Shown piece after piece: positions 1 through 37,516 of a stretch of DNA of 37,516 nucleotides. Below the pieces are notes generated by a model that was not told the DNA's origin, did not search any database, and worked only from the letters and a program-made list of their open reading frames with translations. The DNA comes from Lachnospiraceae bacterium (GTDB lineage Bacteria > Bacillota > Clostridia > Lachnospirales > Lachnospiraceae). Every line of letters begins with the position of its first letter. The first letter of the stretch is position 1. The stretch covers positions 1 through 37,516 of the forward strand of contig JAFTWC010000060.1 in NCBI GenBank assembly GCA_017465475.1, written 5' to 3'. The position numbers and the translations under genes were made by a program.

Positions 1-248
1 CCTTAGTACGAGAGGACCGGGATGGACTGACCTCTGGTGTATCGGTTGTTCTACCAAGGGCATGGCCGAGTAGCCAAGTCGGGACGGGATAAACGCTGAA
101 GGCATCTAAGCGTGAAGCCCCCCTCAAGATAAGATATCCCATAGCATAAGCTAGTAAGACCCCTTAAAGACGATAAGGTAGATAGGCAGAAGGTGGAAGC
201 ACGGTAACGTGTGTAGCTGATCTGTACTAATAGGTCGAGGGCTTAACC
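1..248 (+). rRNA. 23S ribosomal RNA, 3' end (partial)
   Basis: The first ~248 bases are the conserved 3' end of bacterial 23S rRNA. The sarcin-ricin region (AGTACGAGAGGACCGG) is at the very start, followed by the domain VI helices, and the gene ends near the usual GGGCTTAACC. The 5' part lies outside the window. The exact mature end is judged from the family and may be off by a few bases. No 5S rRNA follows before the two tRNAs. Confidence 0.97.
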
Positions 249-317
249 ATAACGGTGTTTACTATTAGGATGGACCGGGAAACCGGGTCAATATACAGTT
301 TAAAAAAGGGAAAAGGA

Positions 318-339
318 AGAAGAACAGAAGAGTTCTTCT
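318..339 (+). other. Perfect hairpin in 23S-tRNA spacer (possible processing site)
   Basis: AGAAGAAC and GTTCTTCT form a perfect 8-bp stem around a 6-nt loop, 22 bases before tRNA-Asn. There is no T tract, so it is not an intrinsic terminator. A role in separating the rRNA and tRNA parts of the precursor is inference from its position. Confidence 0.45.
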
Positions 340-360
340 ATACTTGTTTAAAGACAATTT

Positions 361-432
361 TCCTCGATAGCTCAATGGTAGAGCACACGGCTGTTAACCG
401 TGGGGTTGTTGGTTCGAGCCCAACTCGGGGAG
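361..432 (+). tRNA. tRNA-Asn (anticodon GTT)
   Basis: Full cloverleaf. The acceptor stem TCCTCGA pairs with TCGGGGA (one G-T pair) and the discriminator is G432. The anticodon arm CACGG/CCGTG encloses a loop with GTT at 393-395, and a GGTTCGAGCC T arm is present. The 3' CCA is not encoded, so the CCA-adding enzyme (gene at 22374) must supply it. It lies directly downstream of 23S and is probably co-transcribed with it. Confidence 0.97.
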
Positions 433-479
433 TTAAATGTGGAATCTTTTAGAAGATTTCCGCATAAGATATAATATAA

Positions 480-551
480 GGCGACATAGCCAAGCGGTAA
501 GGCGTGGGTCTGCAACACCCTGATTCATCGGTTCAAATCCGATTGTCGCCT
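480..551 (+). tRNA. tRNA-Cys (anticodon GCA)
   Basis: The acceptor stem GGCGACA pairs with TGTCGCC and the discriminator is T551, as is usual for tRNA-Cys. The anticodon stem GTGGG/CACCC holds GCA at 512-514, and the T arm is GGTTCAAATCC. CCA is not encoded. It is the last gene before the rRNA-operon terminator. Confidence 0.97.
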
Positions 552-553
552 CT

Positions 554-588
554 AAAAGTTCCGAGATGTAAGATTTCGGAACTTTTTT
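554..588 (+). terminator. Rho-independent terminator of the rRNA/tRNA operon
   Basis: AAAAGTTCCGA pairs with TCGGAACTTTT and is followed by a T-rich run, immediately after tRNA-Cys. It would end the 23S-tRNA-tRNA transcript before the convergent gene that ends at 644. Confidence 0.9.
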
Positions 589-643
589 ATTTACAACATA
601 AGATAACAGCCACCGGAGTGCAAGACTTTGGTGGCTGTTGGTT

Positions 644-3232
644 TTATAATTTCTTATCCAAGTATTCTTCTCGTATCATCTCTTCCAGTGCTTTTACTTC
701 CTGTTCAAACTCCCTGGCGGATACCATATGACAACCCTGACCGGTAATAATCACCTGTTCCAAGCGGTCTGAGGTGGCCACTCTCACATAGTGTTTTTTT
801 CCGTGTTCGTGAGCAAAGCGTTCGATATAGGTGTCGGCGGTTTCCGCTTCTTTTGTATAGACCACATGGATATTGTGGTGGTCTAAAAACTCTGTGGCGT
901 GGTTTTGTACCCGGTAAGCATCAAATACCACAATCAGCTCACATTTTTTCATGGCCTGATAGTTGCACATCATGTCCAAAAGTTTGGTACGGGCAGCATC
1001 CAGGTTGGAGGCTGCCAACTCGTTTAATTCATTCCAGGAAAAAATTATATTGTATCCGTCCACCAAAAGGTAGGAGGTGCCGCTGTTTTGCGTGGTTTCC
1101 TTGCCTTTGTAGCCGTAAGAAACCGCCTCGATTTTGGTTTTGTTAAACGGGCGGTAGTGTTTTGTTTCTTTGGTATTGCTGTTGGCAAAGCCGGTGCGAC
1201 GAAGGATGGCATCGATTTCTTCTGTACCCAAAGCCGCATCCAAGGCAGCAATGGTATTTTTTACCGGCTGTCCGGAAGGGGAAGAATTGTCTGGAGTTCC
1301 TTTGGTGCGGGCAGCCAGAATGCTTTCGATATGCATATGGTCAAACACTTCATACCAAGGAACGATGTCACCGCTTCCGTGGGAACAAAATACGGAGGAT
1401 GACGGATTGTGGGTGTCTCTGTCCGGGTCGTAGCCCATGGAAGCTATGACTTCTTCTGCGTTATGACAAGGTTTGTATCCGCCCTGACTAAGATAGAGCT
1501 TTCCGTGACCTTTGGTATAAGCAATAAATTCGCTTTGGTAATCGCTAAAGGCAGAAACGGGAGCACTTCCGCTGATAACCGCAAAATCTTCTTCCATGTC
1601 CGCATCTTTTAATTCAAAATCGGCATGCATCCGCTCTAAGTCTGTCATGGCACGGCCCACAGCGGTTCTCGGCAGTTCCAATGTAAAGCTGTAGTAAGGC
1701 TCTAAAAGAACAGACTCCGCCTGCATAAGCCCCTGACGGATGGCACGGTAGGTTGCCTGTCTGAAGTCTCCGCCTTCGGTATGCTTCTGGTGAGCGCGAC
1801 CGCCTACCAGAGAGATCACTACATCGGTGAGTGGAGAACCGGTCAGGACACCGCGATGGGTCCGTTCGTACAGATGAGTCAGGATAAGGCGTTGCCAGTT
1901 GCGGTCAAGGCCGCTTCCTTCGCAATCCAGTTTACAGGTAATGCCGCTTCCCGGACTTCCCGGTTCCATGATCAGATGCACTTCGGCATAATGACGCAGA
2001 GGCTCAAAATGACCTACACCTTCTACGGTAGTTGTAATGGTTTCTTTGTACACAATATTACCGGAACCGAAGTCTACAGAAATGCCGAAACGTTCCGCGA
2101 TGACCGTTCGCAGGATCTCAATTTGAACGGCTCCCATGACCTGAAGATGAATTTCTTTTAGAAATTCATTCCAAACCACATGAAGCTTCGGGTCTTCTTC
2201 TTCCAACTGGCGAAGCTTCGGAATGGCCAGTAGCGGATCGGTTCCGTCCAAAATAAGGAGCTTGTAGGTCAAAACCGGCTCAAGCAATGGGATATTAGAC
2301 GGGACATCGGTTCCCAGAGATTGTCCCGCAAAGGAGGAATCAAGGCCGGTAACAGCGCAGACTTCACCTGCGGTCACTTCGTTTGCGGTGGTATATTTTT
2401 CACCGGAATACAGCCGGATTTGATTGATTTTTTCCGTGTCGTTTATAGACATACGGGAGCTTAGTGTACCCCCGGTAATTTTCAAATGAGTCAGACGGGT
2501 GCTCTGATTGTCTCTGGTGATTTTATATACTTTTGCACCGAAGGCAGTAGGATACTCTTTCGGTTTCATATAGGTAGCGAGACCGTCGATGAATTCTTTG
2601 ATTCCGTTCATTCGGAGGGCGGAACCGAAAAAGCACGGGAACAGCTTTCGCGTTGCAATGACGGATGCAATGTCGGTATCCGTCAGTTCTTCCCCTGCCA
2701 GATGTTTGTCCAAAAGGGTCTCATCCGTGAGAGCAATTGCTTCCGTATCCATGGCAGATTTGAAGGAAAAGTCTACGATGGAATCGGAGAGCATATTCCG
2801 GAGTTGCTCTAACAGAAGCTGCCGGTTTGTGCCCTGTTGGTCCATTTTATTGACAAAAATAAAAGTAGGAATGCGATAGTGTTTTAAGAGTTGCCACAAG
2901 GTTTTTGTATGCCCCTGTACGCCGTCTGCACCGCTGATGACCAGAACGGCGTAGTCCAACACCTGAAGGGTTCGCTCCATTTCTGCAGAAAAGTCCACAT
3001 GGCCCGGTGTATCTAAGAGTGTAACGGAGTACTTGTCCAATGTAAATCTTGCCTGCTTTGAAAAAATGGTAATTCCTCGGGCACGTTCCATAGAGTTGGT
3101 ATCCAAAAAAGCATCCTTGTTATCCACACGACCAAGAGACCGGATGGTGCCGGTCGAATAAAGCAGTGCTTCCGATAGTGTTGTTTTTCCGGCATCTACA
3201 TGTGCCAGCATACCGATAACAAGATGGTTCAT
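644..3232 (-). CDS. TetM/EF-G-like translational GTPase fused to a C-terminal Rae1/YacP-type NYN nuclease domain
   Basis: 862 aa. Residues 1-~590 are an EF-G/ribosomal-protection-type GTPase: G1 AHVDAGKTT at 10-18, RARGITI at 50-56, G3 DTPGH at 74-78, G4 NKMD at 128-131, then domains II-V. After a low-complexity linker (~640-720), residues 721-862 match the B. subtilis YacP/Rae1 fold, with acidic residues D725 (LVDGYN), D771 (VVFDA), D800 (AETAD) and D822 (ATSD). Rae1 is known to cut mRNA in the ribosomal A site; the GTPase family enters the same site. A GTPase that delivers a nuclease to ribosomes is my inference. The domain IV tip at 477-488 is unlike the YYSPVST loop of TetM, so tetracycline resistance is doubtful. 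The start has an AGGAG site 7-8 nt upstream. The gene follows the VanZ-like gene by 34 bp and is probably co-transcribed with it. Confidence 0.93.
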   Translation of the reverse strand: MNHLVIGMLAHVDAGKTTLSEALLYSTGTIRSLGRVDNKDAFLDTNSMERARGITIFSKQARFTLDKYSVTLLDTPGHVDFSAEMERTLQVLDYAVLVISGADGVQGHTKTLWQLLKHYRIPTFIFVNKMDQQGTNRQLLLEQLRNMLSDSIVDFSFKSAMDTEAIALTDETLLDKHLAGEELTDTDIASVIATRKLFPCFFGSALRMNGIKEFIDGLATYMKPKEYPTAFGAKVYKITRDNQSTRLTHLKITGGTLSSRMSINDTEKINQIRLYSGEKYTTANEVTAGEVCAVTGLDSSFAGQSLGTDVPSNIPLLEPVLTYKLLILDGTDPLLAIPKLRQLEEEDPKLHVVWNEFLKEIHLQVMGAVQIEILRTVIAERFGISVDFGSGNIVYKETITTTVEGVGHFEPLRHYAEVHLIMEPGSPGSGITCKLDCEGSGLDRNWQRLILTHLYERTHRGVLTGSPLTDVVISLVGGRAHQKHTEGGDFRQATYRAIRQGLMQAESVLLEPYYSFTLELPRTAVGRAMTDLERMHADFELKDADMEEDFAVISGSAPVSAFSDYQSEFIAYTKGHGKLYLSQGGYKPCHNAEEVIASMGYDPDRDTHNPSSSVFCSHGSGDIVPWYEVFDHMHIESILAARTKGTPDNSSPSGQPVKNTIAALDAALGTEEIDAILRRTGFANSNTKETKHYRPFNKTKIEAVSYGYKGKETTQNSGTSYLLVDGYNIIFSWNELNELAASNLDAARTKLLDMMCNYQAMKKCELIVVFDAYRVQNHATEFLDHHNIHVVYTKEAETADTYIERFAHEHGKKHYVRVATSDRLEQVIITGQGCHMVSAREFEQEVKALEEMIREEYLDKKL

Positions 3233-3266
3233 AGTGATTCTCCTATTGTAACTGCGGGGGTTGTAT

Positions 3267-3833
3267 TTATTCTGCGCAGGTTGTGTTCTTAGATTTTAGC
3301 TTACGGTAATAACAGAATAAAAGGGTACTGCAAGCAAACAGGATTCCTACGGAATCTACCAGTACATCCGTGGGGCTGCCGCATCGTCCCGGCACGAAGG
3401 TTTGGTGAAACTCGTCGAGAGCGGCACAAATAACAGAAAGCAGAAAAGTAAGCAAAACGGGAGCAATGCAGTGATGCCGATTGGAGGTAGTTGCTTGAAC
3501 CGGCGTGGCATTTGCCGAAGAGCATGCAAGGGAGCATTTCGGTTTATGAAAAACCAATACCCGCAGAGGAAGAAAAATACTCAGTGCCAGGAAAAAATAC
3601 TCTGTCACATGAGCGGCTTTTCGGACCAAAAACTGCATGGATTCCGCATGGGAATAAAAAGCAGGTTCTGCGAGATTCCATGAAAAAAGGCGGTCCGCAA
3701 AAGAAAGGATGGCACAGCAAATCCGAAAACTGAAAGAGCCGGAAGTCTCACCGTCCTGAGCGGAAAACCCGAAGATAAGGAATAATATAACCAGTGCCGG
3801 AAGCACGGAACAATAACGCAATACTTTTTTCAT
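3267..3833 (-). CDS. VanZ-like family membrane protein
   Basis: 188 aa from the ATG at 3833, chosen because GAGG lies 6 nt upstream. A longer frame exists but would begin inside the upstream terminator. There is a hydrophobic segment near the N-terminus (residues ~8-25) and further membrane segments in the middle and at the end. The VanZ signature is clear: RKAAHVTEYFFLAL in the first half and DEFHQTFVPGR...SPTDVLVDSVG in the second. VanZ of the Tn1546 cluster gives low-level teicoplanin resistance, but most family members are housekeeping membrane proteins of unknown role. There are no van genes here, so no resistance call is justified. It sits 34 bp before the GTPase-NYN gene. Confidence 0.9.
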   Translation of the reverse strand: MKKVLRYCSVLPALVILFLIFGFSAQDGETSGSFSFRICCAILSFADRLFSWNLAEPAFYSHAESMQFLVRKAAHVTEYFFLALSIFLPLRVLVFHKPKCSLACSSANATPVQATTSNRHHCIAPVLLTFLLSVICAALDEFHQTFVPGRCGSPTDVLVDSVGILFACSTLLFCYYRKLKSKNTTCAE

Positions 3834-3848
3834 AGGAAACCTCATAAG

Positions 3849-3899
3849 AAAGAGTGCTTCTGCTGTCGATTCACCGGGACAGGCACCGAAGCACTCTTT
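3849..3899 (-). terminator. Terminator after the esterase gene
   Basis: A 12-bp perfect stem (AAAGAGTGCTTC with GAAGCACTCTTT) and a 27-nt loop lie between the esterase stop and the VanZ-like start. Minus-strand transcripts leave it through CTTTCTT. It separates the esterase from the VanZ/GTPase pair, perhaps with read-through, because no clear promoter is visible in front of the VanZ-like gene. Confidence 0.7.
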
Positions 3900-3917
3900 T
3901 GTAATCAATACGAAAAC

Positions 3918-4748
3918 TTATTTAAAAATGGCACGTAAGAAGTTGTTTAATCCGGCGCGGATGGCAACTGCATTGTGGTCTGCTTCCGGAACTTCGTACC
4001 AGGTGTGAGCAACACCGTTTCTCTCCATAATGTTATGATAACCTAACGGGAATTGACCAACGGTACCGTCTTTGCTACCGCAGCATACCATAAGAACCTT
4101 CGGTTCGAAGTCTTTTCCTGCAAAAGTCATTTCGTCTTCCTGCATTTGGCCTTCGTGCTTCATGGCCCAGTCTTGTGCCGGAGTTGCCCCCGGTGCCGGA
4201 GCAATGGCGCCCATGTAAGCAAATAAGTCCGGGCGGGTGAAACCGATATACAGAGTTTCTCTTCCGCCCATGGAAAATCCGGCAATGGCCTGATGCTCAC
4301 GGTCGGTATAGACAGAGTATTTGTTTGCAATAAACGGCATTAAGTCCGTAACTAAATCATTAATAAAATTGTCATATGGTTTTACTGCCTCCGGATTAAA
4401 TGCCGGCTGCTGGTTCGGGTCGGAGGATGCATACATGTGGGGAAGAACAACAACCATTTCTTCTGCAGTGCCGTCTGCGGCATGGTTTCCTAAAAGTTCC
4501 AAAAGCTTACGCTCGCCGTCTCTTAAATGCACATATTCATCACCGAAAATACCATGTAATAAGTAAAGAACCGGATATTTCTTAGAAGCGTCGTAATTTG
4601 GCGGAAGTACTACATTGGCACCGCGGTCTAAGCCGGTGGTGGTAGAAAAGTAAGTTTCATGTACAACTTCCGGATAAGTAACGTCGGCACGCTTTTCCAT
4701 AGCGGATTCCGGACATGTCGGTTCGATTGTAATTCCATTCATTATCAT
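3918..4748 (-). CDS. Esterase, CE1/feruloyl-esterase-like alpha/beta hydrolase
   Basis: 276 aa, no signal peptide, so probably cytoplasmic. The fold is the putative esterase/CE1 family: oxyanion region LYLLHGIFGDE (62-71), nucleophile elbow GFSMGG with S159, likely acid D227 (CGSKDG) and H258 (EADHN). CE1 members hydrolyse acetyl or feruloyl esters on plant polysaccharides, and close relatives are cut from xylanases. A role in deacylating imported xylan oligosaccharides fits a gut bacterium but is inference, and the natural substrate is unknown. The start is well supported (GGAGG 7 nt upstream). It has its own sigma-A promoter (4809-4837) and its own terminator, so it is probably monocistronic. 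Confidence 0.9.
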   Translation of the reverse strand: MIMNGITIEPTCPESAMEKRADVTYPEVVHETYFSTTTGLDRGANVVLPPNYDASKKYPVLYLLHGIFGDEYVHLRDGERKLLELLGNHAADGTAEEMVVVLPHMYASSDPNQQPAFNPEAVKPYDNFINDLVTDLMPFIANKYSVYTDREHQAIAGFSMGGRETLYIGFTRPDLFAYMGAIAPAPGATPAQDWAMKHEGQMQEDEMTFAGKDFEPKVLMVCCGSKDGTVGQFPLGYHNIMERNGVAHTWYEVPEADHNAVAIRAGLNNFLRAIFK

Positions 4749-4808
4749 AAGAATACCTCCTTTTATTTGAAAAAACTTGTAAAGCGTGGTATTAATTTAT
4801 TATTAAAC

Positions 4809-4837
4809 AGTATAGCATATTTAAGAGATGTTGGCAA
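4809..4837 (-). promoter_or_regulatory. Sigma-A promoter of the esterase gene
   Basis: Read on the minus strand: -35 TTGCCA, a 17-bp spacer, -10 TATACT, about 60 bases before the esterase start. It is divergent from the aminotransferase promoter at 4986. Confidence 0.75.
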
Positions 4838-4888
4838 ATGATTTAGATGATGAGAGGCTTTATTTCATAAAGTAAAGGAACTTAATAG

Positions 4889-4925
4889 ACAGCGTAAGTT
4901 AGACGGGTATGCTTACGCTGTTTTT
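4889..4925 (+). terminator. Isolated terminator-like hairpin
   Basis: ACAGCGTAAG and CTTACGCTGT form a 10-bp perfect stem followed by TTTT on the plus strand. No plus-strand gene precedes it, and the aminotransferase promoter starts downstream. It may end a short unannotated RNA, or block transcription leaving the esterase promoter region in the antisense direction. Confidence 0.55.
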
Positions 4926-4985
4926 ATGTTTTAAAGAGAGATATAGAAGGTGCGTTGATTCCACATAAGAAAATGAATATTTTTA

Positions 4986-5014
4986 TTGCAACCTAATTCG
5001 TTTCGTGGTATTAT
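4986..5014 (+). promoter_or_regulatory. Sigma-A promoter of the aminotransferase-asnS unit
   Basis: -35 TTGCAA, a 17-bp spacer, -10 TATTAT, 34 bases before the ATG at 5048. Confidence 0.75.
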
Positions 5015-5047
5015 AACAGTGGATATTTATTGAAAGGAAGCGTAAAT

Positions 5048-6238
5048 ATGTTAGCAGAAGCAATGGTGGAGCTTGGAAAAAAGCGTTCCACAATCAGAGA
5101 AATTTTTGAATACGGCAATCAGCGTGCCAAAATTGTAGGAAGAGAAAATATTTTTGATTTCAGTATCGGCAATCCGAATGTACCGGCGCCGGAGACAGTA
5201 ACTAAGACGTTACTTGACATTATTCAGTCTGAGAATCCGGCGGTGCTTCATGGTTATACCAGTGCACAGGGTGCTGATTTTGTAAGAGAGTCTATTTCCG
5301 CCTCCATTAACCGTAGATTCGGTACGAATTTTACGAAGGACAATTTGTATATGACGGTAGGTGCGGCAGCGGCTATCAGTATTGTGTTTAAGGCACTTAC
5401 GGTGCCGGGGGATGAGTTTATTGTATTCGCTCCGTTCTTCCCGGAATATGCCTGCTTTATTGAAAAGGGTGCAGGTGCCAAGTGTGTGATTGTACCGGCA
5501 GATACCGAAAGTTTCCAGATTAATTTTGAAGAGTTTGAGAAGCGTATTAATGAAAAGACCAAGGGCGTTGTAATCAACTCTCCGAATAACCCGTCCGGTG
5601 CGGTATACTCCGAAGAGACGATTAAGCGTTTGACGAAGCTTCTTGCGGAAAAGGAAAAAGAGTACGGACATGCCATTTACTTGATTTCTGATGAGCCGTA
5701 CCGTGAAATTGCATATGACGGTGTGGAGATTCCGTATGTGACCAAGTATTATAAGAATACCTTCGTTTGTTATTCTTACAGTAAGTCATTATCTTTGCCG
5801 GGTGAGCGTATCGGATACATTGTGGTTCCGTGCGAAATGGAAGACTGGCAGGATGCCTATGCGGCAGTGTGCGGTGCGGGACGAATCCTCGGTTATGTAA
5901 ATGCACCGAGTATGTTCCAGCGTGTTGCTGCAAAGTGTGCGGAAGAGACGGCAGACATTTCCATTTATCAGAAGAACCGCGATTTGTTATATGAGGGAAT
6001 GACTTCCTTCGGATACAATGTGGTGAAGCCGCAGGGTGCGTTTTATTTGTTCCCGCAGGCACTGGAAGCAGATGAGAGAGCGTTTTGCGAGCGGGCGAAG
6101 AAGTACGATTTGCTTCTGGTACCTGGTACGGATTTCGGATGTCCGGGATTTTTACGTATTTCTTACTGCGTGAAGACCGAGCAGGTGGAGCGTGCGCTTC
6201 CGTTGTTTGAAAAGCTTGCCAAAGAGTATGGAAAGTAA
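5048..6238 (+). CDS. Pyridoxal-phosphate-dependent class I aminotransferase (aspartate aminotransferase type)
   Basis: 396 aa. The ATG at 5048 has GAAAGGAAG at the right distance; a TTG 18 bases earlier would bury that site. Fold-type I features are in order: SPNNPSG around 178-184, SDEPYRE with D215 that contacts the PLP ring nitrogen, SYSKSLSLPGERIGY with Schiff-base K246, and the C-terminal LRISYC region. Family members move amino groups between aspartate or aromatic amino acids and 2-oxoglutarate; exact substrate cannot be read from sequence. It is followed 19 bp later by asnS. The same order, aspB then asnS, is known in Bacillus subtilis, which supports an aspartate-related role. Codon use matches its neighbours. 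Confidence 0.93.
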   Translation: MLAEAMVELGKKRSTIREIFEYGNQRAKIVGRENIFDFSIGNPNVPAPETVTKTLLDIIQSENPAVLHGYTSAQGADFVRESISASINRRFGTNFTKDNLYMTVGAAAAISIVFKALTVPGDEFIVFAPFFPEYACFIEKGAGAKCVIVPADTESFQINFEEFEKRINEKTKGVVINSPNNPSGAVYSEETIKRLTKLLAEKEKEYGHAIYLISDEPYREIAYDGVEIPYVTKYYKNTFVCYSYSKSLSLPGERIGYIVVPCEMEDWQDAYAAVCGAGRILGYVNAPSMFQRVAAKCAEETADISIYQKNRDLLYEGMTSFGYNVVKPQGAFYLFPQALEADERAFCERAKKYDLLLVPGTDFGCPGFLRISYCVKTEQVERALPLFEKLAKEYGK

Positions 6239-6257
6239 TTAAAAAGGAGATATAGAA

Positions 6258-7649
6258 ATGGATTTAGTAACAGTTAGAGAATTATATCGTAACAGAGAGC
6301 AGTATTTAGGTAAAAAAGTGACCGTAGGCGGTTGGGTAAGAAGTGTCAGAGACTCCAAGGCATTCGGTTTTATCGTACTTAATGACGGTACGTTTTTTGA
6401 GACCTTACAGGTAGTGTATCATGATACCATGGACAATTTTGCGGAGATTTCCAAGCTTAACGTAGGTTCCGCAATTATCGTAACCGGTGAACTTGTAGCC
6501 ACTCCGGATGCAAAGCAGCCGTTTGAGATTCAGGCAGAGGAAGTATTTGTAGAGGGTGCTTCTACCCCGGATTATCCGCTTCAGAAAAAGCGTCACACCT
6601 TGGAATTTTTGCGTACCATGACGCATCTGCGCCCGCGTACCAATACCTTCCAGGCAGTGTTCCGTGTGCGTTCTTTGATTGCGTATGCCATTCATAAGTT
6701 TTTCCAGGAAAGAGATTTCGTGTATGTGCATACGCCGCTTATTACCGGAAGTGACTGTGAAGGTGCAGGCGAGATGTTCCGTGTAACCACTATGGATATG
6801 GAAAATGTTCCGAAAAATGAGGACGGTTCCGTGGATTATACCAAGGATTTCTTCGGAAAGTCCACCAACCTTACCGTAAGCGGTCAGTTAAACGGTGAGA
6901 CTTATGCCATGGCATTCCGTAACATTTACACTTTCGGACCGACTTTCCGTGCAGAGAATTCCAACACCACCCGTCATGCGGCAGAGTTCTGGATGATTGA
7001 GCCGGAAATCGCATTTGCGGATTTACAGGATGACATGATGCTTGCGGAAAGCATGATTAAGTATATTATTAAGTATGTTCTTGAAAATGCACCGGAAGAG
7101 ATGAACTTCTTCAACAGCTTTGTGGATAAGGGCTTAATCGAGCGCTTGAATCATGTGGCTAATTCCGAGTTCGGTCATGTAACCTATACCGAAGCTATTG
7201 AGATTTTAGAGAAGAACAATGACAACTTTGATTACAAGGTAAGCTGGGGCTGTGATTTACAGACCGAGCATGAGCGTTACCTTACCGAGCAGGTGTTCAA
7301 GAAGCCGGTATTTGTAACGGATTACCCGAAGGATATTAAGGCGTTCTATATGAAGATGAATCCGGATAACAAGACCGTTGCCGCAATGGATCTTTTGGTA
7401 CCGGGTATCGGTGAAATCATCGGCGGAAGCCAGAGAGAAGATGATTATGACAAGCTTTATAAGAGAATGGAAGAGCTGAAGTTAAATCCGGAAGATTATG
7501 ATTTCTATTTGGATTTGCGTAAGTACGGTTCTGCAAGACATGCAGGATTTGGACTTGGCTTTGAACGTTGTGTCATGTATTTGACCGGTATCGGCAATAT
7601 CCGTGACGTAGTTCCGTTCCCGAGAACGGTTGGTACCTGCGATTTATAA
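6258..7649 (+). CDS. asnS: Asparagine--tRNA ligase
   Basis: 463 aa, the usual length. An N-terminal OB-fold anticodon-binding domain ([16 protein letters not shown], residues 23-38) precedes a class IIb catalytic core. Motif 2 ([15 protein letters not shown], 230-244) and motif 3 ([17 protein letters not shown] near the C-terminus) are intact, and the protein ends in the typical VPFPRTVG. It charges tRNA-Asn with asparagine in the cytoplasm, so this bacterium does not depend only on the GatCAB transamidation route. A tRNA-Asn gene lies 6 kb upstream. AGGAG sits before the ATG. It is probably co-transcribed with the aminotransferase. No T-box is seen upstream. Confidence 0.98.
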
Positions 7650-7668
7650 GCAAAAGAGGAGGGATTGT

Positions 7669-8481
7669 ATGAAGCCCGAAGCAGTATTTCCTAATATTGG
7701 AAAAACGAAGTTATTGTTTCAGACCCCTGCAATCGGATTAAACAAGGAGCAGTGTCCGATTGTAAGAGAAAACGGATATTGTCTTCCGCAGTTCATTTTT
7801 TGCGTGGAAGGGGAAGGCGTACTGGAAACAGAAGGAAAGGTATTTTCCCTGGAGGAAGGTGCAGTGTTTTTCCTTCCGGAAGGAAGAGCGCACCGTTATT
7901 ACGGAAAAGGCAAATGGGTCACCAGCTGGATTCATTTGGCCGGAGAAGGGATGCCTCAGGCTCTGGAATGCATGGGGATAAAGGATGCCATTGTATTAAA
8001 CGGCATGGATACTTCCCGGTTTGAGCGTATTATGCGCCAGATTTTAACGGAATTGAAAAATGACCGGTTAAACGGTATGGAGCGCAGTTCCGTACAGATT
8101 TATGACTTGTTGATGGAATTTTATATGTTGCAGCATGAGCTGGCACAGCCGCAGTCTAAGGGAAAACAAAGACTGTTGCCGCTCCTTGATTATATCGATG
8201 AGCATATTACGGAGCAGATGACGTTGCAGGATTTGGCAAACGTGCTGAACATTACGCCGCAGCATTTGTGCCGTACATTTAAAGAGGCATTTTCCATGCG
8301 TCCCTTTGAGTACATTACGAGACGCCGGATTCAGATTTCCAAACGTTATCTTGCGGACCGTACCATGAAAATTGCTGCGGTAGGACAGATGGTAGGCATT
8401 CGTGATGTGAGCTACTACTGTTATAATTTTAAGCGTTTGGAGGGTATTACTCCGAACGAGTTCCGGGCACAGAATTTCTAG
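7669..8481 (+). CDS. AraC-family transcriptional regulator with N-terminal cupin domain
   Basis: 270 aa. The ATG at 7669 has GAGGAGGG upstream and follows the asnS stop by 19 bases; earlier starts would overlap asnS. Residues ~38-90 form a cupin-like ligand domain (FIFCVEGEGVLE, then FFLPEGRAHRY). Residues ~170-268 hold two helix-turn-helix motifs: MTLQDLANVLNITPQHLCRTF, and the second with VGIRDVSYYCYNFKRLEGITP, a standard AraC signature. This arrangement normally senses a sugar or similar small molecule. The regulated genes are not evident: no sugar-utilisation gene is adjacent, and the next gene is a sensor kinase on the same strand 71 bp away. Confidence 0.92.
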   Translation: MKPEAVFPNIGKTKLLFQTPAIGLNKEQCPIVRENGYCLPQFIFCVEGEGVLETEGKVFSLEEGAVFFLPEGRAHRYYGKGKWVTSWIHLAGEGMPQALECMGIKDAIVLNGMDTSRFERIMRQILTELKNDRLNGMERSSVQIYDLLMEFYMLQHELAQPQSKGKQRLLPLLDYIDEHITEQMTLQDLANVLNITPQHLCRTFKEAFSMRPFEYITRRRIQISKRYLADRTMKIAAVGQMVGIRDVSYYCYNFKRLEGITPNEFRAQNF

Positions 8482-8552
8482 GGCTGCCGGTAAGAGAAAA
8501 GGGGACAAGTGAGGGCAGAGTTTCTTTACGTTTCATATAGGAGGAGACTGCC

Positions 8553-10088
8553 ATGGATTTTCGAAAGCGTCTGATTGTAATGTTTATGCTTATGACGCTG
8601 TTTCCGATACTTCTGTTAATAAGTTTCGGATTCATAATTATTCAGTATCAAACCAATGTGATGCAGCAGGCGTACAATACGGAAGTGGATACGTTACAGG
8701 CGTTACGGAATCCGGTACAGGTGTTGAATCGTCTGACCCGCGGAACTTATAATGAACTGAAAACGGTGACAAGGCAAAACCCTGAAGTCTTGTTGGACAG
8801 AGCATATTTGGAGACTGTGAATGCCAGCCTGGATGCAAGGCAGGCATTCCTGGTCGTTCAAAAAGGGGAATTGGTAGTTTATTGCGGAGACGAAACCTTT
8901 TATGAAATGATACGGGATTCCCTGCCGGGATATGGTGCGTATGATACCAATGTGGACGGCGGTTTATATGTAAACGGGAGAATTCCTTATCTGGTAAAAC
9001 AACAGGACTTTTTGTTTTCCGACGGAGAGAACGGCAGCGTATATATTGTTTCCGATGTAAATACGCTGATTCCGCAGACAAGAAATTCTTTGATGCAGGC
9101 CATCGGTTCGGTGGTCATTGTATTTCTTGTAACCGGTCTGTTTTTAACGGTGTGGTCTTATGCAGGAATTATTAAGCCGATTAATAAGTTAAAACAGGCT
9201 ACCAGACGAGTGAAAGAGGGAGATTTGGATTTCCGGTTGGAGAAGACCGGTGAGGACGACATCGGACAGCTGAGTGCTGACTTTGAAGAAATGCGTGCTC
9301 ATCTGAAGACGGAAATCGACACCCGGATTCAATATGAAGAGGATTTAAGAAACCTGATTGGTAACATTTCCCATGATTTAAAAACACCGCTTACCACCAT
9401 AAAGGGGTATGCGGAAGGTATGTTGGACGGTGTGGCGGACACACCGGAAAAGCAGGAAAAATATCTTCGTACCATACGAAGTAAGGCAGAAGACATGGCT
9501 CGTATGGTGGAGGAGTTGTCGTTATATACACGAATTGATTGTAAATCCTATCCGTACCATTTCGAAAAAGTGCATTTAAAGGACTTTTTTGAGGACTGCA
9601 TTGAGGAAGACGAGCCGGAATTGGAACGGAAGAATATAACACTTTCTTTGGAGAATCACTTGTCGGAGGATGATGAAGTGTATGCCGACAGAGAGCAGTT
9701 AAAACGCATTACCATGAATATTATGGGAAATGCAGTGAAATACTTATCGAAGGAAAGCGGAGCGGTTACAATTACGTTATTGGATGAACTTTCCTACATC
9801 CGTACGGAAATCAGTGATACGGGGGCAGGAATTCCGGAGAAAGATTTGCCGCATATTTTTGAGCGGTTCTATAGAGGGGATACTTCCAGAAATACGGGGA
9901 AAGGCGGTTCCGGTCTGGGACTTGCAATTGTGAAACAGATTGTGGAGGACCATGGCGGTACCATTAGCGCAAGAAGCGAAGAAGGAGAAGGCACTACCAT
10001 CTCGTTTACATTGTTAAAAGTACGCAGAGACGGAGAAGAGCAGAATGTGCCGCAGAAGTTTCGCGGATTGAGCGGAATCAAAGAGTAG
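8553..10088 (+). CDS. Membrane sensor histidine kinase
   Basis: 511 aa. TM1 is about residues 8-31, an extracellular sensor runs ~32-180, TM2 is ~181-204, followed by HAMP ~205-256, HisKA with NISHDLKTPL (phospho-acceptor H274), and HATPase_c with the N box near N393, G1 DTGAGIP (422-428) and G2 GGSGLGLAI (451-459). It autophosphorylates and passes phosphate to the response regulator that follows by 22 bp. AGGAGGAG precedes the ATG. The extracellular domain, about 150 residues, has no motif I recognise, so the signal is unknown. The LiaF-like protein downstream hints at envelope stress. Confidence 0.95.
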   Translation: MDFRKRLIVMFMLMTLFPILLLISFGFIIIQYQTNVMQQAYNTEVDTLQALRNPVQVLNRLTRGTYNELKTVTRQNPEVLLDRAYLETVNASLDARQAFLVVQKGELVVYCGDETFYEMIRDSLPGYGAYDTNVDGGLYVNGRIPYLVKQQDFLFSDGENGSVYIVSDVNTLIPQTRNSLMQAIGSVVIVFLVTGLFLTVWSYAGIIKPINKLKQATRRVKEGDLDFRLEKTGEDDIGQLSADFEEMRAHLKTEIDTRIQYEEDLRNLIGNISHDLKTPLTTIKGYAEGMLDGVADTPEKQEKYLRTIRSKAEDMARMVEELSLYTRIDCKSYPYHFEKVHLKDFFEDCIEEDEPELERKNITLSLENHLSEDDEVYADREQLKRITMNIMGNAVKYLSKESGAVTITLLDELSYIRTEISDTGAGIPEKDLPHIFERFYRGDTSRNTGKGGSGLGLAIVKQIVEDHGGTISARSEEGEGTTISFTLLKVRRDGEEQNVPQKFRGLSGIKE

Positions 10089-10110
10089 GGATTTCGCGAA
10101 AGGAGGAAGT

Positions 10111-10800
10111 ATGGCGAGGATTTTAATTATTGAGGATGAAACCGCCATTGCGGAGTTGGAACGGGACTATTTGGAATTGTCCGGTTATGAAGTGACGATT
10201 GCCAATGACGGTGTAACGGGAAAGAAAGCGGCACTGGAAGAGAATTATGATTTAGTGATTTTGGATTTGATGCTTCCGGGCAGTGATGGATTTGAGATTT
10301 GTAAAGCTATTCGTGAAGCAAAGGATATTCCGATTTTAATGGTATCTGCAAAGAAAGATGAAGTGGATAAAATCAGAGGACTGGGTCTTGGTGCGGATGA
10401 TTACATGACAAAACCTTTTAGTCCCAGTGAATTGGTGGCCAGAGTTAAAGCGCATCTACAACGATACGAGCGTCTGGTGGGCAGTGGGATTCGTGAGAAC
10501 AAGGTGGTGGAGACAAGAGGTCTCCGTATTGACAAAACTGCGCGACGTGTCTTTGTAAACGGAGAAGAGAAGCCGTTTACCACAAAGGAGTTCGATCTTT
10601 TAACTTATTTGGCGGAAAATCCGAATGTGGTATTTACGAAAGACGAATTGTTCCGTGCGATTTGGGATATGGATTCCGTAGGAGATATTGCCACGGTGAC
10701 GGTGCATATCAAAAAGGTTAGGGAAAAAATAGAAACCGACACGGCAAACCCGCAATACATTGAAACCATATGGGGCGTGGGATATCGGTTTAAGGCATAG
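10111..10800 (+). CDS. OmpR/PhoB-family response regulator
   Basis: 229 aa. The receiver domain (1-~120) has acidic residues E8/D9, phospho-acceptor D52 (LDLMLPG) and K101 (MTKPF). The C-terminal winged helix (130-228) ends in the family-typical WGVGYRFKA. It is the partner of the kinase directly upstream. Its final codons are unusual at the DNA level. The last 31 bases, encoding WGVGYRFKA and the stop, recur at 10912-10942 with three changes, two of them silent third-base changes and one giving a different stop. A 13-bp piece of the 3' end also recurs inverted at 10816-10828. The protein itself is intact. Confidence 0.96.
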   Translation: MARILIIEDETAIAELERDYLELSGYEVTIANDGVTGKKAALEENYDLVILDLMLPGSDGFEICKAIREAKDIPILMVSAKKDEVDKIRGLGLGADDYMTKPFSPSELVARVKAHLQRYERLVGSGIRENKVVETRGLRIDKTARRVFVNGEEKPFTTKEFDLLTYLAENPNVVFTKDELFRAIWDMDSVGDIATVTVHIKKVREKIETDTANPQYIETIWGVGYRFKA

Positions 10801-10828
10801 TAAGAATATAAAGCGCCCATATGGTTTC
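10762..10828 (+). repeat. Inverted repeat spanning the response-regulator stop codon
   Basis: GAAACCATATGGG at 10762-10774 recurs exactly inverted at 10816-10828, with 41 bases between the arms. The first arm is coding sequence, so the second arm is a copied and flipped piece of the gene end. It could form a hairpin in mRNA. There is no T run, so termination is doubtful. Confidence 0.8.
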
Positions 10829-10907
10829 ACCCGAGGGATGCACACGGGCGGGTAAGGAAGGCAGCAAAGCTGCTCCCGCCCGGCGCCGAAACAGCAAGCT
10901 GTTTCGA
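10829..10907 (+). repeat. Palindromic intergenic repeat element
   Basis: GC-rich nested palindromes: GGGCGGG (10846-10852) with CCCGCCC (10875-10881), enclosing GCAGC-AAA-GCTGC (10861-10873). GGCGCC (10882-10887) follows, overlapped by one base by CGAAACAGC-AA-GCTGTTTCG (10887-10906). Composition is unlike the surrounding DNA. The lead-in GAGGGATGCACAC (10833-10845) resembles GGAGGGTGCGCAC at the extreme window end. This suggests a dispersed, non-coding repeat family; that it is dispersed is inference. Confidence 0.65.
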
Positions 10908-10911
10908 TACA

Positions 10912-10942
10912 ATGGGGCGTGGGATACCGGTTTAAGGCGTAA
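10912..10942 (+). repeat. Duplicated tail of the response-regulator gene
   Basis: 31 bases match 10770-10800 at 28 positions and would encode the same WGVGYRFKA-stop peptide. The copy is in front of the LiaF-like gene and has no open frame leading into it, so it is a relic, not a gene. Confidence 0.85.
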
Positions 10943-10959
10943 TGGAAAGGAGTTTACAG

Positions 10960-11460
10960 ATGAAAGAGGAAGGTATTGTGGTAGTAAAGGAAGAGAAGAG
11001 GTCACTTTTAGGACGATTGTTTCGTTTGGCGATGTTTGTGGTGGCGGTTTACGGAGCATTGACGGCTATTGCGAAGGTGATGGTTCGCCTGGCAAATCGT
11101 TTGGAAGAGGACAATGACGGTAGCGAAAGCAAACGTTATTTGAATTTTATGAACGGAAGAAACATACGGTTTTCCGGGGAAACGGTTTCTGATGTGGAAG
11201 TGAATGCTGTGGCAGCAGGTGTGGAACTGGATCTGACGGAAGCGGAGCTTTCGGAGGACACTGAAGTTTGTGTGCGCACCATGATGAGTGGTGTGGTAGT
11301 AAAGGTGCCGCCAATGGTACGTGTGGAAGTGGATGACACAGATGTGCTCAGCGGATTTATGAATCTGGTGCCGAACTATGAAAATGAGGAATTACCGGTA
11401 GTTCGCATTAAGGTACAGAGTTTACTCTCCGGTGTAAAGGTAGAAATGAAAGCGGAGTAG
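10960..11460 (+). CDS. Membrane protein with LiaF-like C-terminal domain
   Basis: 166 aa from the ATG at 10960, with GGAAAGGAG upstream. An ATG 18 bases earlier lies in the duplicated tail and is less likely. One hydrophobic segment (~residues 19-42) is followed by a beta-rich domain (~70-166). This contains the pattern of the LiaF/DUF2154 C-terminal domain: AVAAGVELDLTEAEL, then VRTMMSGVVVKVPPMVRVEVDD. In LiaFSR, LiaF holds the LiaS kinase inactive until the envelope is stressed. Here the partner kinase has a large extracellular domain, unlike the intramembrane-sensing LiaS, so the analogy is partial. It is encoded just after the kinase and regulator, across the repeat region. Inhibitor of the kinase is the leading guess. 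Confidence 0.7.
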   Translation: MKEEGIVVVKEEKRSLLGRLFRLAMFVVAVYGALTAIAKVMVRLANRLEEDNDGSESKRYLNFMNGRNIRFSGETVSDVEVNAVAAGVELDLTEAELSEDTEVCVRTMMSGVVVKVPPMVRVEVDDTDVLSGFMNLVPNYENEELPVVRIKVQSLLSGVKVEMKAE

Positions 11461-11473
11461 GCTTTCTGCTTCA

Positions 11474-11502
11474 TTGACATTTTTTCCCCGATTTTGTATA
11501 AT
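11474..11502 (+). promoter_or_regulatory. Consensus sigma-A promoter for the solute-binding protein gene
   Basis: Exact consensus: TTGACA, a 17-bp spacer, TATAAT. It predicts strong transcription starting near 11509, giving a leader of about 110 nt. Confidence 0.9.
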
Positions 11503-11508
11503 ACAGCA

Positions 11509-11618
11509 CGGAAGCAGTTTGCTTCCGCACCCACTCCGAGGTATTCCGAGGAGAAGGTGGCGAAAATAATTCTGATGACCAGGGATATGTTCCGGGTCAC
11601 AAGAAAGCGAGGAAAGTT
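11509..11618 (+). ncRNA. Structured 5' leader of unknown class (candidate cis-regulatory RNA)
   Basis: Three hairpins fill the leader. H1 is CGGAAGC/GCTTCCG (11509-11527). H2 is strictly symmetric: CACC, CA, CTCC, GA, GG, loop TATT, CC, GA, GGAG, AA, GGTG (11528-11559), predicting tandem sheared G-A pairs between short helices. H3 is TGACC-A-GG/CC-G-GGTCA (11576-11599). The ribosome site GAGG (11609-11612) follows at once. No intrinsic terminator is present, so any control would be on translation or stability. I compared it by memory with TPP, guanidine, SAM, FMN, cobalamin and other common riboswitches and found no match. Confidence 0.5.
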
Positions 11619-12704
11619 ATGAAAAAAAGAGTAGCATTATTACTTACCGCAGTGATGCTTTTATCTGTATTTGCAGGCTGCGGAAACAAGGATAACAATC
11701 AGAACGAGCCGACCAAGGCACCGGAGTTGACACAGGAAGTGACCGGCGGTGATGAAAATCAGGTAACGGAACCGACGGCAGAGCCGGTAGAGCCGACGGA
11801 AGCTCCGAAGGAAAAGATGGATGTAAATATCGGGGCCATGAAGGGACCGACGGCGTTAGGTATGTTAAAGATGATGGAAGACGCCAAGGCCGGTACCACC
11901 GCAAATAACTATAAGTTTACCATTGCGGGAGCGGCGGATGAGATTACCGCAAGTATTATTAAGGGAGATATTCCGATTGCGGCAGTACCGTGTAATCTGG
12001 CGTCCGTACTTTACAATAAGTCTAAGGGCGGCGTTACCATGCTGGGCATCAATACCCTGGGGGTATTGTACATTGTAGAGACCGGTGAGACGGTGCAGAG
12101 CGTAAATGATTTAAAAGGCAAGACCATTTATTCTACCGGTAAGGGAACCACGCCGGAGTATACGTTAAATTGGTTGTTAAAGTCGGCGGGCATTGATCCG
12201 GAGAAGGATGTTACCATTGAGTATAAGTCCGAGGCAACGGAAGTGGCAGCGATTTTGTCCCAGACGGAAAATGCAGTGGCTATGCTTCCGCAACCGTATG
12301 TAACCACCGTATTAAACAGCAACGCAAAGGCACGTATTGCACTGGATATTACAAAGGAGTGGGAAGCGTTAAACGAGGGTTCCACCGTTGTGACCGGTGT
12401 GGTCGTGGCAAATACGAAGTTTTTGACCGAGAATCCGGATGTGGTAAATGCGTTTATGGAAGAATATGTGGCGTCTGCAGCGTACACGGTGGAAAACGTG
12501 GAGGCGGCAGCGGCTTTGTCCGAGCAGTTTGATATATTTAAGGCGGCTATCGCAAAGAAAGCGATTCCGTACTGCAATATCGTTTTAATCGAAGGTGAAG
12601 AAATGAAGGAAAAAGCAAGTGCTTATCTGAAGGTTTTGTTTGAGCAGAACCCGGCGTCGGTAGGCGGTGCTTTACCGGAGGATGCTTTCTTTTATCAGAG
12701 ATAA
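11619..12704 (+). CDS. ABC transporter substrate-binding lipoprotein (NitT/TauT-like)
   Basis: 361 aa. A lipoprotein signal (MKKRVALLLTAVMLLSVFAGC, cut before C21) is followed by an acidic, proline/threonine/glutamate-rich linker (~25-68). The rest is a periplasmic-binding-protein type II fold of the NMT1/SsuA/ABC-nitrate kind: IGAMKGPTALGM, then IIKGDIPIAAVPCNLASVLYN, then GKTIYSTGKGTTPEYTLNWLL. It would sit on the outer face of the membrane and hand a small solute to a permease. Known relatives bind taurine, sulfonates, nitrate or thiamine precursors; the ligand here is not deducible. The likely partner is the permease-ATPase fusion at 20811, which is of the same transporter class but 8 kb away. 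It has its own strong promoter and structured leader. Confidence 0.88.
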   Translation: MKKRVALLLTAVMLLSVFAGCGNKDNNQNEPTKAPELTQEVTGGDENQVTEPTAEPVEPTEAPKEKMDVNIGAMKGPTALGMLKMMEDAKAGTTANNYKFTIAGAADEITASIIKGDIPIAAVPCNLASVLYNKSKGGVTMLGINTLGVLYIVETGETVQSVNDLKGKTIYSTGKGTTPEYTLNWLLKSAGIDPEKDVTIEYKSEATEVAAILSQTENAVAMLPQPYVTTVLNSNAKARIALDITKEWEALNEGSTVVTGVVVANTKFLTENPDVVNAFMEEYVASAAYTVENVEAAAALSEQFDIFKAAIAKKAIPYCNIVLIEGEEMKEKASAYLKVLFEQNPASVGGALPEDAFFYQR

Positions 12705-12720
12705 AATTTAAGAAGGATTG

Positions 12721-12757
12721 AAAAAGTGCAGGGCTGTCTTATGACAGCCCTTTCATT
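12721..12757. terminator. Bidirectional terminator between convergent genes
   Basis: AGGGCTGTC and GACAGCCCT (12730-12751) form a 9-bp stem with a 4-nt loop. TTTCATTT follows on the plus strand and, on the minus strand, GCACTTTTT. It serves the lipoprotein gene and the BlaR1-like gene. Confidence 0.85.
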
Positions 12758-12785
12758 TGTTCTAAGAAACAAGATATTTCCTGCT

Positions 12786-15521
12786 CTACCGTGAAGTAAA
12801 CCTTATTGAGTAGTTCAGTTCTGTGGTACCGTAGCCGATGCCGTGTGTATCAAGGTAGAGGACAACATGTTCGTTTTCGTTACAACCTTCAAGAAGACGG
12901 GTAATATCTGCCTTTGCAGCTTCATAAAGGGTGTAGACGCCCTGCTCGGTCCAGACACGAACATCCGGGTAGCCGGAGGCAAAGGTTTCGAAATCCTCCA
13001 TGGAATAAATATGGAGAATCGGATAGAAATCATTTTCCACCCACCGGTTTGTACCCATGGCCAAATCGTGATACAGGCTACTATATCCTTGTAAATCAAG
13101 CATAATCGAAGATGCCCAGACGGAGGAGTAAAGCTGTTTGTGCACCGGAGTTAAAGCTAATTCTATGGTGCCGTCCGCCGCGTTCTTTGCTAAAGATAAT
13201 TTGCCTACAAGAGAGGTTTCTTTGGTGGCACGGTCGGTTTTTCTGATATACATGGTTTGAATATCACCAATCATGGCATAGTCATACTGTGTCGGATCAT
13301 AGAGACCGTAGGAGGTGTCGTTTTTGTAGTCGTAAACTACGATACCAAGGTGGGTAGCATTTTCCCCCAGGCTGACAGTGGTACAAAGCTCCGGAAAGCT
13401 GTCGTTGTTTAAATCTGCCCAGTAACCGGCCCAAATGGTACTGCCGGAAATCAAGGTTTTGGTACCTTTTGAGGTGGTGGCAGTAATCTTCTCCGAATCG
13501 GCAAAAAAGGTGACTCCCGGAAATTCCGGCAACTCTGTTTTTAACACACCGTCCGGATATTTCTCCCGATGATAGAAGTAGTTTACCCAAACCATAGCCC
13601 TTGGAGCGGGAGTTTTCAGAGCGGTCAGGTCGGTAGGCACTGTTTTCCATTCTGCCGGTGTGTCGGAAGGGGATTGCCCTTGGGCTTTGGCTCGATTGGC
13701 GTATTCTAAAGCTGCCATGTGTTTCTGATAAATGGCTAACCATTCATCGGCCGAGCCCCACCAGGTATCCGGATCATAGTCGCCTTCTTCCGTACCGATG
13801 CCGGTGATACGGGCGCAAACCGATGCCATAAAATATTCCCGTATACCATAGGAACGGGCCTTTTTCAGTTCCTTTACGAAACAGTCCACGGTCTTTTCTC
13901 CGCCGAGAAGGAGAAGCTCGTACAATTCAGGATTGTCCTGAATGATATCGTTTGCATTTGTCTGATCTCTGACAGCAGAGGCCAGGATGGAAAGCAATGC
14001 TTCTTCGGTCAGTGTCTCGGGCACATTTTCACGGACGATGGAGGTGTTAAAATCAAGCCACAAGTATTTTCCTTCCTCCGGCTCTGCCCGGAACCGGTAC
14101 TGTCCTTCCTTGGAAAAATCAAAATCTGTCAGTAAATAAGTTTTGGTCATTTCTGTTTTCGCCGGCATGGAATTTAAAATTGCCGGAAAGAGCAATTCTT
14201 CTTTTGCACAGCTTTCCCAAGTGTCGTTTTCGTAGTAAAGAACGTCGAACCGATCTGTAAAAGTAAAGTCGGAATTATAGTTATTATTGTTCCATTGCAC
14301 CGGAATTGTTATGTTTGACAGGTTATCTTTCAAAAAGTAGGCCTGAGGCTCTGCTGACAGAGAAACGCCGATGTAGTCTGAGCCGGAGCCGGTCATTTCA
14401 AAAGAGAGAAATGCGATTTTTTCTTCTTTTGGCGGTTTTGGAGCAACCGGATTGGTCAAAAAGCAGACCATAACCGTAAGACAGGAAACCACAGCCAGTA
14501 CAATAACCCAAAATGCAGGCTTTTTATAGTGAAGCACATTTTTGATTCTCTTTTTTACATGTACTTCGCCAAAAGACAGCGGACAAACAGAGATCATTTT
14601 CCCGGAAATACTGTAGTTAAGCAGTGTAAAGGAATAGGACTTGATGGAGTCCGTATCCATGTTGCGAATGACCCGCTCGTCACAGGCCAGCTCAATATCC
14701 TTACATAAAAAGATGTATGCAATCCAAAGTACAGGATTAAACCAGTAAAGGGAAAGAAGGAGAAACCCAAGAGGTTTCCATACATGATCCAAACGTTTTA
14801 AGTGTGCTTTTTCATGGGCAATGACATGCTCTGCCGCATCGGCCTGAATGGAAGACGGAAGAATAATCCGCGGGCGGAAGGTGCCGAGAATAAACGGCGT
14901 TTCCACCCGGTCGCAAAGCCAGATGTTATCCGCATACCAAACCGCTTCCCTTGTCTTTTTTCTGATGTGCAGGTAACTGATGATGCCGTAAGACAGCATG
15001 CAGAGTACTCCCGGAAGCCATAGCTTTGCCAATAGGCGCATCGCGCTGTCAGCAAAAGAGGACGCCGTAGCTTTTGCCGACAGAGGATGAATCAAAGGAG
15101 TGTCAGAGAAGTTCTCAGCAGGTACGGTGTGCGACGGAGAACCTTCAACAGATACGGATGCGGACAAATCCTTCAAAGGTACGGTATCCTGCATGGGCTC
15201 TGTAACTTCGGTATCTTCTAAAATTATGGGTGCATTTTGCATGGAGTCCGGTTCCATATAATCTTCCGAAGAATCTGCGGTGGTTGGCGGTGTGCCGGAT
15301 TGTATCTGTAAGGCATTGGTATCCGCAAGTGTTGACGGAATCAGACTAAAAGGACTTTCCAAGGAAATCGGAAATATCAGCCGGATGGCTACAAAACCCC
15401 ATAAAACACAGATGAGTGCTTTCGGCGCCCGTCTGAGAAACAGGCGGAGTCCCAGAACCACAAGTACTAAAAGGCTGGCGGTTAGACTCATCATAAAAAA
15501 CATAAGAAAAACCTTCTCCAT
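12786..15521 (-). CDS. BlaR1/MecR1-type M56 membrane metallopeptidase with a large novel extracellular domain
   Basis: 911 aa. TM1 (~8-29) and TM2 (~35-52) are followed by an extracellular, Ser/Pro/acid-rich loop (~55-160), TM3 (~167-187), the zinc-protease domain with AHEKAHLKR (HEXXH, H236/E237/H240) and downstream ELACDE (277-282), then TM4 (~337-356). In BlaR1, ligand binding outside activates this protease, which leads to loss of BlaI from DNA. The C-terminal ~550 residues normally carry a penicillin-binding sensor of ~250 residues. Here no SXXK/KTG set is apparent. Instead the region is longer, with an Ig-like first part (365-500), a tryptophan-rich middle and an FG-GAP-like WADLNNDSFPEL. 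The signal is thus unlikely to be simply a beta-lactam. It follows blaI with a 2-nt gap. Confidence 0.9.
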   Translation of the reverse strand: MEKVFLMFFMMSLTASLLVLVVLGLRLFLRRAPKALICVLWGFVAIRLIFPISLESPFSLIPSTLADTNALQIQSGTPPTTADSSEDYMEPDSMQNAPIILEDTEVTEPMQDTVPLKDLSASVSVEGSPSHTVPAENFSDTPLIHPLSAKATASSFADSAMRLLAKLWLPGVLCMLSYGIISYLHIRKKTREAVWYADNIWLCDRVETPFILGTFRPRIILPSSIQADAAEHVIAHEKAHLKRLDHVWKPLGFLLLSLYWFNPVLWIAYIFLCKDIELACDERVIRNMDTDSIKSYSFTLLNYSISGKMISVCPLSFGEVHVKKRIKNVLHYKKPAFWVIVLAVVSCLTVMVCFLTNPVAPKPPKEEKIAFLSFEMTGSGSDYIGVSLSAEPQAYFLKDNLSNITIPVQWNNNNYNSDFTFTDRFDVLYYENDTWESCAKEELLFPAILNSMPAKTEMTKTYLLTDFDFSKEGQYRFRAEPEEGKYLWLDFNTSIVRENVPETLTEEALLSILASAVRDQTNANDIIQDNPELYELLLLGGEKTVDCFVKELKKARSYGIREYFMASVCARITGIGTEEGDYDPDTWWGSADEWLAIYQKHMAALEYANRAKAQGQSPSDTPAEWKTVPTDLTALKTPAPRAMVWVNYFYHREKYPDGVLKTELPEFPGVTFFADSEKITATTSKGTKTLISGSTIWAGYWADLNNDSFPELCTTVSLGENATHLGIVVYDYKNDTSYGLYDPTQYDYAMIGDIQTMYIRKTDRATKETSLVGKLSLAKNAADGTIELALTPVHKQLYSSVWASSIMLDLQGYSSLYHDLAMGTNRWVENDFYPILHIYSMEDFETFASGYPDVRVWTEQGVYTLYEAAKADITRLLEGCNENEHVVLYLDTHGIGYGTTELNYSIRFTSR

Positions 15522-15523
15522 AG

Positions 15524-15886
15524 TTATTCCCCCCTATAAGAGTCAATCATGGTTTTCAGCTCCGCGATTTCTTCCGGCGTCAATTTGTTGCGTGCCGTAA
15601 AAGCGGCGAAGAAAGCCGGAAGGGAACCGTCAAAGGTGTCTTTTACAAAGTTTTCGCTTTGTACCGAATAGAACTCCTGTCTGGACATTAAGGATGTCAC
15701 GGTTCCTTTGTTATTTACAAAAATTCCTTTTTCGCAAAGGCGCTTTAATACAGTGTACGTGGTGGTTTTCTTCCAGCGAAAGGCCTCTTCGCTGCGGGTT
15801 ACCAGCTCCGTAGTGGTGATGGGCTCGTTTTCCCAAATAATATCCGCGAATTTTGATTCAATCGCTCCCATTTGTAACTCTGCCAT
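15524..15886 (-). CDS. BlaI/MecI-family transcriptional repressor
   Basis: 120 aa, the family length. The winged helix fills residues ~1-75, with the recognition region RWKKTTTYTVLKRLCEKGIF typical of the family, and a C-terminal dimerisation part runs ~80-120. It should repress its own operon by binding the two palindromes upstream (15914-15932 and 15940-15958) and be released when the BlaR1-like protease is activated. GGAGG precedes the ATG. No beta-lactamase or penicillin-binding-protein gene lies beside the pair, so other targets must be elsewhere or the pair controls only itself. Confidence 0.95.
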   Translation of the reverse strand: MAELQMGAIESKFADIIWENEPITTTELVTRSEEAFRWKKTTTYTVLKRLCEKGIFVNNKGTVTSLMSRQEFYSVQSENFVKDTFDGSLPAFFAAFTARNKLTPEEIAELKTMIDSYRGE

Positions 15887-15913
15887 AGCAATACCTCCTT
15901 CTCTTTTTATGAA

Positions 15914-15932
15914 ATTCTACGTCTTGTAGAAT
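15914..15932 (-). promoter_or_regulatory. BlaI-type operator 1
   Basis: ATTCTAC-GTCTT-GTAGAAT, a perfect 7-bp inverted repeat with the TAC-N5-GTA core seen in BlaI/MecI operators. It sits between the -10 element and the blaI-like start codon. Confidence 0.82.
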
Positions 15933-15939
15933 TAACTAT

Positions 15940-15958
15940 ATTCTACGACATGTAGAAT
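15940..15958 (-). promoter_or_regulatory. BlaI-type operator 2, overlapping the -10 box
   Basis: ATTCTAC-GACAT-GTAGAAT, the same arms as operator 1, centred 26 bp away. It includes the -10 hexamer, so occupancy would block RNA polymerase. Confidence 0.82.
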
Positions 15959-15968
15959 GATTTGTCAA
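15940..15968 (-). promoter_or_regulatory. Sigma-A promoter of the BlaI/BlaR1-like operon
   Basis: Minus strand: -35 TTGACA, a 17-bp spacer, -10 TAGAAT. The -10 lies inside operator 2. Confidence 0.85.
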
Positions 15969-15994
15969 GAAGTAATTTGTTTTTTTTGTTTTTC

Positions 15995-16023
15995 TTGAGA
16001 AGTAATCGTTTCTTTGCTATACT
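15995..16023 (+). promoter_or_regulatory. Sigma-A-like promoter upstream of the ECF sigma gene
   Basis: TTGAGA, a 17-bp spacer, TATACT, pointing to the sigma gene and divergent from the BlaI operon. It implies a leader of about 130 nt. Confidence 0.6.
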
Positions 16024-16068
16024 GATTTTGTGAATTAGTTAATTAAAGTGGAAATTTTTTTAAATAGA

Positions 16069-16098
16069 TGAAACCTTTTCCTAAGTTGAAGTGTATTA
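16069..16098 (+). promoter_or_regulatory. Candidate ECF-type autoregulated promoter
   Basis: TGAAAC, then 17 bases, then TGTATTA. The TGAAAC -35 is typical of ECF sigma promoters (for example the sigma-W type); the -10 is only a partial match to CGTA. It would let the sigma factor transcribe its own operon. Confidence 0.35.
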
Positions 16099-16159
16099 TA
16101 AGTGAAAGCCGTACAGGATAAAGAAACGTTTCGATAAAAATGAAAGGGCTTTAGTATTA

Positions 16160-16639
16160 ATGAAAGTAACGGAAACAGTATTTTTGGAGTTGTTTGAAAA
16201 ATTTAAGAATACCGTGTATGCGGTTATATTTAACTATGTGAGAAATGCAGAGGATGCCAAAGATCTTTTGCAGGAAGTGTTCCTGAAACTGCTTGGGAGT
16301 GATGCCGAGTATAAGGATGAAGAGCATGTAAAAGCATGGTTAATTCGTGTATCCGTAAATATGAGCAAGAATTATCTTCGCAGCAGAAAACGTCTGTCGG
16401 ATGAACCGTTATCGGAGGAAATTCCGGCGAAGGAGCAACAGGGACAGAATGAATTGCTTTCTATGGTACTTGCATTGCCGGAAAAGTACAGGGTACCGCT
16501 GCATTTGTTTTATTATGAAGAGTACTCGGTAAAACAGATTGCAAACGTGATGGAACTGCCGGAGGCAACTGTTAAAATACGTTTGAAACGAGGTAGGGAA
16601 AAATTGGGACAGTCTTTGCGAAAGGAGGAGTGGTTCTGA
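16160..16639 (+). CDS. ECF-type RNA polymerase sigma factor
   Basis: 159 aa. Region 2 (~10-75) includes NAEDAKDLLQEVFLKLL and AWLIRVSVNMSKNYLRS. Region 4 (~100-155) includes LPEKYRVPLHLFYYEEYSVK and ATVKIRLKRGREKL. This is the small two-domain layout of ECF sigma factors. It would redirect RNA polymerase to envelope-stress or similar promoters when released from the membrane protein encoded next. Its TGA overlaps the ATG of that gene, a sign of coupled translation. The ribosome site is weak (AAAGGG 12 nt upstream), in contrast to the strong AGGAGG before the next gene, which suggests that the inhibitor is made in excess. Confidence 0.95.
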   Translation: MKVTETVFLELFEKFKNTVYAVIFNYVRNAEDAKDLLQEVFLKLLGSDAEYKDEEHVKAWLIRVSVNMSKNYLRSRKRLSDEPLSEEIPAKEQQGQNELLSMVLALPEKYRVPLHLFYYEEYSVKQIANVMELPEATVKIRLKRGREKLGQSLRKEEWF

Positions 16640-17772
16640 TGAGCGTGAAGATGGAATATAAGCAACAGGTAGATGCGCTTTGTAAGGGAAACGTGAAGGT
16701 GACCGGAGAAGAGTTGCTTTTACTTGCAAAGGAAGGCAATAAAGGAGAGTCCGCAAAAGAAAGAAGTAGAGGTGAGAACCTGGTTCAGTTTACAACACGC
16801 CAACAGTCACACTTCTCATGGAAACAATACGCGATGGTGGCTTGTATTATAGTAGTGTGTTCGTTGGCGCTGACAACAACGGCTTTGGCAGCAACCGGAA
16901 TGCTGGGTGATGTGTTACGAAAGATTTTTAAGGACGAAACCAGTGCACAGTTGGTAGAAGATGGTTTTGTTTACGTGGGCGATCAGTCCGGTACGGATGG
17001 GATTTTCCGTGTGGATTTTATTGGTGTAACGGGAGATAAAAGTGTTCCGAAGATGTTCTTTGATGTGTACGTGGAAGATACGGAGCTGGCTGAAGATTAT
17101 GATGAAATCGGCTTGTGGGTGAGTACCTACGAAACGAGGGAGCCGGGGGGAGAAGAAATTGAGATTTGGTCTCCTGCCTACGGAACAAAGGATGCGGAAA
17201 ACCAGAATCTGTATCATGTGGTCAGAGAAGGCGGTACGGTGCGGAGAGTCGATGGACGGCCTGTGCGTGTAGTGGTTACCAATGTGATTTTCAATCCGAA
17301 TCAAATGGATATGGTAGATTACGAAGTGAACATTGAGTTTTCCATGGATGTTCCGTCCACGGCACTGCATAGTGCAACGATGGAAGATTATGGCGGACGC
17401 CGGATTGACTTTGAAGATACTTATTATTATTTGACTTACATTACTTACGGGGTATATCATACGGAATTTGATCTTTCTTTTGATTATGACGGTGTGTCTT
17501 TTGAAGGACAGTATTCGAGCCCCTATGGGCTGGAAAATATTTTGAGACCGTATTATAAGGATTTTATTTCCCAAGTGACGTTTGTGGTGGACGGAGTAGA
17601 GTATAAGGTGATAGACAATGAGGACGGATACGGTTATATTTGGTACGATGAAAGCGGAGAGTCGGGGGTCCCGAAGCGGTGTTATGTACATCCGAGGTTT
17701 CCGGCGGTGGACTATGAAAATGCCAAGGATATCCGGATTCTGTCGGGAGGAAAGGAATACAGATTAAAGTAA
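16639..17772 (+). CDS. Putative membrane-bound anti-sigma factor with DUF4179-like ectodomain
   Basis: 377 aa from the ATG at 16639, which overlaps the sigma stop; a GTG 9 bases earlier sits inside the AGGAGG site. Residues 1-~60 are cytoplasmic, charged and long enough to bind a sigma factor. There is one TM segment (~64-85, ending ALAA), then a ~290-residue extracellular domain. That ectodomain starts DETSAQLVEDGF and continues with FFDVYVEDTELAEDYDEIGL. The operon position and topology fit an anti-sigma factor, and similar ectodomains follow ECF sigma genes in many Clostridia. No HXXXCXXC zinc anti-sigma motif is present. The ectodomain is clearly paralogous to part of the next gene product. 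Confidence 0.82.
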   Translation: MSVKMEYKQQVDALCKGNVKVTGEELLLLAKEGNKGESAKERSRGENLVQFTTRQQSHFSWKQYAMVACIIVVCSLALTTTALAATGMLGDVLRKIFKDETSAQLVEDGFVYVGDQSGTDGIFRVDFIGVTGDKSVPKMFFDVYVEDTELAEDYDEIGLWVSTYETREPGGEEIEIWSPAYGTKDAENQNLYHVVREGGTVRRVDGRPVRVVVTNVIFNPNQMDMVDYEVNIEFSMDVPSTALHSATMEDYGGRRIDFEDTYYYLTYITYGVYHTEFDLSFDYDGVSFEGQYSSPYGLENILRPYYKDFISQVTFVVDGVEYKVIDNEDGYGYIWYDESGESGVPKRCYVHPRFPAVDYENAKDIRILSGGKEYRLK

Positions 17773-17797
17773 GTATAGGAAAAGAAAGGAAAGTAAG

Positions 17798-20002
17798 ATG
17801 GGAAAAAAGAGAAATAAAAACCGGTGGCTTGCCTTAGTTGCGGCGCTTGTAATCGGGATATTGACAGGGTGCAACGGTACTGTGGAGACGACAGAGGGGA
17901 ATGGACAGGGAATCATAAAAGATGAAACGAATGCAAGTCTGACAGCCACAGCGGCACCGACCGCAACACCGACGCCGGAGCAGAGAGAACTGAGCAATCA
18001 CATCAGTCAGTGTCATAAGGATGAAATATCGGCAGGGTTGGTAGAGAGCGGGTATTATCACGAGCTGAATCAAACTTTTGCGGAGGGAGCATTTCAGATT
18101 GAACTGAAAGCGCTCGTGGGAGATACGGAAAACCAAGTGCTGGTGTTTGATGTTCGCGTAGAAGAGGAAGAACTGACGGAAACGTATGATGAGCTGGAGC
18201 TGTCGGTATATTTCATGAATGAACGTGATTATGATGAGTTGGAATCAAAGTGGACCTATGCTGCATACGGAAAACAGGATGAAACGGATAAATCGCTGTA
18301 TCACGTGACGATACAGGGCGTATTGTTTTTGACAGCAGAGGAAATTCCGACGGTAGTGGATCTTCAGAGTATTACCTTCGGAAAAAAGACGTTGGAACCG
18401 AAGCAGTACAGTATAGATACTCCGGAGTATCGTTTTGTTGTATCGAAACAGAAGTTTTATCCGGCAGAAAGAAGAAGGTACGAATCTGTGTCCCTGGTCT
18501 ATAAAGGGAGTGAGTGTAATCTTTATGAAGCATATTTCGGACAGTACGAAACGATGTTATTTTTTGATGTGACGATGAATCCGGACAATATTACGACAGG
18601 AATACAAAGGAAAAATGATATTCAAACCAAATGGAGGGAGTTTGCTTCCAATGTGATGCTGGAGGTTGACGGAGTCATTTATCATTATGAAGGGGATGCT
18701 TATTTATCGGCGAGCGAAGGAGACGAGGAGTGTTCCGGAAATGCACATCTGAGTTTTCCGGGAATCGATTTTGGGAGCGCAGAGAAGGTTGTATTGTGGC
18801 TGGATTCCAAAGGATATGATTTAAAAACCGGAGAAGTTTTTGACGGGGTGCGCACCGAACAGGAGCCGGTTGCCGGATTTAATGAACCGTTTACTGTGGA
18901 AAGAGGAAAGGCAGTGACAGTGGGACGAGAGGGAATTACCCTGCGTTTGCTTAATGTGATACACGAACCGGATAATACGTGGATTGCGTTTGAATTGATG
19001 GTAGACGGAACACTGCATCAGGGCAGCGGTGTATGTTATGCAGACGAAACCCGTCTGGTACAACATCCGTTTACAAAGCATGTGGTGAGATATGTAGTCA
19101 GTGAAGGTGATAAAGTTACACTTATGCTGACAGAGGATTACCAGGTTCAAAAGCCGTTGGTTTTATCCGGGAATGCAGAGGATTTGTATGTGACGGAGAA
19201 ACCGGAGTACATAGAGTCGGAGAATACTATTATGTTTCTTGATAAGGGTGTGGAAGTTCCGGGGAATCTGCCGGAACAGATGGAATCCATACTTGCCATG
19301 ATAGAAGAAGAAACCGGGTTTGAATTTTTTAACGATACGGGTTATAGTACTTATGTCAGTGATGCCCGCCATGTGCTTTGGGGACAGGACGGATTCCTTG
19401 GTGTGGATATGGAACAGGAGAAGTTTCATATTTACGTAGTGCCTCACGATGTATGGTGGCCGAGCAGTAGCGGAGATATGATTGTTGTGGGACCGGAGGA
19501 CATCCGATTCGGAATGGGAGAAGGAAATACGGTAATCCATGAGATGGCACACGCAGCAGCTCAAAGAAACGGGGTACAGATGAATCGTATCCTCGACGAG
19601 GGATTTGCTACCTACATTGAAGGAAAGGTTTCTGAAGAAGATAAGCTGTTCCGGTTTGACTATGATGCTCGTGAAAATTATGAGAAGGTGTATGCGGATG
19701 CAGAAATTACCGCTGAAACGGCGGAAACAGAGTTTGTGAAAGATGTGATTGATGATTACAATTATGTTTACGGCTACTGGTTTATTACCTACTTAATGGA
19801 GAATTACGGCGATGACATTTATCATAAGCTGCTGGCGGCAGCCAATGCAGAGGCAGACATGTATCAGGGTGAGATGACAAAGGAAGAAATGGTGCCGATT
19901 GTAAAAAGTGTGACATCAGAGACCGTTTTTGAAGAGTTTGGTGCCTGGTTTGAAGATATGGCAAAGGATTGGCCGAGAGCGACCATCCACTACAGGGAAT
20001 AA
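17798..20002 (+). CDS. Lipoprotein with anti-sigma-like ectodomain and C-terminal gluzincin zinc-peptidase domain
   Basis: 734 aa. A signal peptide ends in lipobox LTGC (C25), followed by a Thr/Ala/Pro linker. Residues ~73-345 repeat the ectodomain of the preceding protein: DEISAGLVESGY, LVFDVRVEEEELTETYDELEL, AAYGKQDETDKSLYHV, and VDGVIYHYEG near 290. A second beta-rich part (~365-460) follows. The C-terminal ~240 residues hold HEMAH (H581/E582/H585) and DEGFATYIEG with E601, the HEXXH...E pattern of gluzincin peptidases. It should be anchored on the outer membrane face, like the ectodomain it copies. Roles as the protease that cuts the anti-sigma factor, or as a competing binder of its ligand, are inference. 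GGAAAG lies before the start. Confidence 0.85.
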   Translation: MGKKRNKNRWLALVAALVIGILTGCNGTVETTEGNGQGIIKDETNASLTATAAPTATPTPEQRELSNHISQCHKDEISAGLVESGYYHELNQTFAEGAFQIELKALVGDTENQVLVFDVRVEEEELTETYDELELSVYFMNERDYDELESKWTYAAYGKQDETDKSLYHVTIQGVLFLTAEEIPTVVDLQSITFGKKTLEPKQYSIDTPEYRFVVSKQKFYPAERRRYESVSLVYKGSECNLYEAYFGQYETMLFFDVTMNPDNITTGIQRKNDIQTKWREFASNVMLEVDGVIYHYEGDAYLSASEGDEECSGNAHLSFPGIDFGSAEKVVLWLDSKGYDLKTGEVFDGVRTEQEPVAGFNEPFTVERGKAVTVGREGITLRLLNVIHEPDNTWIAFELMVDGTLHQGSGVCYADETRLVQHPFTKHVVRYVVSEGDKVTLMLTEDYQVQKPLVLSGNAEDLYVTEKPEYIESENTIMFLDKGVEVPGNLPEQMESILAMIEEETGFEFFNDTGYSTYVSDARHVLWGQDGFLGVDMEQEKFHIYVVPHDVWWPSSSGDMIVVGPEDIRFGMGEGNTVIHEMAHAAAQRNGVQMNRILDEGFATYIEGKVSEEDKLFRFDYDARENYEKVYADAEITAETAETEFVKDVIDDYNYVYGYWFITYLMENYGDDIYHKLLAAANAEADMYQGEMTKEEMVPIVKSVTSETVFEEFGAWFEDMAKDWPRATIHYRE

Positions 20003-20013
20003 GGAGGATACCT

Positions 20014-20700
20014 ATGAGTTTTTTTGAAGAAGATAAAGCAGCAAAACGGGAACTGGCGGAACAGAAGGTAAAGAATGCCGGTGTGTTGGGAAAATGGGTT
20101 ACGGTAATGTTCTGGCTTCAGATTTTAACCCTTGTAACAGAGGTTTTAACCGGGGATACAATGAAAGGTATTTCCCTGTATGTATACTATTTCGGAGTAA
20201 TATCCGGTTACGTACTCATGGTTGTGAACAGCATTATTTTAGTCCGGTTAAAAAAGGTAGAGGATTGGTTTGGAAAGGCCGGTGTATGCTACCTGGTTTC
20301 CGGTTTGGGAGGCGTCATGGTGGCGCTTTTGGATATGAGTAAAGCCGAGGCGTTGTCGACACTGCTCATGATTCTGTTTCTGATTTTGCAAATTCGCGGA
20401 AATTACGATGAATGTACCGGATATGAGATCGTTTTACGGGATGCGGATTTTAAGTTATCCCAAAAGTGGGCATTACAATGGATACTGGAAATGGTGTGCA
20501 GCATCGGTATTATCGTCAGTATCGTGTTATGCGGAATAGGCTTGGGAGTCGGTGTACTTCCTTTTACGATAATTGGCGGCTTTTTAATGCTTCTGCTTAT
20601 GATTGCCGGGTTTGTTGTGGGGATATTGAGGTTGATTTATTTGTATCGTACGGCAGAAACATTCCGGGAGTATGAGCCGGAAGATGTTACGGTTGAATAG
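20014..20700 (+). CDS. Membrane protein of unknown function
   Basis: 228 aa from the ATG at 20014 (AAGGAGG 7 nt upstream); a longer frame would overlap the previous gene. A short charged N-terminus (KAAKRELAEQKVKNAG) precedes about five to six hydrophobic segments: ~28-45, 50-72, 84-98, 105-120, and two in ~152-205. The tail is acidic. I recognise no family. It follows the lipoprotein gene by 11 bp and precedes a terminator, so it is the last member of the sigma-factor operon and may share its regulation. Confidence 0.75.
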   Translation: MSFFEEDKAAKRELAEQKVKNAGVLGKWVTVMFWLQILTLVTEVLTGDTMKGISLYVYYFGVISGYVLMVVNSIILVRLKKVEDWFGKAGVCYLVSGLGGVMVALLDMSKAEALSTLLMILFLILQIRGNYDECTGYEIVLRDADFKLSQKWALQWILEMVCSIGIIVSIVLCGIGLGVGVLPFTIIGGFLMLLLMIAGFVVGILRLIYLYRTAETFREYEPEDVTVE

Positions 20701-20717
20701 AAAAAGCTTTGTGTTTT

Positions 20718-20749
20718 GGAAGGAAGGTCTGTAGGGCCTTCCTTCTTGC
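20718..20749 (+). terminator. Terminator of the sigma-factor operon
   Basis: GAAGGAAGG (20719-20727) pairs with CCTTCCTTC (20737-20745) and is followed by a short TTG. The stem is strong and the T run poor, so efficiency is uncertain. Confidence 0.6.
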
Positions 20750-20775
20750 ATTGGGTCGGGGGAGTGTGCTATACT
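20746..20775 (+). promoter_or_regulatory. Sigma-A promoter of the permease-ATPase gene
   Basis: TTGCAT, an 18-bp spacer, TATACT, 35 bases before the GTG start at 20811. Confidence 0.6.
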
Positions 20776-20810
20776 AAGAAGCGGAAAATAACGGAAAGGA
20801 GGATGCGCCT

Positions 20811-22307
20811 GTGGATAAACGAAGAAAGAATAAAGCTATACCGTGGATAAAAGGTGCCGTTGCGGTAGCGTTTTGGTTACTTGTATGGCAGTTGTTGGTA
20901 ATTGTGCTGGATAAAAAAAGCGGTGTGCCGGGCGGAAATATACTGGTGGCATCTCCTTTGGAAACGGTAAAGACATTAGTTGTACTGGTGCGGACCACGG
21001 ACTTTTGGAAAGCGGTGGGACACTCCTTTTTTAAGATTGCTTCCGGATTTTTCCTGGCGGTGGCCGCGGGAGGTCTTTGCGCGGTGCTTGCTTCTCTGTC
21101 CGGTGTGGTACGGGCATTGTTAAATCCTGTGTTGCGGTTGATTAAGGCGGTGCCGGTGGCATCCTTTATTATATTGGCATTGTTCTGGTTGTCTTCATCG
21201 AAGAATTTGTCCGTTTTGATTTCTTTTCTGATGGTACTTCCGGTGATTTATACCAATGTGCTTCAAGGTATCGAATCTACGGACCGGGAGCTTTTGGAGA
21301 TGGCATCGGTTTTCCGCATTTCTGCAGGAAAACGCATCCGGTATATTTATATTCCGGCAGTGTTGCCCTACTTTGTGTCGGCTTGTTCCGTGGGACTTGG
21401 CTTTTGTTTTAAGTCCGGTATTGCGGCGGAAATTATCGGCCTTCCGCAAAATTCCATCGGAGAACGATTATACGACGCGAAACTGTATTTGCTGACGGAA
21501 GAATTGTTTGCCTGGACAGCGGTGATTGTACTTGTGAGTGTAATATTTGAGAAAACGGTTATGCTTTTGGTAAAGGCACTGGTGAAAGCGTTGGCCGGAG
21601 ACGGAAAAGAGACGGTTGATGAATCGGAGCAGGGAGAATTGCCGGAGGAGAGCAATCCGGTGGACGGAGTAATCGTCGAAGGAGCCGATGGGAAGTCGGT
21701 GACGAAACAAAATTCTCAGGGAAAACAAGAGAATGTCGAAACGGAAGGTTACGGCTTTTATAACGTGACAAAACGGTTTGAAGATAAAACGGTGTTAGAA
21801 GAGTTTTCATTAGCGGTGGCGTCGGGAGAAACGGTTGCTCTTATGGGCCCGTCCGGATGCGGAAAAAGCACGGCGGGAAAGATATTGTTAGGCCTCATAA
21901 GGGCAGAGGAAGGCAAAGTAAACAGACCGAAGCATACGGGTGCCGTGTTCCAGGAGGACCGTTTGTGCAAAGAGTTTGATGCGGTGACCAATATTGCCAT
22001 GGTGACCGGAGACCGCAAGGGGGCGGAGGAAGCTCTTGCTGCGGTGGGCCTGTCTGATGTGGGGAAGAAGCCGGTGGCAGCACTGTCCGGCGGAATGAAA
22101 CGAAGAGTTGCTATTGTGCGGGCTCTGTTGGCCCGTGGTGAATTGCTTGTACTGGATGAACCGTTCACCGGTCTTGACAGTAAAAGCAAGCAACAGGTGA
22201 TGGAATATGTGAAGGAGAACCTACGGGGAAGAAGCGTTCTTTTGATTACTCACAATGAAGCAGAAGCCACATATTTGGCGGACAGGGTAGTAAGATTGAC
22301 ACGGTAA
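20811..22307 (+). CDS. ABC transporter permease fused to its ATP-binding subunit (NitT/TauT type)
   Basis: 498 aa from a GTG start with AAAGGAGG 8 nt upstream; no in-frame ATG fits. Residues ~1-262 are a SsuC/TauC-like permease with about six membrane segments and the EAA loop ELLEMASVFRISAGKRIRYI (160-179). A hydrophilic, acidic linker (263-312) leads to a complete ATPase: Walker A GPSGCGKST (346-354), Q-loop Q381, signature LSGGM (425-429), Walker B LLVLDE (445-450) and switch H481. The two subunits are normally separate chains, so this is a fused importer core. It probably pairs with the substrate-binding lipoprotein at 11619. The substrate is unknown. Confidence 0.93.
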   Translation: MDKRRKNKAIPWIKGAVAVAFWLLVWQLLVIVLDKKSGVPGGNILVASPLETVKTLVVLVRTTDFWKAVGHSFFKIASGFFLAVAAGGLCAVLASLSGVVRALLNPVLRLIKAVPVASFIILALFWLSSSKNLSVLISFLMVLPVIYTNVLQGIESTDRELLEMASVFRISAGKRIRYIYIPAVLPYFVSACSVGLGFCFKSGIAAEIIGLPQNSIGERLYDAKLYLLTEELFAWTAVIVLVSVIFEKTVMLLVKALVKALAGDGKETVDESEQGELPEESNPVDGVIVEGADGKSVTKQNSQGKQENVETEGYGFYNVTKRFEDKTVLEEFSLAVASGETVALMGPSGCGKSTAGKILLGLIRAEEGKVNRPKHTGAVFQEDRLCKEFDAVTNIAMVTGDRKGAEEALAAVGLSDVGKKPVAALSGGMKRRVAIVRALLARGELLVLDEPFTGLDSKSKQQVMEYVKENLRGRSVLLITHNEAEATYLADRVVRLTR

Positions 22308-22373
22308 TTGTTCAGGAGAGCATTCCGGATATTGCGGTTGCCTCAGGATATAGGGAAAAGCGAGGAAACAAGT

Positions 22374-23750
22374 ATGGTGATTGAATTACCGAAGCAGGTA
22401 AAACAAATTATAGATACCCTACAAGAGCAAGGGTTTGAAGCATATGCGGTGGGCGGTTGCGTCAGGGATGCTATGCTTGGGAAAGAGCCTCAGGACTGGG
22501 ATATTACCACGTCTGCCCTTCCGAAGCAGGTGAAGGCACTGTTTCGCCGGACCATAGATACGGGAATCCAGCACGGCACGGTAACGGTGCTTCTGGATAA
22601 AGTCGGTTATGAAGTGACTACTTACCGGGTGGACGGAGCCTATGAAGACGGCAGACACCCGACGGAGGTATCCTTCACCGCAAGTCTTACGGAAGATTTA
22701 AAACGCAGGGATTTTACCATCAATGCCATGGCATATAACGAACGGGACGGCTTGGTGGATTTGTTTCGGGGAAAGGAAGATTTGGAAAAAGGCATCATCC
22801 GGTGTGTAGGAGTGGCAAAGGAGCGCTTTTCTGAGGATGCCCTTCGTATTTTGCGGGCATTTCGATTTTCGGCGCAATTGGATTTTTCTATTGAGGAGGA
22901 AACTCTGGAGGCCGCCCGGGAGTTGGCCGGAACACTGCGCAAAATCAGCGCGGAACGAATCTACGCGGAACTTACAAAGCTTTTGTTGTCGGATCATCCG
23001 GGACGGTTGCTGACAGTATACGAATATGATGTGACGGAAATTATTTTGCCGGAATTTGACCGGATGTTTGAAACGCCGCAACACCATCCGGCACATTATG
23101 CCAATGTGGGATTGCATGTACTGGATACGGTACAATTTGTAAGACGGATGAGCGAATATGCAGGTGAGGGCGGATTTACAAAGGACGAGTTCCGTTATTT
23201 GCGACTGGCAGCTTTGTTTCATGATGTGGGAAAACCGGAATGTCGGGAAACAGATGAGGCAGGGGTGGATCATTTTTATGGGCATGCCGAGCCGGGAGCT
23301 GAACTGGCAAAGAAAATATTACGTCGGTTAAAGGCAGATAATGCTACCATAGATACCGTGTCCCGCTTGGTGCGGTGGCATGACTATCCGTTTGTACCGG
23401 AGGAAAGGCCTCTCCGCCGCGCTATGCATAAAATCGGAGCAGATTTGTTCCCGCTGCTTTTGGAACTTCGCCGGGGAGATTTGGCGGCGCATGCAGAACC
23501 GTATCGTAGTTCGGGACCGGAGCAGATGCAGAAGGTGTGGCAAGCGTACCTGGGAATTAAAAACCGGGAGGAGTGTACTTCTTTAAAAGATTTGGCGGTA
23601 AACGGCAGCGACTTAATAGCGGCAGGTTTTGCACCGGGAAAGGAATTGGGAGAGGTGCTGAACCGCTTGCTTTTACTGGTGATCGAAGAGCCTGAAAAGA
23701 ATCAAAAAGAGATACTTTTGGCAGAAGCCGTGAAAATGACGGGAAAATAA
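22374..23750 (+). CDS. cca: CCA-adding tRNA nucleotidyltransferase with HD domain
   Basis: 458 aa from the ATG at 22374 with GAGG upstream; the frame stays open to the preceding stop but has no ribosome site there. The class II nucleotidyltransferase head shows AVGGCVRDAMLG (25-36), the metal-binding DWD (41-43) and RRDFTINAMAY (111-121). The neck/body follows (RFSEDALRILRAFRF), then an HD domain (LFHDVGKPEC, H283/D284, and H300/H304). It adds or repairs the 3' CCA of tRNAs. Both tRNA genes in this window lack CCA and so need it. HD-containing versions can also have phosphatase or phosphodiesterase activity. It is 66 bp after the transporter gene and may be read from the same promoter. Confidence 0.95.
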   Translation: MVIELPKQVKQIIDTLQEQGFEAYAVGGCVRDAMLGKEPQDWDITTSALPKQVKALFRRTIDTGIQHGTVTVLLDKVGYEVTTYRVDGAYEDGRHPTEVSFTASLTEDLKRRDFTINAMAYNERDGLVDLFRGKEDLEKGIIRCVGVAKERFSEDALRILRAFRFSAQLDFSIEEETLEAARELAGTLRKISAERIYAELTKLLLSDHPGRLLTVYEYDVTEIILPEFDRMFETPQHHPAHYANVGLHVLDTVQFVRRMSEYAGEGGFTKDEFRYLRLAALFHDVGKPECRETDEAGVDHFYGHAEPGAELAKKILRRLKADNATIDTVSRLVRWHDYPFVPEERPLRRAMHKIGADLFPLLLELRRGDLAAHAEPYRSSGPEQMQKVWQAYLGIKNREECTSLKDLAVNGSDLIAAGFAPGKELGEVLNRLLLLVIEEPEKNQKEILLAEAVKMTGK

Positions 23751-23881
23751 AACCGAAATGCAATCCATTTTTCTTCTCTATTTTCTACGCATGGATTCTT
23801 GCATGTCTTCATAGTATGTAGAGAATATACCTGTCTGGACCGGAACCCTAAGGTCCGGCATGAGGAATCGGAGGAGATATT

Positions 23882-24880
23882 ATGGAGGAAAAGAGTCTTG
23901 AATTTTTTGAACAGTATGAGATTGCGGTAACGGGGAGTGCAAGAACCCGGGGAGCCTTTCGGATGGATACGGACCGGGGGACGAAGTTACTGATGCCATA
24001 TAGCGGAAGTGAAACCAGAGCAGCCTTTGAACAACGTATTTTGCGTCATTTAAAGGAGCGGGGATTTGCGGTAGACGGATATGTGGAAAACCGGGAAGGA
24101 ACCTATGTGACCAAGGATGAATACGGGGACAGCTTTTTGCTGAAAGATTGGTACTTCGGAGAAGAATGTAACATAAAAAAACCGGAACAGGCGGTACAGG
24201 CAGTACGGCATCTGGCGACACTGCATAATGCGTTAACCGGACTGGAGAGCGGCCCGGAAGAGCTGCCGGGAGCAGTGCAGAAAAGTTTGCCGGAGCTCTT
24301 TGAAAAGAGAAACCGTGAACTGCGCCGGGTACGTTCCTTTATCCGGGAGAAAAAACGAAAAGCCTACTTTGAAACAGTCTATATCAATACCTTTCCGGAG
24401 TTTTATGAGAAAGCGGAGCAGGCCTTTTTGCAGGCAACAGAGCTGGGATGCCATGCCACCTTGCAGACAGCCGTACAGAAGGGGTGTATCTGCCACGGAA
24501 CCTATACCCATCATAACTTATTGGTGTTACATGACGGAACCTTTGTTACGGTCAATTTTGACAAGGCATGCTTCGGGGTGCAAATCGCGGACTTCTATTT
24601 GTTTTTCCGAAAACTGATGGAGAAAACCGGGTGGAACAGAGCACTGGCGGAAGATTTGCTGACAGCGTATGCTTCGGTACGAAAGGCAGACAAGGCGGAA
24701 TGGCAGGTGTTCTATCTTTTGCTTTCTTATCCGGAGAAGTTTTGGAAAATCACCAACAGCTATAATAGCGGGAAAAAGTCCTGGATTCCGCAAAAAACAA
24801 CGGAAAAGCTTTTGGCGGTAAAGGAGCAGGAAAAGGAGAAGGAAGCGCTGTTGGCAGATGTGGTTGCAGGATGGTGTTGA
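23882..24880 (+). CDS. CotS-family spore-coat-like protein (kinase fold, probably inactive)
   Basis: 332 aa, the usual length for the CotS/APH-like family. The kinase-like fold is recognisable from the C-lobe CHGTYTHHN (204-212), VNFDKACFGVQIADFYLFFRK (224-244), and the family-typical tail LLSYPEKFWKITNSYNSGKK. CotS proteins are in the Bacillus spore coat, and clostridial homologues are often called spore coat proteins without proof. In active APH-type kinases the first motif is HGD...N, with the Asp as catalytic base. Here it is HGT (T207), and the second motif is VNFD where IDFD is usual. Activity is therefore doubtful. GGAGG lies before the ATG. It has a 131-bp upstream gap. Confidence 0.82.
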   Translation: MEEKSLEFFEQYEIAVTGSARTRGAFRMDTDRGTKLLMPYSGSETRAAFEQRILRHLKERGFAVDGYVENREGTYVTKDEYGDSFLLKDWYFGEECNIKKPEQAVQAVRHLATLHNALTGLESGPEELPGAVQKSLPELFEKRNRELRRVRSFIREKKRKAYFETVYINTFPEFYEKAEQAFLQATELGCHATLQTAVQKGCICHGTYTHHNLLVLHDGTFVTVNFDKACFGVQIADFYLFFRKLMEKTGWNRALAEDLLTAYASVRKADKAEWQVFYLLLSYPEKFWKITNSYNSGKKSWIPQKTTEKLLAVKEQEKEKEALLADVVAGWC

Positions 24881-24912
24881 AGTGTGAAACGGAAGGATTG
24901 CTTTGAAATGAC

Positions 24913-24941
24913 TTGCAAATGTATCAATAAAATGATATACT
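24913..24941 (+). promoter_or_regulatory. Promoter of the toxin-antitoxin-like pair
   Basis: TTGCAA, a 17-bp spacer, TATACT. Operator 1 lies in the spacer and touches the -10. Confidence 0.8.
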
Positions 24942-24965
24942 TGGAATTGTATCAATAAATTGATA
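24922..24965 (+). promoter_or_regulatory. Two operator palindromes (TATCA-N6-TGATA)
   Basis: TATCA-N6-TGATA occurs at 24922-24937 and again at 24950-24965, 28 bp apart. The second copy has fuller arms, TATCAAT-AA-ATTGATA. One covers the promoter spacer and the other the expected start of transcription. The HTH protein encoded second in the operon is the obvious binder. Confidence 0.78.
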
Positions 24966-24991
24966 TAGCATTGTGGAAGGGAGGCAGTCCG

Positions 24992-25669
24992 ATGGTATTA
25001 TATCATGGCTCTCATGAAATTGTGGAATCACCGACATATGGCTTGGGTTCCGATAAAAATGATTACGGAAGAGGATTTTACTGCACTGAAATGCCGGAAC
25101 TGGCGAAGGAGTGGGCATGTCCTACCGTTAAGAACGGCTTTATGAATCAATATGAACTGGATGACAGGGAATTGAATGTATTGCATCTGAACACGGAAGA
25201 CTATCATATTCTTAACTGGATGGCACTTCTTCTGAAAAACCGGATATTTCAGAAACGCTCTCCTATTTCCAGAGCTGCAAGTGACTATATTTTGGGAGAG
25301 TTTTTGCCGGACACCTCCGGTTTTGATGTGATTCGCGGGTATCGTGCCGATGATTCTTATTTTTCCTATGCAAAGGATTTTTTGAACAATGTCATATCGG
25401 TTCATCAGTTGTCTCGTGCCATGCGATTGGGAGAACTTGGGGAACAGGTGGTTCTGATGACGCCAAAAGCGTTTGAGAAAATAAAGTTTACCGGATATGA
25501 CATCGTAGAAGGCAGCATTTATCATGCAAGGCGGATGGAACGAGAGGAACGGGCACGAAAGGCATATCTGTACAATCACGGAACAGATTTTTATATGGAC
25601 GTAAACGATTTATTTGTGCGCGATATTATAACCGGGCAGGTGAAAAACGATGATGCACGCTTACGATGA
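24992..25669 (+). CDS. DUF3990-family protein, predicted ADP-ribosyltransferase-like toxin
   Basis: 225 aa from the ATG at 24992 (GGAGG upstream). The N-terminus reads VLYHGSHEIVESP, then DYGRGFYCTEMPELAKEWA, the DUF3990 pattern. LYHGS and GFYCT resemble the His and Tyr motifs of ADP-ribosyltransferases of the H-Y-E type (H5, Y30), with a possible third residue near E151 (GEQVVLM). The middle has DVIRGYRADDSYFSYAKDF. Members of this family often sit beside a small antitoxin-like gene, as here, where the HTH gene overlaps by 20 bp. Toxicity and enzyme activity are inference. The last ~20 residues, RDIITGQVKNDDARLR, overlap the next start. Confidence 0.8.
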   Translation: MVLYHGSHEIVESPTYGLGSDKNDYGRGFYCTEMPELAKEWACPTVKNGFMNQYELDDRELNVLHLNTEDYHILNWMALLLKNRIFQKRSPISRAASDYILGEFLPDTSGFDVIRGYRADDSYFSYAKDFLNNVISVHQLSRAMRLGELGEQVVLMTPKAFEKIKFTGYDIVEGSIYHARRMEREERARKAYLYNHGTDFYMDVNDLFVRDIITGQVKNDDARLR

Positions 25670-26285
25670 AGTATACTTGGATGATGCAATGGAGACGTTA
25701 GGGGGAGCAGTGGAATACGCCACACTGTTTTGTGATATAGCCGGACAGGAATTTCTGGATTTATTTGTGGTTTCCGGTGTTGCAAAGGAGTTTGGAAAAG
25801 GGAACGTAACCTATTTATCTGGGATGTCGGGAATCGAACTGGCAAGGCATATTTTGGAGCGGTGCGGGAAAGGCGGGACTGATGTTTCGGACCTTCCCTA
25901 TGTGGACTATCCGCCGGAGTACTGGATCGGATGGATACTGGCATATTATCAATGGGATACGGCAAAACCTTTTGAGGCAATCTTAAAAAGGATAACCTAT
26001 GAGGATTTGGAGAGATTATACGGAGTGTTGCATGAGGCAGACCCGAGTAAGGCAGTTTGTGTATTAAACGAACTGTGGAAGCAAGAAGGGGAGACTAATC
26101 TTGCACGACTGAGGAAAGCAAAAGGGCTTTCTCAGACACAGCTTGCGAAAATTTCCGGGGTGTCGGTACGTTCTGTACAGTTGTATGAACAACGACAAAC
26201 GGATATCAAGAAGGCGCAATACAATCATTTGAAGGCATTGGCTAATGTGCTCGGTTGCACGGTGGAAGATATATTGGAACCGTGA
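25650..26285 (+). CDS. Two-domain antitoxin-like protein with C-terminal XRE helix-turn-helix
   Basis: 211 aa; its ATG is inside the end of the toxin-like gene, which suggests translational coupling. Residues 1-~75 (EYATLFCDIAGQEFLDLFVV, then GMSGIELARHILE) form a conserved-looking helical part and ~75-145 a second segment (YPPEYWIGWILAYYQWDTAKPF). Residues ~150-211 are an XRE-type HTH: LRKAKGLSQTQLAKISGVSV, then LGCTVEDILEP. It probably neutralises the first protein with its N-terminal half and represses the operon through the TATCA-N6-TGATA sites. Toxin-first gene order is less common than antitoxin-first. Confidence 0.82.
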   Translation: MMHAYDEVYLDDAMETLGGAVEYATLFCDIAGQEFLDLFVVSGVAKEFGKGNVTYLSGMSGIELARHILERCGKGGTDVSDLPYVDYPPEYWIGWILAYYQWDTAKPFEAILKRITYEDLERLYGVLHEADPSKAVCVLNELWKQEGETNLARLRKAKGLSQTQLAKISGVSVRSVQLYEQRQTDIKKAQYNHLKALANVLGCTVEDILEP

Positions 26286-26366
26286 TAAACAGGAGATAGA
26301 TGTTCCATACAGTCCTTGGAGAGGGACAATAAACACTACTACGATACAATATAAGGAGAAATCGGG

Positions 26367-27305
26367 ATGGGATACGAAGAGAGATTTGCGTCGGTTAAGG
26401 AGAGACTGGCAAGAAAGCAGCATTTGGAGGCGGTGATGCCGGACTTGCAGAACCAGTACAGTGATGTGCTGGCGAAGGTGATGGAGCTGCGGGAGCAGAA
26501 AACAGAGGAGCAAAAGGATGTGGACCGTTTGGAGCACGGAAGCCTTGCGGCGTTTCTGTTAAACGTGGTGGGGAAAAAGGAAGAAAAGCTTGCCAAGGAG
26601 CAGCGGGAAGCCTATATGGCAGCGGTAAAGTGCGACGCTGCGGAAAAAGAGCTGGCAGATGTGGAGGAACGCTTACAAAGAGCCGGGGAGGAACTGGCCG
26701 GGTTACAGAACTGCGAAAAAGAGTATGAAGCATTGTTGAAGGAAAAACGGGAGGAAATCGAGCGAAGAGGTTTGCCGGCAGCAGATGAGATTATGAAAAC
26801 GGAACAAAACCTGTTTTTTGCGGAAAAGCAGCTTCGGGAGATAAAGGAAGCCATCAGCGAAGGAGAAAAAGCAGAACAATTGGCAGAAGCAGCACTGGAT
26901 GAGTTAGACAGTGCGGACAGCTGGAGCACCTTTGACTTGTTTGGTGGCGGACTTTTGGCAGATATGGCAAAGCACGACAAAATTGATGAGGCACAAGAAT
27001 TGATTGAGTCGCTGCAGAGACAGCTGCGCAGTTTTAAAACCGAACTTACGGATGTACATATTGATGCTTCTATCACCATTGATATTAGTGAAATGTTAAA
27101 ATTTGCGGATTACTTTTTTGACGGATTCTTTGCAGATTATGAAGTAAAGCATCGGATTGAGGACTCCATGGAACAGGTGGAAGAAACAAAAGGAAAGATT
27201 GTGGCAATGCTTCGTCGGTTACGCGATATGATGACGGAATTCGAGAGAAAACAGGCGGAGTATAAGGAGCGGTTACGTCATCTGATTTGCGAGGCGGAGG
27301 TGTAG
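26367..27305 (+). CDS. Coiled-coil protein of unknown function
   Basis: 312 aa, with GGAG 8 nt before the ATG. No signal peptide or membrane segment. Long Glu/Lys/Ala/Leu-rich heptad-like stretches (~1-185 and ~255-310) flank a short less regular centre with DSWSTFDLFGGGLLADMAKH (~186-215). This is followed by TDVHIDASITIDISEMLKFADYFFDG, which may be a folded motif. The layout, coiled coil then a glycine-containing turn then coiled coil, suggests a helical hairpin or filament-like cytoplasmic protein. I recognise no family. It is 81 bp after the antitoxin-like gene; co-transcription is possible. Confidence 0.8.
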   Translation: MGYEERFASVKERLARKQHLEAVMPDLQNQYSDVLAKVMELREQKTEEQKDVDRLEHGSLAAFLLNVVGKKEEKLAKEQREAYMAAVKCDAAEKELADVEERLQRAGEELAGLQNCEKEYEALLKEKREEIERRGLPAADEIMKTEQNLFFAEKQLREIKEAISEGEKAEQLAEAALDELDSADSWSTFDLFGGGLLADMAKHDKIDEAQELIESLQRQLRSFKTELTDVHIDASITIDISEMLKFADYFFDGFFADYEVKHRIEDSMEQVEETKGKIVAMLRRLRDMMTEFERKQAEYKERLRHLICEAEV

Positions 27306-27373
27306 AAACTTCTCTGGGGACAGAAGAAACGGTCTTATTTGAGAAAGTAAGAACAGATGTCATGAAATAGTTC

Positions 27374-27402
27374 TTGAATACGAGCGCGTTTTTCGCTATA
27401 AT
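27374..27402 (+). promoter_or_regulatory. Sigma-A promoter of the PEGA-domain gene
   Basis: TTGAAT, a 17-bp spacer, TATAAT, 34 bases before the ATG at 27436. Confidence 0.78.
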
Positions 27403-27435
27403 ATGTACATCGGCTATGTGCCGGAAGGAGTATGT

Positions 27436-28905
27436 ATGAAGAGTGATAAGCGCGTTCTTTTTTTGTTGGCAGCGTCGGTAGTGGGGATTCTCCTTGTGAC
27501 GGTGCTTACGCTTTTTTCGGGAAAAGACGAGCCTGTGAATAAGACGAGACCTTCAGGAACACCGACAAGCGGAGTGCAAAAGGAGGAGGTCACGGCAGAG
27601 CATAACAGGCTGATGATGGTAAAGTCCGTGGACACCGAAGGAAGCACCATTACATTATATGATTTGGAAAGCGGTGACGAAGTGACACTTTCCTATGACG
27701 TGGCAGCGGATATTCGTACCAAGTTCGGAAGTCTGACTTATGCGGCGTCACTTGCCTTTGGCGATATTGTCCGGGCCGAATATAATAAGGATAAGGAACT
27801 GGTGCGGATGAAATATTCTGACGAGCACTGGGAACTTCGAGGGGTGGAGACTTTTACGATTTCGGATTCCATGCTGACGCTTAACGGTACTAATTATAAA
27901 ATAACGGAACATACGGTGGCATATTGCGAAGGAGCGCGGATTGACATCGGGGAAGTGAAAGAGGTAGACCGGGTGGCACTGTGCGGTGTGGACTCGGAGC
28001 TTTTGACGGTGTGCGTCATGAAGGGACACGGCTCCATTAAGCTTGTGAACACCACGGAGTTTCAGGATGCCAAGGTGACCTTTGGAGATGAGTCCCATAC
28101 ACTTACCGGAGAACCGTCCTATCTGGTGCGGGAAGGAAAATATACCGTGGCGGTAAGCGGAGAGAAGCATGCGGCCACAGCGGAAGTGACCGTAGGGCGA
28201 AATGAACAGATTGTGATTGATTTATATGAATACGGCGGTGCGCCGGTGGAAACTGCGCAGGTACGGTTTAAAGTAACACCGTTTTCCTCCATTCTAAAGA
28301 TTGACGGGGAACAGGTGGATTACTACGAGCAGGATTTGGAGCTTACCTACGGAGAACATAAGGTGGAAGCAGAACTTGGCGGTTATATCACCTATAAGGG
28401 GTATTTAAAGATTACAAAACCCCATCACACCTTCCAAATCGATTTGCCGGAGCGACCGGTAGAGGACCCTGCAGAAGGGGACGGAGAAGATACAAATCCG
28501 GATGACGGGGACAATACCCAGTCCGGTGAGGGAAGCGGGACCCAATCGGGAGAGAATGAGAACAGCGGAACAGGACAGAATGGAGAAACTTCCGGAGATA
28601 ACACAGGAGATGGAGGTTCTGACGGAACCGGAGACGGTGATTCCACGGAACGTCGTTTTGTGCCGATTGGTGAAGCCGGCGGATATGATTACGACGAGGA
28701 GTTTCGGACCTTTTTACTGGAGCCTGCGGGGGCGGTGGTGTTGATTGACGGTATCAGCCTCGGAAAAGCACCGGTGGAGTTTGAAAAGATTTTGGGAACG
28801 TATACCATTACCCTTAAGAAAAACGGCAAGGAAAAGTCCTACACCGTAACGGTAGATGAGGACAGCTTTGACGGAGATGTGTACTGGAAATTTTCCATGA
28901 ACTAG
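27436..28905 (+). CDS. Membrane-anchored extracellular protein with PEGA-like domains
   Basis: 489 aa from the ATG at 27436 (GGAG upstream). An N-terminal anchor (VLFLLAASVVGILLVTVLTLF, written here in part, ~7-26) is followed by a beta-rich region of unknown type (~45-190). Next comes a carboxypeptidase-like or PEGA stretch (~195-265), then a PEGA domain (VRFKVTPFSSILKIDGEQV to YITYKGYLKI, ~275-345). A disordered Gly/Asp/Thr/Asn-rich linker (~350-405) leads to a last PEGA-like repeat (FLLEPAGAVVLIDGISLGK, 428-446). PEGA domains occur in envelope proteins and are thought to bind wall or S-layer components; that role is inference here. It has its own promoter. Confidence 0.82.
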   Translation: MKSDKRVLFLLAASVVGILLVTVLTLFSGKDEPVNKTRPSGTPTSGVQKEEVTAEHNRLMMVKSVDTEGSTITLYDLESGDEVTLSYDVAADIRTKFGSLTYAASLAFGDIVRAEYNKDKELVRMKYSDEHWELRGVETFTISDSMLTLNGTNYKITEHTVAYCEGARIDIGEVKEVDRVALCGVDSELLTVCVMKGHGSIKLVNTTEFQDAKVTFGDESHTLTGEPSYLVREGKYTVAVSGEKHAATAEVTVGRNEQIVIDLYEYGGAPVETAQVRFKVTPFSSILKIDGEQVDYYEQDLELTYGEHKVEAELGGYITYKGYLKITKPHHTFQIDLPERPVEDPAEGDGEDTNPDDGDNTQSGEGSGTQSGENENSGTGQNGETSGDNTGDGGSDGTGDGDSTERRFVPIGEAGGYDYDEEFRTFLLEPAGAVVLIDGISLGKAPVEFEKILGTYTITLKKNGKEKSYTVTVDEDSFDGDVYWKFSMN

Positions 28906-28987
28906 TGTATTATTGTAAAAATGAGGGAAATAGACGAAAGCAGCCGGTGTGAGCAAAACAACCGGTTGTGTGGAAAGGGAAAACGGA

Positions 28988-29647
28988 ATGAGATATAAGT
29001 ATATTTTACTGGACCTTGACGGGACAGTGACCAATCCGGAGGAGGGCATTACGAAAAGCTTTGCTTACGCGTTGGAGCATATGGGGATTCATGTGGAGGA
29101 CCGGACAGAGCTTCGGAAAGTCATAGGGCCGCCGCTTTTACAGTCCTTTGATGAGTTTTATCATTTTACGAAAGAACAGGCCCTCACAGCCACCGCCAAG
29201 TACAGAGAGCGGTATGGTGACATCGGCTGGGCGGAAAATGAAGTGTATGACGGCATGGAAGAGGCATTAAAGACTCTTTCGGAGCGGGGGGCGAAGCTTA
29301 TTTTGGCCACCTCCAAGCCGGAGCGTTATGCGGTGCAGATTATGGAGCATTTCGGACTGGCAAAGTATTTTACCATGCTTTGCGGTGCGGATGATTATGC
29401 GAAAGACCGCAGCACAAAAGAGCAGGTAGTCCGTTATGCCTTGGAGCAAAACGGAATCACCGATATAGGGGAAGTGATTATGGTGGGCGACCGGAACTTT
29501 GATGTCATCGGAGCCGCCGCGGTGGGAATCAAAACCATCGGCGTATTGTATGGGTTTGGGGATGAAAAAGAACTGTCTGATGCGGGAGCCATTCATCTGG
29601 TAAAGACTCCGAAGGAATTGGCGGAGTATCTGTTGCAGGAAGTTTGA
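28988..29647 (+). CDS. HAD-superfamily hydrolase, phosphoglycolate-phosphatase/5'-nucleotidase-like
   Basis: 219 aa from the ATG at 28988, preceded by GGAAAGGG; the frame extends upstream to a GTG without a better site. Motif I LLDLDGTVTNPEEG has nucleophile D9 and D11, motif II is ATSKP (~residues 110-114), and motif IV is MVGDRNFDVIGAAAVGI (~165-181). The alpha-helical cap lies between motifs I and II. This subclass removes phosphate from small molecules such as phosphoglycolate or nucleotides in the cytoplasm, and the substrate is not readable. It follows the PEGA gene by 82 bp; no link in function is evident. Confidence 0.92.
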   Translation: MRYKYILLDLDGTVTNPEEGITKSFAYALEHMGIHVEDRTELRKVIGPPLLQSFDEFYHFTKEQALTATAKYRERYGDIGWAENEVYDGMEEALKTLSERGAKLILATSKPERYAVQIMEHFGLAKYFTMLCGADDYAKDRSTKEQVVRYALEQNGITDIGEVIMVGDRNFDVIGAAAVGIKTIGVLYGFGDEKELSDAGAIHLVKTPKELAEYLLQEV

Positions 29648-29766
29648 TTCCGCAAATGCAAATCGCATAGAGAACTTTGTTTGCGGTGGGACGACAGGTA
29701 TAAGGGATTGGGATTTATATTAGGGCAGAATGAGCGGTGAAAGGACCGCGAAAAAAGGAGGACATT

Positions 29767-30705
29767 ATGGACAAAACAACAAAAACAGTAGTCAAAGCAA
29801 TCGGCTTTACGGTAGCAGCTATTGCAGTACTGATTCTTCTCTTTGGTTCGTTTTATACGATTAAAGAGCAGGAACAGGCAGTAGTAACCACCTTCGGTGT
29901 ACCGAGCACGGTAAGTGAACCGGGACTTCATATGAAGATTCCGTTTATTCAGAAGGTGCAGAAGGTAGATACCACCATTAAGGGTTTTGCCATCGGCTAC
30001 GATGAGACCACGAGTATTGCGAAAGAGGATGAGTCTCTTATGATTACATCCGATTACAATTTTGTAAATGTGGACTTTTATGTAGAATACCAAGTATCCG
30101 ATCCGGTAAAGGCATTATACGCATCAGGAGAGCCGGTGAAGATTTTAAAGAATGTGGCACAGTCCTGTATACGGTCTGTTGTGGGACAGTATGAGGTGGA
30201 CAGTGTTATCACGGATGGTAAAAGTGAGATTCAGACAGCGATTAAAGAACGTATTATTACGGCATTGACTGAGCACGAAATAGGCATTCGATTAGTAAAT
30301 ATTACCATTCAGGATGCAGAACCGCCGACAACGGAGGTTATGGAGGCATTTAAGGCGGTAGAAACCGCAAAGCAGGGAATGGAAACTGCAATAAATAATG
30401 CAAAGAAGTATCAGAATGAAAAGCTGCCGAATGCAGAGGCTCAGGTGGATAAGATTTTAAAAGAGGCAGAGGCGACCAAGGAAGCCCGTATTAATGAGGC
30501 AGAAGGTCAGGCAGCACGTTTTAATGCCTTGTATGAGGAGTACATTAAGTATCCGTTGATTACAAAGCAGCGTATGTACTATGAAGCAATGGAAGAACTT
30601 CTTCCGAATCTGAAACTGATTATTGACAGCAGTGACGGAGCCATTGATAAGTGGTTGCCGCTGGATTCCTGGTCGGAGGACATTGCTCCGGCAGTAGCGA
30701 ACTAA
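29767..30705 (+). CDS. HflK-like SPFH/Band 7 membrane protein
   Basis: 312 aa from the ATG at 29767 (AAGGAGG upstream). One N-terminal TM segment (~10-29) is followed by the SPFH domain (EQEQAVVTTFGVPSTVSEPG to ~205) and a helical region with QDAEPPTTEVMEAFKAVETA and EAEATKEARINEAEGQAARF, the HflK order of motifs. HflK and HflC build a large cage around the FtsH protease in E. coli and limit its access to membrane substrates. The second member follows at once, so a hetero-oligomer is likely. Whether it binds FtsH in this organism is inference; ftsH is not in the window. Confidence 0.88.
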   Translation: MDKTTKTVVKAIGFTVAAIAVLILLFGSFYTIKEQEQAVVTTFGVPSTVSEPGLHMKIPFIQKVQKVDTTIKGFAIGYDETTSIAKEDESLMITSDYNFVNVDFYVEYQVSDPVKALYASGEPVKILKNVAQSCIRSVVGQYEVDSVITDGKSEIQTAIKERIITALTEHEIGIRLVNITIQDAEPPTTEVMEAFKAVETAKQGMETAINNAKKYQNEKLPNAEAQVDKILKEAEATKEARINEAEGQAARFNALYEEYIKYPLITKQRMYYEAMEELLPNLKLIIDSSDGAIDKWLPLDSWSEDIAPAVAN

Positions 30706-30724
30706 TAGGAAGGGGGATATGAGA

Positions 30725-31627
30725 ATGGAAGAAAATATTGAAAGATACCCGAAGAAGTCGGGCGCAGGAAAATGGATTGTAATTGCAATTGTGGCGGTGG
30801 CATTGCTGATTTTTGCCAACACCGGTTTGGTAGTGACTTATCAGAATGAGTATAAGCTGGTAAAACAGTTCGGCAAGGTAGTAAATATTGTATCGGAACC
30901 GGGTCTCAGCTTTAAGATTCCGTTTGTACAGACGGCAGATACGCTCCCGAAGGAGATACTGGTATATGACTTATTGCCGTCGGATGTAATTACGATGGAT
31001 AAAAAGACCATGGTATGTGACAGTTATGTGCTTTGGAGAATTTCTGATCCGCAGAAGTATATTCAGACGTTAAATTCCAGAAGCTATGCAGAGGATCGTA
31101 TTAATACCACTGTATACAATGCCATGAAAAACGTGATTTCCAGTATGGAACAGACCGAAGTTATCAGCGGAAGAAGTGGTGAACTTGCTGCTGAAATCCG
31201 TGAAAATATCGGGACGTCCATGGAGCAGTACGGCATTGATTTGATTTCTGTAGAGACAAAGCATTTGGATTTACCGAGTGATAATAAGGCAGCAGTATAT
31301 GAGCGTATGATTTCCGAGCGTAACAATACGGCGGCTCAATATACCGCAACCGGTGAGGCAGAAGCAACAAAAATTCGCACCCAGACCGATAACGATGTGG
31401 CCATCAGCCTCTCTGAAGCGGAAGCACAGGCAGAAAAAATCATTGCAGAGGGCGAAGCAGAGTACATGAGAATTTTGTCTGCCGTATACAATGATGAGTC
31501 CAGAAGTGAGTTTTATACCTTTGTACGTTCTCTTGACGCAGCAAAGGCTTCTCTGGTAGGAAAGAACAAGACCGTGATTCTTTCCGAGGATTCTCCGATG
31601 GCAGATATTTTTAATTCCATACAGTAA
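30725..31627 (+). CDS. HflC-like SPFH/Band 7 membrane protein
   Basis: 300 aa from the ATG at 30725, which lies 8-9 nt from GGAAGGGGG; an ATG 6 bases earlier is too close to that site but cannot be ruled out. TM is ~16-36, then the SPFH domain (YQNEYKLVKQFGKVVNIVSE). The HflC-type end has YERMISERNNTAAQYTATGEA, KIIAEGEAEYMRILSAVYND and FYTFVRSLDAAKASL. It is the partner of the HflK-like protein, with a 19-bp spacing and no promoter between. A terminator-like hairpin follows. Confidence 0.88.
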   Translation: MEENIERYPKKSGAGKWIVIAIVAVALLIFANTGLVVTYQNEYKLVKQFGKVVNIVSEPGLSFKIPFVQTADTLPKEILVYDLLPSDVITMDKKTMVCDSYVLWRISDPQKYIQTLNSRSYAEDRINTTVYNAMKNVISSMEQTEVISGRSGELAAEIRENIGTSMEQYGIDLISVETKHLDLPSDNKAAVYERMISERNNTAAQYTATGEAEATKIRTQTDNDVAISLSEAEAQAEKIIAEGEAEYMRILSAVYNDESRSEFYTFVRSLDAAKASLVGKNKTVILSEDSPMADIFNSIQ

Positions 31628-31649
31628 TTTATAAAATAAGAATCAATCA

Positions 31650-31701
31650 GGGGCAGAACGTCTTTTTTCGTAAGAGGACGGTCTGCCTCTTGCGATTTTT
31701 C
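31650..31701 (+). terminator. Terminator after the hflK-hflC-like pair
   Basis: GGGGCAGA and TCTGCCTC pair (one G-T) with an inner GTC/GAC extension; TTGCGATTTTT follows. The T run begins late, so confidence is moderate. Confidence 0.6.
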
Positions 31702-31775
31702 AAAAAAAGAAGTAAAATAGAAGGAAATATCGGAAATAATAAATGAAACATACACAAGAAAGGCGGAACGAGAAG

Positions 31776-32468
31776 ATGCACATTACATTAACCGGAAACT
31801 TAGGCAGCGGAAAATCCACATTGAGTAAAATCTTAGAGGCAGACTACGGCTATGAGATTTTTTCCACCGGAAAAGTCATCCGTCAGATTGCGGAAGAACA
31901 GGGTGTCAGTGTGTTAGAGATGAATAAGTTGATGGAAAAAGACCACAAGTATGACCATATGATTGATGATACCACGGCGCGGATTTCCAAGGAACAGAAG
32001 GATAAGAAGCTATTGTTTGATTCCCGTCTGGCTTGGAATTTTGTGGAAGAGTCCTTTAAAGTGTTTTTATCGGTCAGTCTGTCGGTGGCGGCGGAGCGCG
32101 TTTTGGCTGATGCCAGCCGCGGTGCGGTGGAGACCTATGCTTCCGTGGAAGAATGTAAGGAACGGTTAAAGGAACGTGCGGCAACGGAAGACCGTCGTTA
32201 TAAAGATATTTACGGAATCGAATATTTCAACTATGCAAATTATAACCTTGTGCTGGATTCCAGTGATTGTGCACCGGAAGTTCTGGCCAAGATTTTAGTG
32301 CAGGAAGCGGAAGCAGCCGCAAAGCGGCACGCAAAAGGTGAGCCGATGGGAACGAAGCTTATTTTGGATAAAAATCGCCCTGCAGAGGATTTTGCGGAGG
32401 AAAAGAAAAAAGGAACCGTAAGTACGCAGGAGATTTGCGGCGTGGAGTTCCTTGTAATCGAGTTATAG
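31776..32468 (+). CDS. Cytidylate-kinase-family P-loop protein with C-terminal extension
   Basis: 230 aa from the ATG at 31776 (AAAGGCGG 10 nt upstream); an in-frame ATG 33 bases earlier has a poorer site. The P-loop is HITLTGNLGSGKSTLS (G7-T15), followed by STGKVIRQIAEEQG. LFDSRLAWNF and the lid-like ERAATEDRRYKDIYGIEYF match the archaeal-type or short cytidylate kinase family (CmkB-like). These phosphorylate CMP/dCMP, but relatives act on other small molecules. The last ~50 residues (MGTKLILDKNRPAEDF to ICGVEFLVIEL) are not part of the kinase core and are unrecognised. The gene lies between two terminators and is probably monocistronic. Confidence 0.82.
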   Translation: MHITLTGNLGSGKSTLSKILEADYGYEIFSTGKVIRQIAEEQGVSVLEMNKLMEKDHKYDHMIDDTTARISKEQKDKKLLFDSRLAWNFVEESFKVFLSVSLSVAAERVLADASRGAVETYASVEECKERLKERAATEDRRYKDIYGIEYFNYANYNLVLDSSDCAPEVLAKILVQEAEAAAKRHAKGEPMGTKLILDKNRPAEDFAEEKKKGTVSTQEICGVEFLVIEL

Positions 32469-32473
32469 AAAGA

Positions 32474-32525
32474 GAAGGTGCCTGTTTTTGTCTTAAGTGA
32501 GAAGAAGAAACCGGCACCTTTGACA
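32474..32525 (+). terminator. Hairpin terminator after the kinase-like gene
   Basis: AAGGTGCC (starting about 32476) pairs with GGCACCTT, extended inward by GTTT/AAAC. A large loop lies between. The T tract is weak (TTTGACAT). Confidence 0.6.
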
Positions 32526-32600
32526 TAATATGACACCATAGTGTGGCGCGAAACGGGACATACTGAAATCAGGTCAGTATGGAGAAAGGAGCGCAATCCT

Positions 32601-33668
32601 ATGGGAAGGTCCACATTGTTACAGGAAAAATATATAAGACTTTATAAAACGGCAGCGGTTACGGTAGGAGTGTATTTTGTATTTCGCTACGGGTTGGGCT
32701 TGTTTGCTCCTTTTGTTGCGGCATATTTACTGGCGGGAGCAGTGCGGCCGGTGGTACTGTTTCTGAAACGAAAACTGCATCTTCCTCTTCGGGTGGGCGG
32801 TGTACTGGTGCTGTCGCTTTTGGTAGGAAGTTTGTTGACCGGCGTATGCTTTCTGGGAAAATTATTGACGGAACAGGTGATGAGACTGGTTGGCAATTAC
32901 GGAGAATACAAAGAGACGGTGCTGGATGCGGCGGAGCGAGTTTGCAATCGTGTGGACGGCTGGTTTTCCCTGAAATCGGGGACTGCCGGAAATTTGATGT
33001 ACACGGGGCTGTCCAGGGTTTCTCAAACTGTAAACGAAGAAGTGTTGCCGGCCTTATCGAAGCAGTCTTTGTCCATCCTGGGTTCCTTTGCCTACGGAGT
33101 GGCCGGCGTTATTATTGCTATTGTGGCGGCGGTACTTTTATTGGGAGACGGGGGAACGTATACAAAGGGATGCCGGAGAAGTCCTTTTTATGAGGAAGTA
33201 AAGCAGGTGACGGGGCGGCTTTCCGCAGCAGGCGTGGCCTATTTAAAGACTCAGGGAATCCTGATGACACTGGTGGCGGTTATTTGTACGGTGGGATTTT
33301 TGTTTGTAAAGCGGGAGTATGCGCTGTTACTTGGAATCAGTGTGGCAGTGTTGGATGCATTTCCGGTGTTGGGTTCCGGATTGATTCTGGCACCTTGGGC
33401 GGTGATTTGCCTTTTAAAGGGAAGTTATGTACAGACGGCAGTTTTGGTTGTCATGTATGTGTTGTGTGTGTTGGTGCGGGAAGGCCTGGAACCGAAGCTT
33501 CTCGGAAACCGTATCGGCATTCCTGCGTTATATACTTTAATGGCAGTTTATGTGGGTGTAGAGTTGTTTGGGGTATGGGGAGTGATTTTGGGACCTTTTG
33601 GGCTTGTTGTAATCCGGGCAGTGTTGGATATGCCCACAGGAGAGGCTAATTTCACGGAAGATGAGTGA
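32601..33668 (+). CDS. AI-2E/YtvI-family membrane permease
   Basis: 355 aa from the ATG at 32601 (AAAGGAG upstream). About seven to eight membrane segments are present, including a long N-terminal pair (~15-65) and a C-terminal block. The family signature is REGLEPKLLGNRIGIPALYT (~297-316), followed by GVELFGVWGVILGPFG. AI-2E proteins include TqsA and several ion or small-molecule exporters. The length and sequence fit the YtvI group, which is in the forespore/mother-cell regulons of spore formers, but a sporulation role here is inference. It is 31 bp ahead of the CDF transporter. Confidence 0.88.
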   Translation: MGRSTLLQEKYIRLYKTAAVTVGVYFVFRYGLGLFAPFVAAYLLAGAVRPVVLFLKRKLHLPLRVGGVLVLSLLVGSLLTGVCFLGKLLTEQVMRLVGNYGEYKETVLDAAERVCNRVDGWFSLKSGTAGNLMYTGLSRVSQTVNEEVLPALSKQSLSILGSFAYGVAGVIIAIVAAVLLLGDGGTYTKGCRRSPFYEEVKQVTGRLSAAGVAYLKTQGILMTLVAVICTVGFLFVKREYALLLGISVAVLDAFPVLGSGLILAPWAVICLLKGSYVQTAVLVVMYVLCVLVREGLEPKLLGNRIGIPALYTLMAVYVGVELFGVWGVILGPFGLVVIRAVLDMPTGEANFTEDE

Positions 33669-33699
33669 CGGGATAGGATAAAAGGAAAGGAAGGAAACG

Positions 33700-34875
33700 A
33701 TGACAAAGGTATTGATTCGGTTGTTTGTAAAGAATTACGAAGATACGAAAGCACCGGAGGTACGTTCCGCTTACGGACGTTTGTCCGGAATTGTAGGAAT
33801 TCTTTGTAATGTGTTGCTGTTTGCCGTGAAGTTTTTTCTCGGTTCTGTGACGGCATCGGTGGCGATTACGGCGGATGCCTTCAATAATCTGGGAGACGCG
33901 TCTTCCGGTATCGTCAGCTTGTTTGGATTTAAAATGGCAAGCCGTCCGGCAGATGAAGAGCATCCTTACGGTCATGCCCGTTATGAATATCTGGCGGGGC
34001 TTACGGTATGCGTGCTGATTTTGGTTATCGGTGTGGAGCTGTTTAAGGAAAGCTTTGTTAAGATTATTCATCCGGAACCGGTGGAGTTTTCCTGGGTGAG
34101 TATCGGTGTGTTGGCGGTTGCCATCGGTGTAAAGCTGTGGCTTGCAATGTTTAATCGCACCATAGGAAACAGAATTCATTCCCAAACTCTTCTTGCGACG
34201 GCAACGGACAGCAGAAATGACGTAATCGCAACGGGAACGGTCATTCTTGCTACCGTGTTATCTCATGTAACAAAGCTTGAATTAGACGGGTACATGGGCC
34301 TTTGTGTGGCGATGTTTATTCTCTACAGCGGTGTGGGACTGATTCGGGAGACATTGGACCCGATTCTCGGGAAAGCGGCGGATAAGGAACTGGTGGAGGA
34401 AATCGAGAAAAAGATTATGGGATATCCGGGAGTGCTGGGAACCCATGATTTGATGATTCATGATTACGGTCCGGGACGTCAGTTCGGCAGTGTTCATGTG
34501 GAAGTGGCAGCGGAAGAGGATGTACTTTCCAGTCATGACATGATAGACAATATTGAACGGGATTTTTTGGAAGAGTTAAATATCCATTTGATTGTACATA
34601 TGGACCCGATTATTACAAAGGATGAATCGGTAAAAAATCTTCGACATTGGCTATCCTTGGAAGTGAAGAAGGTACATCCGGACTTAAAGGTTCATGATGT
34701 ACGGGTGGTGCCGGGAACCACTCATACAAATGTTATTTTTGATTGCGTGGTTCCGAGAGGATTAAAACGAACGGATGCGGAAATTAAGGCAGAAATCACG
34801 GAACGGGTAAGGATGACATATCCTGACTATTATTGTGTTATTACGGTGGACCACAGTTATACGACAGTTATTTGA
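33700..34875 (+). CDS. Cation diffusion facilitator (CDF) family metal transporter
   Basis: 391 aa. Six membrane segments lie in residues ~28-225, with the metal-site motif TADAFNNLGDASSG (D59 and the D66 of GDAS) in TM2 and HPYGHARYEY (88-97) after it, and a second metal-site motif TDSRNDV in TM5. A cytoplasmic domain follows (~230-391) and looks duplicated, with two ferredoxin-like halves (PGVLGTHDLMIHDYGPGRQF, then DLKVHDVRVVPGTTHTNVIF). CDF proteins export Zn, Mn, Fe or Co by proton exchange. The DAFNN form is frequent in the Mn/Fe-like subgroup, but the metal cannot be assigned. GGAAAGGAAGG precedes the start. Confidence 0.95.
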   Translation: MTKVLIRLFVKNYEDTKAPEVRSAYGRLSGIVGILCNVLLFAVKFFLGSVTASVAITADAFNNLGDASSGIVSLFGFKMASRPADEEHPYGHARYEYLAGLTVCVLILVIGVELFKESFVKIIHPEPVEFSWVSIGVLAVAIGVKLWLAMFNRTIGNRIHSQTLLATATDSRNDVIATGTVILATVLSHVTKLELDGYMGLCVAMFILYSGVGLIRETLDPILGKAADKELVEEIEKKIMGYPGVLGTHDLMIHDYGPGRQFGSVHVEVAAEEDVLSSHDMIDNIERDFLEELNIHLIVHMDPIITKDESVKNLRHWLSLEVKKVHPDLKVHDVRVVPGTTHTNVIFDCVVPRGLKRTDAEIKAEITERVRMTYPDYYCVITVDHSYTTVI

Positions 34876-34947
34876 TGAAATATAGTGTTTTTTGTAGCGA
34901 ATTAAAGTAAGTGCGTGAAAAAAGACAAAAAACAGATGAATATTGCA

Positions 34948-34976
34948 TTGAAAATTGGAACTTTTTGTGCTATAAT
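34948..34976 (+). promoter_or_regulatory. Sigma-A promoter of the chemoreceptor-PilZ gene
   Basis: TTGAAA, a 17-bp spacer, TATAAT, 46 bases before the ATG at 35022. Confidence 0.82.
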
Positions 34977-35021
34977 ATCTTATAGTTATACTTTATTGTT
35001 TTACGAAAGGATGGATAAGGT

Positions 35022-37133
35022 ATGGAGACTTATGATGAAAAGTATTTTAGAGCAAAAGCCAATATGCGGGCAGGTACAACGTTCTTAGTTGTAATGGCAC
35101 TGACCACCATCTTTTACTTCTTTAAAATGAACAAAGGGGAAATTGCGCAGGATTGGTTTGTTAAGATGGCGGTAATCGGATGGGTCTTGTTTTTCTTGGT
35201 TTCTTTGTCACTGTCAATTAAAGGAAGAGATTATAGTAAGTACAAGTATTTCATGGGTATCGGATATCAGATTTTCTTTTCCTTTATTCTTTGGACTCAG
35301 TTAAGTAATGATTCCTATATCTTTATTTTGCCGATTATTGCAGCATTTGTATTGTTTAAGGATATCAAGTTTATTAAGCGGATGATGTATCTTACGATTC
35401 TTATGGTAATCGGCAGTAATATTTACAAGGTGTTTGCCATGGGTGCCGGGAAATCCGATGACACCTTGGTCTTGGCTTTTGGTATGATTGCTACTTGTTA
35501 TGCGTGTACCATTATGGCGGTTAAGCACCTGGTGCAGTCCGACGGTGCCCTGACCCGGTCCATCGAAGCAAATCTGGCCCGTGTGGTACAGACCGTGGAG
35601 CAGGTTAAGGTAGCAAGTAACTCCATCGTAGACGGTGTTACCGTAGTAAGAGAGCTTGCGGAAGAAAACCGCGAGGGCGCAAATAACGTTGTAAAGGGAA
35701 TGGGAATCCTTTCTGACAATAACGGTATTTTGAATGACAGAACCATGTCCTCCATGGAGATGACTACTATTATTGATACTCAGGTAAAGAATGTAGCAGA
35801 GCTTATGGAGCAGGTGGTGACCACCATCGGGACGTCCGTGGAACATGCCAATACCAGTTCCGAAGAGCTGGGTGAAGTGGTAGAAACTACAAACAAAATG
35901 GCAGAACTTTCGGCAGAAGTTGAAAAGATTCTGGAAGAGTTTAAGAAAGAGTTCCGCAACGTGAAAAAGGAAACCGGTACCATCGAAGGTATCAGTAATA
36001 AGACCAATCTTCTTGCATTAAATGCATCCATCGAGGCGGCAAGAGCGGGAGAAGCAGGTAAGGGCTTTGCGGTGGTTGCGGACGAGATTCGTGATCTCAG
36101 TAGCGGTACCCAGACTTCCTCCAGCAGAATTATGGAAGCACTTGCTCATCTTGAGGAAACCTCCGAGAAGATGTTGGAGGCTATCGGTGAGACGGTAGAG
36201 CTTATTCAGGTAAATATGGATAAGGTGGCAAACGTTACAAAGTCTGTCTCCGAGATTACGGAGGATGCCACCAGTCTTGGTGAGAATATTAAGGTCGTAG
36301 AGAGCGCGGTAAAGGAAGTAGAGAATTCCAATGTTATTCTTGTGGATAATATGAAACAGGTATGTGAGGTCATGGATGTAATGACCGGTAATATTTCCGA
36401 CGCAGAGACTACTACGAAGACCATGCTCAGTAAGTACGAAGAAAGTGCAAACAGCGCATTGAATATCGAGACTGTTGTAGGTACTTTGATGGAAGAGCTT
36501 GGTGTAGGCGGATTCATGGGTGTACAAGATGTCCGTGAAGGCATGAAGGTGGCTGTTGCTTTTGTGGGTGCGGACGATAAGAAGACGGAGTATATCGGTG
36601 AAGTGGCCGGATGGGAAGAGAAAAACATTCATGTATCCATTGACACCCCGATTGAGGAGCTTTCCGACAGACGGGCAAAGGATGTGAAGTGTCAGTTACG
36701 TATTGTGGTGGATAATGTATTGTATAGCTGGTCGGATGTGGCGATTTGTGCTGCAAAGACAGAAGAAAAGGGAGACTATGTTCTGACGATTACTGCAAAT
36801 CCGCAGGTATATAACAGAAGAAAGTATCCTAGAATGCCGCTTTCCAATATGTGTACCATACGAGTAAAGGACACGGATCTTCTCAGCTGTGGTTCCATGG
36901 TAAATATCAGTGCCAACGGTTTTGCATTCTCAGTAAAAGAAAGTGCTTTTGCTGATTTAAAGGGTAGTGAGGTATCGGTAGAAATCGATGATCTTGCGGT
37001 ATTGGATGGTGAGTACTTAATCGGTAACATTATCCGGTGCTCCAACAATGAAGGCGAATATGTAGTAGGATGCCGTATGCCGGTGGACAACAAGGCCATT
37101 GAGGAATATGTAAGTCAGAACTACTGCGAATAG
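35022..37133 (+). CDS. Methyl-accepting chemotaxis-type signalling protein with C-terminal PilZ domain
   Basis: 703 aa. The N-terminal ~165 residues contain about six hydrophobic segments with short loops; there is no periplasmic sensor domain and no HAMP. A long coiled coil (~170-490) contains the MCP signalling tip [20 protein letters not shown] and [18 protein letters not shown] (~325-365), which is the CheA/CheW contact point. The C-terminal part (~505-703) has a YcgR-like N-domain ([11 protein letters not shown] onwards) and a PilZ domain with RKYPR (R600-R604, RXXXR) and NISANGF (~628-634), the c-di-GMP-binding motifs. It should link c-di-GMP to the chemotaxis array or another kinase path; this is inference. 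Ribosome site GAAAGGATG. Confidence 0.93.
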
Positions 37134-37152
37134 GCGAAAGTTGAAAATTCGG

Positions 37153-37181
37153 TTGACAAATCGGTGGAATTCGGGTAAGAT
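37153..37181 (+). promoter_or_regulatory. Sigma-A promoter of the T-box leader
   Basis: TTGACA, a 17-bp spacer, TAAGAT. Transcription should begin near 37188. Confidence 0.85.
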
Positions 37182-37187
37182 ACACAG

Positions 37188-37470
37188 TAGATTTCGGGTT
37201 ATCCCGGAGAACGTGACGTAGAAGAGGAATAGTACATCAGGGCAGTCCCTACAGAGAAGGAGGATGCGGGTTACCGTATGCTGAAAGCCTCCGGGATATG
37301 CAGATAGAACCGGCCTCGGAGTCCCGCGTGATAAACGCGGCGCAGACCCTGCGATATCGGGGGAACGCAGTATTGGCTGTGTGAGAGAGCCGGACAGACC
37401 GGCTAAGAAGGGTGGTACCGCCGACGAATTTCGGTCCCTTCTATGGGGGTTCCCGTAGAAGGGACTTTTT
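37188..37470 (+). ncRNA. T-box riboswitch leader, probable proline specifier (CCG)
   Basis: The T-box core AAGGGTGGTACCGCC is at 37408-37422, followed by a terminator. Stem I has GAGG-AAT-AGTA on its 5' side (37224-37234) and GAA-CCG-G-CCTC on its 3' side (37307-37317). By the Oceanobacillus glyQ arrangement, where the specifier directly follows GAA and precedes a purine and the closing helix, the codon is CCG (Pro). The acceptor-binding TGGT expects discriminator A, consistent with tRNA-Pro. Uncharged tRNA would stabilise the antiterminator and allow read-through. The controlled gene is past the window; proS is the prediction. Confidence 0.88.
37434..37470 (+). terminator. T-box terminator
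   Basis: GTCCCTTCTA (37434-37443) pairs with TAGAAGGGAC (37456-37465), with an inner GGG/CCC, and TTTTT follows. It is mutually exclusive with the antiterminator formed around 37408-37440. Confidence 0.92.
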
Positions 37471-37496
37471 ATATGCATAAGCATATAAAAAGTCCC
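37461..37496 (+). repeat. Perfect 16-bp inverted repeat overlapping the T-box terminator
   Basis: GGGACTTTTTATATGC and GCATATAAAAAGTCCC flank a 4-base ATAA loop. The left arm begins with the last bases of the terminator stem and its T run, so the two hairpins cannot both form. Confidence 0.85.
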
Positions 37497-37516
37497 GCTC
37501 CGCGGAGGGTGCGCAC
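37491..37516 (+). repeat. Possible start of a second copy of the intergenic palindromic repeat
   Basis: CTCCGCGGAGGGTGCGCAC at the window end resembles the lead-in CCCGAGGGATGCACAC before the palindromic element at 10829-10907. The match is short and cut by the window edge. Confidence 0.4.

Follow-up and report, generated by a model that had tools for sequence, protein, structure and literature searches.

A clostridial EF-G-like GTPase fused to a Rae1-type nuclease, a candidate substitute for stand-alone rae1

The stretch of DNA analysed here (the window) is a contig of 37,516 nt from a Lachnospiraceae bacterium (JAFTWC010000060.1). A single intact open reading frame on its minus strand, which starts with ATG, encodes a protein of 862 amino acids consisting of an EF-G-like translational GTPase fused to a nuclease domain of the Rae1/YacP type (Table 1). 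The gene is preceded by a gene for a VanZ-like membrane protein, with which it is probably co-transcribed, and by a putative esterase gene. The VanZ-like gene is not a conserved neighbour in the fused loci compared. When the gene itself and internal frames are excluded, the most recurrent neighbour family, that of generic ABC ATPases, occurs at 18 of 100 fused loci, and the gene neighbourhood was dropped as a functional clue on these grounds. An rRNA/tRNA end adjoins the fused gene in the window. A frame artefact or chimaera could be ruled out, since a congener encodes a protein of the same architecture with 86% identity, and the fusion is present in all 80 of the top-scoring loci that were retained from named genomes, a figure which follows from ranking by whole-chain score and is not a frequency.

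Table 1. Features of the fused gene and its surroundings (positions in the window; residues of the fused protein)
Feature	Residues	Position	Strand	Basis
Fused gene, EF-G-like translational GTPase and Rae1/YacP NYN nuclease	1-862	644..3232	-	ORF and Pfam
G domain with G' insert	1-223	2564..3232	-	Pfam; conservation in 101 fused proteins
EF-G domain II (EF-G_D2)	233-306	2315..2536	-	Pfam
EF-G domain III	340-389	2066..2215	-	Pfam EFG_III and fold
EF-G domain IV (EFG_IV)	392-505	1718..2059	-	Pfam
Domain IV loop III, GRAHQKHTEGGDFR	478-491	1760..1801	-	alignments
EF-G domain V (EFG_C)	508-591	1460..1711	-	Pfam
C-terminal extension	592-645	1298..1459	-	alignments; folded in structure model
Disordered linker	646-720	1073..1297	-	pLDDT mostly <50
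Short linker helix	670-680	1193..1225	-	conservation and model
NYN_YacP (Rae1-type) nuclease domain	722-859	656..1069	-	Pfam
D725, aligned with B. subtilis Rae1 D7	725	1058..1060	-	alignment, 101/101
D771, aligned with B. subtilis Rae1 D53	771	920..922	-	alignment, 101/101
D800, aligned with B. subtilis Rae1 D81	800	833..835	-	alignment, 101/101
D822, aligned with B. subtilis Rae1 D104	822	767..769	-	alignment, 101/101
Shine-Dalgarno-like AGGAGA, 6 nt 5' of the fused-gene ATG		3239..3244	-	direct reading
VanZ-like membrane protein gene, 34 nt upstream of the fused gene		3267..3908	-	
Putative esterase gene, 9 nt upstream of the VanZ-like gene		3918..4748	-	

The GTPase half comprises the five domains of an EF-G-like protein (residues 1-591, Pfam). 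GTP_EFTU matches at residues 2-223 (E 5.5e-51), and the motifs of the G domain (P-loop AHVDAGKTT, DTPGH, NKMD and SAL) are intact, as judged by their conservation in 101 fused proteins. The EFG_III match of 26.4 bits lies slightly below the cut-off of 27 bits; the fold of domain III is backed by Foldseek, in which EF-G/EF-2 family structures are on top among the 50 matches listed. The G motifs and domains II to V, domain III by its fold, place the protein in the EF2 family. It scores 261 bits against the NCBIfam equivalog for EF-G, whose cut-off is 659.4, and is thus not identified as an EF-G translocase. Loop III of domain IV bears a signature of the subfamily, which differs from those of the Tet proteins and EF-G. 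The C-terminal extension contains an invariant cysteine (C616) and a near-invariant histidine (H634), and a further cysteine (C589) is located just before it; most of the unfused relatives aligned have this extension as well, and it is absent from Tet(M), Tet(O) and EF-G.

The first-pass annotation had described a disordered linker followed by a complete Rae1-like NYN domain with all four acidic positions, and both descriptions hold. In the AlphaFold model (pTM 0.64), the pLDDT is below 50 at residues 647-673 and 675-715, and the position of the nuclease is not fixed. The span from H634 to L722 measures 70 to 143 amino acids in the 101 fused proteins, with a median of 82. The pattern of the short linker helix is kept in 94 of them; the helix is also present in the GTPase piece of a naturally split gene (G445, see below) and absent from the nine unfused tails compared. 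The nuclease domain matches NYN_YacP with an E-value of 3.8e-50 and 170.6 bits, the curated cut-off being 24.6, and the only solved structures that it matches (E up to 0.01) are those of Rae1, 5mq8 and 5mq9, with a best E-value of 4.9e-24. Folded alone and without an alignment, the domain reached a mean pLDDT of 41.5. The four acidic residues, whose Rae1 equivalents were counted from the alignment to 5mq8/5mq9, are invariant in all 101 fused homologues aligned.

In B. subtilis, Rae1 is an A-site endonuclease, and rae1 is co-transcribed with rlmB (yacO) and belongs to the same pathway, as described in PMC6613710 and PMC12320835. The fused nuclease shares the NYN_YacP domain and the four acidic positions with Rae1; however, it is carried by an EF-G-like GTPase on a long tether and is encoded outside the rlmB-sigH operon. 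The architecture itself is not new. According to PMC4342817 (Atkinson 2015), Tet-like translational GTPases with a YacP-like NYN RNase occur in ten species of Clostridiales, and a role in resistance was suggested. The window protein combines these two parts in Pfam and very probably belongs to this NYN-bearing clostridial "Tet" group. In contrast to the ten species and the resistance function of that account, the data presented here point to a widespread replacement of rae1 by a protein whose GTPase is not of the Tet loop type.

The first-pass annotation had also asked how widespread the combination of NYN_YacP and a translational GTPase is. Fused genes are present across many families of the Clostridia and in at least 125 genomes of the class sample, in which 150 of the NYN-bearing genomes were typed by the place of the gene and the 100 others via GTPase matches or left untyped (60 genomes, four odd frames included, 39 of them counted as stand-alone by exclusion). 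The family sample comprises 150 genomes, 138 of which have an NYN match, and 127 of the 141 match rows lie in frames of fused size; the fused gene is thus near-universal in this sample and mostly single-copy. Two NYN rows were found in three of these genomes, namely two adjacent rows with one broken frame (G510), two pieces on two contigs (G540), and a fused gene accompanied by another NYN fragment at the edge of a contig (G442). The 12 genomes without NYN lack the GTPase too, which indicates that the function is dispensable. In G445, an apparently natural split has produced two ORFs, of 711 and 190 codons, which overlap. The fused and split NYN rows form one clade in the NYN tree (98/95), which adjoins the stand-alone Rae1 proteins of the Lachnospiraceae, the window's own family (92/86), and at most two changes explain the fused GTPase halves in the GTPase tree. 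Judged from these trees, the fusion originated once, beside a stand-alone Rae1 of the Lachnospiraceae type.

Fused and stand-alone forms of the nuclease rarely occur together. An NYN match was found in 250 of the 393 genomes of the class sample, 245 of which have one only. Among the five genomes with more than one, three have extra matches below the cut-off, one has a decayed remnant (G407), and one has both forms intact (G321), which is the sole such case among the 250; related genomes are not independent in these counts. In relatives of the fused genomes, rae1 is located between rlmB and sigH, its usual though not strictly defining place, and the fused gene is sited elsewhere. Of 20 fused genomes, 11, among them that of the window, have sigH next after rlmB, at a distance of -4 to 278 nt and without an NYN. 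In G407, the NYN remnant lies in a 725-nt gap between the two genes, G321 carries an intact rae1 beside rlmB, and in the other seven genomes the stretch examined next to rlmB contains neither sigH nor an NYN. The congener G002, whose RlmB is 91% identical to that of the window genome, has the order rlmB-rae1-sigH with a 606-nt gap, and no fusion was found in it, an absence which is not certain as the assembly is 86% complete. In a test of independent pairs, six of them on supported branches, an average of 5.9 pairs showed opposite states (median p 0.03). The support from this test is weak, since possession of rae1 was the reason for choosing the stand-alone rows, which builds half of the contrast into the test; G247, in which rae1 and rlmB are not neighbours, is also included. 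This selection flaw does not affect the counts from the class and family samples, in which, however, kinship remains. Taken together, the observations show that the fused gene takes the place of a separate rae1. The mutual exclusion reflects redundancy of the nuclease and is not proof that the GTPase helps the nuclease. Genomes with rae1 only, with both genes, with the fusion and a decayed rae1, and with the fusion and a clean empty site were all seen.

Unfused GTPases with the HTxGGDFR signature are found in Clostridia and Bacilli, for instance in G247, G201, G030, Paenibacillus cellulosilyticus and Ligilactobacillus salivarius. They resemble the fused protein in the signatures of loops I and III, are 42-49% identical to it over the GTPase half (37% for G037) and have a similar C-terminal extension, except for G037, the most distant one, and G487, a truncated ORF; unlike the fused protein, they have no nuclease. 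A stand-alone rae1 is encoded elsewhere in the genomes of G247, G201, G030, G456, G561, G432, G451 and G487. However, six genomes of the class sample contain an unfused GTPase without any NYN, so the GTPase subfamily has a nuclease-independent use of its own, and 42 of the 65 listed genomes with a stand-alone Rae1 have no such GTPase at 1e-60, so Rae1 does not need the GTPase. An obligate partnership of the two separate proteins was therefore dropped.

The explanation that we favour, and consider somewhat more probable than not, is that the protein is a GTPase-borne Rae1, that is, an A-site mRNA endonuclease on an EF-G-type GTPase with a tether of about 80 residues, which stands in for rae1. 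That the nuclease half does Rae1's job is concluded from the mutual exclusion, the emptied rlmB-sigH site and the one decayed rae1. A different proposal, found in PMC4342817, is that of a tetracycline-type resistance protein with an added RNase, which acts on rRNA or drug-blocked ribosomes. The closest NCBIfam equivalog is indeed tet_protect (residues 5-580), TetO and TetM are the closest solved structures by sequence, the clostridial members are classed under Tet in PMC4342817, and the unfused relative of L. salivarius is named TetM/TetW/TetO/TetS family in a PLSDB plasmid record, probably a misreading as tetracycline resistance. Tet(M) and Tet(O) have the same five-domain layout as the GTPase half, to which they are about 29% identical and align up to residue 586-589; however, the fused protein has other domain IV loops, a C-terminal extension and an added nuclease, and belongs, together with unfused relatives, to a separate clade, outside which the three tet genes compared, tet(M), tet(O) and tetB(P), are placed (97*). 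It scores 422.8 bits for tet_protect and 218 bits for Tet(M), against NCBIfam cut-offs of 775 and 1420, respectively. Its loop III is equal in aligned length to that of Tet(M/O), but follows the pattern GRAHxKHTEGGDFR instead of SPVSTPADFR, and all 101 fused proteins and all 11 unfused relatives aligned differ from the SP.STPADFR type. In PMC4750697, loop III is described as the loop that matters most for the function of Tet(M), and its shortening as abolishing activity, and a Tet(M) that is still active with three loop III residues changed is cited; a divergent loop III sequence alone thus does not exclude tetracycline protection. Further points against this proposal are that the fused gene is near-universal and mostly single-copy among the family genomes sampled, that it replaces rae1, and that only 34 nt separate its ATG from the upstream gene, too few for a leader attenuator. 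An accessory tet gene was rejected on this evidence, and the proposal as a whole is improbable. Of the EF-G/TetM-like GTPase named in the first-pass annotation, the intact EF-G-like part is retained, and a TetM-like function is not supported by loop III, the tet_protect score or the clade.

Somewhat less improbable, though still unlikely, is a fusion of convenience, in which the nuclease acts like free Rae1 and the GTPase has an unrelated task. The long disordered linker, the split gene of G445, and the occurrence of unfused GTPases without NYN and of stand-alone Rae1 without the GTPase would fit such a fusion. However, a single joining event brought together two proteins that are both expected to act in the ribosomal A site, and the fusion was retained across many families; moreover, the linker helix is conserved in the fused proteins and the split GTPase piece and lacking in the unfused tails; the loss of the GTPase in the 12 NYN-less family genomes also speaks against it, but would equally be expected from loss of the whole gene. 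There is little to recommend maturation or cleavage of rRNA or tRNA, rather than of A-site mRNA, by the nuclease half, a possibility which goes back to an older prediction for YacP quoted in PMC4342817 and which agrees with the rRNA/tRNA end beside the fused gene in the window. The fused NYN domain nests beside stand-alone Rae1 and replaces it in the genome, the B. subtilis homologue cuts mRNA in the A site according to PMC6613710 and PMC12320835, and the loci compared share no conserved neighbour family next to the fused gene.

If the protein is a GTPase-borne Rae1, the nuclease half would cut mRNA in the A site of paused ribosomes, thereby starting mRNA decay and ribosome rescue. With less certainty, the GTPase half might bind to the factor site and the A site of paused ribosomes in the manner of EF-G and Tet proteins, and empty or reset the A site. 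Hydrolysis of GTP and release of the GTPase might then leave the tethered nuclease at a high local concentration, from which it could move into the emptied A site. The decoding centre is unlikely to accommodate domain IV and the nuclease at once, and clearing is therefore expected to precede cutting. The truncated complex could subsequently be passed to trans-translation; SmpB is present in the window's own, incomplete genome, in which no tmRNA was found above the cut-off. More far-reaching, and tentative, is the proposal of a self-contained GTP-driven machine for paused ribosomes, in which the GTPase displaces or translocates the occupant of the A site and the tethered Rae1 domain then cuts the codon thus exposed, producing a substrate for trans-translation. 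In this proposal, the fusion arose once next to the Lachnospiraceae, spread between families of the Clostridia and ousted the ordinary Rae1, and every step of the swap can still be seen. Literature searches returned no report of an activity of any fused protein.

A natural fusion that has displaced Rae1 in a large part of a bacterial class points to a translational GTPase as a candidate partner of Rae1, and the fused protein offers one polypeptide on which the recruitment of Rae1 to paused ribosomes and its route to the A site can be tested. Furthermore, the analysis provides a likely function for a gene which is near-universal in the sampled family and which could be misread as a tetracycline resistance gene.

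The gene that fuses an EF-G-like translational GTPase to a NYN nuclease of the Rae1/YacP type replaces stand-alone rae1, as genome counts reveal. In the class sample of 393 Clostridia genomes, 250 carry a NYN match, and 245 of these carry a single one. The frames at 150 tallied NYN places comprise 81 of at least 700 codons, 65 of at most 230 and four in between; together with further printed frames, at least 125 of the 393 genomes possess the fusion, whose spread the first-pass annotation had proposed to map. Of the 268 genomes outside this fused set, 65 are listed with stand-alone rae1, 39 more are assigned it by exclusion, and 21 bear a NYN match but are untyped. Both genes are intact in only one of the 250 NYN-bearing genomes, G321; an extra match in G159, G212 and G246 reaches about 21 bits, which is below the cut-off, and G407 has two small NYN fragments alongside the fused gene. 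In the sample of 150 genomes of the window's family, 138 have a NYN match, and the 141 rows consist of 127 in frames of at least 780 codons, nine of at most 230 and five in between. The nine short rows include a contig-edge fragment (G442, which may, like G321, carry two NYN genes), a piece of G540, whose fused gene is seemingly split over two contigs, and the split gene of G445.

In genomes with stand-alone rae1, an rlmB and/or sigH homologue is located nearby at 17 of 18 loci examined with their surroundings, two of the 17 having only one of them; neither was present in the stretch examined for G247. The surroundings of rlmB were inspected in 20 fused genomes and two controls, G002 and G247. 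In eleven fused genomes, including that of the window, rlmB is followed by sigH with no NYN match in between, and the gaps, measured to the longest-frame start, are -4, 3, 34, 38, 38, 76, 79, 86, 118, 202 and 278 nt. The gap is 725 nt long and contains NYN remnants in G407, and an intact rae1 lies inside a 735-nt gap in G321. The other seven show no sigH or NYN within about 1.5 kb after rlmB (for G116, the 261 nt available say little). In G002, which belongs to the window's genus and whose RlmB is 91% identical to that of the window's genome, rae1 fills a 606-nt gap, and no fused gene was found in this 86% complete assembly; in G247, rae1 is located elsewhere. These arrangements look like successive stages of a single swap, from rae1 only, via both genes and a fusion with decaying rae1, to a fusion with a closed site. 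They are the strongest evidence that the fused nuclease probably does the job of Rae1, a role for which homology and replacement argue.

Neither half requires the other, since GTPase relatives (E values of 1e-140 to 1e-190) occur in six class-sample genomes without any NYN match and 42 of the 65 listed stand-alone genomes lack such a GTPase at 1e-60. Seventeen class-sample genomes with listed stand-alone rae1 also possess a GTPase relative in this range of E values. The GTPase is likewise absent from the 12 family-sample genomes that lack a NYN match, a pattern that fits the loss of one fused gene. In G445, the halves are encoded by two ORFs that overlap, one of 711 codons and the other of 190, and this split is either real or an assembly error.

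The fused gene is preceded by AGGAGA, located 6 bases upstream of its ATG. Pfam detects the full EF-G layout, with domain III slightly below the cut-off, and NYN_YacP at residues 722-859 (170.6 bits). By sequence, TetO, TetM and EF-G are the solved structures closest to the whole chain, and among solved structures the nuclease alone matches only B. subtilis YacP/Rae1 (5mq8 and 5mq9; E up to 0.01). An AlphaFold2 model, built from a 57-sequence alignment (mean pLDDT 83.7, pTM 0.64), is well folded at both ends; residues 647-715 are mostly below 50 pLDDT and include a short helix at residues 670-680. The best 50 Foldseek rows listed are EF-G/EF-2 family structures. In an alignment of 101 fused proteins (the window protein, 20 relatives and 80 from named genomes), D725, D771, D800 and D822, the four acidic positions named in the first-pass annotation, are unchanged in all 101. 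DTPGH and NK.D are each kept in 101 of 101; the P-loop AHVD.GKTT is present in all 100 rows that cover it, one further row being cut at the start. The motifs of both predicted active sites are thus conserved. The linker from H634 to L722 spans 70-143 residues (median 82), and the short-helix pattern is present in 94 of 101 proteins. The 80 named loci, among them loci from Desulfosporosinus, Clostridium, Fusibacter, Anaerovorax, Oscillospiraceae and many Lachnospiraceae, are the best-scoring of at least 587 relatives and therefore do not measure how frequent the fusion is.

The GTPase had initially been described as EF-G/TetM-like; the sequence features tested do not bear out the Tet part of this label. 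It scores 422.8 bits with tet_protect of NCBIfam (cut-off 775), 218 with the Tet(M) profile (cut-off 1420) and 261 with the EF-G profile (cut-off 659). Loop III of domain IV reads GRAHxKHTEGGDFR, unlike ..YYSPVSTPADFR in Tet(M) and Tet(O) and ..SYHEVDSSEMAFK in EF-G. Domain V is followed by a folded extension, absent from Tet(M/O) and EF-G, in which C589 and C616 are invariant and H634 is found in 100 of 101 fused proteins; these residues possibly form a metal site or structural cluster. Nine of 11 aligned unfused relatives have the extension (G247, G201, G030, G561, G456, G432, G451, Paenibacillus cellulosilyticus and Ligilactobacillus salivarius); in G037, the most distant, it is unrecognisable, and the ORF of G487 is truncated ahead of it. 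In a GTPase tree of 61 rows, made by a quick method and containing one long branch and some rows of odd composition, the three tet rows fall outside the group of fused and unfused proteins (97*), and no more than two changes are required to explain the fused rows. By these sequence features it is not a Tet protein, and the GTPase half appears to belong to a distinct trGTPase subfamily, which may correspond to the NCBI "translation factor GTPase family protein". PMC4750697 ranks loop III as the Tet(M) loop that matters most for function, and also refers to a Tet(M) that is active with three loop III residues altered. Given this mutant, and an aligned loop as long as in Tet(M)/Tet(O), a role in tetracycline resistance keeps a low probability. 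The L. salivarius relative, which lacks the NYN domain and is placed among basal fused rows, carries what is possibly an over-annotation of resistance.

Coordinates of features in the window and in loci of the comparison genomes
Sequence	Positions	Strand	Feature
Window	1-250		3' end of 23S rRNA gene, within which the contig starts
Window	1-552		23S rRNA end followed by tRNA-Asn and tRNA-Cys; fused gene transcribed towards them
Window	250-360		No 5S rRNA recognised
Window	644-3232	minus	Fused gene; single intact ORF, 862 codons, ATG start
Window	1298-1468		Residues 589-645; C589, C616 and H634 (nearly) invariant in fused proteins and most unfused relatives
Window	12786-15521	minus	911-aa protein; BlaR1-type M56 peptidase domain in first third, remainder without Pfam match at 1e-5
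Window	16630-20002	plus	Long ORFs of 380 and 734 aa, neither with a Pfam match at 1e-5
Window	24971-25669	plus	DUF3990 protein; gene near CCA-adding/poly(A) polymerase-type and APH-type kinase genes
L222 (G407)	2308-2606		Decayed stand-alone rae1 between rlmB and sigH; genome also with fused gene
L236 (G445)	3947-6632		Two ORFs of split fused gene, overlapping by 23 nt; two upstream ORFs (213 and 276 aa) with the lengths of the window's upstream neighbours
L254 (L. salivarius plasmid pLS2102-15_1)	1477-3411		Unfused relative annotated as TetM/TetW/TetO/TetS family tetracycline resistance protein; loop III not Tet-type

The NYN tree contains 75 domains, and a single clade (98/95) unites its 41 fused rows with the one split row. 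The closest relatives of this clade are stand-alone Rae1 proteins of the window's own family (92/86); those from other families are more distant. Fused rows of several other families are nested inside the clade, and family f35 has both kinds, with fused G058 inside and stand-alone G088, G111 and G156 outside; judged by frame lengths, so do families f34 and f58. We therefore read this as a single fusion event adjoining Lachnospiraceae, followed by horizontal transfer. Family f1 is probably Lachnospiraceae, given its named neighbours in the trees.

The ribosomal A site is also entered by EF-G-type GTPases. Three papers (PMC6613710, PMC10100781, PMC12320835) describe B. subtilis Rae1 as a translation-dependent endonuclease of this site and place rlmB (yacO) and rae1 mutants in one pathway. 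The tether of about 80 residues could be long enough to bridge the distance to the A site. Since domain IV and the nuclease would be unlikely to fit there at one time, a sequential order would be expected: binding, then GTP hydrolysis and release, a step that may be driven by GTP, and then entry of the nuclease. Cut complexes might be handed to trans-translation; SmpB was found in the window's genome, and no tmRNA scored above the cut-off in this incomplete assembly.

Among the open-licence PubMed Central matches listed, titles and abstract openings reveal no paper on the fusion other than Atkinson 2015 (PMC4342817), which already reports the architecture; Leroy 2017 and Condon 2018, outside this scope, are likely to treat it. 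The architecture is known and the replacement of rae1 has possibly been reported before; the evidence for function is new.
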